A stretch of 64,000 bases of DNA from Siderastrea radians (taxonomy: Eukaryota; Cnidaria; Anthozoa; Scleractinia; Rhizangiidae). The position numbers and the translations under genes are program-made. The notes under the pieces were generated by a model, which was not told the origin of the DNA, searched no databases, and saw only the letters and a program-made list of their open reading frames with translations. The stretch is taken from the NCBI GenBank assembly GCA_964017195.1, contig OZ024890.1:66204367-66268366 (forward strand), given 5' to 3'. Below, piece after piece: positions 1 through 64,000 of the stretch. Every line of letters begins with the position of its first letter. Within the stretch, counting starts at the first letter, position 1.

Positions 1-1185
1 AATGATATTCTCCATTTTTTTTTCATAAAATCGCTATGAAAATGGCGGTCTGCACTGCCGGAAAGAGCAGACACCAAATCAAATGAATTTGTATCTACTT
101 TTAAATAACGTCTGAGTTGTTTCGTTTGTGGAAGAAATAATGAGTTTCCAAAGAAAAAAAAAACAGCTGACGTTTATGAATTGTTTTCAGGAAGTTCCTG
201 TTCGGAAGTAATTAAAGAATTTTTAAATTGCCTTACCACAAGGCCAATCTTGAGAAAAGTACATTTGTTGCTAATTACGTCAGTTGCAAGAGTACCTTAT
301 ATAGGACTTCTAAAATTGTTGTGGTGTATGCGAATTCAAAGAGTCATTTCTCAACCTTATATTCTTGGGGTGAAGTTCATTTACACAAAATCCAATAAAA
401 GAAAATTGCGCTAAAATAAGCAAACTCTCTTCAAAGAGTACCTTTAAGTTGTATTGGTGATTGATGTATTATTCTACACATAAATCGCCTTTTTTTCAGA
501 ATTACGGTTTATGTGTATTGGTCTAGTTGCTTAATATTCAGCGATGCTGTTGCGAACTCGATCTCTGATCCCCGAAATTCATTTGACCGCAACATGTGAA
601 AACGTTTGTCGGGGGGAACGCCAGTCAGCTGTGAAGAGTTCACGCTAAGCAGCGAAAGAGATCTAAACAAAACTGGCATTGAACAAAAAGAGTCCTATAT
701 ACTTGATCTATTCTGAGCACTTTAGTAAGACCTTGACATACGTAATGTCGTTATAACCCTTAGAGACTCACGTTTGGTGAAATCCAAAATTGAACTGTGG
801 TAGACCGCCGAGGACTTTTCGGTCGCTTTGTTTGATTTCGATGTTATAAAGTTATAAAATTGACAAAACAGTTCGACATTTCCTTTGAGGAACGCTAAGA
901 AGGAACAGATCATAAAACTTACGTTATCAGACTCTTTGAGCTGACGTCACACCAGGCTACTTTACAGTGGAGCCTACTGGACTAATGTCATCAATTAAAA
1001 AGTTCATAAACCTTTTTCAAATACATGCGAATGTACTTAGACTTAAGATTTCGCAAGGAGGTCACACGACATTTCAACAGCACAGCACGCTTCAAATTTA
1101 ACCCTCAGAGACCATTCAGTGACCTCCAGAACTATGGCTGGTCAATGGCCAATAGGTAAAAGCACGGCGAAAGCATTTTTTTAGA
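1..1185. other. Gene-free stretch
   Basis: AT-rich sequence with only short ORFs that have no recognisable domain, no splice context and no compositional sign of coding. I see no repeat structure that I can define here. Confidence 0.5.
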
Positions 1186-1513
1186 AAGGCCCACCTTCAC
1201 CCAAACGGCCTTGCGACCGTTTGTTATTGTTTTTAAACGGTTCTAATGTTTTTCTCGCGATATGATTGGTTTTCCAGATTATTCCTGGGAGCGAGAAAAT
1301 CGTCATGTATGTTCAAAACAAATCGGAACAGCCAACTCGCAGCGATTTATTTTGCGAAGTTGCACCAATCTACAAGACTGTTGTCTTCCATGCAAGGCAT
1401 TTACTCCCCAAAACATTGAAATTATCTGCAGTTCGCCATGTAAAAGAAAAGCGACAGAAAGCGAGAACTCAGTTCGTTATGTTTACATTTCTAAGCGCCA
1501 GCAAGCGACTTAA

Positions 1514-2324
1514 GCCCGAAGTGTTCAATTGATAAAATCGATAATCGATAACATTCAATAAAAATCGATAAACATTAATAAATTGTATCGGAAATCGAAA
1601 AAAACCGATAAAGGGATACGTTGTGAGTAATCGATAATTATCGATTTTTCAATTATTCGTATCGATTTTTATCAAATTTATCGATTTTATCGGCGCAATA
1701 TTTTCCACGTGTTTTAGGTAGGGAAACATCAGAAATGAACGGACTTACTTAGAAACTATTATTACTTCAATAAACGATTCCAGAACAATTTTATTGCATC
1801 GAACGGTAACATTTTCAAACTAACAGGCCTGTAAAGAGTTTAAAATCAGTCGGTAGGTCAAGACATGGTTCCAGAATCAAAGAAATAAAGAAAGAAGAAC
1901 CTCAACTAGAATTAAATTGAATAAAGTATATTCTTGGAACTATTTGACTTTTAATGTATGATTTCGTTGACCCTGATAACTACGACTATAAGTGGGCGAA
2001 GAGGGCTGTAAGGATAACTCAATTTGCTGAAACACCCGACTAAACACCCTAACGAAGTCAATGAAAAGCAAAGAAAAACAAATGATAAGGCTGAGCGCTA
2101 GCTGAACACAAGCACTGCCTCCGAAGAAGCTGTTTTGTTGTATTTTACCGGGGTGAAAAATGGCACGGTCCTCTAAGACGATAAAATCGATAAAATCGAT
2201 ACCATTAAAAACCAGGATCAGTTGTGAGTATCGATTTTTATCGATTGATCGATAAAAGCGATAACGTTTAATTAAGAATTATCGATTGTTATCGATTTAT
2301 CGAACGGTTTTCCGTTAGCGGTTT
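1514..2324. mobile_element. ATCGAT-rich insertion
   Basis: About 810 bp absent from the related repeat at 57.5 kb. Two clusters (1527-1695 and 2180-2302) each hold seven ATCGAT hexamers, mostly inside longer GATAAAATCGATAA-like or TTATCGATTTTTATC-like runs. GTTGTGAGTA occurs in both clusters in the same orientation. The clusters look like the terminal parts of a non-autonomous element, but I cannot define exact ends or a target duplication. No ORF of note lies between them. Confidence 0.5.
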
Positions 2325-2363
2325 TTGTAGACATTCGATTGTTTTAGTTTGCAAAATTATGTA

Positions 2364-2455
2364 CTTATTGGCTGAGTGGAAGGGCCCGACGGAAAAACAT
2401 TTGGCTCGAGAGCCAAATATTTTCCCGTCAGGCCCGACCTAACTCAGTCAATAAG
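2364..2455. repeat. Long hairpin at left edge of the recombinase element
   Basis: An imperfect palindrome with arms of about 45 nt centred near CTCGAG (2405-2410). The outer arms read CTTATTG...CTGAGT and ACTCAG...CAATAAG, and the inner arms carry GGGCCCGACGG and CCGTCAGGCCCGA. It lies at the inferred left boundary of the tyrosine recombinase insertion. CTTATTG at 2364-2370 is repeated at 4382-4388, on the other side of the insertion. Confidence 0.7.
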
Positions 2456-2779
2456 CATTTTATCATACGGCCGTCCCGTTTTTTCTTTCAATCTTTTGTC
2501 TTTCATTTTTTTTTCCTTGGGAAGGGCAGCGTTTGTTTAGTTTCGCGCGCATTTTCAAAAAGCCAATGATATCACGCCATTCATTCAGGATGTCAGTAAA
2601 GTGTATTTCAACAGTTTAAGCTGCAAAGTACAGAATATTTCAATATTTTCGACAACTTTTCGAGCAAAAGCTCTAATTTTTGCTAAATGTAATAACGTCA
2701 TTCAAATCTTTATACAACATATGAAAGGAAATCTTACAACAATGTAATAATGTACCGAGAACGTCGATTACAAAGAAAC

Positions 2780-4182
2780 TCAGCAGCCCCCTTCGTCTGA
2801 AGATTCGATAACATGACGGCGACGCTTCTTCGGAGCTGAAATTTGTGCAGCGTGTTTCGAGCCAGAGGTTTCAGGAAGGACAAGATTCTGTATGTTAATC
2901 ACACCGATGCTTGCTCCTGAAGATATGCCATTTGTTTGGATGGACTCTTGAACGGTACCACTTGACTGATTTTGCGGTTTTTCCTCCGCTGTTTCTGCCT
3001 TTGGTTTGGGCCTGGAGTTTTCTTTCCCGCTGAGTATTTTAGACATCTGGCGCTGCTGTTGATGGGATGCTACGGCATAACTATCGAGACTTTTAAGGCT
3101 CTTGTGGCCACTCAGTTGCGCCACATTGTTGTGCGAAACACCGGAATCAAGAAGCGTTTTGATGCAAGTTTTTTTCACCGAGTGGTTGGTGAATTTCCCG
3201 CTCGTAGACAATGGCAGGTTTTTCGTGGCGCTTGAAAGGAATTGGCCGATTTTGTTTTTTTCCTATCGGTCTTTTTGAAAACCAAATCCTATCTTCTGGT
3301 TTTCGTTGGTGATGAACAGCCAGGAAAAAAGGACTTTCCGGTGATTTGGCCTCTTCTGGTCGCCTGTAAACAAACTCTTTATAGCAAGCTACTGGACATT
3401 TTCGGTCGCCTGTTTCGTACGCTTTAGGAAGGAAAGATCGTCGATGCTCATTTTCATCTCCGTGGCGGGTCTTACTCTCCCTTTCGGTTGACCATTCCAA
3501 GTACTCTTCGCCACTCGCTTCATCTTTTCTCAAAACGATATCGCCAAATTTCATCTGCCTTGCTTCGTGTCTGGCTCGGTGGCCAAAGTGGAGAGTTAGC
3601 AAGAACCACATCGTACGTGAAAGGACATCAGGATCATGGATGCCGAACTGATTCTCATCAAAGAAGCGCTCAATATGCCAGGGCTACTGTGGCATTTGGT
3701 TTGTTCCCTTTGCCCTGCTTCCTGAGTTCTCGACGCTTGGATTTAAGGACTTCTCTTGAGACTTTGAATTCTTCATCTTTGAGGATGTTTATCTCTGCAC
3801 TGTTATCATCCAAGTAGCGCTGAATACTGCGCGAGAAAGCGGACGTTGTATCAGGTTCGTATTCTGTGTTGTCCTTCTTCTTCGCTGTAATGTAGAAATT
3901 GCATAACAGACTGTCGAGCTCAGCCGGAGGAATTTCCGTTATCTTTCGTTTCTCGCAACATTCATTAAGAAATCTCTGAAATACATTCATGTCATACATT
4001 GTTTTTTTCACAGTGTTTGCTTGTTGTTGGCTTCTAATAAAATTGTGAACTTCTACATCTGTGAGAAGTTTTGACTTTTTTTCTTCGCTTTCGAAGTAAG
4101 TTGACTTTTGAAGAAGTTCCATATCGGACAGATCATCAGGGTAGTAAAATTCGTTGTCGTAATGTTCACTTACATCGCTCAT
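2780..4182 (-). pseudogene. Crypton-like (DUF3504) tyrosine recombinase, frameshifted
   Basis: Three consecutive minus-strand segments in three different frames together cover a tyrosine recombinase of the DUF3504/Crypton kind, as in KIAA1958, QRICH1 and ZMYM relatives. The start is ATG at 4182. Segment one (4182-3670) is the N-terminal core-binding part. Segment two (open before 3611, to 3147) has the first catalytic arginine region, GHRARHEARQMKFGDI. Segment three (about 3235-2780) has NHSVKKT, SGHKS and the tyrosine in LDSYA, then a Lys/Arg-rich tail. Single-base indels near 3670 and near 3225 break the frame. The usual HxxR motif reads HxxK, so this copy is probably inactive even apart from the shifts. 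Assembly error is possible, since a gap lies close by, but two indels plus the substitution favour decay. Confidence 0.8.
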
Positions 4183-4239
4183 TTTGAAGGAAAAGTTAGG
4201 AATTATACTACAACAAAATTGTTTCAGCTCAACTATGGG

Positions 4240-4309
4240 AGGGCCGTACGCAATGCTCGCAGGGCCGGACGGCTTTTTCCGGCCCGCTTACGCCATCGCG
4301 TACGGCCCT
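4240..4309. repeat. Nested perfect palindrome
   Basis: AGGGCCGTACGC (4240-4251) is the exact reverse complement of 4298-4309. An inner pair around GGGCCGGA and TCCGGCCC forms a second stem with a short CTTTT loop. The motif GGGGCCGTACGG recurs once more at about 4353. It lies just 5' of the recombinase ATG, so it could be a terminal or regulatory hairpin of that element. Confidence 0.8.
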
Positions 4310-4609
4310 CATACGGGACGTTCATCAATGGTTTTGCAAAGAAGAAGCTGGCGGGGCCGTACGGATCATATGATAAGCGATCTTATTGCCATATAGAGGT
4401 TGGTCTGGAGGGAAATAAACCGCGTATACGAGTCGATAGCAACTCATTTATTATCGCTTGCAACAATTTCGTGTTACACGAAATTCGTAAGCAGCTAGCG
4501 CGGCGCACAAGGCCTTTTGGGTGTAGGTGGACCTTTAAGTATCTCATTCGCGGAAGAAATCCTCTCTTGTCCAAACTGATTGCTTTAAACCGGAGACAAG
4601 CGCAAACTG

Positions 4610-4809
4610 NNNNNNNNNNNNNNNNNNNNNNNNNNNNNNNNNNNNNNNNNNNNNNNNNNNNNNNNNNNNNNNNNNNNNNNNNNNNNNNNNNNNNNNNNNN
4701 NNNNNNNNNNNNNNNNNNNNNNNNNNNNNNNNNNNNNNNNNNNNNNNNNNNNNNNNNNNNNNNNNNNNNNNNNNNNNNNNNNNNNNNNNNNNNNNNNNNN
4801 NNNNNNNNN
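4610..4809. other. Assembly gap (200 N)
   Basis: Exactly 200 unresolved bases, the usual size of a placeholder gap, so the true distance is unknown. ORFs reading through it are artefacts. Confidence 0.99.
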
Positions 4810-5037
4810 GGTTGAAATTGCATTATCTTTCTTACCAGAACTTTCTTTTTTTAGGCAAAAATAAATAAAGCAATAGAGCAGTTCTACTGAGTCGGTGCTC
4901 ATATTTCTTGTTTTTTTTTTAGCGACAACCCTAAAAACAAGATACAGCCTTTATGTAAAACCGTTTTTGAATTCAACCGATGACGCCACAAAGTATAGAC
5001 ATGTATTTCTGATTACGTCCTCACGACAACCTTAGTT

Positions 5038-5043
5038 TTTATT
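5038..5043 (-). promoter_or_regulatory. Poly(A) signal of the GPCR gene at 5.1-6.2 kb
   Basis: AATAAA on the minus strand, 19 nt after the TAA/TGA-type stop of the receptor ORF. The position fits a very short 3' UTR; no transcript evidence is available. Confidence 0.5.
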
Positions 5044-5061
5044 GCTTGAAATTTGGATTTT

Positions 5062-6144
5062 TTAAACATTTTCCGTGACTTGCAAGTTGCCCGTAGAATA
5101 TTTTGCCCTTTTATGCATTGAAAACAAATCAGCCCTCGTTTTGGCCAGGCGTCTGTGTCCTGTTGTCCCAAAGGTTCCTCTTAACTGGTCACCAGTATAC
5201 AGAAGGTTTAGATTAACCGCTGACGAGGAATTAATCAAATTGGATACTGAAGCCAAAGTGACACCCGCTACGTTTTTTACCTGGGTACTCCTCTTGGGGC
5301 TTAGGGATCCATTCCTGAGGAAGCCAATAATTGCTTTACGAAATTCCTGCATTCGAAATGAGTACACAAGCGTGTTCACAAAGGAATTGCTGTACTGAAG
5401 CAGTTTGATGACATAAACCAACTTATTTGAGGGATATGCACAATGCTTGCAGAAATGAACGATTATAATAATGGCTTCGAATGGCATCCATGTCAAGATG
5501 AAGATTCCAGTGATAACAAATAAAGTTATGGACAGTTTTTTATCTCTTTCAACGCCCCTGCGTCGCCTTCGTCGTTGCTTGATTCTAATCCACAGCACAG
5601 TATAGGCAGTACAAGCAATTGCGAGAGATACTGACAATAAGATTACTGTTACAGTGTGAACGCCACCACTGATGAACTTAAATCGGAGACCCAGATAAAG
5701 ACAAGATATTGCGACGGCTAAGAGCCATGTGGCAGCCACGGCAACTACGTAACACTTCAGTGGCGTGGTGTGGCGATATTTCCATGGCCAACCAACCGCG
5801 TACAACCTCTCAACGGAAACTATTGCCAAGGTGAAAACCGACGCCATGCCCGATGCAATGTCTATAGTGTAGTAAAGTGTCTGGATCACTTGGCTTCCAC
5901 TCCATAAACTTGAATCTATAAAGTGGCAGATGTAGAGTGGCATAGCTAAAGCTCCAACCATCAAATCAGCCACGGCCAGAGAAATGAGAAAGTAGTGGGT
6001 TGGTTTTCGGAGGAGCCTTGTTTTCGTAAAAGCGGCGATCGTCAAGGAATTTCCAACTATTATGGTAAGAGCAACCAGGCCAAATGCCCCACTCAATGCA
6101 ACGGACTCTGTTTTTGTAAGTGCCGAGTTCGCCGAGCTTGACAT
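5062..6144 (-). CDS. Class A (rhodopsin-like) G protein-coupled receptor 1, orphan
   Basis: A 360-residue uninterrupted ORF encodes a seven-helix receptor of the plasma membrane. TM1 carries GNSLTIAAF (N32), TM2 SLAVADLMVG (D60), TM3 ends SVERLYAV (E112-R113 instead of DRY), TM6 has LTWMPF (W219) instead of CWxP, and TM7 has NSFVNTLVYSF in place of NPxxY. The third intracellular loop is short and very basic (run of arginines, about 190-197). No Cys is evident at the normal top of TM3, while a CxxC lies in extracellular loop 3 (C232, C235). Ligand and coupling are unknown. It is closely related to the receptors at 43.4 and 52.1 kb. The coding exon starts just after a splice acceptor (TTTTTTTGCAG, exon from 6155), leaving 11 nt of UTR before the ATG, so a 5'-UTR intron is likely. 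Confidence 0.92.
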   Translation of the reverse strand: MSSSANSALTKTESVALSGAFGLVALTIIVGNSLTIAAFTKTRLLRKPTHYFLISLAVADLMVGALAMPLYICHFIDSSLWSGSQVIQTLYYTIDIASGMASVFTLAIVSVERLYAVGWPWKYRHTTPLKCYVVAVAATWLLAVAISCLYLGLRFKFISGGVHTVTVILLSVSLAIACTAYTVLWIRIKQRRRRRRGVERDKKLSITLFVITGIFILTWMPFEAIIIIVHFCKHCAYPSNKLVYVIKLLQYSNSFVNTLVYSFRMQEFRKAIIGFLRNGSLSPKRSTQVKNVAGVTLASVSNLINSSSAVNLNLLYTGDQLRGTFGTTGHRRLAKTRADLFSMHKRAKYSTGNLQVTENV

Positions 6145-6155
6145 TTTATATGGGA

Positions 6156-8503
6156 CTGCAAAAAAATAAAGAATTCAATTTTTTCAAAAGCTTCAATCTG
6201 TTAAGGTTTGAAACTGGGTGGCCATTTCAAATTTAATTTTTACCATACTGCTTTAGAACCTAATGACGTCTCCCGTTGTCGCGAGCGAAATACTAATATT
6301 TATGCTATTTTAAATTGATTCTTCACCATGTCAGTCGATCTGGTGACAAATGCGATACTGAAGACAACTTTGTTGGCGAAGAAATCATCCTAAGCTAAGT
6401 TTACAACTGGTGCGAGTTAAGGCCCGAAAAGCAATTTGTAATAACATGGACCTCTCATTCTACAAAGCTTTTACTTTAACAAATGTACTACTGTACTTCG
6501 TTTGCAAGAGGTAGTGTGAAATCGGCCAGATGCATTGTGAGAGAACCAGAGAATGGTGCACAGCTTTCGAGAAACACACACCAGATCATATATCTGAGCA
6601 AATTTTGCAAAACATTTCCGCAATCTTTTTGGGTCCGCCTTTACTCCCCTGCGGCCGGCCAAACATGAAGGGGGGGGGGAGGGGATGCGTCACCCGATAT
6701 GCCAGTACACTGCCCAGGGACTACCCTTTCTGACAGTGGGCATTGTAGGGTCTAGAGGCCAAATTGGACAAGGGGGGTAGAGTGGGGGAGAGAATGGCTT
6801 TTTACAACCTTTTTTCTTCAGTGGGGACATAATAACAAGACTAACCTGTCCGATGTTATCTATTGGAGACTTTTGTATCTTTTTCGTGGTTTCTCTTCAA
6901 AAGGCAGCTGCATTTTTGTTTGCATTTTGTTTCATTTTCATATTCTTTTAGCATATCATATAATGTGATAAAAAATGACGACTTCCGCACTCTTAAAATT
7001 ACATATGCAAAAAAGAAGAAAGTTCTCGCTGAAATATTATGGTGTTGTAACTGATCAATTGTTTTTATTATTAGTAGTATTTTTTTAAATGCATAGTTCT
7101 CGTGTGGGAAGTCAAGGTGCTCCTGAGGTTTTTCTATGAAATAACCACCTAAGCAATACCGAGAATTGAAGAATGATGGCCAAACTTTGCCGAGTTACTC
7201 AGTTCCTAAATCGCTTTATTTAAAGCCAAACATTTATTCAAAATATGAACAAAGGGACAAAACATTTGACACAATCGTATGTATTAGCGCTTCATTCAAA
7301 ATAAAAAGATACAAGTAGCACCATGGAGGATTGAAATTATCAGTTGTTAACAAAACATTTTAAGGTTCATCGGATGATTTTGTTTTAGATAAGGTGCCTT
7401 ACAAGAAATAGAAATTCAGACATAGCTACTGTTCAGACATAGCTATTGTTCACCGAAAAATTTGCACAATAATACTTTCGCGCTATATACCAGTAAGTAG
7501 TTTTTGGGGAAAAAATTTATCGGTTTTGCCATAGAAGACACTGCTAAATTAGACACAAGTAAGAAGTAAAATTTACATTAAAACGACTTACATGGACTTT
7601 TCAATTCAAATCATTCCAAGCTGTCTCTCAGTTTTTTCTTCAGAATTATCTGTTCTCCTTCCCCAAAAACCACAGATTTATGGCCATTTATCAAATGGTC
7701 TCGATATTAAAAGCCTGTGGGCGATGGAAATTCAAATGGTATAGTTGTTTTGATGACAGCACGGCTGATAACATGAGTCTATTCAACACGTCACCCAATT
7801 TAATGAACAAACACTTCATGTCTGTGTCATATAAGTGAAAAATAATTTTAATCTTCGTGACCGCAAAATGAAAATAAAGAAGAAACAAGGGTCTGGGCTT
7901 GCAACATATGAAAGACTTTCAACTTTTCAATGCTTCCGCTTCATCTTATACCCGATGTTTTTGGTACTGCCAAATGAGGCTAGCTAATGATGAAGGAAGA
8001 GAATGCCAATCTCACAAAGGCTTAAAGCCCTGAATGACATGTTTCCTGACTGAAGCTGATAGACAAAGCTTCCAATGTTTTGTTTTTCAAACAAACCATT
8101 ATCATTCTGAAAAAGATACGTGACGCATTGTGACGAAGGTATTTTAATATCTAGAAAAATATGTGAATTTTACTCTTGGACCACCAGATTAATTAAAACT
8201 GAGGTTTGTGAGGACTCACTCTAGAAATGTTCTAAAAAATGTTCCTAATAAGAGGAATAATACACATTGTTTAGCCACTACATGAGAACAATTTCCAAAA
8301 ATGTTCTTTACAACTTCGTTCTAAATCTATTAGATATGGCATGGAAAGATTAACTACAATTCTAAGTTTCGCGTCAGGAAAGGAAAGCTTACCTCCTTGA
8401 TCGCCTACGAATGAGTGGGCTGCAATGAAAGTCATGGTTCTTTACAAACAAAAACTCCATATCATCGCAAATAAATATCCAGTGATACTAATGATATGAG
8501 TTT
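6156..8503. other. Gene-free stretch upstream of GPCR 1
   Basis: Any first non-coding exon and the promoter of the minus-strand receptor should lie here, but I cannot place them. Poly-G and purine tracts occur near 6668-6790. No coding region is supported. Confidence 0.45.
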
Positions 8504-9267
8504 TCATCAGCACCCGCCATTTTCAGTAGCGGTAGGCATACCTTTTACACAAACTTTGATGAGAATGGGTTGCTATGGTTACGATATATGACGTCATAAG
8601 CAGTAGGTAGTCAACCCATTGGGAATTTAAAATGCGTGTGTTTCGCTTTTTTCCGCGAAGAAAGCACACAATGTCGACAGCAGTGTTTAATTATGTCAAA
8701 TTCTACATGTCTAGTAGCTTCAAAAACGGTTCCATTTCCGCCCTTTTTTGTCATTTCTCATTTTGACCGAATCAAAGATGGCCGCCATCTTGGATGACGT
8801 TCAAGCAAGGACACACCCCAACCGTGGTACAAGGGAGGTTGATGGAACCCCTCCCCCTTGAATTATTTATTTGTTACAATATTTCGAGGAGATTCTACCT
8901 TTAGTAAAGAAAGCCTGTGATGCGCTCTACAAGATGAGGTATATATTGAGTTGCAGCGCTGCTAGGGGCCTGTGATGTCACCCAAGATGACTTCCGTCTT
9001 GGATTTTACCCGGAATTAGCTGAAAATATCAAAAAACGGCGGAAATTCACATTTTTGGTGCTAGACATGTAGAATATGACATAATTAAGCACTTTGCTTC
9101 TTTTTGTCAACATTTTGAGAAAAACACGCATTTTTACTCTAAACTGGCTTGACCACCAGCTACTTATGATGCCATATCTCGTAACCATAGTAACCAGTTC
9201 TCACCAAGCTTGTGTCATAATGTGTCTAAGGAATATGTATACAGCTTCTGAAAGCGGCAGGTGCTGA
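8504..9267. mobile_element. Degenerate long-arm inverted repeat element
   Basis: The arms at about 8504-8815 and 8945-9267 are diverged reverse complements over roughly 310 nt. Shared stretches include CATCAGCACC-GCC, CTATGGTTACGA-ATATG, TTAATTATGTCA and ATTCTACATGTCTAG. The loop between the arms is only about 130 bp. This is a fold-back or long-TIR MITE with no coding capacity. The arms share many mismatches and some indels, so it is old. Exact ends and target duplication are not clear. Confidence 0.75.
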
Positions 9268-10132
9268 TGAACAGACATCTTTTGAAGGAAGGGGGGGTGG
9301 CATCCAAAATCTTATTTTTAACCCCATTCTGCCTTTTCTCTTTCCAGAAAAGATCAGAAAACGCGCCCTGAGACAATAGTTAAGTACAAAGTAGTGATGC
9401 TTGATTGATTTTCAGGCGAGGGATTGGGTGCGAGTGAAGCGAGGCGAGAAGGGTTTCATTAAAAAACTGAAAGGAACCTTGATCCACTGAAAAGAAAAAC
9501 GCTAATAAAGAAATACTCTCATGATCACTATCAGCCTTTTGTATTTTGTTTTGATCTTTTATTGGAACCATCGAAAATATTGTTAAGCGAAATTCCTGTC
9601 TCTCTGGAGGGCCTTTTGGTGTTTGGATCTCTTGGTGTTTGTAAACTTTCTTTATGGTAATGCCGACGTAATGTTGAAACAGGTGATTCTGTACAAAAAA
9701 AGTCTCACCACTTCGTTGCGCTGTTTTATCAGGTTGCATTGATAAACATAAAGCAATTTAGAACATACAAATCTTACCATGATTTTACTAAACGTGCCGA
9801 ACCTGATTAAGCACGTGTCAGCTCAACTAGTATAGGGATAGATTTATTCTCGTTAGGGTTCTGATAATTCTGCATAGTATCGACTCAAGTGGATTTTGGT
9901 GTTTGAGTAAATATGTGACCGCGCTGCGATTTGACTGTCTTTACCGTATTGATGCAAATCAACTTGGCACGCAACTCGCTTAACCTTTGCAGGAAAGCTA
10001 TTGACGAACGAAAAAGTCCCCATTTGAAAAATAGCGAACTTTTTTTTATGACAACGAAGATATCTCAGTAAAGTCTATTTGAAGCCGTTTGATTATGTCC
10101 TCGACAAAACCTTTTGTTCTTCAATTAACGTA
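9268..10132. other. Gene-free stretch
   Basis: A 119-residue minus ORF (9380-9739) has no recognisable domain, no splice context and no homology I know. I do not call it a gene. Confidence 0.4.
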
Positions 10133-10853
10133 ATATATAGATTTAGCCATGCCTAAAAGCTAAGCCTCCAAGGAATAAACTGGTGCTCGTTTCTCAAAAA
10201 TAGTCCTGAAACTTTTCGCTCTGAAATATATTTCGGGGCTTTCTTTGACTCGTTCCCTTTCGAAAAGTGTTTCTCAAAAAGCCCGAAAGTGTTCCGAATT
10301 GTCCTCCAATATTTTGAGGATCTGTTCTGTAAAACCAAGCTCGAAAGGTCATTCTAGAGGCTGAGCAAAGCTCAATTTTTTTTCGGGTATCAAACTGAAC
10401 ACATATTTTACTCAGGATGAGGTCCTTTAAAGGCAGCTTTCGTAACTTGAAGTTTTCGCCTACTACCAGTATTCTTTTGAACTTTTTCTTTCCATTTATA
10501 GGTATTAAATGTTTTTTTCTCAAGTTTAAAACTACAGTACCGTCGAACAATCGTTTTGCTAAATAAACTTTTTCAAAAACTACTCTTTTTCAAAAGCGAC
10601 GATGGTCATGCGATTTCCCGCCAAGAAAAACGCTGGTTGCCCAAAAGCACCGCGCGATTTCCCGCCAAGAAAAGATGCCATTCTCCACTCCCGGTCGGGT
10701 TGCCTTGGGACCTCCCTCCCCCTCCCCCAGAGTCTGTACGGGCGTACGCTGACGTCACAACCAAATTTTTTCGGATCGATACATTACCAAATTTCCTTAG
10801 CAATGGAGCTCCGCTGGCGGGCTTTGCCCGCAGGCTCCGCTATTATTTCGTTA
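10133..10853 (+). repeat. Interspersed repeat family X, short copy
   Basis: Both ends match the copy at 44965-47029 in the same orientation. The 5' part begins ATATATAGATTTAGCC and shares over 200 nt. The 3' part shares GCGATTTCCCGCCAAGAAAA and a terminal GGAGCTCCGCTGGCGGGC-TTT-GCCCGCAGGCTCCGCTAT region, in which GCGGGC and GCCCGC form a small hairpin and CTCCGCT is directly repeated. This copy is about 720 bp against about 2.07 kb, so it lacks most of the middle. It is non-coding. I cannot assign a superfamily; the 3' hairpin is compatible with, but does not prove, a Helitron-type end. Confidence 0.75.
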
Positions 10854-12471
10854 TTATAGGACACTGCAAAATTAATGTCCTATTAAATAACAAAAGGCCG
10901 AAATTATTTCATGAAGGATGTCATTTTGTTAGAAGTAAAATATTCTCCTTAGTTGGTCGCCTAGGTTATGATAAAGGCCTTTTTCTCGTGTAAAATTCGT
11001 TCTGTGTTTTTGGCAAGTTTAACTAAGCAGTTTACTTTCCATCTAATAATGGTTCTTGGCTTTGAACTTATGTCTTTTAAACCAGATCACCTGTTTGGCG
11101 GTTAAAACTTTGTCCTCCAAAATTAAATACTAGCCAACGTATGTCACGGTATCCTAGCACCATTCCCACCTAAGGTAGTCTTTTTTACCTGCCATGTAAA
11201 CACGACGGCAGTCGCAAAACACTCGAGACTCTTCTAAAAAACGCAACATCCTCGAGAGTCGACAACTAATGACAATACAACTGGCTTTTGTTGATAAAAT
11301 AAAGAGGTTTTCCCGATATTTTGACGATTGCCGGCTGCATATACACGTATCTTCGTGGAATGCTCTACATTGGATCAATTTTGAAGACTTCATGCTGAGT
11401 CTGTTAAAACCTATTTGAGGATTCTTGCTGTATAACACCAGGTAAACTATATTATTTGTATAATTCAGCTATTTCTGTTTCTTCAGTCCTCCGATGTGGA
11501 GGCCAAGAAGAATTTCCAAGGGTATCTTTCAGTTTTTAACTACAACTAATTCCTTGACAAATGATAAAGCACCTTCCTTTAAAACGTAATAAAATAATGG
11601 TATAATAACCTGCCTTTAAGTCTACTCTTTCTTACTTGAAACTGATCATTAAATGATTAGTTCGAGCTTAGATCACGGAAAAGGTATACACCGCTTTATT
11701 TTCTTTGTTTTCTTCAGTCTGCTAAATTTCGTTCAGGGGAAGCCCATAATTATGATTGTGCCACACTCCTTTTATACGTACATTATTTTCAGTAAGTCTA
11801 TATTTTTGTACTATAGATTCATTATTTGCAAAAGACCACTTAAAATGCGTATAAGCACAAAATTATTGCCGTCAATACCTTCTTTATTTAATGCAAAAAT
11901 CTGAAGTCTAACTTCACGCAAAATTGACTGTATTTGTAATTCGCAATATACGAACCGTTTCCTATAAGGGAACAAAAATGAAGTGATTGTGTTGAAGTGA
12001 ACTTATAGTCATATCGACCCAAATTCTGGATGTAGAAGAGCCTGTGAAAACTTGTGACAGATAATATTTTTGAGGGAAGGGGGGGGGGTTATTTGTATTT
12101 ATTTGAATAACGTAAAAAAGAAATTAAAAAGTTTAGCATAACATTGGAATATTTACAATTCGCAGCAGAGAAAAATAAATAAATGTTGCGCGGTAGAAAT
12201 TGCCAGCATATTTACTTGGAAGCAAGCACTTGCTGACATCTTGAATTCTGATGAAAGAAAATGATAGTGAAGTACGTAATAATTTATTTCTATAAGCATC
12301 TTTTTGGGGCAGGTTTAGTTTAAGCACTTTCCAGTGCGTTCATGCATGGAAAGGGTTAAATTATGGTCGACCTCAGTCAGGAATATTTACTTTTGTGAAC
12401 TGAGCTATTTTCACGTTCATAAATTTATGCAGAATCATTTGACTGGCTTAAATACTTTTATCCAATCATGC
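10854..12471. other. Gene-free stretch
   Basis: AT-rich DNA with short ORFs only. A poly-G run occurs near 12080. No gene, RNA or defined repeat is supported. Confidence 0.45.
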
Positions 12472-12474
12472 TTA

Positions 12475-12988
12475 GGGGCGCGATTACATGAGCCGGGCTG
12501 GCTCGGTAGAAGGGCTGGCTCTGTCTGCCGAGATGACTGTACGGCCCGATATTGCATGTGGCGGGCCAGCCCGCCTGCGGCTAAATTTAGAAGCTGTCGT
12601 GTGAAAAGATGGCTACATCGAAGAGCATGAATCAAGTGTTTTTATTTTCGCTAATCCATTATTTTGGCGTATCACTTTCAGCTTTATGGTCTGATAAACC
12701 TTTATGTGTTATATAGAAGGAGAAATATCGATCTTCTGGTGAGCCATTTTCCTATGAAGCGAAACTGTTAGTGACGAGAAAGTGTTGGCCCGGCTAGCCG
12801 GGCTGGCCTGGCAATCGCGATTACATGGTAAATTTTCATCCCGGCTAGCCGGTCGACCTCGCGATGCCGGTATCCCAGCTAGCCGGGCTGAAATTTTTCC
12901 ATGTAATCGCGAAGTTGATTTTAGTGTGTTTCGCAGACGTGCCGAGATCCCGGCTAACAGAGCCAGCCCCCCTCATGTAATCGGCCCC
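12475..12988. mobile_element. 514-bp MITE with TTA target duplication (Harbinger-like)
   Basis: The terminal inverted repeats begin GGGGCGCGATTACATGAG (left) and GGGGCCGATTACATGAG (right, reverse complement). Homology continues for about 50 nt, including GGGCTGGCTC and GCCGAGAT. Direct TTA copies flank it (12472-12474 and 12989-12991), the duplication typical of PIF/Harbinger elements. Inside is a second inverted repeat (12816-12911) built from the same CGCGATTACATGG and CCCGGCTAGCCGG motifs, so this may be a composite or nested copy. It contains no transposase. Confidence 0.8.
12788..12803. repeat. Perfect 16-bp palindrome in the MITE
   Basis: GCCCGGCTAGCCGGGC is fully self-complementary. 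Shorter versions around CTAG recur at about 12841-12852 and 12876-12886, so it is a subrepeat of the MITE family. Confidence 0.8.
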
Positions 12989-12991
12989 TTA

Positions 12992-15412
12992 GACACATCC
13001 AAAAAATTAGTCCAACTACAATTTTGAACTTGCTAATCTCTATGTACTCGATGGGCTAAATCGATTTCACCTTTTCTATACTTTAATTATTAATTTTTCC
13101 CTGTTTTAGCTAGCTGAGGTACATTTTTAGTTGTCCATATTTTAATTGTCATACCGTGAAACACCATGTCAGTGAAATACTCACTGAATTTAAACCAAAA
13201 TTTAAAGATATTTTATTGCCATACTCTTATAAGGAACCTAAACATTAAACCGTGCCTTTCACACCAAATTTGTTATTTGATATTTTCATATTAAGCCAGT
13301 TATCACGACAGTGAAATATGTACGTGTTCATATTCAGTGGCATTTAATTTACCCTTTCTATCTAAAACGATATGGAACCTAAATAATTCGAGGAAAAGTT
13401 AGATGAATTCTTACCTCCTTTTTAACAGCGGATGTTGTCTCGAACTCAACTTTCCTTCTCTCTATAATAACTTGTAAATTTATAGCGTTAGCTTATCTTT
13501 TAGAGGGCAAACGTATTGCCTTTAGGACACCCCGCATGGAACAGTACCGATATTTCCGTTCAATTTGCAAGTTATGAAAACTGTGATTGGTGGTTTTAAT
13601 CTAAACATGTTAGGTCGACACTTAAGAACCAACAATTAAAATTTAGATCGTCAGGAACAGAGCATCCTGCTGCTCATATAAACACAGAATCTAGTAAACA
13701 CTTTGCCGAATTCATTGTTGGGTGATAACGAGTTTGCATGCATTAAAACTTGTCCTCAGTAGTTTGTGCATCAATGTCTCCGGTAATGAAAATTTTAACT
13801 GCAAAGATGGGAGGGAGAACAGCCATGAAATAACCACGAGTCGGCAGATTAAACGAAGTTAAACAAAGGTAATTTGATTAGTGGTCCAATTACCAATTTG
13901 AAGACCCCCGTAGGCAAAACTGAAGTCATTTCCAAGAGCGCTAGCCCGGCTTGATAAAAAGAAAAGTCACGAAATAAATCTAAAATCAGCGAACTTGATG
14001 TTTTACTAGGTCAAAACTAAAAATAAATATTTCTAATTTTCGAAATAGTATGAAAGAAATCAGATAGTCGAGGTGGTATAATCATACACTTTGTATTGAT
14101 AGAATAAACAAGTTCTTTTTTATTGCTATTTTAAATCGACATTCGAAAGTGTGGTGGTGCTGCATGTGTCATTGCTGAAATATTTACCAGCATTACGAAA
14201 TTAAATTCAGATCACCTAGAATTGCTTCTAATGAAAACTCCAGGCGTTCTGCTTCTGGCAAAATTTATTTCGCGTTTCTCAAATTTTGAAGCTTAGAGAA
14301 ACTTAGTTTCATCGTCATTGAAAATTGCTGAGAAGAAAACTGTTTTCGCATTTCGTTCCAAAGTAAAGGCTCTGTGAATTGTTGTTGTTCCTTTGAAGGC
14401 GACAAGACACATTTATCTCCCTTCTTTAGAAAAAAGAAAGGATGTGATAGTCGAAAGACAACAAGATCAATTATTTTTTGGTGGGGGAGGGAAGATGACC
14501 GCAGAGACTTTTACTCAGAACAGAATATTGATAAGTGTGGATTTTTGTTGTGCGTTTTGGAAATTCCACGCACGTATTCCCAGGGTAATCTATTGAAAAT
14601 TTTACAATAACTGAAATCTCGTGAGCTGATTGGCTCGTGGGTGTGGTAAATGACAGACATACAACCTTGGGCTAAATTCGCGGGGACTGTTTTTTTCTCT
14701 GCCGATTTTCACATTAAGGTTAAGTATAATAATTATAAAGTGGCAGAAATATTCAATAAGAAAAGCATGTGCAGACGGTAAAATTTTTGTTTTAGTCGGC
14801 TGAAGTTGCGTTAAGTCAATCAGTCACAGTTTGAAAGCGGAATTCCTTGGACAGCAGAATAGAGAGTGCTCAGAATGATACTTTTCCAGATTTTGGCACA
14901 TTTCTGAACACAATAAAAGCAGGTTTTATTTGCTTCTAAGTTATTATTTTGTGTTTGCAACATTACTTTACATAACTTAAAGTTTCTGAACTGCTGCTCG
15001 ATTCTGAAAGCAAAATTTCCCGAACATCCGACTCCATGCTCGGAAAAAAATCTTGCTTTGGGTTACAAATACACAGAAGCTGCTAAAGGATACGGTGAAA
15101 GAGTATGGCAGTATCAAAGACCTAGTTCTCAAGTTAAACAGTTTTACGATTTTAAGTCTGTCTGTTTGTGTCTATCCCTTCAATCTTTCAATCTTAAAGC
15201 CTTAATATCTGTGTAAGGCCTGGCAGCGAACTTACTCGCTTGAACCTCGTGTTTCCACTGGGTTCACTTTTTACTTTTTATGGCGTCATTTCTATAGTTT
15301 ATAAGAGAGTAGGTTATGAAAGAATGCGTCAAACATCTTTGAGAAACCCGAGTCCAGCATGCAGCAGGGAAACTGGAATTGCCAAAACATCTAGTTATCC
15401 CAGCCGGCACAC

Positions 15413-15443
<31 letters not shown>

Positions 15444-17065
15444 AATGCATCCGGCGTAGAGCCATGAATGAGAGGACAGCGAAAGTTACATGTACGCCAT
15501 GTTGAACGCTTAACACGACAATTTATGCATACCATGATTCAATGCGCAGGCCGAGACTCTTAGGTCAAAGATCAAGTCTGAACATGATCAACTAGAAACC
15601 TGCAACCATTCCACACATAACCTGAAACTGAGCTACATTATTACGCGCCAAGCCGAACAAAGGGCTTCGTCGTTAAGTAACTTTCGTTTTGGTTACCGCA
15701 ATTAAGAAAGAGCCCTGACACGTTTATCAATATCTTAATCGACGTGTGGTTAGTCACACATGCAAGTGTCTCATTTTTTCATTAAAATCTAACAAAAGGT
15801 AACTTAATAATGTATGCCAACTACTTGCGAAGCCGACACATTTACAAAGACTGACAACTTTTATGTCACCTACAGGAAACACGACAATAAGTTTCAAAAT
15901 ATTCAGAAATCTTTTACACTAAATTTTTTTTTTTGCCCAGAAAAGAATGACGTTTTCGTTTTACTGGGGTAAGTTATCATAAATCATTGATACATCTTTG
16001 CTTTTTTAATCGTAGAAAGAAAATACACTTCGAAAGTTTTAAGGGAATTCTTGAAATCATAATGGAAATCTCTAAAATCAAAATGGAAATAATAATGTAT
16101 TCTCCCTTAAAATTTTAATTAACGGAAGGGAAGTAAATGAAAATTTCATTTTGGAGTTTTAGTTAATTACAACTTATTTGTGAACCTTTAAATTCCTGTG
16201 ACTACGTGCAATATAGCACGTTGTTACTACAGCCATTGGCCAATTGGTTATTTCAACTTTTACCGTTATCCGTCAGAAAATTCGCCGGGTTTCAGTTTGC
16301 ATGGTCGTGCGATTAAAGCTCTGGAGTTCAAGAAACCTTTTATGTGGTGAGTTCTAAAGCTTTTATTGGATGAAGATTTATTTCTTTCACAAAAGCTCTT
16401 TATTATCTTACTATTGATGCAACCCCGCGGCCAGTGGCACAGAACTGAAGCCTTTAGGTGAGCCAGAATTTCTGCCTTGCTTTTAATTAGGGGCAAAGGT
16501 GAAGCGATTTAAATGCTGCTTTAAAAACGTGTTATTTTTTCAAAACGCTATTTAGCGAAAGAAACATTTTAATGTTAGGCGAGGCGATTTGCCATCCCTC
16601 AGTTATTTTGCTTCCAAACTCAGAACTAAACTTGATGAACATTTGTCCCCTTGCCGTTGTACTAACGGAGTCATTGCGCTCGAGCTCCAACAGATTTCCA
16701 AAATAACCATTTGTCCAGAACTTTCAGACTACCTAATATTTATATCTGAGAAACGATAAGGTGATTATATTACATTATTTATTTTGTATTTGGATAAAAA
16801 AATATAATACGGCGAAAGAAAGACGCAATTCATAATTCGAACTGGAAGTCTGCAGCTTAAAACCTTTGAGAGAAAAATAAAATCTCTTCAATCTTTAATT
16901 AATCTTGTCTATTCTGAGCTGAAATCTTAGACAGCAGATACGCCAATTCTACGATGAAATAGAGCAATTAACCCTCGACGGTAGAAACAAGATGGAGCCG
17001 GAAAAGAATTGTCCAAATTCCAATTAATCACGTGACGAAAACAAAGCAACAACAACAACAGCAAC
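12992..17065. other. Gene-free stretch with one CA microsatellite
   Basis: Four kilobases of AT-rich sequence without a supported gene. The only simple repeat is (CA)n at 15414-15440. I see no inverted-repeat element with definable ends. Confidence 0.45.
15414..15440. repeat. (CA)n microsatellite
   Basis: About 13 uninterrupted CA units after a CACACT lead-in. Confidence 0.95.
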
Positions 17066-17069
17066 TTAA

Positions 17070-18220
17070 GAGCGGTTTGCTGTAAGAACCGACTAAAGGT
17101 ATGCAAGATAGAAAAATCCGATTTTCTCAAAATCTGCCAGAATAAAGGCTTTGGTGAACTAGTTCTAAAAATATAAGTTTCAGGTCGTTTAGGTTTTTAT
17201 TTATTTTTTGGTGAATATTTTCGTTTTTTGCCCTTCGCGGCAGTCAAAATCAACGCCAAAATAGTGACTTTTCCGGAAGCTCCTGTTCAAATATTCAAAG
17301 CGTCCTAAATAAGATTAACCCGAGGAGTTAAAAGATCTTATTTTCTCTGTTTATTAGCAGTGTCAAAGCTTCATGAAAAGCGAACGTGAATTTTTAACGG
17401 AATTTTAAAATTTATACCCAGCAACGGTCGTTAGCGACAACCCAATTTAGGCTAAATTCAAGGCTCAAAAAAGCACTCTGGTACATGGCTTTACACAACG
17501 AGACTATACTCTGGGAAAGAACAATCACTTCAACTAAACATCGGCCGAAAAACATTTTGGGACAAATGAAACGGGGAATTTTGAGAGCGCTTTGAAAACA
17601 GGCTACTTGAGTGATAGGAGCGACCCTTTGACCTTTCATGTCAACGGAAGTCAACACACAGCAGCTCTTAAAATGTGACTTTCCTTCGCCAGAATACGAG
17701 TTTGCTTAGAATGTTTTCAAATAGAGAAAACTAGGATTTTGAATTTGGAGGCCTTTGTTCCCGATAATGAGCGATGTTGGGCAATTTAGAGAAGTATGTT
17801 ATGAAATTGACCTACTCTGTTTATCACCGAATTATACATTCAAAGTCTGTTTACCACGGGAATGCGGAATCAATAACGAAGTAAAAACCCGATTCTTGAA
17901 ATGTTTAGGAAATAACTCTTACCTAAGTGAGCTTTTCCTGGCTGGAAACTGCAACTTTCATTGCAAAACACATAGCAAGATCGCCGAGCCGTGTTGCAAG
18001 CGAGTTGTCAAATGCTTCTACAGTGCGGCCGAGGTTCCCTATGTTAACAATTAACCAGGTTTTAGGCCCGCATAGCGTGCAGTCGCAAAACAACACTATG
18101 GTGACGAACGCTTGTGCTTGATAGGAAAAAAAAGCAGGGGAAAAAGGAAAAAGAGAGGTTTTATTAGATATATACTTATTATTATATACATTTTTTTACG
18201 TTCAAACCGGTGACACGTAC
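17070..18220 (+). repeat. Left terminal inverted repeat of the TTAA element
   Basis: Pairs with 21474-22634. An ORF at 17767-18054 (Cys-rich, about 95 aa) lies in it, but the right arm has an 11-nt insertion that breaks the same frame. It is probably non-coding. Confidence 0.85.
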
Positions 18221-19017
18221 TACTAAGCAAGTTCTCCCAATGTCGGTGGCCTTTAGTGTTTAATAGAGCCTTATAGTGCTAGCCCGCTTGCTGACGTCTC
18301 CTATTTCCTTTGCTTCACCAATGTCTTTCTCACTGCTCGTGTTCGATGATACAGCAGCCACACCCGTAGACAAGCCTTTTCATGCTGTCTTTCCTATGGA
18401 TGTCGCACAGGTTCGAGTCAGTCATATGCGATGAGTTTGTGAAAATCAGGAGCCAAAAAATTTAATTTAGTACTTAAAAAAGAACTTCATCCAGTACAAT
18501 CTGGCAAGTATCACAGAGATTTTTCTCACTTAATATCTCCCGTTTGGGCAGCGGTTCCTCTGCCTGTCCCTGGAAAAATGCTGAATACTCCGCAAATCAT
18601 CAGACAATGATTCTCAACAAGCTAGCATGCTTTACCGGTAGGAAACAGATTTTACTGCATTCAGCACAGTAACCATATGTTAAGACCCTTGCCCACCTGC
18701 ATTGCCAGAGCGAAAAATAAAAACAAAAACAGAAGGAACAACTGCCCGTGTCGCCGACATCACAAGAGAACTCTGCTGTATAACTCAAGGGATCAAGAGT
18801 CCCACGATCGACACCGCTATCCTACGACGTGAGTACGCTGGGTGCTATCAACTGCTGTGTAGCATCATGTACTCTAAGGCCAATACCTGGACGGGTGTCT
18901 GCAGAGTGGATTTCGGTTACCCAGAAAGAGAAAAAGGGGCTTGTGACATAGAGGTAGACACTATCAAAACCCTAGCCTGTGTAGCAAGCGTTTCTGTGGG
19001 CCTAGGGTTTTTCGTAC

Positions 19018-20010
19018 GTTCGAAGCATTTTTCGCTTTTTGGCCGCGCAAAAATTGGGCCGAGTGCAAAAGAAGTGGGAGAAGGGGCCGGGAAAAGGGAG
19101 GAAAGAACGTTTGTCCGCAAACCCCACGATTTTGAAAAACCCGTACGCCAAAGAAGGTCAATCAAATCAGTTAAGTTAATTTCAGGAGCTTGACCGCATC
19201 AACACAACTAACTGTTTCTCTCCAGCTGGAAAATTTCCATGGCCAGGCTTGACTCTAGAAGGCGGCTGTTCGGTAGCTTCAAATTTCAGGGACTTTCGGG
19301 AAGCTTTCTCTTTCTACAAAGACTGTTGCCTGATGGAGGTTTGAGCAGCCGTTTAGACAAGTTGATAAGCTGATTTGGCGGAGCTTGGGAAACAGGAGAC
19401 TCGATATACTTATTGCATTCCGAATAACTTCGAATAATACCCTTAAGTTCCTAATTTTTCGAGCACAAAGATTGCAGACACGTTCCGAAAATAGCTATAC
19501 AAGTTTTCAACAACTTCCACTGTAACCACTCTCAAGATATCAGCAAGAATTGCTCCTTAAGAATCCTTTCTTTTCGACGCTTTGAAAAGATTCCCGAAGA
19601 AATAAAACCGAATTTCCTAGCAGAGATAAATTTCCAAATTTATTAACTTTGAAATTACAACGACAAATCCTGAAGCGCCCCCCTTTGAGTTTCCAACTTT
19701 TGAGGTTTCGAAATCACATCTCCGAGTGCTTCGTCTCTGCAGTTCGTGGGTTTGACTTACGTGGAGCATATTTTGATTTTGACGAAAGTAAATTTGTAAC
19801 ATCCGGTGATCTGTTATCTGTTGCTTTATTGTCAAGCTGTCACGCTATGAATTCATCAAACCTTGAGTGCTAAAGGGACGTTTTTCAAACTTGTGGCGTT
19901 TGCGGGCAAGCGTTTCCTTTATTTGCCTCTCCCCCCCCCCCCCCCACTTCCCGCTCCTTCCTTTTTTGCGCACGCCTTAATTTGGCGTGGCCAAAACGCA
20001 AAATGCCTCA
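19018..20010. repeat. Internal inverted repeat, about 1.0 kb apart
   Basis: About 80 nt at 19018-19100 (GCTTTTTGGCCGCGC...GAAGTGGGAG) pair with 19930-20010 in inverted orientation, with mismatches. This may be an older MITE nested inside the TTAA element. Confidence 0.55.
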
Positions 20011-20791
20011 AAAGGCGAAAAAGTCTTCGGTAGTGCTTGCTACGCAGGCTATCGGAACTCACGAACAAATAGCTTGCGACTGTCACTTGCAACTTCCTCA
20101 AGTAAATTCGACGGTGTAAACATGTTAATCAATTTTGAGTTTTCTTGTGACACGGCAACAGTTTGGAGAGAGAGCGTTTGACGTTGGCAAAGGAAAATAC
20201 TGGCCTAATTTTTTTACTGAAATATTTGCCATGAAAAAGAGACTACTAATCAAAGTTGCGCAACAAACTGGGAACAGGCAAGAACTTGACATATATTCGA
20301 GTTGCTGAGAAAGCAGATAGGTCGAGGTTGTTCTCCAGGTACTAGATCCTCACTGCACGATGGATGAGTTGTTCTCTTCTGCGTCACTCTTTTAGGCGAA
20401 TTGGATTTTTACTTCGTGGTAAGCGTTTAAGTCATAGTGCTGCGCTAGAGAAGCAAAAGTCCTATACCCGATAGATTGTATTAGATCGGGCTTGTACAGT
20501 TATAGCACCCCATCGCTTACAACACTGGCCTGAACTTGTGCGACTTGCATAAGAAAGGTAGCGTGAAAACGCTAAGCATACCCATGCTTAGGAGTGTTCT
20601 TTTTAGTATTTTGGCTTGGGCAGATGTATTTCTCGCATGGCGCAGGGTGCAATATCTTTCTGCCTCAGCGGAAATTAGACCTTCTAATTAAAGACTCTTA
20701 GCAAAGAAATAAAATGCGGCCAAGTCCATGGTTGAGTTATGTAACCAAGGGTAGGGGGAAGGGGGTAAGAACAGTAGAACAGTAGTATAAA

Positions 20792-20818
20792 ATTATTATT
20801 ATTATTATTATTATTATT
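20792..20818. repeat. (ATT)n microsatellite
   Basis: Nine ATT units inside the TTAA element, between two of its subrepeats. Confidence 0.9.
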
Positions 20819-21473
20819 TTTACAATCTTATCGCTTATGACAAGTTGAACCTGTGCGACATGCATAGGAAAGACAGCAAGAAAAGGCTGAGAACAGCCGT
20901 GCTAAAGACTGTTTGTGAGTATTATGGCGTGCGCACATATGTATCCCATGCAAGGCACAAATCACAGCACCTTCTGCCATAGCGGAACCAATCGAGGGAA
21001 GTGGCTGCTGTTTTATCGAAAACTAGAGAAAGACATTCAGTCTGATTTGTGGGTTTTATGTGTTTTATTTACCAAAAGGTAAAATGTTTCACTGAGAATG
21101 GGAGTTTGAAGAGCCTTCTGGAGTGAATGATTGAACCAATTTTGTGTGTTTACTACGCTTCAGTCGCTTGTTCAACAAGACGCTAACCTTTTCTACTACA
21201 ACGCTACATTTTAGCGTGCTCCATTTGGTCGAAATCAATCACGTGACGCGATACTGTCTCTCCTCAGTGGTACCTATCAACGCATATTGGCAATTTTCGC
21301 TCAAAAATTAGCGTTGGACGATAAAAACAATAGAGGGATTCTGTCTCAGGCCCTATGTGTGATAGGTTTCCTGGGAAATTTGCTGTGCAAACTTCGTATA
21401 AACCCTCAAACTACGTTCTTGGACTAATATTTGTTGTGTACATCAAATTTCCTCTATTGAAATAAACTCTATT

Positions 21474-22634
21474 GTACGTGTCACCGGTTTGGATGTAAAA
21501 ATATATATATAGTAATAAGTATATATGTAATAAAAGCTCTCGTTTTCCTTTTTGCCCTTCTTTTTTCCTATGAAGCACAAGCGTTCCTCACCATAGTGTT
21601 GTTTCCGACTGCACGCTATGCGGGCCTAAATCTGGTTAATCGTTAACATAGGGAACCTCGACCGCGCTGTAGAAACATTTGACAACTCACGTGCAACACG
21701 GCTCGGCGATTTTGCAATGAAAGTTGCAGTTTCTAGCCAGGAAAAGCTCACTTAGGTAAGAGTTATTTCCTAAGCATTTCATGAATCGGAATTTTACTTC
21801 GTTATTGATTCCGCATTCCCGTTGTAAACAGACTTTGAATGTATAATTCGGTGATAAATAGAGTAGGTCAATTTCATAACATACTTCTCTATCGATTCTC
21901 TAAATTGCCCAACATCGCTCATTATTGGGAACAAAGGCCTCCAAATTCAAAATCCTAGTTTCCTCTATTTGAAAACATTCTAGAAAAACAAGCAAACTCG
22001 TATTCTGGCGAAGGAAAGTCACATTTTAAGAGCTGCTGTATGTTGATTTCCGTTGACATGAAAGGTCAAAGGGTCGCTCATATTACTCAAGTACTGAAGT
22101 AGCCTGTTTTCAAAGCGCTCTCAAAATTCCCCGTTTCATTTGTCCCAAAATGTTTTTCGGCCGATGTTTAGTTGAAGTGATTGTTCTTTCCCGAAGTATA
22201 GTCTTGTTGTGTAAAGCCATGTACCAGAATGCTTTTTTGAGCCTTGAATTTAGCCTAAATTGGGTTGTCGCTAACGACCGTTGTTGGGTATTAATTTTAA
22301 AATTCCGTTAAAAATTCACGTTCGCTTTTCATGAAACTTTGACACTGCTAATAAACAGAGGAAATAAGATCTTTTAACTCCCCGGGTTAATCTTATTTAG
22401 GACGCTTTGAATATTTGAACAGGAGTTTCCGGAAAAGTCCCGATTTTGGCGTTGATTTTGACTGCCGCGAAGGGCAAAATACGAAAATATTCACTAAAAA
22501 ATTAATAAAAATCTAAACGACCCGAAACTTATATTTTTAGAACTATTTCACCAAAGCCTTTATTCTGGTAGATTTTGAGAAAATCGGATTTTTTTATCTT
22601 GCATACCTTAGTCGGTTCTTACAGCAAACCGCTC
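21474..22634 (-). repeat. Right terminal inverted repeat of the TTAA element
   Basis: Reverse complement of 17070-18220, sharing the inner end GGTGACACGTAC and the outer end with TTAA border. Confidence 0.85.
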
Positions 22635-22638
22635 TTAA

Positions 22639-23610
22639 GTACCATTATTTGCATAAATTAACAGTTCCTGCCAAAGTGTCACGTTGAAGAAATTATTTTT
22701 CTGAAGTCGCTCCAGTTTTAGCTGAAAAAGCGAGAGGATTACAACTTATAGATTGTAGAGAAACTGTGTGGTAGTAATTTGCTGCAATACCGTTCTTTAA
22801 GAACTTGTTAAAGGTCACTTAGTGCACGTTGAAAAAAAAAGCCTACAAAACTGCCTTTTTAGAATGCCCAAAAATTAATTTTTGGGAATGAACTTCCCCC
22901 ACTGATGCCAAGTTGAGTAAGTGCGAGAAACGAATTAAAAAAATCACCTGAGAAGTTCCACCACAAGGACTAACTCCACACAATATATGGAGGGAAGTTT
23001 ATTTTGACCATTTTTAATTTTACTCAAACCTTAGCGTCATTTTCTCTTTAGTATCTTAGTTAGTTGCAACCGCGAAATAAATTAAATGGGAGAGAACATG
23101 CTAACCACACACAGACCACTCGTGATAAATTCAGGTACTCGCGATATAGCACAATGTATCGTAATTCCTCTTTCTCCGAGAACTAAGGAACACGAATTTC
23201 ACTCCATACTGATAATCAGTCCGCTTGAAATTTTCTTACTCATCACTTACTGGCGTGCACAAACGTCCTTTTCCTTACTCGGCCACTCCGTCAAGGTCTT
23301 CCCAGTGGGCCCTTTGCATGACTTAATCACATGGTACAAAAACGCTATGTTGGAATGTTGGTAAATTTAATAGTGTCGTTTTATGTTGCATCAAGTCACT
23401 TAAAGGCATCCAGAAGGGCGAAGTTTGTACCATATGAGGTCTGCGCAAGTGACATAAATTTGAATAATGACTGGGTCCTCCACCAAGAGATCTTGGAATA
23501 TCTGGAGATTCAAAATTCTAAGGCTAAGGCCAAACTCATGTTTAGGGCCCTTAATGATACGACCCATCCTCGGAGACCCAGGGGCAGATAGTCAGGGCGA
23601 GAGACAGATA
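22639..23610. other. Gene-free stretch
   Basis: ORFs at 23086-23364 and 23331-23591 have no recognisable domain and no splice context. No gene is called. Confidence 0.4.
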
Positions 23611-25244
23611 AGGGACGGACCATTAGAAAAGTGATGGGGGGGATGGGGGATTTTTAGCCTGCCAGAATTTTTTTGGGGGACCATTTCCTGTGCAAGAATT
23701 TTTTTTTTGGCTACAGCCCTATATGCATGAATTTTTGTTTTGTTTTACTAAATACATAGCTTGTACTGTTACGTTACTTTACATTTTTAAGTTTATTTTA
23801 TTACAAAACACTTTTTAATAATGTTCGCTTTAAAATTTAGTTTAAGGAGGTTTCAAAAGTAAATAGCGATTTATAGTGAACAATTGTATAATATTATTGA
23901 TATACATGTATGGATTTTTTATAAAAGACGTATTCATATGAAATGATTTGATACAAACAGTGGTGTCCAGAAAGATTAATTTATAAAATATACAGTACAT
24001 ACACTGTTATTTCCTTAATTTAAAAACAATTCTTTTCAAAAACGTAGCTCATAAATTTGCCTTTAAAACTTTTGATATAAAATACATACAGGTACCTTCT
24101 AACCCTTTGCTGGGAAGTTAAGGGTTATAATTTAATGTAACAGCTTTTTGAGGATGTAGACACAGTGAGAGAGTGCTAAAATGTCAAAAACGCACCATAT
24201 ACAAACACACGTAAGCTTCAAACGGATAAGGATCGAAAACCACATTTGACAGTTGGCCACCTTTGATTAACCAGTAGAAATCCTGGATTTTTTATCCATA
24301 CAGTGGGTATAAATACACAACGGGAAACGTTTGCCAAACAGAATGCCTTGCCATTCTCAAAACGTACATGAGGTTGCATAAGAGCAACTCGCAAAGCCAA
24401 TCCCGGCAACTGATGAGACCCATGTGGAGATTCGAAACCATGGTCTTGCCTGTACAAATCGGCAGTCGAAAGACTTGCTTACAAAAGGAGGAAACATATC
24501 AAGCTCCATAGACACGAAACTCGCAGTTTCGAAAGAGGCTAATTGTTAGACATTTGACTGAACTCAATGTCAGCAAACGGTGCCAAGGCTCAAACACGTT
24601 TTAATCAGTTAATGGCACTTTATAAAACCAAGACAGTCATTGCAACGACAAATCTTACGAGCCACTGTTCATATCCTTTCTTAAAAATCACATACTTGTC
24701 AGTGCAAAAATATTAAGAGGCTACATTATCTAAATGTTTCCATTGTTAGAAGTCGTGCAGGCCTGTCGCTCCTTGCTACTCCCAACTTAAACCAATTTCC
24801 CTTGGGCTTGGATTTGCCCTTCACTCATTTACTATCGGTTATTTTGAACTCCCTCTATTTCAAACTGTTTTTGTTTCCCCCGACGGTTCAAAATAACGGG
24901 GTTGAACTGTATGACTATGACTATAAAAACAACAAAAATTTGTTCCAGGCGAAGGTGTCCCCCTCCCAACAAAAGAAATATTAATCCTGAAAACAATATT
25001 TTATAGCATCCTGGCAGAGCCCCAGAAAATTTCCAATTTTTTAAACACTGGAGACACTACTTGAGCACTTTGGCAGAACAAATTATGGTTTCATATCAAA
25101 ATGAGGCCCATCTTGTGCACGAATTTTTTTTCGGACACTTTCCCTTGCATGAATTTTTTTGTTCGGACATTTTCCCTTGCATGAATTTTTTTTTGTTTTT
25201 TTCCCCACCCCCCCCCCCCATCACTTTTCTAATGGTCCGTCCCT
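23611..25244. mobile_element. 1.63-kb non-autonomous inverted-repeat element
   Basis: Terminal inverted repeats of about 30 nt are near identical: AGGGACGGACCATTAGAAAA then GTGATGGGGG at 23611-23640, and its reverse complement ending at 25244. Poly-G/poly-C runs follow on the inner side of both. The interior has no transposase. Near the right end a unit with CTTGCATGAATTTTTTT and GGACATTTTCCC is repeated about three times (25112-25195), and a related unit lies near the left end in direct orientation. No clear 8-bp duplication is visible, so hAT membership is only a guess. Confidence 0.75.
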
Positions 25245-26833
25245 AAAACGGGCGAGATAGGTGCGAGGGAAAGTTTACAAGACGGGCGGGAACAGCCCCT
25301 GGGAGGATACCTTTTACGGACTAGTTCAAGAGCGGCCCATTTGCGTTCTTGCTTCTGATTGAGCACAAATTTTGTGGCATTGTATTTTTTGTTCCCAATC
25401 AGCGATCAATTTATTTCACCGTTCCTTTCGTGACGTCTTATACAGAGTGTAACTTTGCTAAATGTTGTACCTAGTTGTCACTCGTACGTACTGGAATCAA
25501 CTTTTTGTCTCACTCGTTCGATAGACCTACCGTAGAATCGAAGAGAGTTTTAATAGTAATATGCGAACCCACAAAGCCAAGAAATCGAGAAATTTGGCAG
25601 GGGTAATTAAGGAAAAAGAAAACAAGAACGGAAATCAGATTGAGGTTACCGCATTGTGAAAAGTTCACACCTTAGGTGTGAACTTATAGAAGCATTCAGT
25701 TAGGATTTACGTGCGATCTACAACATGTCTTTACGTTTGCTCCAAACTGAACGCTTCATGATCAGTGTCTTCTCACGTCCCCTATTACTTTAGAGTCACG
25801 GTCTAAAAAGTAATTTTCGCGCTTTTGGCACTCACTTAAAAACCAAGTTTCCGAGCCCAAGATGCGTTGCGCGCTTCACTGGTTTTCTTAGGCTATAAAA
25901 ATAAAAAATTTCATCGCTGATCGATTGCTAAGGTAAAATATTTGTTAATAATCTAGCATTAATTTTGGTCATCCTGGCTCTTATATTGCTTACAGGTTTA
26001 AAGAAAGTGTTGTTTTATGGATAGATGTATTTATTTTTAATTTTCTTTGATTCATGGTCTTAGCGAGAAAGTAAGATTTCATGTCTAATCACTCGAGCTG
26101 CCGTAGAGAAGAAAGGCCCAAACGGGTGGAAAAGGTAAGTTAACGGATTTATCTACGGCAGTCAACGTTCCATCTTTGACGAGAAAGGAAGAAAGCATTG
26201 AAAAAAGCAGTGCGGTATTCAAGTGGTAACGACGGTGAATATGCCTAGATTTCACTGAATCCTACTGTACATTCCAGGTCAGAGTTCAGTCACAGCGAAT
26301 TTGCTCTCGCTGTTGTTCATTTCAAACAAACGCTTCGAGCAGTTCCAGCTTCTGACAGTATCACTGCAGGAAAATGAAAAGCGTTTCTTTTTTCTGAACA
26401 TTTGGGGTTATTTCCCCTCGTTTGTCGCTTAGGCCATCCTCTTTTTTTCTTCGTTTAGCGTCGTTTGACCGACCCAAATTTTCGCGTTTTCAAAAAAAAA
26501 AAATCTGTAATGAGGGAGGTAATGACCTAGTCAAACACTTTAGTCTTCGCCTTTAATCTGAAAAATAAACATTGTTTTTGTTATCAACGGCATTTCCTAA
26601 CGCTGATGAGCATTTTTGTCGCCATGTTGATTTTGTAACCACCTCTTGTTCTTTCCAGGCTTCTTTCTTCTTTCCACGGCATGGCACGGCTCCAACAGTC
26701 GACATTATTCCCTTAGCAAAATAGAAAACACTTCTTTCTTTCCAAATTTTCGAAGCAGTTTTCTCTAAGCGACCGTGTTATTAGATCGGGCGATCATTTT
26801 TATTATTTTTTTTTTTTTGCGCTCGCTGTGTTA
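25245..26833. other. Gene-free stretch
   Basis: No ORF, splice pair or structured repeat that I can support. Confidence 0.4.
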
Positions 26834-27111
26834 AAGTTTTGCTGTTGACCTGCACCGCTCCAAAGCGGCTCTGTGATTGGTCCGCTTTGCTCCGCCTCGT
26901 GCATTTCCGTACCGGGTGTACCGAGCCAATCACATCACAGATTTTCTCGAGGGAGAGGTGAGAGTACCCTGGGAACGGGATTTCTCCACTTCTGAGATTT
27001 TTCTCTACAGCAACAACTCGTTTAATTTACGGCTTTTCTAAATTACATCTTTCTTTGGCTGTTTGCTTTCGTTTGGTTGGTACAAAACGCTTGCTAAACA
27101 AGCATACAACA

Positions 27112-27373
27112 GTACCGGCTGTACCGAGTGTACCGAGCGTACCGAGTATACCGAGCGTACCGAGTGTACCGAGCGCACCGAGTGTACCGAGTGTACCAAG
27201 TGTACCGAGTGTACCGAGTGTACCGGTTGTACGAAGTGTACCGGTTGTACCGAGTGTACCGAGTGTACCGGTTGTATCGAGTTTACCGAGTGTACCGAGC
27301 GTACCGAGTGTACCGATTGTACCGGCTGTACCGGCTATACCGAGAGTACCGAGTGTACCGGCTGTACCGAGTG
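27112..27373 (+). repeat. 9-bp minisatellite, about 29 units
   Basis: Unit GTACCGAGT with variants GTACCGGCT and GTACCAAGT. Because the period is a multiple of three and has no stop, all frames are open and the apparent proteins are artefacts. Confidence 0.95.
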
Positions 27374-27374
27374 C

Positions 27375-27960
27375 TCTTGTAACTTATTAAAAGATCTTGA
27401 GGATTCATATATCCGTGTTGCTAGATTGAGCCATAACATTAGGCCATCTGTCCCAAAGCATGAAGTACTGAGCAAGGCTAAATGGAACTCTTTATCTTCG
27501 ATTTTACATAAGGAGACTTGCTTGCATTGCCTACCAAACAAGGGGCGGATCCAGGGGGATGGGTGGATTGGATTGCTAGCCATCCCCCTCTTTGGGGTCG
27601 TTTAAGCCTGAAATTATACAAGGGAACAAAACTATCACTGAGGCGATTTTGTCTCGGATTGTTCCCATATCGTTATATCGGGTCAGCCCCCCTCCTCCCT
27701 CAAAAATCCTGGATCTGCCACTGCAAGCTTACCAAAACCTCAACCCAGATTGCATGAGGAGTCTTTTTACAGAACATATATCCAGCCATAACTTAAAAGA
27801 GAATTTGAAATTTGAACACACACGTTCTGAGTCTAAAGCACTTAATTCATTTACCCACTAGGCCAGTATTATTTGGAATAGTCTACCAGTTCAGCAGAGT
27901 CATGCCAAATTCATATGACTTAATGGGTCTAATTTCCTTTGGATCTTACTCTACAGTAAC
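27375..27960 (+). pseudogene. Non-LTR retrotransposon (CR1-like) C-terminal remnant, split by a MITE
   Basis: Reading 27375-27538 gives a stretch with DSYIRVARLSHNI and EVLSKAKWNSL. Reading resumes at about 27727 and reaches SFTH, a stop, then SIIWNSLPVQ. These match in style the region C-terminal to the reverse transcriptase of cnidarian LINEs. The reading is broken by the MITE at 27539-27723 and by stops. It directly abuts the minisatellite on the left, which has replaced the upstream part. Confidence 0.6.
27539..27723. mobile_element. 185-bp MITE inserted in the LINE remnant
   Basis: The ends are imperfect inverted repeats: GGGGCGGATCCAGG on the left and CCTGGATCTGCCACTG on the right. Host sequence on both sides resumes the LINE reading. 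CTACCAAA (27531-27538) and TTACCAAA (27729-27736) may be an 8-bp duplication with one mismatch, which would suit hAT. Confidence 0.6.
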
Positions 27961-28129
27961 AAATAAGAACATTGTTGAGTTTTACCTCTGATCTTCCTGA
28001 ACATGATTAATACTTGCAAACACCTCTGTTGCTAGCACATTTGGTTGCGTCCCTTAAATGTCCGTTACGCATGACGTAATAGGGTGCTTTAAAAAGGGGA
28101 ATTAATAGGTCCAAAACGTCATTCGAAAG

Positions 28130-28400
28130 GAAAACAAGACTTTGGTCCACGCCATCATTTACCGTAGCTTCAGCTGACTACGTTATAGTAGAAAGTTCAA
28201 GCAGCACACTCCTCTTTTTTCTGATCTGCATTCACTCCCCATCAAATATCGCATTGACTTCAAAATTTAGGTTACAACATACAAAGCGCTTAATGGTCTC
28301 GCACCGGTTTTATTACCGACCTACTCGACAGATCTACGGTCTTCTAAGCAGATATCACTAAAAGTTTCAAGTACAATTGCCGTTGAATGAAAGTCATCTA
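28130..28400 (+). pseudogene. Second LINE fragment (CR1/L2-like RT C-terminus)
   Basis: The plus frame reads LHSLPIKYRIDFKI, one stop, then TYKALNGLAPVLLP and a serine-rich stretch. LHWLPIxxRIxFKI and TYKALNGLAP are the typical C-terminal signature of CR1/L2-type reverse transcriptase ORFs. The upstream part shows KTLVHAIIYRSFS with a deletion. It is inactivated and short. Confidence 0.75.
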
Positions 28401-29039
28401 CCATTTTTAAACCTAAGAAGAAGAAACTAAGCTTAATGACAGCAAAATTAGACCGAAGAGATGGTCGGAAAGAAGAAGAAACTGAGCTTAATAACAGCAA
28501 AATTAGACCAAAGGGATGGTCGCAAAAATACACCGGGCCAACAGCACTCTGTAGTGTCATTCTGCAAACAGCTGTCAATTATCAAATAAAAACTGAAAAA
28601 GTAGTTCGGTACCAAGGTGTAGTTTTCACATGCTACTGGACCACCTATAATTCTAGGTATTCTACAGAGATTTGTGGCTTTTAGAAAGCCACGTGATTGG
28701 AGTATTGACCGATTTTATTAGCTGACCAAACAGCTAGATGCAATACATTTATCATTTCTTTGTTCTACGTTCACTGTTTCTCGTAGTTAGATTTGTTGGG
28801 TAAAACACCGAGAACCCTCACGCTTGAAGGACTACAGACAGTAGATAAGGCTGCTTAATATAATAAGGAAAAGATCAATTTTTTTGTCGTGTTTTATTCG
28901 TGTTTAACAAAATGAAATTCCAGTTTTATTGCTGCTAGAAATAAGGAGATGGTCTGATGAAGCCACGCAAAAGAAAAAAACTGCTGGCTAGGCTGTAAAC
29001 TGACGTACGTATGCACAAGTGATTTTGGGAAGTCGCTTA

Positions 29040-29205
29040 TAACCATCGATGTAAAATCTCAATTACATTTGTGATTGGGGGCTTTATTACATTTGTGATC
29101 AATCCTTATTACAATTAAGGGCTTTATTAAATTTGTGGTCAGTCGTTCTTACATTTGAAGATCTATGACATTTGTGACCAATTATTACGTTTGTGGCTGT
29201 TCCAG
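29040..29205. repeat. Degenerate ATTACATTTGTG repeats
   Basis: About six loosely spaced copies of TTACATTTGTG(A/G)TC, some alternating with GGGCTTTATTA, end about 80 bp before the second minisatellite. Confidence 0.6.
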
Positions 29206-29286
29206 GGTATCACTTAGGCAACTCTTTTCCATCGAAATTTTCAAACGATGGAAAGAAATTCCTCTTTACTGCCCATTAAAAAAAAC

Positions 29287-30074
29287 GGGTACACTCGGTA
29301 CACTCGGTACACTCGGTACACTCGGTACACTCAGCACAACCGGTACACTAGGTACACTCGGTACACTCGGTACTCTCGGTACACTCGATACAGCCGGTAC
29401 ACTCGGTACACTCGGTACAGCCGGTACACTCGGTACTCTCGGTACACTAGGTACACTCGGTACGCTTGGTACGCTCGGTACACTCGGTACGCTAGGTACA
29501 CTCGGTACACTCGGTACGCTCGGTACACTCGGTACGCTCGGTACACTCGGTACAGCCGGTACACTCGATACTCTCGGTACACTCGGTACAGCCGGTACAC
29601 TCAGTACTCTCGGTACACTCGGTACACTCGGTACGCTCGGTACACTCGGTACAGCCGGTACACTCGGTACTCTCGGTACACTCGGTACGCTCGGTACACT
29701 CGGTACAGCCGGTACACTCGGTACTCTCGGTACACTCGGTACACTCGGTACGCTCGGAACACTCGGTACGCTCGGAACACTCGATACGCTCGGTACACTT
29801 GGTACAGCCGGTACACTCGGTGCACTCGGTACACTCGGTGCACTCAGTACACTCGGTACACGCGGTAAACTCGGTACAACCGGTACACTCGATATAACCG
29901 GTACACTCGGTACACTCGGTACAGCCAGTACACTCGGTACACTCGGTACACTCGGTACAGCCGGTACAGCCGGTACACTCGGTACACTCGGTACGCTCGG
30001 TACACTCGGTACAGCCAGTACGCTCGGTACACTCGGTACAGCCGGCACACTCGGTACACTCGATACAGCCGGTA
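29287..30074 (-). repeat. 9-bp minisatellite, about 87 units, inverted relative to the first
   Basis: Unit GGTACACTC on the plus strand, the reverse complement of the unit at 27.1-27.4 kb. Variants GGTACAGCC, GGTACGCTC and GGTACTCTC are interspersed in higher-order patterns. All six frames are open for up to 300 codons for trivial reasons. Confidence 0.95.
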
Positions 30075-30381
30075 GAACCTAGAGGTTCAACTGGTCTTCT
30101 CGTTCTTAAGGAAAGGGTCTCCCTGCACCAATCGAAAGCGGCACTATGACTAGCTTGTTAGCGAGAAGAATAGGATACTTTGCACGAAATGAAGTGATAT
30201 ATGAAGAAAGGGGACCAAATTGTTGGTTTACTAATAAAACAAAGAAGTCGACTTCAAAGCCAATGTGAAATAATCAACGACACATGTGCCACATCATTTC
30301 GGGAAAAAAATATCCTATTGTTCTCACTAAATAGCCAATCACAGAGCCGCTTTGGATCGGTGCGGGCCTGCTCAAGTTTTG

Positions 30382-31380
30382 CCGCCGTTATGTTCTCCCT
30401 TTCTTGTTATTTCCTGACGTGAAGATAATACAAATCGTTTACTGCAGTGTATAGTTTTCGTGAAGTACCAAATCCAGTTAAAAAAATACATACATTTCTT
30501 TTCTTGTCGAACATTTTCTTAGAACCGTCGCTCAAATTTTTGGAAAATCTGCCCCGGCGCCAGCCGAAAAAAAGCCCACTCGCGATCAAAACCATTCTAA
30601 ACACAACAGATGGAACAGTTTCATTAAAATTCAAACCCTTTCCAAACTCCATAAACGTTTCTCAGTCTTGTCTTTATGGTTTCTTCTCACGCCATTAAAT
30701 TCTCCGACTTTTTCTAACTGTAAGTTTGTAAACTATGATTGGCTCAATGCATCTTGGGCTCGGACACAGGGTCTTAAAAATATATAAAGGTTGGGAACTG
30801 GAGCTACGGATCTCGGTGGATGAAGGCCATATTAATCCCCTTTAAATGGACCTATTTTCTCTTAATGTACAAGCAGTAAAAACCATAGTTAACCTGTTTC
30901 CTTGTACGTTGCTCGCTGCTTTCCAGGTTTCATCATAAAAAGAGAATTTGAAATCTTTTTTCCGGTGTTTTGTTCCCCCTTTTATGTGCGACCAATGAGT
31001 CGCATTCTACATTCGAAAACCTATCTTTGCGAAGACGCATCCTCGCGCAGTAGCATTGTGGTTGAGAAATCGGACTGGCAAATCACCCCGAGTGCTATAC
31101 CTAACTGTTAGTTAGGTGTCCCCTATATATTAGCAGTGAGATTTCCCCCTGCTAGACACTTCAGACATGTTAATAAAGTTTCTATTTTATTCTATTCTAG
31201 TAAAACAAAACTATGAGTCGAGAGATGACAGGTGATTTCCACCTTGATATTAACTCATTCAAATGTTTACTATATAACAGAAAGGAATGAAAAATGATGT
31301 TTTTTTTTTAAACAATAAGTAATAAATGGAAAGAAACATTAGTATGACGGCAGGCGGTTTTGTCATTAACTTTTCAGACC
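30382..31380. other. Gene-free stretch
   Basis: Short ORFs only. AATAAAGTTT followed by TATTCTATTC near 31170-31200 could be the 3' end of an old transcript or retroelement, but no gene body is visible. Confidence 0.4.
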
Positions 31381-31389
31381 TCTAACCCT
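31381..31389. repeat. Target-site duplication, left copy
   Basis: TCTAACCCT, identical to 43320-43328, directly abuts the left end of the 11.93-kb transposon. Confidence 0.9.
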
Positions 31390-31407
31390 CAGGTGGTGTG
31401 CGTGCTA
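31390..31407 (+). repeat. Left terminal inverted repeat
   Basis: 18 nt, an exact reverse complement of 43302-43319. The transposase ATG lies 35 nt further in, so the promoter probably overlaps the terminal region. Confidence 0.9.
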
Positions 31408-31441
31408 AGGTCGCAATGCATTATTTTGTCACATTTCCAAC

Positions 31442-34400
31442 ATGGCGGAAGATTCTGGCGGTGGGGGTGAATATTCGAGGTAAGTTTGTTCATCATTTTC
31501 TTTGATTTTCGCGGTTCTTTTCTCTGCTCTTTCTAATAATTCTTTTCTTTAGTAATCCATAAATACATTTGTGGCATTTTGATTATAATTTCTGTCGTTT
31601 TACGACGTAAATTTCTACAATTATCGAACACGGTAAATTTCTCACATTTCCCTCTCTGTTGAGTCGGTGAGAATTTTTTGTTATTCACGACTTTTGAGAG
31701 CTGGTGCTTGGCCTTACGATTTGATAATTATAAAGTTGAGATATTTTACCCTATAGAAACCATGATGCACCAGTATGCACCAGCCTTTTTACGTCGTTTT
31801 GGGCCAAGTGAAATGTTGGCTTTTTTGCTTCTGTTCGCTGTGGTTGTGATCGTAATCGTGACGTGTCAAGTTGGCAAATGAGCATTATCATTTCGAGATG
31901 TAGTCTATCCTTTGAAACTTATAATACCTTATAACTAAATGGTTTGGCTCTGTATCTTTTTTAGGGCTCGGAGAACACTTTTTCGGCAAGAAACTGCCAC
32001 AATTGTTCAAAACGACCGTCCAAAGCGACCCTGGGTTGTAGAAGAAACGCGTGCACTGGTCATGTACATTTGTTTGTATGGCCCTGATTCGGCGTTAGAC
32101 GAGTGGCCGACAGCCAGAAATCCGGCCTTTTGGAATGGCTGCGCGGAGGCCGTTTCAGAAACGACAGGCTGCCCCAAAAGAAGCGGTAAGTAGTGTGCGT
32201 GTCTTACAGAAAAAAAGTCAAAGTTGATAGCATCTATCCAGGATAGACATAAGTCCCTGAAGTTCTTATTACTAATTTGTCGTTTTGAGGTAGCAAATAA
32301 AGTGTTAAAATATTGCAGTTTAAGTTTAGTAGGGTATAACATTTTATTTCATCAAAGGTTTTTATATTTGTGTTAAGTTTTGCTATATCTTGATATTTTA
32401 GGTGAATCATGCAGAAGCAGAGTGCTGAAGTATTTAAAGAATGAGTTTCCAACTCTCTCAAAAGCAGAAGAATACTTTGAAGTGGACTACTTCACAGAGG
32501 ATCCTGTCCCAAATGTGGCACCAGTGGCAAATGCAACATCAACCCCAAGGTCTGGTCAACAACCTGATCCCCTGGTGGATTCTTTGTCGCCTCTGTTTTT
32601 CAGTCCACCTCATGGGAAAACAACCCAAGCAAGATCTGGTTTGACTGTTGGGGATGCAATTGTGGAAGTGTGCACTTTATTCAAAAAAATGTCCTTGCGA
32701 CTAAAAAAGCAGTTAGTGACATACTTATTCAGACAGCTTATAAGAAATGTTGTGGGTGATTTTGGTTTCTTGAAATTTGTCAGAAGAGATTTTCTGGACA
32801 TTGCACTGCAAGCAATGAAAAAACTGTACTGCTCCCAGAAGAACAACCTCGTCTATTTGTTGTGTAAATGCTTTCTTCCCCCTGACGACCAGCCATGCAA
32901 TGCCTCTGACACAAGACTACCTCTTGATAGGATGCCCTTTGGTCTTCTGGACTATAACATTCATTTTTTTGCTGCAGAAAGCACTGTTCATCTTGGAACA
33001 GAACCCCATTATGCTCGGTGGCTAGAAAGTATGTATGCCCATTTTGGGCACAAGTGGTTGTGTTTGTTCCGGGGGCCAACATGGCAGTATGAGGAGGAAG
33101 ACCATCATCAGGTTCAGCAGAGGGAGGTTGATGTTTTGGAAATGGCACTACAAGTGAGTGACATTTCACTGTCTGTAGACAGTGAAGATGTAGAAGATGT
33201 AGAAGGTTGTGTGATGGAAGGTGGCGTGGGTGAAGAAAGTTGTGGTCAGAAAAGGAAAATTGGTGAAGAGACAGCAAACCCTGCAACTGTCCATGGGGCT
33301 TCAACTACAAGAAGGGCAAATGTGTCAACTCTGTGGTCTCGACTTGATCATGATGATATTACAGAAATCAATGAAGCAGCAGAAGACCCCAAAGCTGTTC
33401 AGGAGGGTGCAGGTGTGGCTCCACAGCAAGTGTGGCAGAAACAGAATAGTGGAATATACAATCCGTTGAAGGTAACCATATACAAACAGTTCATATACTG
33501 AACAAGGGCAGTATTCTCTATTCACAGCATTCATCTATTCAAAGCATTCAAATTGAGTTGCCCTTGACATCAATTAATCATAACAAAAAAATTATACTGT
33601 TTCTTTTGACAGGCTAAAGTGAATGTTGCTTGCCTTGGAATTCGTCAGTTGCAACTCAGGATAAAAGCAAGTGGCTTTTCTAGAGATACTGGTGTTCAGG
33701 TTAGACACTTGTCATAAATGTTCTGTTTAAGCAAGAGAACAAAATATTAACTTTTATTTAAAGCAAAGTATTGTTATTTCTTGACCGATATTATTATGCC
33801 CATTACAGTGTACAGTATGCATACAGTCCTGAGCATACAGTCCTTAGCAAACTTTCTTTGTTAATTCTATGGTAAAAACAAGATCAGCCTGTGCTGTATT
33901 TTAATTATTTTTTGTATGGTAAATAGATGCTGTTATTATAATTACTATTATTATAAGTAATTATTATTATTACATGTATTATTACTATTATTATTATTAT
34001 TATTATTGTTGTTGTTGTTGTTGTTGTTGTTAGAAATGTCCTAATAAAAGCAACATTAAAAAATTATTGTACTATTTAAAGTAGATTCCCGAGACTTGTT
34101 ATAATCCTTATTTCTGTTTGTCTTTATATGTAGCTCACTCTTCTTAAAGAGGCACAGAAATCCAACCCTTCTGGACGTTGGTGGATAAAAGCTGACCCCT
34201 GTGATGTGAGGAAAGGGTTAAGAGAGTCTTTAAGACATGAGTGGAATGGTGATGAAGACCTTGGTGATGGTACCCTCCAAAGGCTCCATACTGCTTACAT
34301 GAGGCAGCGCCAGTTCATAACAGGTCTTGGCCTAAAGAACAGGGAAGCAGTACTTGGCCAAGATTTCGATGTCCTGTTGGAGGGCTTGACTGCTGATGAA

Positions 34401-37400
34401 ACGTTGTTAAAGCAAGGCAAAGAGAAAGTGAGGAAAGAGTACGAGGAAAAAAGGGCCAAGCAGAGATCTTCAGAGGCAGTGATGATGGCTCTTGCATGGG
34501 ACTTGACTGGCTTTGAGGAGCTGCTGGCACAGTGTGTAACATTCCAAGATACGGTACGCCATCTGAAGGCCAGACTCAGTCTGCCAAGACCTGGGCAAGG
34601 CAACATCAGAGCAGATGTCTCTAATCTGAGGAATGACCTGTTGACCTACACAAAGAACCTGTTTGGAAAGAAGAGAACTGCTGCCACACACCTTTTTGTT
34701 TTCATGATTGCGGATGAGTCCCGTAACATGAAACCTTATGCTGTTCCAGTAAGGGTCCTTCCATTCAAGTCCATCAAAGATAACAAGGTTAGAGAGCTGG
34801 GAGAAGAACTACAGAATGTGATGACAAGTATTGGAATGCCGGTTGTGGGTAAGATGACATCTCCTAATATCACTGTTGTATTTGCCTTGCAGCAAAAAGT
34901 ACAACTGTGAACCACTTTCATTCCTTTAGGACCCAATACCATCCAGCATCAACTTTTTCCTTAAACACTACCAATGATACATCAAATTGGCCATGAGAAT
35001 AAGGGAATTGATCACCAAAGACAAAAAATATAAGACAGCAAATTATTGTTTATTACCATGCAAAATATAGACCAACACGGGAAAGAGGGAGGACAATACA
35101 TATGACAATACATATGTGGAAACCGGGTTGTAAAATATTATAAATGTAATGTTTTGATGTATATCGACATTTCTGACATTGGCTGTTGAAATCTAGTTTG
35201 GACACTGTAGATGGGTACCAGTGAATTCAATTGTTAGGAAACACTTAAGAAGACGATTTACGTCTCTGGAAGCTTTAGGCACTTATTGGAAGGAGGGTGC
35301 TAAAACAAATCTTTACGCTAGTTAGCCTAATACAACCACATTTTTTTCTTTTAATTTAATCTTTTAGGATTTGTGACAGATGGAGAGTTCAGTTCTCTCA
35401 GGACAATGGGGAATTCAAGACCAATCCATATAATCCAGCTAATCAGTGATGCAAGAGCTGAGGCCCGCTCTACGCCAGTTACTCGCATTGAAAGCTATTT
35501 CATTTTAGGCAGAGATGGTAATTAAATTTTACTTTCATGGAATACCAAATACGTAATTTATATATTTACAGGGACACTTTATAGGCTTCATAGGCATTTA
35601 TATGCATTGTTCTTTTTGCAATTCATTGTTGTTGTGTATTTATTTAGTATCTTTCCAGTTTCCTAACAGTCTATGAATACATCTGCACAGTTATTTAAGA
35701 GCACAATCTGTAAGGCTTATTTGTTTATAGATTTTGCAACCAGAAAATGACTTTGCTTTTCAATTCATGCTTTAGGAAATCCTATTAGACAACACCCTGC
35801 CATTCCCCTGGCAGATGTCCAGTGGCTCCATGAGTTTGTCAGTCACGAGGGTGTGCCATTTGACCGTGCCATCTTTATTCTTCGTCGACGGCTGTTTCCA
35901 CACTATTATGATCCACATCCATGGACATCAGGTAAACGTTTTCTTTTTCATTTCTAACAAATTATACCAGGAAGGAAAAAACAACCCAGCAAGGTTTCAA
36001 TGGAGCACCCTTTTCATGTGCAATGTGGTTGTAGGAAGGGGTGGGAGGGTTACACACTTATGCACTTTCTGGACTACCATATTTACTAGCTATTAAGCCT
36101 ATTCGTGAAAGGGGTGGGGGGGCTAAATGGAGGGGAGTTATGAAAGGAAGTGTGGTATATCATAAATTCTGCACTTAAGTTACGGCCATGGATGGCAAAT
36201 TTATATCTTCAAAAAGAGGAGAATGCATAATACTATGGTATGAATGATCTCATATAAGCGAAGTTTTAACATTTCCTTTACCAATATTTATGATAAACTG
36301 AAATTTTTTTTTACATTACTGTTTTATAAATATATAAAGTGCAAGTCCTGAATCCGTTATTACAGTAACTGTTTTATTTCACTTAGCTATATGTTTTATG
36401 TCCACTTTGTTTTGCCACAGAGAAGACAGAAACTACCACCTCTGTTCTCAAGTCCATATTGGCTGTATACCTGTTCCGGCAAAAAGTGAGAGAGCTAAAA
36501 GAAAATGGAGTGGATTTCTCAAAGCATCTTGTGGTACCCGAGATTGATCCCCAGACAGGAGAATCGATCCACCAGAGGGAAGACCACAACCATCTCCTCA
36601 AGCGCATCATTGCATGCCTGCGAGAGGGATTGATACCAGGAATTGATTTGTGCCATTTCAGAGAAGCTCTACACGACCCTCACACTGGCTTGACCTATGA
36701 AGCTGTTACTGGGAAGAATAAGCAGTCAGTGCCAGATTGTGAAAAAATGATCTCTCCAGGAGTAATTTCTTTCATGGAAAGCAATGGTTATCATGAGGAT
36801 GCCAAAGTCATCCAACTTTTGCACAATTGGCATAAAGCAGTTGATGGCCGTGGGCTGACTGAAGAAGAAAGATCAGAGCACTGCAAAAGTTTGCTTCACT
36901 GGATCCTTGAAGACTGGATACCTTGGGCTGGAGATGGAAACAATTCCGACTATTCATTGCTGGATGTCAACAAGTAAGATACATGTACATTGCATCTAAT
37001 TTAACACAGAAAAGATTTAGACATCTTCTGAAAAGCCTCCATCCTCCCCCCTCCCCCCCCCCCCCCTCCCCACAATACCTTTACAGCATCTGTTAAACAA
37101 AAAGGATTTTATTCCAATTTGCTGTTTTTTTAGTCACACTTGGAGTTCCTACTAGTTTTGGTGACAGGTTTATTGTATGTAGCCTGCGTGGCAGACGGTC
37201 TACACCACCAGTATAGTCCTATATCTAGGTTTTGAGTGACAGGTCGGGCTGCACTGCAGGCTAATTGTATGTGAAGTGGTTCAATCTTATCTTGGATCCA
37301 ACTTCCAACATCCTTTTGTTTTGTTTCCATATGATAATAAATGGAAATAAATTGAAAAGACACAGGTCTATAAAAGTAGATGCAAAGATAAAATTAAACC

Positions 37401-37920
37401 ACAACAAATTTATTTCTTTTACAGGCCCCTAAAGGGGATAAGGGGGATGACAAGGGAAATCATCATTGGACTCGTGGCCAACATAGAAACAAGGGAGCAG
37501 CGCCGTGAAGATTATGCTGCTAGGATGCTTCAACCAGAGCATCCACGTGCCTCTTCCACTGATGATGTAGAGGGCATCATCTCCTTGTTTCATGAGGTGT
37601 TAGGAGCAGTCTTCGACCTCAAAGAGTTCTTCGATGAATTTCCAAAAATCTTGAACGAGTTTACGAAACGAATTGACCCTGACTGCCCTTTTTATTATTG
37701 GACAGGCTGCCACACTCGTTTTCAAGACTTCCCACTACCATCGTTCAATCAGCCTTCACAAAGTGGCACTGAAAGGCTGGACCGTGTGATTTTGTCAAGA
37801 AGAGGTGACCCTGGAATCTTTGTTGCTAATCGAGCTTCCCTCCCTCAAAGAGGTCAGCTGACTGTACGAGCAAATTTTCACAGGGCTCCAGTCGATTTGC
37901 CACCACAATTTAGTGACTAA
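31442..37920 (+). CDS. Putative DDE-type transposase with SANT-like N-terminus (9 exons, 1161 aa)
   Basis: Exons: 31442-31479, 31965-32185, 32402-33471, 33613-33699, 34134-34848, 35368-35517, 35776-35931, 36421-36973, 37425-37920. All introns are GT-AG, phases match at every joint, and the sum is 3486 nt, ending at TAA. The start is AACATGG. Residues about 31-105 form a SANT/Myb-like, Trp-rich segment (RPWVVEETRALV...WNGCAEAV...CRSRVLKYL), likely DNA binding. Residues about 650-720 look like an RNase H fold core: hydrophobic strand then D666 (FVFMIADES), a second strand (PYAVPVRVLP), and D715 in GFVTDGEF. A possible third residue is E1046 in STDDVEG after a long insertion. An acidic region lies at about 345-370. 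The catalytic triad is inferred, not proven. It should bind the terminal repeats and cut in the nucleus. Confidence 0.8.
33931..34031. repeat. (ATT)n/(TTG)n microsatellite in intron 4 of the transposase gene
   Basis: Interrupted ATT units followed by about nine TTG units; intronic, with no effect on the reading frame. Confidence 0.9.
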
Positions 37921-39547
37921 TTATTGGTTTAGTCCATTGTGCTTCAAAGACAATCCCATTCATAAATTCTATATAGTCAATAGCCAGCCTTTAAGCAGCT
38001 ACAATCGTGGTCAATTGGTTGAGGGACAGTTAGCCTTTTCTTAATCTTTTCGTGAGCAATTTGAAAATACGGTAGGCGATAACATAAACCCCCCAAAAGC
38101 ATTTTACAAAGTTCTTCCCCCTCAAACAATGTTGAATTATAGAAACTGTACAAGAAATCTCCGAGATGTGCTGGACTCATGACAGTCAACATTACTCTTG
38201 GCGGGGGGGGGGGGGGAGTAGATATTATTGACATTACTAGAAATTTGGCCTAGTGTCCCAAGCTATCTGGCCACAATTGTAGCTCTCAGATACAAGAACA
38301 GTAGTCCACAACTGACCTGGCAAATTTGATAGATCCAGAGCAGTAAAGGTATACACTTAGTATAAAATGTAACATGGACCCCCAATTGACAGCCAAGTAT
38401 GCTCTGTACCAGTATAATGAGACAAGTACATTTGAAATGGTTACCATGGAGATCAGTTCTTAATTCCCAGTATATAAATTTCCATGACCGATTAAAGACA
38501 AATTACATTTGAATTTATCATATCCTTAAACCAATGATTTTTTGTTGAAAATAGCAATAACTACAATTATTTTATTCCAAACTTGCAGTTTGATAGTCCT
38601 TTTCCCAGCTTTTCCAAACTAAACCAGTGTGAGAATTCTTATTTTTTAACTGCAGATAAATAGAAAACAAGGGAAAAATTCAGGGCCCTCTGTAGGTAGC
38701 AATGAATACCACTACAAGTAAAACTTCGCAAATACATTTTTATTGAATTTTCAATTTTTTATTACATTGTTGTACATGTAAATGTTGCTCAGTAAATTTG
38801 GCTCTGATTTTAGAATACGCCTTGTTTTTACATGTAAATATAAAAATTATTTGACATATTCAGCTTTTTTTCCGAGGGTAGGGTGGTGGAGTTTATGATC
38901 TAATGATACTATTATGTCATGACTATCTTAAACAAATTCCATAAATCTTTCGCTGCTCTCGTACTTTATCATGCCAAACCAAATGAGAGGGAAATGCCAG
39001 CTAAACTTTGTGCCATTGTAATATGACAAATCCAACATTGTCATACATTGGTCCAATATTGTTAATGCTAAGCAAAATGTTTGACTTAAAACAACTTTTA
39101 TCTGGCAAAAAATGTTTCAAACAATCTGACACGGTGGTGGTAGAGGTTCTGTCTTACAGATACACTATTGAACCAGCAAACAGTCCTCATTTGGACAACA
39201 ATGTTAGAATGTTCAGCTGGGGGTTAAATAATACCAAAAAAGGTCAAGTTATATAACTCATATGATAGGACTCCATATTTTTCATTTGTTGTATGCTCAA
39301 TCATCTTGATAATGGAATAACCAAGCAATATCCATATCCCCACCACAGAGGGTCATTGGAAATTCTGGGGGGGGGGGGTTTAAAAGGCCAAAATTTATAA
39401 AGGAAAGTATGAGCTTAAACTGGAATTTCCAGAGGGTGGGGGGGGTCAAACTAAAAACCCTCTGTGGGGGGAGTATGGATATTTTCTGGAACAATACAAT
39501 ATTAAAAAACAGTAACTACAGGAAAACACCTGTTGTCTCTTGACTCT
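37921..39547. other. Non-coding spacer between the convergent transposon genes
   Basis: No supported ORF. It contains poly-G tracts and the MITE at 39327-39483. The 3' ends of both transcripts should lie here, but no clear AATAAA placement stands out. Confidence 0.5.
39327..39483. mobile_element. About 157-bp MITE inside the transposon
   Basis: Terminal inverted repeats read AATATCCATATCCCCACCA...GAGGGT on the left and ACCCTCTG...AGTATGGATATT on the right, with further inner pairing through GGAAATTCTGG/CCAGAGG and G-runs. Its position in the spacer leaves both genes intact. Confidence 0.7.
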
Positions 39548-42500
39548 TTACTTCACCTTTTTGCTGGCCCTTATTACTTTTTCTTCCCACTGTCCTTTTC
39601 TGGTGACATTGATGGTTATATAGTATCCAACCCGCGAATACACAATGCAAAACTTAATATGTTTCACATCAATGCTAATAACAGAATGGGTTTTAAGAAG
39701 AGGATGAATAAATCTAGTTAGTTCCTTTGCAATATATCCAATTTTTGCCCAGCCACTTCCATAATCTATAAACACTGCAATAGCATTGCTGTCATGTTCA
39801 TTTTCTGGTTCTCCTTCAATCTTTGCAATTACAGAATCAACACCAACAGCTTTTGCAGCCTCAAGGTGCTTTTGATAGGTGCTGTTGTATGTAACACCCA
39901 TCACCTTAAAGGGCAAACAATGGTTTACTTGATCAGTCTCTGGATCTTCCTCATCAGAGATACTCTCTTCTTCTTGATCTTCACCCCCATCAGAATTTTC
40001 ACAGTTGAGATCTTCAGTTGCAGCTGTGTGCAAGCTAGTAAAGTCCCAAACAACTAACAAGTCCTCGTTTTCAATATTGATGTGGCAGCTAGACAAGCAC
40101 ATAACTTCAATAGGGAAGTGGTCACCAAGTACTGCACCAAATTTAATCAGTCCTTGCACCTGCTTTCCATTTAATAGGAATGTGGCCCTCTGGAAATCCA
40201 CTGACAAAACAGGGAAGCAGGGAATTGTCCATGTTAAGTTTGTTGGGTCAACAGTCAAAATCTTCATGGATGTTGAAGATGCGTAGTTGCCTGTGTGAAA
40301 AAAAGGGATACCTCAGATAAAATCTTATTATAAAAAAAGGGGGAGGGAGGGGAAGAAAGGGGTGGAACTAGGAAAATGCCAGAGACTGAAGATTTCGAGC
40401 CAAGCTGTCTACCGTACAAAGGTGCCCTTCTTTTAGAGTGTCTAATTACAGATGATTGAGAGAATGTATGCTGGAACCAGCCAACAACTGCTGTCTGCCT
40501 TGTAGAGGTGTATGCTCATAGACAAAATGAACTTGACATTGAATAGCTTACCAGATATTATTGGAGTCCCACTTGCTGCAATTTTTTTGGATATCAATGG
40601 TTGCTCCTGCAAAAAATAGTTAAACAATTTAAGCAGGATTAACACAATACTGGAAATGGCAGTCTTTTATCTGTGGCTACACAATTAATTTGGATTATCT
40701 ACCTTTGCCTTTACATTACAAGTCAATTGCAGGAAAACATGTAGTGGGTTAAGTCCCTTTGGAAAATTTTCGGGTAAAGGACCAGCTCTCATACTGAGCA
40801 CTTGTCAATAATATTTATTTCATACTAAAAAAAATAATAAATAAATAATCTTTTTAACTTTGTAAGATGTTCCTTTGAAACAAATTAACATACCTTGGTT
40901 GGGATAGGATACTGATTCAGCTGAACACTCCTGACTTTGGGATCACTGTTGCCAACAGCCTGATGTAATGCTTGGGAATTGTCAAACAATCTTAACTGTG
41001 GTTAAGGAAGACTACTGTGCTCTAGCACCACTACTAAAGTCTAGCTATTAACAGGGAGTCCAGAATTTAATGGGGAAAAAAGGAAAATTGTATGTCTTAA
41101 ATTTTTTAGCAGTTAAAATATAAATTATGCATCTGAAACTGTATACGGTGGGAAAAAGATAACTAAAAAATCTATGAAAATATGCTGACCACATTGGGTG
41201 GTTGTCTGTAAAGCATGGTTAACTTTCAATCACTGAATATAATGACAACGTCTTAAGAACAAGCAGTCAAGCACATCAGATTCATACCCAGTCAATATAA
41301 ATCTGATTTTTTGCCAGGCATATGGGAAAAGATCAAAAATAAACAACAAGTGGCCACTAAGTTGGGGATTTTCTAATCTTAAAGCGGGCCTGGTTACTAA
41401 CACTCTGTAGCGTAAATCACCTGAAGTGTTATTTCATTTCTTGAAAAAATAATTTGCTAGTAAACAGTCACACTGTATGTGAAGTTAAAAAGGATACTGT
41501 CCACAAGCAACAAGGTCTTCATTTGAGCCAGTGTCTGGTGTCCAGGGATGGAGTGGCATCAGACAATTTTCACTGACATTAAAAACTGTCTGGTGCCTGA
41601 AAATGAATTCCGCTCTACGGAGATCATTGATGTAGCCAGGTGGTGCATTAGGGTTGTTTGATAATACGTCTTTGTAACCACCTTGTGTGACAATATCCTT
41701 TGCGCGCTTTATCCCAATACCACGAATGTTCTTTAAATAATCACACCCAGCCACAATGCACATGGTCTGGAAATTGGTTATTTCCATGTGGAGGTGGTCC
41801 AGAGCCTTGCTCAACTTGATCATATCTGCCCCACCATTGAAATCCATCTTGAAAAGAACCTTGTTACAGAAAAGTAAATATTTGAGAGCAACCTTGGATT
41901 GTTATTGTGGTTGTAACTTTTTATTAGTAACGTACGGTTTATGTAGCTGAGAAGTCTTGTTAAGCGCTGTTGGTTTATTGGTAAAAATAACGCTATAAAA
42001 ATAAGTATCATCATCATTATTAATATTATTATTGTTAATGTTATTGTTATTATTAAGTTGTTTTCATAGTTGGTGTTTATAATTTTTCAACATGAATACA
42101 ACTTTTAGATGCAGTGAAAGCCAAAAAGCCAATAAATGAATAAGCAAGATATCACATCGTTACCACAAAAAATAATACCTATGATAAAGCTGTATCTACC
42201 TTGGAGCAACCATATGCCAGTAAATCCGAATCTTCAGATACTGCAAAATCTGCTAGATTACTTTCCAGTAGATGAGCAATTTGAGGATCAGCCTCGTAGG
42301 GGGACACCACATACTCGATCCCTCTTTCTCTACAGACCTAGAAGAGATATTGTAGTACTGTATTAGCCTGATCGATTAATTAAACGATTAAAACGACAAC
42401 AACTGAGGGACTAAACACGTAATTTTCTAACCTTGATCATGCCCATTATTTCTTCAAATCTTACTCGGGCCGATTGAGCTTTGACTTTCCTTGCCTCCGC

Positions 42501-43126
42501 TGTTTTTCCCTGCTGCTCAAGCTCATCAGCTTTTATCGACTGTTCTCTTCTGATTCTACAATGTGTAAAAGGCAAGTCCATAAGTTATTGCCGTGATCTA
42601 TCACACATAGCTGCCACTTCTCACAAGCTACGCAGAACGAGAACGTCTTAAAACACAAACAAACCCTTCCGCACAGAAGAATGGCCTTCTATGGCCAAAT
42701 AGCAGCAAAAAGCGAGATAAATTAAGGTTATGTCACACTAAAAATAATGTCAGAAATGCTGAAAGCTCACCTTTCCCGGCGCTCGTTCTCAGTGAATTTT
42801 GCTGGCAGTGGAGAGCCATCGAACACGAAAACAGGAGTGATGTTGAAGTCATCTAAAAGATCTATCAACTTGACCAAAACCTCCAGGTACCTAGTAAAGC
42901 AACATCGCAATGTTTCTGGATGTGTTATTTAGCTTTAAATTTCATTTCATAAGACTGGCACAAAATTTTCTTACCTTCTGAATGTCCCATAACACTGATA
43001 GCTCACAACGAGCACTTTGTGTAGCCAACAAGAGGCATCAACAGCCGCCGTTTGTCCGGAGAAATCGCGAAGAGAAACTCGCGAAGTACAGTTTTTTAGA
43101 AAAGGCAAGAGACAGTTAATTCCCAT
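39548..43126 (-). CDS. EXO1/XPG-family nuclease fused to a HIRAN domain (8 exons, 596 aa)
   Basis: Exons on the minus strand: 43126-42975, 42890-42771, 42555-42432, 42337-42200, 41859-41498, 40990-40894, 40606-40552, 40290-39548. All joints are GT-AG, phases agree and the sum is 1791 nt. The N-terminus MGINCLLPFL matches the EXO1/FEN1 start, where Gly2 follows the initiator. Metal-binding acids are all present: D30, D75 (FVFDGSPLP), E147 and D149 (YEAD), D168 and D170 (EDSDLL), D218 (GCDYL). An H3TH motif follows (IRGIGIKRAK, about 223-232), then an EXO1-like GQ...ALHQAVGN segment. The C-terminus has a beta-rich region, an acidic linker (442-470) and a HIRAN domain (about 475-587, EPENEHDSNAIAVF...IGYIAKE). 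XPG nucleases cut flaps and 5' ends, and HIRAN in HLTF binds 3'-OH DNA ends. It may process transposition intermediates in the nucleus. Confidence 0.85.
42004..42055. repeat. (ATT)n microsatellite in an intron of the nuclease gene
   Basis: Interrupted ATT/GTT units between the exons at 41859 and 42200. Confidence 0.8.
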
Positions 43127-43301
43127 TACAAAAAAATCACCAAAATCTAGCAGAAAAGCGAGATAATTTTCCAAAAGTTTCCTCCTTCGACGACACGCAA
43201 CTGAAAATCTTGCTACGGACATAGAGGTGAGATGTTCACACATCGGAGCGTGAATGCGTAATGGCTCGCATTACAATTTCGCCCACCAGGCATTGCGGGT
43301 G

Positions 43302-43319
43302 TAGCACGCACACCACCTG
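43302..43319 (-). repeat. Right terminal inverted repeat
   Basis: Exact reverse complement of 31390-31407. The nuclease ATG lies 175 nt further in. Confidence 0.9.
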
Positions 43320-43328
43320 TCTAACCCT
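43320..43328. repeat. Target-site duplication, right copy
   Basis: TCTAACCCT, identical to 31381-31389, with no mismatch. Confidence 0.9.
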
Positions 43329-43420
43329 AGTCACATCTTGTAATGTCATTAAATATTGTTTTGAAGCTTTACCTGACAGTGGACTTTTTTTCATTAATTT
43401 ACCAGACCATTTCAGTAAAA

Positions 43421-44470
43421 ATGGGAAACTCGTTAAAACCACAGAACAAGACTCAAGATGTTCTTCTGTCAGAAAAGGCGAACATCGTATGGAGCACTAT
43501 CTTTGCTTTGGTGGCACTCGTCATTGTGGCAGGAAATTCTCTCACAATTGCTGCTTTCACTACAAGACGCCTTGTTCGGAGACGCACGCACTTCTTTCTC
43601 ATCAGCTTGGCCGTAGCTGACATGATGGTCGGGGCAGTGGCGATACCGCTTTACATCTACTTAAGCCTTCAAGCGCGTTTACAAAAGGGAGCTGTGCATC
43701 ACGTGTTTGAGGCGGTGGACATTCTGTCTGGTCTCGCATCGGTGTTCACTCTGGGAACGATTTCTGCTGAGAGACTTTTCGCTATTGGTTGGCCACTAGT
43801 CCATCGAATTTTACGAAAACGTTTTTACTTCACTCTGATAGGCCTTGCTTGGTCTTCTGCTTTGGTTATATCTATGATAAATTTGCTGTATCGTTACAAA
43901 ATAGTACCTTACTTTGCTACTCTCGATATTGTACTCACTGCCCTGCTGACGTCATTTGTTATTATCTGCGCTGCATACATTGGCGTTGGAAGAGAACAAG
44001 ACAAGAAACTTGCAAAGACATTATCCCTCGTTACTGGAGTGTTTGTCTTAACATGGTTACCTTTTCAGACTCTGTTGCTCGTTGTCCATTTCTGTCTTAC
44101 GTGTCCAATACCACCGCAAAACGCGGTAAACTTTATCAAGCTTCTGCAGTACTGTAACTCATTTATGAACCCTATTATTTACTCCTTAAGAATGCCAGAG
44201 TTTTGCAAAGCAATGTCAGAACTCTTTAACTGTCGTTACAATATGGTCAACGATGAGATTCCCTTGAAAAATATTCGAGGGGAGACATTGAACACAGTTA
44301 CTGGTATTCTTGGATGTTACTCTTCGTTGAATGTTCGCCTTTGTATGGGGACGGAAAATATCGTATCATCAGAGTTAAATTCTTCAACGTTTAGACGAAA
44401 ACTTTTTAGACGGTCTAGCTCAAGGAATAATTCTAGCCGCAGAAATTATGCAAGTGTAACAGTAGTTTGA
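43421..44470 (+). CDS. Class A GPCR 2, orphan
   Basis: A 349-residue receptor starting at ATG 43421 (AAAATGG context). An upstream in-frame ATG at 43343 is rejected because a splice acceptor (TTTTTTTCATTAATTTACCAG, then a second AG at 43415) lies between them. An N-glycosylation sequon is at N9 (NKT). TM1 has GNSLTIAAF, TM2 SLAVADMMVG, TM3 ends SAERLFAI (E117-R118 in place of DRY), TM6 LTWLPF, TM7 NSFMNPIIYSL, so this is the only one of the three receptors with a full NPxxY. Extracellular loop 3 has C225-x2-C228. The C-terminal tail is Ser/Arg-rich. It is closest to receptor 1 (identical GNSLTIAAF). The transposon right end is only about 100 bp upstream, so the insertion probably lies in the 5'-UTR intron or promoter. 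A possible AATAAA lies at 44735-44740. Confidence 0.92.
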   Translation: MGNSLKPQNKTQDVLLSEKANIVWSTIFALVALVIVAGNSLTIAAFTTRRLVRRRTHFFLISLAVADMMVGAVAIPLYIYLSLQARLQKGAVHHVFEAVDILSGLASVFTLGTISAERLFAIGWPLVHRILRKRFYFTLIGLAWSSALVISMINLLYRYKIVPYFATLDIVLTALLTSFVIICAAYIGVGREQDKKLAKTLSLVTGVFVLTWLPFQTLLLVVHFCLTCPIPPQNAVNFIKLLQYCNSFMNPIIYSLRMPEFCKAMSELFNCRYNMVNDEIPLKNIRGETLNTVTGILGCYSSLNVRLCMGTENIVSSELNSSTFRRKLFRRSSSRNNSSRRNYASVTVV

Positions 44471-44734
44471 CTGATATAACTGGTCGGGCGGCCAAATATA
44501 ACAAGATAGTACTTTAAAGATGGAAACGAAAACGAGAAAGAGTGGTCAAGTCAATGACCGAAATTCTGTCCATCAATTTTTGAGGCGGAATCCGAAACCT
44601 GCACAGATCTCGAAAAGCAATAATGCTCTTGTGATGAAACTTGGAATATTTCTAGCATGTCATTAGCTTAACAAAGTGGGGTTATGACGTGTCAATTGTG
44701 ATGAGTTACGACGTCACAATTACGTCATCAATCT

Positions 44735-44740
44735 AATAAA
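44735..44740 (+). promoter_or_regulatory. Possible poly(A) signal of GPCR 2
   Basis: AATAAA 265 nt after the receptor stop codon; the first canonical hexamer downstream that I noticed. Confidence 0.4.
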
Positions 44741-44964
44741 TACGCATTTTTAGTTATTTTTATCGGTTTTAATTGTTTGTTTAGATTTCTTGAAACTTTG
44801 ACGAGGAAATAATGCATGTTTGGTAGTTCTGAACAAATTAAAGATCTAAGACAACTTCCATTGAAAACTATATACCCACTTTACCCATTGCGTTACATAT
44901 TAATTGTTGAGGAGTGCAAACTTTAATATTTTCTGTTTTGATTGACTTTATTGCAAGTAGAATA

Positions 44965-47029
44965 ATATATAGATTTAGCCAAGCCTAAAAGCGTAGCCGC
45001 GAAGGAATAAACTGGTGTTTGTTTCTCAAAAATAGTCCTGAAACTTTTCGGTCTGAAATACATTTCGGGGCTTTTTTTGGCTCGTTCGCTTTCGAAAAGT
45101 GTTTCTCAAAAAGCCTGAAAGTGTTCCGAATTGTCCTTCAATATTTTGGGGATCTGTTCTATAAAACCAAGCTCGAAAGGTCGTTCTAGAGGCTGAGCAC
45201 AGCTTGATTATTTTACTCACGAGCCGTCTAGCTTGGTGTTTGCAATGTTTCCATATCCTGTCACTGTGAAGGCTTGTCAAATCTCCTTGGTTTATTGGCT
45301 GTTCGCTTGAATGAACTTGAAACGGCGCCCATTTACAAAAACAAAATAAAAATTATTCGACTGTTTAAATGGTTATCTTCATCGCGTTCGGATGTTAACA
45401 AATAACATGAACTGCCACTAAATAAAAATGTTAGTCTGGTCAAAAATTTATACTGACATTCCACCGGCATTTTACTGGGATTACCCGAAATAAAGGATCT
45501 GGGGAGCTTCGAAGCACTTGTAATAAACTTATCGAAGAAATGTCGCGTAGGTTTTAGCAGCCGCGAAAAAATTCAAGCACTTTGAGGAACACACATTACT
45601 TACGGGATAAAATAGCTTTAAAATCAAAACTGCTTCGCTTATATTTCGTTCTCTAACTTGAGACCATCGAGATTGAAAACAAACGAACAAACACCGTCCA
45701 AACATTCTTAACTCTGTTGCATAAGTTTTGCGGCTGCAAATTGTCTGAAATTCGAGCGCTTTAAAAAATGCACCGAACTGTTTTGGAAGCTTTTCGGGCA
45801 TAATAGGTTTAAACCGACAACTGCTTCGCTTATAGTTTTTCAAATAACTGTTATATTTCGTTCTCTAACTAGAGACAATCAAGATTCAAAACAAAGAAAC
45901 GCCAAACACGCTTTAATTAAATTGTTATTATGCCGGCATAAGTTTTGCGGATGCGAAGTAAGCCTATATAAAGTTAGACTCTCTGACGAACGCACAAAAC
46001 TGTTTTCGGAAGCTTTTCGGATAAAATAGCTTTAAACCGACAACTGCTTCGCTTAAAAGATTATTACTATTGAAAGCTTCTAGGACAAGAAAATCGACAG
46101 TTGCACAAAGAGATGGACCGGACGGTGAAAATTGAAAGCAAAGCTTGTGCAGTTGTCTTGCAGCTGTGCTTAGACCTACTGTTATGAATAAACAAACACA
46201 AAATAATGGACAGAGAAATCATTTTTGAAAAACATTTATTCAAAAACCCCTATGTTTATGCTTAAATGCAATTCGCGTTACACTTCCAAAATCATAGGTC
46301 GGTCCACGCGAGTGAAATCGGCTCAGCATGGCAAAATATTCAAGAATCTGTCACAAATCTGAGCGCGTTTTCTAATATTTTTTTAAAGTCAAAAGTAAAT
46401 AACACATTTCTAATGGCATAAATCAAATTTACATTTCAAAACGTAATTTCTTTCATCGTAATACTCGAAATCATGTACCTTAGACCTTTTAAAAACTTCA
46501 CTTACTCGGTTGTGTTTCAGAACAGGGCAAACTCTCCGCTGTGAAGAAAACATATCGATGAAGTCCTTTGAATGCAGCTTTCGTAACTTGAACTTTTTGC
46601 CTTCTACCAGTATTCTTTTGGACTTTTTCTTTCCATTTATATATATTAGATGTTTTTTGTCAAGTATAAAACTTCATTACTCGTGAGCAATCGTTAAATG
46701 CTAAAGAAGCTTAAGCTTTTAAAGAAACCTCTTTTTCAAAATCGACGATGGTCATGCGATTTCCCGCCAAGAAAAATGCCGGTTGCCCTAAAGCACTGTG
46801 CGATTTCCCGACAAGAAAAGAAGGCATTCTCTGCCCCCGTCGGGTTGTCTTGGGACTCCCCTCCCCCTCCCACAGAGTGTGCGGGCGGACGGACGTACGG
46901 ATGTACGGACGTACGGACGGACGGTCACGTGACTATTACGTCACAACCAAAATTTCTCGGATTGATAGGTTACCATATTTCCTTAGCAATGGAGCTCCGC
47001 TGGCGGGCTTTGCCCGCAGGCTCCGCTAT
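44965..47029 (+). repeat. Interspersed repeat family X, long copy
   Basis: Same ends and orientation as 10133-10853, but with about 1.3 kb of additional middle sequence (about 45215-46545). The 3' end carries the GCGGGC-TTT-GCCCGC hairpin and stops at CTCCGCTAT. It includes a GTACGGAC subrepeat (about 46890-46922) and an internal triplication (45535-46056). No protein is encoded. Confidence 0.75.
45535..46056. repeat. Diverged tandem triplication inside repeat X
   Basis: Three units of roughly 170-200 bp (starting near 45535, 45698 and 45910) share TAAGTTTTGCGG-TGCGAA, a GGAAGCTTTTCGG region, AAACCGACAACTGCTTCGCT and TTTCGTTCTCTAACT. Confidence 0.65.
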
Positions 47030-48235
47030 AAAAGAAGAAATGTTGACAAGATTTTGCGTACAAAACAATACATACATGACATGCCCTACTTGGTAACTTT
47101 ATAAACATAACGATATTTTTTCTGACGTCACATATCATGACGTCACCCCTAATGCCATGTTCATTACCAATAATGCATTGTGTGGCCTTATTGACCGATA
47201 ATGTGCTGTTGCACATTCGTAGCATCTGCAGTCTTATTAGATTTTTACTGAAAATATATTTCTAACACCAGATATTTCTACAGAAATGACATGGAGCCAT
47301 AAAAACTTGTTTTGACGAAATAAATATGAACATTTTTGAGTAAAGGGGAAAGGGTTAGTGATAAGGAGAGATGTTAAACAACTGTACTTCTCACATTTTT
47401 GTTGCTGTTGCTACGAAATTCAGGCTAGTAGTAGTAGGTTGTGTCATAATGTATGTGGCACATTGTACTTACGCTTGTTGTGAGGTCATATGACCTCACA
47501 AACGAGCCATTTTGAATTTTGAGGCTGCCACCTTGAATTCCGAGCCTGCAGTTATACACTTGACAATAACGACATCGAAAATATATGAGTTTGTTCTAAG
47601 AAAGATACTTAATCAAAACAAGCACAAAAAAGTAAAGGATTTGGTGATATTCTTCCACCCGTTTAAAAGTTACAATTCGTTAAATTCAGGGATCTTGTGG
47701 TCAATGGTCCGAATCTGACTGACTGTCACTGCCTAACTGCCTGACTGACTGATTGACCGACTGGCTTACTAACGGACTGGCAGATGGACGGACGGACTGA
47801 TTGACTGACTGACCGATTGATCATGACTGACTGAGCGACTAACAGAAACAGTAAGAGTATATCTTTATTGTGCCTTACTCTCCAAAGGGAGGTATTGGTG
47901 TAGTTACAATAAAGGATAAACATCAACTAATACATTGAAACAATAAATGCTAAATGACTAAATTTTTTATTACATTTTTGTATTACGTATTTTCTTCTTT
48001 TCTGAAACATTAAATGAATATACTTCCCAGCAAGATTACAAATATTGTCATTCGCTAAATTCAGCAAATACAACAGAATTTTATCACAATCATTAAGAGT
48101 TACAAAATGAACATCTTTTGCTGATAAGAGAATTAAAGTTCGCTTCTTAGGTTATTATATCCTTGACAAACATCAAGAACTGTTGTTCATTCTCCATATA
48201 ATTTTCCTTGCAAATTATGCATGTTCTTGACATTA
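47030..48235. other. Gene-free stretch with degenerate CTGA repeats
   Basis: 47716-47840 holds scattered CTGACTGACTG-like tetranucleotides, a decayed satellite of the same type as at 48.24 kb. No gene is supported. Confidence 0.5.
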
Positions 48236-48327
48236 TGACTGACTGACTGACTGACTGACTGACTGACTGACTGACTGACTGACTGACTGACTGACTGACT
48301 GACTGACTGACTGGCTGGCTGGCTGCA

Positions 48328-48366
<39 letters not shown>

Positions 48367-48508
48367 ATGGCTGAATGAATGAATGAATGAAAGAATGAAT
48401 GAATGAATGAATGAATGAATGAATGAATGAATGAATGAATGAATGAATGAATGAATGAATGAATGAATGAATGAATGAATGAATGAATGAATGAATGGAT
48501 GAATGAAT
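48236..48508. repeat. Compound tetranucleotide satellite
   Basis: Three blocks in series: (GACT)n at 48236-48310, (GGCT)n at 48311-48364 and (GAAT)n at 48365-48508, with few interruptions. Step changes of one base between blocks suggest successive expansions. The Ser/His/Gln repeat ORFs over it are artefacts. Confidence 0.95.
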
Positions 48509-51500
48509 CAAATTAGAATTTGTAGAGGCATATCCACAGAGTGATTCACCACTGTTTCACGATTCGAGACAGCAGTGTGATAGGCGGTGTCCTTTTAATT
48601 TTTTTCTAACCAGCTGTGCGACTTCGTTTGATCGGGTAGGATGTTAGAATACATTTGAAATTTATTTATTTTCCAGTAGTGCCTTAAATAAAACGACCTA
48701 TTACGATAACGACTTTCTGAATATATTGTGGCAAACATATTTTGGGGAGAAATGTGTTCTTTGCATAAGGATCCAGTATCAAAGTAGTTCATTGCATTGG
48801 TTCAACCACCTGAAAACAAAAAGCGTAGGATTCTTCATGCCAGATAATTTGCGCACAGAAAGAAAAAGATCCCTTTTATGAGAGTGACCGGCTATACACA
48901 GGCTACACATTACCAGAATCACATTTCCATAATTTTTGCAGAGTGAGGTTAGGCAGACAAATAAATAAAGGTATCAGCATACGTTTAAGCAAACATTGGG
49001 CCCGAAAATTTGATCTGCGAATTCTTGTACTTTCTTTTCTTTTTTTTTTTTTTACATTTTTCTTGGTATTTGCCTAAATTCGATTTGATGCCGCGTTTTA
49101 AACTGTTAACCTTGAGCTAAGCATTTTTCTGTATCCCAATGAAAGGTATTACACTCAGACTTGTACCAAATATGTCAGAATGTTTGGTTAAGGTGTTGAT
49201 CATTGCAAAATTCTAAACATATCTGCAGCCGCTAAGGCAGGCATCATTGTCTGTTGATTTCCTGTTTTAGTTACATTTTATCGTACATTTGAACAGAATG
49301 AGGATAGTATGAAAAGCGAGATTTCAAATGTGTAGAGGATACGATGTCAAAGACAGTGGTTAATTAAAGACAAAGGCAAAGTCGTGATCTCTCTACTGGT
49401 GTTTGTTAGCAAACGTTGGCAAACATTGACATTTAAATTGCCATTTTGTTTGTTTTCCCAGCTTCGTACGTGCTTTTTTCGTTTGCTCCCCTTGTGTTGT
49501 AATACCTAAATTGATGCGGTGAACAACACCTTCATTGATTAAAAGTAAATAGTAATAGCCCAAGTCCGAATTGTCATATTTAATCAAACCTGACTCTTAG
49601 AATAGCAAAGTAAACTATTGCATGTATATTTGACTAGGGTTCTTTGTCCTGACTTTTTTTTAAAGGAAGCATCAAGGAAAAGGAAAAGCGACTTTGGTGA
49701 GCTGTTAAATAAAGTAATAATTGAAAAAAAAAGCCTCTTTTGCCGTGTAGTCACGCGAGAACCTTAAATATGGCATGTGGCTTACTTTCTAGAATGCCCG
49801 ATTCTGTTATCAATGTCATCTCCTTTGCTATTTTTTCTTTTTTTTTAAGTCAAAGAGCTGCGTGTTTATAAAGGAAGTCTTAAGCCTGACAAGATAGCAG
49901 ACAAATTTAAAGGTCACACCAATCTTATATAAATAACTTGAATGCATCAAATAAATAATGCATCTCGTTTCCTCTTTTAACCTTAAAAGCTTTCTTCGGA
50001 TTTTTTTTTTCCGAATAATTACGAAATGACAGGACACCTGCTGTTGGGGAAGCAATTACTTTTATTTTGATTATTATTTTGTTTTATTTATTTTAAATTA
50101 TTATTTTTTGTCTGAAATTCGTTTGGATATAATACTATTAGTGAAACAGGAAGTTAGAGAACTGCTAAGGCATAATCGCCCATATATTATTGTAATTGAC
50201 AGTCATTGTCTGAGTAAAAAGAATTTGGTGCTGGAGGGGAAATTGAAAGGATGCGGGGAGGGGAGAGTGATGGAACGAGAAGCCTCTTTAAATGTTATGG
50301 GACACTATTGTGTGACCTATTTGTAACAAATCGTGATTTGACCCGGATTTGGAGATCAAGAGGCTAGTTGTGATATTGTTTAAAAACAATATCGTCTGCA
50401 AATGGAAAGCCAGTTTTGAGATTCCCAAAGCAAATTCGCATCCCCGTATCCCCCGGATGGTTACTAAAATTATTAGGCTATACCCGCCGGAATGTCATGA
50501 TATATTTGCTCTCAACAAATACTCCCACTTGTGTTTATTTAAAAGAACCTGTCATTGTCCATTATGATCGGCAAGCTTAAGACGCATCTATTGTACCTAA
50601 GCAAATAAGCAAATGTGACACCTTGCCGGTTTGGCGATTGCAATCTCATTCTGTTGTATTCTCGCAACGAAGACTAAGCTTCCTTTGCTGTGCGATGTCG
50701 GCATAGACATCAGCAAACGCAAACTGACGAAAGGAAGACCAGGTTTCTAGAAGACCAAGTGTCCTTTTCACCCACGACTAATGGCAATGTATTCAACAGT
50801 ATTTATATATTCTAAATATTCAATGTTCGATTTACCTTTGACGCAACCAGCTTAAATTGTTGCAATTCTCTTCGACAATACCGGTAAGCTCTTTGCATTT
50901 ATATACATGAACACCGGTACTTCATTTAACAAGAACTGGAATAATATATTTGAGCACTAAATTGAGAAAGAAGAGAATTTGGAGAATTATACACGTCAGC
51001 GTGGTCTCAGAGGCACAGTGAACAAAACATTTACCCACTTTCGTGTTAAGTTAACCATCGTAAAGAGTCTAAGGTCAAACTTGAAACCTTAATCTGACAA
51101 AGGAGGAAGAGAAACCTTCAATGTAACATTTGAGTAAAAGTTGGATTTGTTTTGCATGCATGTGACCCGCAATCATACGACCAAATTTTAAATTGATAGT
51201 TAAACAGTAACCAAGGAAGTTTAAACCTGGAGTGATCAATAGGATTATTTTCTATTGTGAATTACGTGCTTCTTACTTGAGGATGACACTTTCCTAAAAA
51301 ACAGGAAAAGAAAAGAAGCTGCGAAAGGATGCTAAAACAATCCGGTTTTTCTCAATGACCCCTTTCATAAGGCATTAATAAGATAGCTTTATTTATTGTA
51401 AGAATTAGGAAGAGTCTTGATTGATTCTTTTTTTTTTTGTTTGTTTGTTTGTTTGTCTTTGCTTTGTTTTGTTTTGTTTTGTATGTTTGTTTGTTTGTTC

Positions 51501-52040
51501 GTTTTTTTGCCAGGGGAAAGAGTTGTTATGAACTCAGTAGTTAAAATAAAAAAGGTATACCTTGGGTTTGCAACAGAACAGCCATGGGAACAGCCTTTAC
51601 TGACCTAGTTAGGTGTATTGTGTCTGTTATCATGGCTGTCTATGTTTACAGGGGCTTTCCATTTTTTTAAGCAGTCAATATGTATACGTGTATGTGATTA
51701 CAAAATGTTTAAAATACGTCAATGGATAGAACACTGACAGTGAATTTTAGCATGCATTTGAAATGTATTTTCAGAACAATATAGAAACATTGTCAACTAC
51801 ACGGAAGAAACGTTAACTAGTTTTGTGCACTTGTTACATCTACTAGGCCATATAAAATCACTTTTAAATTTTGTTTAACAACAATTAACACTGCTAACAA
51901 GGAATGAAGGATACCTCGGTTGGCAGGGCGATTTTTTTAACCCTGTAGTAAACCTGTCACTATGATCTGAGCTCTTTAGTATTTTCTGAATCCATCAACT
52001 TAATTTTGTTTGTTTGTTTGTTTGTTTGTTTTCTTTGTAG
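48509..52040. other. Gene-free stretch upstream of GPCR 3
   Basis: No convincing coding exon. (TTTG)n tracts lie at about 51425-51510 and 52008-52030. The first non-coding exon of receptor 3 may be here. Confidence 0.45.
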
Positions 52041-52064
52041 GGTACTGTCGGAATTTCTTTGAAA

Positions 52065-52982
52065 ATGGACTTTAACAAATGGAACACCTTCTGGACTGTT
52101 TCCTACGGAGTGATGGCACTCTTAATCATTGTTGGAAACACTCTTTCCATCTTAATACTACTCAAGAGAAAGCTTCGCAAGCGTCCTCATTTCTTGTTGA
52201 TCAGTTTGGCCATCGCCGACCTGTTGGTTGGCTTATTTGCAATGCCCATTTATATGACCACTGTCATCTCGGACCAAAAACTTGTGTCAAAGGTCGTTTC
52301 TGATTGCGTGGACATGTTTACTGGATTTTCTTCAGTGTTTACCTTGGCGGTCATTTCTCTTGAAAGACTGAACGCTATTGTCCGGCCACTTCGTCATCGG
52401 CAGCTTGCCTTACGGAGCTATGTGGTCGGCATAGTAACGCCATGGATCCTTTCCTGCATGGTGGCATCAACTCGAGTGCTGCTTGGTTTTGTTTTCATTA
52501 CGATTCAACAATTCTTAATTGTTATCATCATCAGCTTATCAACGCCTCTGTTGACATCATGTTTTGCTTATTGCATCATTTGGAAGAAGCAAAGAACCCG
52601 AATACCAAACAGATTCAGAGAGAGGCATGAGTCCAGGTTCTCGAAGACGGTGTTTTTGATAACAGGAACTTTTATCTTGACATGGGTTCCTTTCCAAGTT
52701 TTAGTTATTGTGTTAAACAAGTGTTTTTCCTGCAGGAATGTTCCAGTTGCAGTTGTTTTCGTAATCAAGCTTCTTCAGTTTAGTAACTCTATTGTAAATT
52801 TTCTAATCTACTGTTTTAGGATGCCAAGTTATCGAAGAGCGCTATTAGCCATATTTCCTGGTTGCAGATACAATCGTGATCGAAATCAAGGTGTTTTTCC
52901 CTTTGTTGAAAATCCAACGAGTAGCATCAATCTAATTTCCTTTTCGAGCACACAATCTTTATACCGTGCCAGGCATCCGTGA
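52065..52982 (+). CDS. Class A GPCR 3, orphan
   Basis: A 305-residue receptor from ATG 52065 (AAAATGG). A TTG six bases upstream is not used as a start here. A strong acceptor (TTGTTTTCTTTGTAG, exon from 52041) lies 24 nt before the ATG, so a 5'-UTR intron exists, as in receptors 1 and 2. The extracellular N-terminus is only about 10 residues. TM1 has GNTLSIL, TM2 SLAIADLLVG, TM3 ends SLERLNAI (E100-R101 instead of DRY), TM6 LTWVPF, TM7 NSIVNFLIYCF (NPxxY degenerate). Extracellular loop 3 carries CxxC (KCFSCRN). Intracellular loop 3 is basic. Ligand is unknown. The chemistry resembles melanocortin/adenosine-type receptors that lack the usual TM3-loop 2 disulfide, but that is a weak analogy. 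Confidence 0.92.
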   Translation: MDFNKWNTFWTVSYGVMALLIIVGNTLSILILLKRKLRKRPHFLLISLAIADLLVGLFAMPIYMTTVISDQKLVSKVVSDCVDMFTGFSSVFTLAVISLERLNAIVRPLRHRQLALRSYVVGIVTPWILSCMVASTRVLLGFVFITIQQFLIVIIISLSTPLLTSCFAYCIIWKKQRTRIPNRFRERHESRFSKTVFLITGTFILTWVPFQVLVIVLNKCFSCRNVPVAVVFVIKLLQFSNSIVNFLIYCFRMPSYRRALLAIFPGCRYNRDRNQGVFPFVENPTSSINLISFSSTQSLYRARHP

Positions 52983-53615
52983 CTGAAAAGGTGCATTACA
53001 GAAAGCAAGTGTCATGTGAACTTTGCCATTTTCAAGGCTCGTAGAAGAAGCCATTAAGTTTCCTTTTATTAGTTGCAATTAAAATGGAACACTATTTGGA
53101 CAATGTTCCATCGAAACATTCTGTAACTGCTACTGTAACTGCTTCTGTAACTGCATGTAACTGCTGCTATGGCCAGTCACCTGCGGCTCTACAGCCTCTG
53201 TTTACCAAAAGCAGTCCTATGCATAATTTTAGAAGAAAAATGATCTTCTCTTTGCCTAAGCCAAGATCAGATATTTTAAAGAAATCAATCTGTTATCAGG
53301 CACAAGAGCTGCTGACAGTTTACCAAGTTTTAAGAAACTTATTAGGAATTTAAAGTGGAATTTTTAAGGTACAATCAGTTGATAGTTAATTTTATTGTTT
53401 TTGTAATTGTAATATATGTTAATGTTTTTTTCGTTTTAGACACCACCACATCAGCTCTGCTGTAATTAGTTTTTATCGTGTATATATAAATGCTTATTAT
53501 TAAGACTGGATGATCCTGATTTGCTGTGGTGTGCTCAGCAACCTGGTCTTTTTGTGGAAGCGAGGCAAGAGTTCAGATGCGTCACTGCTTTTCATATGCA
53601 AATCATGTTGATGTT
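52983..53615. other. Gene-free stretch after GPCR 3
   Basis: Probably 3' UTR at first. A short CTGTAACTGCT repeat occurs at 53125-53165. The ORF at 53084-53353 lacks any known domain. Confidence 0.45.
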
Positions 53616-54186
53616 AGGGCCGATTTAGAGGGTACAACTTTGGTTTTTGCAACTTGCTGAAGACTAGCCTATGACGCGGGTTGTTTCGAGTAATACAAAT
53701 CAAGGCCCGGTTGTTCGAAAGCCGATTAGCGCTAACCCTGGTTTACGCTTTGCCCAAGGTTTCTGATTCTTTTGTTTAAAACCGTTACTGCTGCTAATTA
53801 TAAGTGACAGTTTGAAAGCAGCCAAAGCCAAATTGCTGTGTGAAAATAATTTACTGGAATCAGCGTCGTTATGGATTAAATGTGATTTTAAAAATCGAAC
53901 TAATCCTGGGTTACCTTAACCCTGCTTTGAACAACCGGGCCCAATGCTATAACTTGCTCAAGATTGTCGCGCGAGACATAGACTTGCTTAGTCTACGCGA
54001 GACATAAAAACGCCGTTGGATTTTGAAACATGTTTTAAACCTTACGACAATCGTAGTCAGAGGCAATGATAAATGATCTGAGTTGTTTACGACTTTTTCA
54101 GTGACCCGAGCAGCGGCAGCAGCGCGTGCTATGCAAAAGTCGCATTCGACAGTCGTAGGCAAAGTCGCACTGACTAAATCGGCCCT
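53616..54186. mobile_element. 571-bp MITE with a nested MITE
   Basis: Perfect 13-bp inverted ends, AGGGCCGATTTAG (53616-53628) and CTAAATCGGCCCT (54174-54186), with weaker inner pairing around TTTTTGCAACTTGC and GCAAAAGTCGCATT. The element at 53704-53941 lies inside it. No target duplication is clear. Confidence 0.65.
53704..53941. mobile_element. 238-bp MITE with CAA duplication
   Basis: Terminal inverted repeats GGCCCGGTTGTTCGAAAGC and GCTTTGAACAACCGGGCC, extended by an inner TAACCC/GGGTTA-type pairing. CAA occurs directly on both sides (53701-53703 and 53942-53944). A half copy of the same family is at 55364-55467. Confidence 0.75.
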
Positions 54187-54812
54187 GGCTTATGCTTACA
54201 AGTTTCCGATCATAATCATTCACATATGAAAGTAAGTACCTGTCAATTTTAGATTCTATAGTACTTTGATATTATTTCTGAAGGTTTACTGAAAATGGCC
54301 GGATACGGTATTGGGTTGCAGTTATTAAATACTACTAATAAGAGCTAGAGCTAGTAAAAGTTGGGAAAGTTTAGCCAAAAGCAACATGTATGAAATCGTT
54401 CAATTTACTATGGGTTAAATAAATGAAAATTTCCAAAAAGGTACCACTTCTCACATGCTTCCAGCAACGTCAATGAAATGCTGATCCCATTGTAATTTCC
54501 TCTCATCGGAAAGCACATAAAAGGCAAATTGCTGGCAAAATCTTATCAAATTGTCTCCTTGCAACAAACTCACGAAGGAGAGCGGGCCTCGAGCCAACCG
54601 TATTTTCCATATATCATAATAGGAAAATCATGAAACTTCCTGCAGGTCCACGGGTTAAGTAACTCAGATGCAACAGCCAAATGTCATTTCGAAAATAGAT
54701 TGACTAATAATGCTTCATTTCATCTAACCACGACATAGAATATCTTTTTTTTTATTTCATGCTCACGCACATGAATAATTGTGGTACACTCACTTTTGTT
54801 ATTAACATAGTA

Positions 54813-55040
54813 AAAAGCCTGACATTAAGTCTCTCAAAAGCCGTTCTATATAATAAAACAATCACATAATATGTGAATGTCAAAATACGGAAACATGAAA
54901 AAAATCAATTTCGATGATTCCTTAAAGATACATACGTCATTTAAATTTTGGCCAGATTAACTTTAGGAAAAAAAAGGAATAGGGTTTGAAGGCCTATCCT
55001 CAGTAATCACCACAATTGAGAGACTTAATGTCAGGCTTTT
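54813..55040. mobile_element. 228-bp Tc1/mariner-like MITE
   Basis: The ends are AAAAGCCTGACATTAAGTC and its exact reverse complement, extending to TCTCAA (about 25 bp), with TA on both sides (54811-54812 and 55041-55042). TA duplication suits the Tc1/mariner group. The interior is non-coding and AT-rich. Confidence 0.8.
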
Positions 55041-55363
55041 TACGGGAGTACAGACATTCAACATTTCTAATGAATTTATTTGCATTGGTTGGTATTATCT
55101 ATCGTATCATAATAATTATATGGCATCGTATACGTACGCTCCCGTGCACAGAAAAATACAACTACAGTACTTCTGGCTAATTCCGGACACTTCATCTGCA
55201 CTCAGTATTGCAATATCATTATTTAAAATTTCACCACCCATATGAAATCAAGGTTAGCCAGCATAAAGGCATTCTTGGTAATTTTGACATTGCCTGCGAA
55301 CTGCATGACAAGGAACGAGCCAGAATACAAGATCTGAATCCACAGAAATAGTTAAACACACCA

Positions 55364-55467
55364 GGGCCCGGTCGTTCAAAGCAGGGTTACGTTAACCCAG
55401 GATTAGTGTCAATTTTGAATTCACTTTTAATCCAGAACAACGTGGATTCCAGTGAATTATTTTCAAT
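55364..55467 (-). mobile_element. Truncated copy of the CAA-type MITE
   Basis: About 100 nt match the reverse complement of the right half of 53704-53941, starting GGGCCCGGTCGTTCAAAGC and running through GTGATTCCAGT-like sequence, then ending abruptly. Confidence 0.7.
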
Positions 55468-55559
55468 GTAAAATGTAGAGTAAAATGACAACAACAACTT
55501 TTTGATGACCCATTATGATGTTGTGCTAATAGCCAATGAGGCCCTGTTAGCACAGTAAT

Positions 55560-56020
55560 TTTCAAAGAGTTATTTTAACTCCGGTAGTGGAGTTAAACTA
55601 ACTCCTTAAGGTGGAGTTATTTTTTTGTGAGTTATTTTAACTCCCAAAGGAGTTACTGTATTCTTTAGGCGGGGAGTTAAGTTAACCCCTAAATTGGAGT
55701 TACGCTGCTGGGAGTTATTATAACTCCAATCTGGACTTAAATTGTACTCCTCTGGAGTTAAATTTAACTCTTTTTTTGGAGTTAAATTTCAGTTTAACTC
55801 TGCAAGGAGAGTTAAAATAGCTCCTTTTTCGGGGTCATTTTGGAGGAGTTAGTTCAACTCCCCTTAGGGAGTAATTGTGGAGTGATTTTAACTCTCTAAC
55901 AGGGGTTAAAATACCTATCTTTTGGGAGTTATTTTCGTGGACTTATTTAACTCCTTTTAGAGGGAAATTCTGGAGTGACTTTGATGGATTCGTTTTGGAG
56001 GAGTTGGGATAACTCCCTAT
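55560..56020. repeat. Palindromic GGAGTTA/TAACTCC array
   Basis: About 20 alternating GGAGTTA and TAACTCC heptamers (plus variants) within 460 bp, many forming short palindromes such as GGAGTTATTATAACTCC. Spacing is irregular, so this is not a simple tandem satellite. The ORF at 55975 is not supported. Confidence 0.85.
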
Positions 56021-57198
56021 CAGAGTCATTACTTTATTATTGTATTTTTTTAATCTGCTACAAGAGGTACATTTTATTTTGGGGGGTTAGGGTTGAAGGC
56101 GGAGTGCAGGGACTCGCGTATCATTTCTATGATAAACTTCGATTTCAATTTAATTATGAACCCCTATTTTTGGAAATAAAGCAAAAGATATTGTGGTAAT
56201 TCATCCACTGAAATCAAAAGTTTGGTAAGTTCCTGTCTAAAATAGCTTCCACTGAGGAAGCTACCTCCGATTGAAAAAAGCCACAAAATGTCATTTAAAC
56301 CAGCCAGGACGAACAAGGGAGCATTGATCTGAAGGTAGGCGGGCTTTATTTCAAGATATCTTGATTCTTTTATCACCGGTTAGTCCGTAACAAATCTCTG
56401 CAAACCTTAGGCTTAACGGCTTATATAAGCAGCGACGCTAACAAGCGATTGCATAAGAGAGCGGTGCAAGATTAACCGGAAATTAATTAAACAGGACACA
56501 ACAAGCAGAAGTAAACAAGATTTATTTCGTGAAGTAAAGATTTATTTCGTGCTATCACATATATTTTCACCCTTTTCTATTTTTAAATGAATTCCACATA
56601 CAACGCGTCTGGGCTGCCTGTGGGAAGCTTATTTAAGGTGAAAACAAACGGTTAGCTGTAAAGCTGTATGGCTGCATCTTCGTGTTCAGTTCTTTTGGCA
56701 CTGTTTAGTTGCAATAATTGTTAGCAATATAAAGTCTGGGGATTGCCATTGAAAACTGTAGCATTTAAATGTAAAGAGTTCAACAATTCTTTGCCAGGAA
56801 ATATTCTTGTTTGAAAGATATATTTTGGAAGGTAAACAATCTTAAATGACCTCCATGTTTTAGCCTTTTTTTACTTGATGAAGACTAATTAACATTGCAA
56901 CGTGAATGATATCATTGGGTTTTTGTAACAATGTTTTGTAGGCTGTTGGAAACTGTGTTGTTGTTGACCACACTAAGGGCCTGCTTCTCTGCAGATGTCA
57001 AGCATTTGAGAAAATGGATGATACCATGTCTGACTAAAATTCATTCATTTTATTTATTAATTGGCTGTGGTGGTCATTTAGGAATTGCGTTCATGCGTGT
57101 AGGTGCAAGTTCAGAAGCCAACTTTGACTTTTGGTGGATGTCAATTCATGAAAGCTGTGTTAGTAATATGATGAACAATTTTACCAGTCCTTATACTT
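56021..57198. other. Gene-free stretch
   Basis: ORFs at 56164-56376 (minus) and 56931-57329 (plus) have no recognisable domain; the second runs into the dispersed repeat. No gene is called. Confidence 0.4.
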
Positions 57199-57715
57199 TA
57201 AGGCCCACCTTCACCCAAATGGCCTTGCGACCGTTTGTTATTGTTTTCAAATGGCTTTATTGCCCTTCTCGCGATCTGACTGGTTGCCAGAATATTTCTG
57301 CGAGCGAGAAAATCGTCACATATATTTAAAACAAATCGAAACAGCGAACTCGTAGCTATTTGCACCAATCTACATCAGCGACCTCAATCTACAAGTCTTT
57401 TGGCTTCTATGAAATGCATTTACTGCCCAAAACGTTGGAATTATGTGTAGTTCGCCACATGAAAGTTTCAATGAAATAGAAAGCGAGAACTCAGTTTATG
57501 TTTGCATTTCTAAGTGCCAGCAAGCGACTAACATTTACTTCGACATTCGATTGTTTTTTGTTGCAAATTGCAATCTTATTGTCTTATAAAGTAACAGTGT
57601 TTTTGAAGGTCTTTCCAAGTCATTAAAGAGGTTAGTCTGAAAGGGAATACCTCTAAACAGCGTATACAACTGGATAGCAACTCAATGATTATCGCTCGCA
57701 AAATAGCACTTGTCG
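57199..57715 (+). repeat. Dispersed repeat, copy B (uninterrupted)
   Basis: Matches the three blocks of copy A at 1186-4470 in order, without the two insertions, and so gives the empty-site sequence for both of them. Confidence 0.75.
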
Positions 57716-58015
57716 GGTGACTCCTGCATTACAATTGTAACCTTTGAAAGCCAGCCGTACATATGTACTAATCTTCGATCAAATCTACCTGAACCTATGG
57801 CTAACTAGAAAACTATTATTAAATTCAATCATACGACGATAGACATAGAGGAAGAAAAAGAAAACAGTTCTGCAAAACCATTCATTTATTACACAGTCGC
57901 GAGCCGTTTTGTCTACATCTCGCGAATAAAATTGAATCATACGAATCAAACTTACTTGTGAAGGTCCCACATCCAATACAATCAGATCACTACAAGAGAT
58001 TCATAGTAGTTATGA
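57716..58015. other. Flank of the Polinton
   Basis: No gene visible. A candidate left terminus of the Polinton is near 58016 (AGTTGGGGGTACCAGCGCAT), since Polinton ends commonly begin AG, but the matching right end is outside the window. Confidence 0.3.
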
Positions 58016-58066
58016 AGTTGGGGGTACCAGCGCATCCGTCAAATTTATGATTAATTTACGATCAAA

Positions 58067-58109
58067 TTTTCAGTCAAATTTCTCCAATTTTTCCAAATTT
58101 GACTGAAAA
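58067..58109. terminator. Hairpin downstream of the polymerase gene
   Basis: TTTTCAGTCAAATTT (58067-58081) and its exact reverse complement (58095-58109) are separated by 13 nt. It lies about 70 nt past the polymerase stop, among several more GTCAAATTT copies (58036-58155). It may be a transcript end structure or a subterminal repeat of the element. Confidence 0.55.
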
Positions 58110-58179
58110 ATCTTTTGTCAAATTAAAGAGAAATTATTTCCAGTCAAAATTTCACCACCAATTTTGTTAAATTTTTACC

Positions 58180-61100
58180 TTAATCTTCAGCTAAAATTAT
58201 CCACAAGATTTCTCCATTTGCATAACCATACGCATAACTTGTTGCGCCATTTTCATGAATATATCTTTTATCATCAAAGCAGCTGAGTGATATTTTATCC
58301 ACCACATAGCTCCCAATTTGATGTTTTTCACTTTTAATCAATCTCATCGTATGACACATCTGTTTTTTATTGAAAAGCACGTCCTTGTACTTATCATATC
58401 CTAACTGTTGTTTTATCACATTCTTTTTTATTCCCTTTGCTGTGCGACTACTCTGTTCATTGTCTTTTATGTAAGAATACATTTTTGACCTCAAACCAAC
58501 AAACTCCACAATTGGCATTCCCGCTGCTTCATCCTTGAATTTTCCAATGACTTTCTTATTTGCATTATTATAAAATGGGCTATTCTTTGGATAATCACTG
58601 TTATCAAATAGATGTTTGTCTTTCCAAAAATCTTGGTAAACATCATCTGCTTCAATTTCATAGGTCAGACTATCAGTATCTGTGAACAGCAACCGAGCTT
58701 TGTCACCATACTTACTTTTGATGTAATTGTAATGAAAATCATACATTAGTGTTTTTGACAAGTCAAGGATGCACATTCCAACATACGCCGGTCTGTTTAA
58801 TGTTAAAGTTGTTTTGGCTTTATGAATGGCAACTAAATCCTCATTAAATATTTTACAGCTTATGAAACTCGGTTTGCTAGACCACTTTAATAGTTGTTCT
58901 TCATCAGTTACAAGTTTGATGTCCTGTCGCTTTCTCAGATTTTCCATCGTCTTTCCAAACACCGAATTGTTCATCAACTTGAAAAAATCCTTTTCAAAAG
59001 AGTTCTTTGCCTTTGCTCTCTTTTTTGTGTTAAAATCGATATAAGGTTTCAACCATGGACTCTGATTGAATTCGAGTGCTCTATGAATCTTCGTCAATTT
59101 CAACCCCAAAGACATATAGAGTTGCAAGTTGCGGTAATGCAAAACATATCTCTCTTTATTAAACAATGTTGGCACCAACTTTTCAACCAGTCCAACCTTT
59201 ACTCCAAATTTTTCAGCAATCTCTCGGCAATAAGGTGACAGCATACCTTCGGTCACTTTGATTTTTTCTGCCGCCAGTGGATAGTCATTGTGGAGATCAT
59301 GCAACTCCTCTGGATATTCCAAATCAACCTCCAATATCAATCCTTTTTCAGACTCATCATTATACTTGGATAAATTTACCTCTTCTTCCATCAACCATTT
59401 AAATCCACCTGTTGGAAGATGTTGGCTCATCGCCCAACCATATAAATTGTTTGCGTCCAAATACATAATGTATTTTGATACCTCCTCTGGATTATAGTTT
59501 TTCATATACTTGTTATTCGCTTTTCCATATCGATTCGCAATGTAACTGATTCCACCGCGCATACCTTTTTCAATGAATTGAAACATATCAACATCACTCA
59601 TCAGCTCCAATTCAGTTTCTGTCGTTTTCAACATTGCGTCCCAACTCAGACCAGGTGTTGTGAAATAATGAGCAGGATCCAATTCATAGTATTGTTGGCA
59701 CATTTTGCGAAAATTTTCAAAAACATCGGTCAGCAATAAAATATCTGATTTGAGATATAGATCGTGATACTCTCCCATTGATGATAAACCAAATTCATTC
59801 CAAACATTCTGAGCATGTTGGTACTCTTCATCTGTGATATGTTTATTATTCATAACACTGAAAAAATCTTCTTTCTTTGGCAACCTGTTGTCCTCAAACT
59901 TTTTGAAACTATTCATATAGTCATAAGGATAGACACCTTTCTTTATCATTAATCTCAATTGCTCGCCTTCAAACTCTTTGGAGGTAAATATTAAATTGTC
60001 ATGATTTAGTTTCATACATGATTTAGCACTATTTTTACAATTTATGCATTCACCACATGAAAAGCTTGTTTTATGTTGCATTATATGATCTTCACTATCA
60101 ACAACTCGTTTTATACAATTACCAGGGTTACACGCATCACATTTCCCACATTTGGTAATATTTTTAACAAGATTTTCCAAACTACTGCTCATAAATTGAA
60201 AGCTGTCAATGAACATAAGATCTGGACCCAACATAAAGGCCATGTATTTCTCCATGTTATGGGGAATGACATTTATTCTCATCTCATGTTCCCTTCCTTT
60301 TTCATCAACATATACATTCTTTTTCGCAATATCACCAATCTCTTGCATTATAAAGTGACTGTCATACCCCTTGAGATTGTGAAACACCACAGGTATCTTA
60401 TTAGTCAATTGGAAATTTAAATTGCAACTTACATGTGCTGCGCCTCTGTATTTACCGGTAACATGGCAGTGATCCCTTACTTTAACATTTTTTATTTTAA
60501 CCTTTTTAATATTTTTCTCCCCATCCTCATTTTTACCAAAAGGTTTCTTGCAAATGTTGCATTCTTTAGCTCTTTGGAAACTTTCCTCATCCTCATCTGT
60601 CATTTCGAGAGGTTTTGTAAAGTGGGTTTTTACAATCTCTTGACAGTATTCAACTTCAGCCAACATGTCTTTCATAAACTTGTGAATGGTCATTTCTCCT
60701 CTGTAAATTTTGATTGGTTTTGAAAAATTATCGTCATAACAGCAGACAACTTTATAACCATATCCACAAGCTGTATGTTTTTGATATTGCTCGGTGTGAG
60801 ATTTTTTTTGTGAAACTTTTTCGGTGATGGCTTCAAAATCAGCATAAATCACAAAAGGTGCTGGTAACTGTTTGCGATAATTTGTGAATGCAATTTTTGA
60901 TCCAGGTTCGGGCATTTTAATGGCTTGTTCCCCATTAATTATAACACAATCGACTGTATGATTATTCAATACCCTTTCAGAGCTAAAACCTTGAAGACAG
61001 TACATACAGAAATGCTTTCTTCCCTTGTGCTTCGTTTGATTGTACATGAATTTATTAAAGTCCTTTAATAAACAATAATGTTCCACCTCTCCTTCGGTTA

Positions 61101-62259
61101 TTAAGAGTAGATTCAAACAAGAGTTAAACTTTTCTTTTGAAATGTAAATTACATATGGTTGCCCTTCCTCATAACCAAAGACATTAACGCGAATATTATT
61201 CTGTTTCTCTATTTTGTTGTATTGTTTTACAGAAACGGGGAACTCAATTCCTGAGTAATCCAATTTTTCTACATATTTTTTGTCACACTCTTTTATTCTC
61301 TGTGGATCTTTATTCTGTGGTAAGAGGCGGCGAATGTGGCACCAACGAAAACATTCATCATCCTTATTTTTCATGTTTATAATCCCTTTGGCTGGGTGCC
61401 GCAACTCTTTGGGTAATGGAATATATGAAAAACCTCTGAGTGGTCTGTACTTTACAACATTGATGAAATGACCATCAACTAATTTGATAGTCCATCCAGA
61501 GCCTTTTGAAATCCATTTCTGAATCTTATTTAGAATCTGTTGTTGTGTTATCTGCAACAATTCTGCAATCTCTGCGTCGTTTGTTACTGTTTGTTTTTCT
61601 GCATTCAAATAAGCGTTCTCTTCAATCAACTCATCTCCATTCTGTTTTTCAAACTTAATCTTCAACGTTTCATTGAATTTCAAGCCTTTCATTTCATTTA
61701 AAATCTTTAATAGATTGTTCTTAATTACTGAACGGGTCTTCTGAAGTTGAATTAATGGGTCTTGTTTGTTTGTGAGACCAACTTCATATGATCTTGTATA
61801 CCCTCGAAGGGCTTTTTCTTTCTGTGTGAAAGTCGGTTCAACCACTTTATAAATATTTTCCAACCACTTTCTCCATTTAATATTTTTTTTATTTTGCTCT
61901 TCAATCACTTTATCAGCATTTTTCAACCACTCTTCCCAATTAATAACGTTTTCAGTTGTTTTTTGAATCACATTTGGTAGCTTATTGAGTGTTGTTGTAA
62001 CAACTGTTGGTTTGAGGATGGGGACGTTAATCTCAGGTACTTCACCAAATAAGCTAGGGTATTCTCTTGGTGTTGGTCTTGGTTTTTTGGTACTCTTACG
62101 AGGTGTTGGAATAGGTGGTCTTGGTTTATAAGTCCTTGGTGCTGGAACTGGTTTGGTATCATCTGCTATAATCTTCTCAAGCTTTCTTTTATTTTGGTCT
62201 CGAAGCATTTTAATAAACTGATTTGATCTACTAATTTTTTTCAAACTAGCTTTGTTCAT
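58180..62259 (-). CDS. Protein-primed family B DNA polymerase of a Polinton (1359 aa)
   Basis: It replicates the element DNA using a protein primer. Proline-rich basic segment at about 35-65; C2H2/C2HC-like finger at 417-438 (CMYC...HTVDC). The 3'-5' exonuclease has Exo I YADFEAI (472-478), Exo II KGYDSHFIM (about 630) and Exo III near 835-846 (YLKSDILLLTD). A DHCHVTGKYRGAAHVSCN motif lies at 596-613, as in related selfish polymerases. A Cys-rich insertion (about 704-748, CGKCDAC and CGECINC pairs) is unusual. Polymerase motif A is YLDANNLYGWAM (933-944), motif B NNSVFGKTMEN (1097-1107), motif C FTDTDSL (1192-1198) and KxY-like SKMYSY. All catalytic aspartates are present, with no internal stop. 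The start is ATG 62259, preceded by a promoter-like motif. Confidence 0.95.
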   Translation of the reverse strand: MNKASLKKISRSNQFIKMLRDQNKRKLEKIIADDTKPVPAPRTYKPRPPIPTPRKSTKKPRPTPREYPSLFGEVPEINVPILKPTVVTTTLNKLPNVIQKTTENVINWEEWLKNADKVIEEQNKKNIKWRKWLENIYKVVEPTFTQKEKALRGYTRSYEVGLTNKQDPLIQLQKTRSVIKNNLLKILNEMKGLKFNETLKIKFEKQNGDELIEENAYLNAEKQTVTNDAEIAELLQITQQQILNKIQKWISKGSGWTIKLVDGHFINVVKYRPLRGFSYIPLPKELRHPAKGIINMKNKDDECFRWCHIRRLLPQNKDPQRIKECDKKYVEKLDYSGIEFPVSVKQYNKIEKQNNIRVNVFGYEEGQPYVIYISKEKFNSCLNLLLITEGEVEHYCLLKDFNKFMYNQTKHKGRKHFCMYCLQGFSSERVLNNHTVDCVIINGEQAIKMPEPGSKIAFTNYRKQLPAPFVIYADFEAITEKVSQKKSHTEQYQKHTACGYGYKVVCCYDDNFSKPIKIYRGEMTIHKFMKDMLAEVEYCQEIVKTHFTKPLEMTDEDEESFQRAKECNICKKPFGKNEDGEKNIKKVKIKNVKVRDHCHVTGKYRGAAHVSCNLNFQLTNKIPVVFHNLKGYDSHFIMQEIGDIAKKNVYVDEKGREHEMRINVIPHNMEKYMAFMLGPDLMFIDSFQFMSSSLENLVKNITKCGKCDACNPGNCIKRVVDSEDHIMQHKTSFSCGECINCKNSAKSCMKLNHDNLIFTSKEFEGEQLRLMIKKGVYPYDYMNSFKKFEDNRLPKKEDFFSVMNNKHITDEEYQHAQNVWNEFGLSSMGEYHDLYLKSDILLLTDVFENFRKMCQQYYELDPAHYFTTPGLSWDAMLKTTETELELMSDVDMFQFIEKGMRGGISYIANRYGKANNKYMKNYNPEEVSKYIMYLDANNLYGWAMSQHLPTGGFKWLMEEEVNLSKYNDESEKGLILEVDLEYPEELHDLHNDYPLAAEKIKVTEGMLSPYCREIAEKFGVKVGLVEKLVPTLFNKERYVLHYRNLQLYMSLGLKLTKIHRALEFNQSPWLKPYIDFNTKKRAKAKNSFEKDFFKLMNNSVFGKTMENLRKRQDIKLVTDEEQLLKWSSKPSFISCKIFNEDLVAIHKAKTTLTLNRPAYVGMCILDLSKTLMYDFHYNYIKSKYGDKARLLFTDTDSLTYEIEADDVYQDFWKDKHLFDNSDYPKNSPFYNNANKKVIGKFKDEAAGMPIVEFVGLRSKMYSYIKDNEQSSRTAKGIKKNVIKQQLGYDKYKDVLFNKKQMCHTMRLIKSEKHQIGSYVVDKISLSCFDDKRYIHENGATSYAYGYANGEILWIILAED

Positions 62260-62265
62260 TTCTTA

Positions 62266-62290
62266 TTTATTGAATGCAATATTTTTTAAA
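62266..62290 (-). promoter_or_regulatory. Promoter-like motif before the polymerase gene
   Basis: On the coding strand TTTAAAAAATATTGCATT followed by CAATAAA, ending six nt before the ATG. The core AAAAAATATTGCATT is also present before the small gene (62651-62672). Two near-identical copies, each just upstream of an ATG, suggest a shared late or early promoter of the element. Confidence 0.6.
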
Positions 62291-62328
62291 CTATTTTTTC
62301 ATTTCGTAAAACGTGAAATGAAAAAAGT

Positions 62329-62640
62329 TCAAGCAAAAGACAATCTGACTTTATTTCCATCCTTATCCACAAATGCATTTCCACAATTTGCGAAATACTG
62401 AATCGAACCATGCTTTTTTCCCAACACTTTTGCACACTGATAGATGCTTTTACATTTTGTAACAACCTGTGTATCAACATTGGTAATCAGCACCTCCTTT
62501 GCGTTACTTGGTCTGTTATACAATTCTTCATCAAGATTTAATACTTTTCCCAGTTCTGCTTTTGAGAGCTTTTCAGCATTTTTTATTTTTTTACTCACAG
62601 CCATTCTACGCATTTCTTGATAAGTTAAAAATTTTGTCAT
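62329..62640 (-). CDS. Small NUMOD1-like protein of the Polinton (103 aa)
   Basis: ATG at 62640. The N-terminal half is basic and helical (KKIKNAEKLSKAELGKVL). The C-terminal half, about 58-103, has SIYQCAKVLGKKHGSIQYF followed by a short beta-like end, which resembles the NUMOD1 helix-turn-helix found next to homing nucleases. It would bind DNA. It lies between integrase (39 nt) and polymerase (69 nt) with its own upstream promoter-like motif, so it is probably expressed. The function in the element is unknown. Confidence 0.6.
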   Translation of the reverse strand: MTKFLTYQEMRRMAVSKKIKNAEKLSKAELGKVLNLDEELYNRPSNAKEVLITNVDTQVVTKCKSIYQCAKVLGKKHGSIQYFANCGNAFVDKDGNKVRLSFA

Positions 62641-62650
62641 TTTATTTTTA

Positions 62651-62672
62651 TTTAATGCAATATTTTTTTAAA
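62651..62672 (-). promoter_or_regulatory. Promoter-like motif before the small gene
   Basis: Coding-strand TTTAAAAAAATATTGCATTA, the same core as before the polymerase, 11-13 nt before the ATG at 62640. Confidence 0.6.
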
Positions 62673-62679
62673 TTCATTT

Positions 62680-63696
62680 TCACATTAGATCGTTAATATC
62701 TACCCATGAATTAAATTTTTCTGGGTAACCGCTCCACTTCACCAAAGCTTTACCTTTTCGGGCGTCTCGTCGAATCACTTTCTCAATACGGTAAACGTCT
62801 TGAACAGCCTTTTGCATCTCCTGTTCATAAAAAGAACCTGATATCTCCTCACCACTGAGATCTTTGAGTCTGTAAGTGATCGGATTGGTGTATTGTATCT
62901 TGTCGACTGTAAAAACTTCTTCTGACCAATTGGCTGTGTATCCTTTGTCAAAAATAGGACGTTTGTACTTAGATATTCTGACCTTATCACCGACTCTGTA
63001 TTTTGACTTTGTTGAGATTGGCTTCATATTACCAAAAAGGTTAAAGTAAACAACTCCTTCATTTTTCTTTTTGCTTGCTTCTGTAGGTGTCATCTTTGTG
63101 CTTAAATGTCTGGTGTTGTTATACTGTTTTACTAATTTTGGTAGCATGCCAAGATACTGTGTATTCCCCTGAACAGTAAACTGTTTCCACATTTTGGTTT
63201 TGATTGTACGGTTCCATCTTTCGCAAACTGACGACTTTTCCTCATTCTCAGTTGAGTACAAGGTTATTTTATTCTTATCAAGTAGTTCCTTAACATGTTT
63301 GTTGTAATACTCTTTCCCTTTATCTGTCCAAAGATATTGTGGTTTACGCCCCTCTTTGAATATTGTTTTAAATGCTTGAGCAACAGTTTCACCCTTTTTA
63401 TCTTTTAATGGGGTGATCCAACCATATTTACTAAACACATCGAGTACCATGAGAAGATATCTATAACCCTTATTCCATCGACTGAATTTTTGCATCTCAA
63501 CGATATCTGAACACCATGTCTCGTCAATATGGTTTACAATTACCCGCCGCCGGGTGAAGTTACGCTTTATCGGTTTATGAAGCTCATCAGCTAATTTTTC
63601 TTGCCAGTTTTCTTCACTCGACGGCCTTTTCAGTTTAAACCAAGACCAAGTTTTTGCTTTGTATTGATCATATTTCGCGCGATCCAATGGCCCCAT
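62680..63696 (-). CDS. Polinton integrase (rve) with C-terminal chromodomain (338 aa)
   Basis: A retroviral-type integrase that inserts the element DNA. The catalytic triad is D64 (WCSDIVEM), D125 (LWTDKGKEY) and E159 (VCERWNRTIK). A chromodomain closes the protein (about 302-338, YRIEKVI...LVKWSGYP...SWVDINDL) and probably directs integration to marked chromatin. The first ATG is 63696, but it lies inside the PLA2-like ORF. Residues 1-19 are read out of frame with that ORF, and the true N-terminus may instead come from a -1 frameshift at 63633-63639. No promoter-like motif precedes this ATG, unlike the two downstream genes. The frame is intact to the stop. Confidence 0.92.
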   Translation of the reverse strand: MGPLDRAKYDQYKAKTWSWFKLKRPSSEENWQEKLADELHKPIKRNFTRRRVIVNHIDETWCSDIVEMQKFSRWNKGYRYLLMVLDVFSKYGWITPLKDKKGETVAQAFKTIFKEGRKPQYLWTDKGKEYYNKHVKELLDKNKITLYSTENEEKSSVCERWNRTIKTKMWKQFTVQGNTQYLGMLPKLVKQYNNTRHLSTKMTPTEASKKKNEGVVYFNLFGNMKPISTKSKYRVGDKVRISKYKRPIFDKGYTANWSEEVFTVDKIQYTNPITYRLKDLSGEEISGSFYEQEMQKAVQDVYRIEKVIRRDARKGKALVKWSGYPEKFNSWVDINDLM

Positions 63697-63998
63697 TGTC
63701 TCTCATTATAAGGAACAGAATCCAACGATTTGACCATTTTTCTGTCGGCTTTGTTTTTGCATTTTTTATCATCTTTGCAAACAGAATAATCAACATCGTG
63801 TTGCATCGCTATGGCATCGGTCCTACCGGTCGGTTCATCGTATATCTCAAGTATTTCCCCTGTTTTTTCATCCCATTTAACCTGATTTTCAAGATCGTTG
63901 TAGGGACCTGTGTATTTATGCCCTGGAAGAGTCCAACCACCTTTTGGTTTAGGGAGTTTTCCAATGGCTTTATGTATATCTAAACTTCCACCGTCCAA
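63630..63998 (-). CDS. Phospholipase A2-like protein of the Polinton (5' end outside window)
   Basis: The ORF is open to the window edge, so the first visible residue is not a true start. At least 122 residues are visible. A glycine-rich LPGHKYTGPYNDL loop is followed by the HDVDY motif (about H67-D68), the arrangement of the parvovirus VP1-type PLA2 domain that also occurs in Polintons, where it is thought to help leave membranes. The conserved tail WIARNMINTKQKLGLG precedes the TGA. The ORF overlaps the integrase ORF by 67 nt in another frame and ends T TTA AAC TGA. Confidence 0.8.
   Translation of the reverse strand: MDGGSLDIHKAIGKLPKPKGGWTLPGHKYTGPYNDLENQVKWDEKTGEILEIYDEPTGRTDAIAMQHDVDYSVCKDDKKCKNKADRKMVKSLDSVPYNERQWGHWIARNMINTKQKLGLGLN
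63633..63639 (-). promoter_or_regulatory. Candidate -1 ribosomal frameshift heptamer
   Basis: TTTAAAC in the order X XXY YYZ with respect to the PLA2 frame (codons GGT TTA AAC TGA). A slip of one base back enters the integrase frame (TTT AAA CTG), which stays open for 319 more codons. UUUAAAC is among the most efficient known -1 slippery sites. I have not identified a definite downstream pseudoknot. Confidence 0.6.
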
Positions 63999-64000
63999 AT

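Follow-up and report, generated by a model that had tools for sequence, protein, structure and literature searches.

The finding of an EXO1-type nuclease gene beside a transposase gene at this locus raises two questions: to which lineage of transposons does the element belong, and what would it do with such an enzyme? The window, by which we mean the whole 64-kb stretch of DNA analysed, very probably contains a complete cut-and-paste DNA transposon, probably autonomous, of a P-related lineage. The full explanation that we consider likely on balance is a P-related cut-and-paste transposon whose EXO1-HIRAN nuclease trims transposition breaks.

Ends, target duplication and gene layout

The borders of the element are marked by four features.

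31381..31389, left target site duplication TCTAACCCT, 9 bp (letters read)
31390..31419, plus strand, left terminal inverted repeat, 18 bp perfect, 30 nt at 87%
43290..43319, minus strand, right terminal inverted repeat, 18 bp perfect, 30 nt at 87%
43320..43328, right target site duplication TCTAACCCT, 9 bp (letters read)

A reading made from the sequence only had described perfect 18-bp terminal inverted repeats and an exact 9-bp target duplication, and both are borne out. CAGGTGGTGTGCGTGCTA at 31390-31407 matches its reverse complement at 43302-43319 over 18 of 18 bp, and the copies of TCTAACCCT at the two borders are identical (9/9), the duplication being known from this single element copy. 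With up to three mismatches allowed, the 18-mer end is found at just these two sites in the whole 64-kb window, while the shuffle control gave a mean of 0.01 occurrences over 100 shuffles. The interior is occupied by two genes and a spacer.

31442..37920, plus strand, transposase gene, 9 exons, 1161 aa, intact (reading, tblastn, homologues); exons 31442-31479, 31965-32185, 32402-33471, 33613-33699, 34134-34848, 35368-35517, 35776-35931, 36421-36973, 37425-37920
37921..39547, spacer of about 1.6 kb between the genes
39327..39483, nested hairpin-like inverted repeat, 27-nt arms at 89%, between the genes and outside the coding plan
39548..43126, minus strand, EXO1-HIRAN gene, 8 exons, 596 aa, intact (reading, tblastn); exons 43126-42975, 42890-42771, 42555-42432, 42337-42200, 41859-41498, 40990-40894, 40606-40552, 40290-39548

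The start codons lie 52 bp (transposase, left) and 193 bp (nuclease, right) inward of the ends, and the genes converge, as had been proposed from the letters. Exon borders were chosen by reading and cross-checked by tblastn with proteins of other species (P0001, P0002 and P0003 for the transposase; P0014, P0015 and P0017 for the nuclease), which backs seven of the nine plus-strand exons and seven of the eight minus-strand exons; those without a match (plus 1 and 4, minus 7) are all short. All 17 exons are open, each gene has a single, terminal stop, and every intron (15/15) is bounded by GT-AG. With its ends, duplication and intact genes, the element is the complete two-gene DNA transposon that the sequence-only reading took it to be. 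Both genes are spliced and intact, as would suit two ordinary host genes lying between chance inverted repeats; this alternative is nevertheless barely credible in view of the perfect 18-bp ends, the exact 9-bp duplication right at the borders and the kinship of the transposase described below.

Further fragments of either protein were not found by tblastn elsewhere in the 64-kb window, and the element had no blastn match to the remainder of the window at E 1e-3. Scanned viral contigs yielded no relatives with the transposase alignment, none with the EXO1-HIRAN alignment and no match to a 26-base end pattern. The transposase start codon sits within AACATGGCGG (window 31439-31448), 52 bp from the transposon end. 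This stretch resembles a YY1-type start-site motif, and promoter and coding start may therefore overlap.

The transposase and its kinship with P

The following features were assigned to the transposase, all on the plus strand.

32023..32436, SANT/Myb-like N-terminal region, residues 33-98, crossing an intron; weak (Pfam)
34194..34205, putative first catalytic Asp, D493 (or D496), at the end of strand b1
34272..34673, helical insert of about 130 aa within the RNase H fold, limits approximate (P0001 model)
35379..35381, second catalytic Asp D715 (VTDGE), on D303 of P transposase (alignment)
36421..36973, exon with most of the region matching the GTP-binding insertion domain of P transposase (alignment)
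36582..36593, DxxH motif D867-H870, on D339/H342 of P transposase (alignment)
37570..37572, catalytic Glu E1046 (TDDVE), on E531 of P transposase (alignment)

Kinship to P transposases was found by fold, by profile and by the register of the Pfam P-element domain. From 67 P-type proteins, 22 were chosen by us and aligned, and in hhalign the transposase family (14 rows) matched them with a score of 51.6 (P 6.7e-5, probability 63.6%). Column-shuffled controls reached a maximum of 26.5 over 100 shuffles and the reversed control 20.9; the transposase family scored 15.3 and the P family 21.2 against EXO1. Removal of the window's own row left a score of 57.7, and the five-row clade of the window gave 43.5 alone (probability 31.2%) and the nine-row clade 54.3. 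The match to a single P sequence was weak (P 0.05), and global mode returned no alignment. The core minus the helical insert gave a P of 1.9e-6, and the N-terminal half alone one of 1.5e-4, with the second Asp placed on D303. PF21787 had no match at E 1 or better in the window transposase, and its best score in homologues, 22.8 bits, falls below the curated cut-off of 24.6.

The match by fold came solely through a VIA-align second look at the best Foldseek chains (970 aligned), Foldseek itself having returned no significant match to the P0001 model at E <= 0.001. That model is middling (mean pLDDT 58.9, pTM 0.46), with pLDDT below 50 at 465-487, after the first Asp, and at 1016-1084, which holds the Glu. 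The transposase profile, run against PDB sequences, gave six matches at E 10 (best E 0.023), none of them a transposase.

The P-type core (HTH, RNase H and GBD insertion) is found in the element's transposase, where D715, D867/H870 and E1046 fall in the columns of D303, D339/H342 and E531 of P. The first Asp is placed from the model, by conserved columns and strand b1 (residues 456-464 of the P0001 model); hhalign to P leaves this residue unaligned. The helical insert corresponds to helices 488-620 in the P0001 model, carried over to the window protein through the alignment. The SANT-like and DDE-like character first proposed for this protein agrees with the DDE columns aligned with P and with weak SANT/Myb matches (PF00249 at E 0.14 in the window protein, PF13837 at E 0.016 in homologue P0008). 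No THAP domain was matched at E 1 in the window protein and 13 homologues, some of which are N-terminally incomplete, whereas the P protein P0134 matches at 1.6e-6. Judged by sequence and model, the protein is a relative of P transposases whose core should function as that of the P element does. Its design combines a P-type core with a SANT-like N-terminus, which stands where P has THAP, and with an additional helical insert.

The P superfamily (Drosophila P, 1360, Galileo, zebrafish Pdre2/THAP9) shares with the element an RNase H fold interrupted by a helical GBD-like insertion, the DxxH motif, the second Asp and the Glu. Another likeness lies in the short inverted ends, which start with CA here as they do in Drosophila P. 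The ends of Pdre2 begin CATACC (PMC10983969). The differences, in addition to the N-terminus and the insert, include a second gene for an EXO1-HIRAN protein, a length of 11.9 kb as against 2.9 kb for P (PMC7776569), and a 9-bp duplication (one copy) where those of P (PMC7776569) and Pdre2 (PMC10983969) measure 8 bp and those of Galileo 7-8 bp (PMC4168063). Because THAP is absent and the duplication is not 7-8 bp, the element is not filed as a standard P element; its sequence indicates a P-related lineage set apart from these.

The GTP site differs as well. GTP-contact residues in P transposase are K385, K400, V401, S409, F443, D444, N447 and D528 (PMC7776569), and three of these eight are kept in the window, namely V401 and S409 (exon 36421-36973) and D528 (next exon), while five are changed. 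The N447 column is Asp in all nine rows bearing a residue, and the D444 column is Glu, Lys or Leu. The element may or may not use GTP. P-like transposases are hereby extended to a THAP-less branch in anthozoans, amphioxus and a brittle star, and the changed GTP site of this branch bears on the purpose of GTP in P transposition.

The earlier interpretation thus stood as to a two-gene transposon, its domains and its convergent plan, but its hint at a relation to Academ, KDZ or MuDR was not supported, and a relation to P was found instead. A duplication of 9 bp fits MuDR, and it also fits the AcademH range; nothing in the analysis ties the transposase to MuDR or AcademH. With Pfam at E 1, neither the window protein nor any of 13 homologues matched a MULE or KDZ family. 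This is weak evidence against MuDR and KDZ as the home of the transposase, for which kinship with P was found instead.

The nuclease of AcademX is of the XPG type, as is that of the element (XPG_N, XPG_I), and an XPG-domain nuclease on a DNA transposon would suit an element of that type. AcademX is likewise a DNA transposon encoding a nuclease, yet it is set apart by its own description, in which target duplications are 3-4 bp (9-10 bp in AcademH; PMC10045372) rather than the 9 bp seen here. With a transposase that matches P in addition, membership in AcademX is very improbable. Kolobok was rejected because the duplication is TCTAACCCT and not TTAA (PMC9587614). KolobokD, E, P and H resemble the element in pairing a DDE transposase of the C/DxxH group with an accessory nuclease or helicase, which in KolobokP is a nuclease encoded on the complementary strand; unlike the element's EXO1-HIRAN protein, the Kolobok partners are DnaQ, lambda-exonuclease-like or His-Me nucleases or a RecQ helicase (PMC9587614).

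The EXO1-HIRAN gene and its possible role

Three regions are distinguished in the second protein, all on the minus strand.

40894..43126, EXO1-type nuclease domain, residues 1-326 (Pfam, sequence, fold of homologue P0017)
40001..40261, middle region (alignment; low-confidence model)
39674..39910, HIRAN domain, residues 477-555 (PF08797 E 7.4e-9)

Both the EXO1-type nuclease and the HIRAN fusion that had been read from the sequence are confirmed by domain searches. XPG_N and XPG_I are matched in Pfam and the nuclease domain scores 189 bits to human EXO1, while PF08797 scores 35.8 bits, above its curated cut-off of 24.7. Seven acidic residues of the EXO1-type catalytic core are present (D30, D75, E147, D149, D168, D170 and D218). 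The middle region is common to coral, sea anemone and amphioxus EXO1-HIRAN proteins and is predicted, in a low-confidence model, to form five strands and a helix. Unlike host EXO1 and HLTF/Rad5, the element's protein fuses the two domains and has the middle region in addition; it presumably lacks the tail that host EXO1 carries. The element's HIRAN motif PENEHDSNAI resembles the HLTF PNNPYD stretch around N90/N91, as deduced from a mutagenic primer printed in PMC4666394. The HIRAN stretch by itself, run against PDB sequences, gave five chance matches, all antibody chains. Among the literature matches listed, judged by title and start of abstract and covering few subscription papers, there was no DNA transposon bearing HIRAN or EXO1.

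Relatives of both proteins occur, among the matches listed, in Paramuricea clavata (transposase P0004; nuclease P0015, P0023), Branchiostoma floridae (transposase P0002, P0012; nuclease P0017) and B. belcheri (transposase P0013; nuclease P0020), the nuclease relatives being drawn from the best 120 of 383. The records of P0002 and P0017 are of equal length (22,407,120), and the two are therefore probably on one chromosome. In a nuclease-domain tree of 32 rows (the window's and 31 that we chose out of 120, with no plain anthozoan EXO1 among them), the HIRAN-type proteins form three supported groups, all outside a supported eight-row bilaterian EXO1 group. The HIRAN-type label was assigned by us to 11 rows; the trait requires two changes on the tree, and its bearers form a single branch in 0% of 200 bootstrap trees, so that they may or may not share one origin. 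Alignment A4 (16 rows) comprises 10 rows so labelled, P0023 and five plain EXO1s, with Pfam calling HIRAN in 6 of 16; P0018 ends ahead of HIRAN. P0119, a long-branched plain EXO1, adjoins the HIRAN-type proteins on a weak branch (50/57). P0019, P0022 and P0026 (two ENA, one ncbi/lgn) make up a second EXO1-HIRAN group that is without the middle region.

Transposons capture genes, and a gene so EXO1-like in sequence and fold could be a captured host-like passenger of no use in transposition. We consider this rather unlikely: none of the three supported HIRAN-type groups falls inside the supported bilaterian EXO1 group, the middle region is common to corals, sea anemone and amphioxus, HIRAN-type proteins co-occur with transposase relatives in three species, and the nuclease gene is intact.

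A role for the nuclease at transposition breaks is instead proposed tentatively, as a distinct possibility. The transposase would bind the inverted ends and cut the element out; by inserting it at target strands staggered by 9 bp, the transposase would generate the 9-bp duplication. If the element cuts as P does, its donor ends would carry single-stranded 3' tails, as expected from the polarity of the staggered P cut. In P the stagger is 17 nt, and the donor break is repaired by HR or NHEJ (PMC7776569). HIRAN is reported to recognise 3' ends in PMC4666394, although the authors themselves observed that fork-like junctions were preferred. By binding single-stranded 3' ends, HIRAN would place the nuclease at transposition breaks, most likely at the donor break, where the EXO1 domain (a 5'-3' exonuclease/flap nuclease) would trim the 5' strand. 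Such 5' resection would be the first step of templated repair copied from sister or homologue, and by favouring it would restore the lost donor copy.

Alternatively, the EXO1-HIRAN protein may cut or trim the non-transferred strand at the ends, excision being split between transposase and nuclease, for which Tn7 (TnsA/TnsB) is a precedent. We judge this improbable, since the transposase retains its DDE columns and P transposase is not known to need a partner nuclease for excision. In its favour, both genes are intact within one element, human EXO1 structures are listed with 5' flap and 5' recessed-end DNA, and the strand-cleavage mechanism in P is stated as not currently known in PMC7776569.

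Returning to repair of the donor break, a deep P-related branch might have acquired a break-processing enzyme of its own. This 5'-3' exonuclease, which HIRAN would tether to 3' ends, would steer donor repair to templates and yield net replication without awaiting host resection; we regard this as conceivable, with considerable doubt. If it is true, the element chooses how its donor break is repaired, and cut-and-paste becomes net replication. A transposon with a resection-type enzyme makes testable the old question of copy gain through donor-break repair.

Other sequences in the window

Several further sequences, assigned by eye where a protein is named, accompany the element. Two minus-strand ORFs at 3147-4287 resemble a tyrosine-recombinase-type protein, and beside them a plus-strand ORF (4105-4815) has a run of unread (X) residues. 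A 517-nt inverted repeat (17096-17612 / 22093-22609, 96% complementary, 4.5 kb apart) is possibly a long-ended transposon, and a perfect 32-nt inverted pair (23611-23642 / 25213-25244), whose arms are separated by about 1.6 kb, may be a small non-autonomous element. Short-repeat arrays at 27042-27605 and 29159-30157 are mutually inverted and open in several frames, the second on both strands. On the minus strand (58180-63702), a 1360-aa ORF resembling a protein-primed DNA polymerase B and a 340-aa ORF resembling a chromodomain-bearing integrase suggest a Polinton/Maverick-like element. Three long ORFs are receptor-like (7-helix GPCR), at 5062-6174 (minus), 43331-44470 (plus) and 52041-52982 (plus); the second of these opens, stop to stop, 3 bases past the right target duplication, which places the transposon directly upstream of it.
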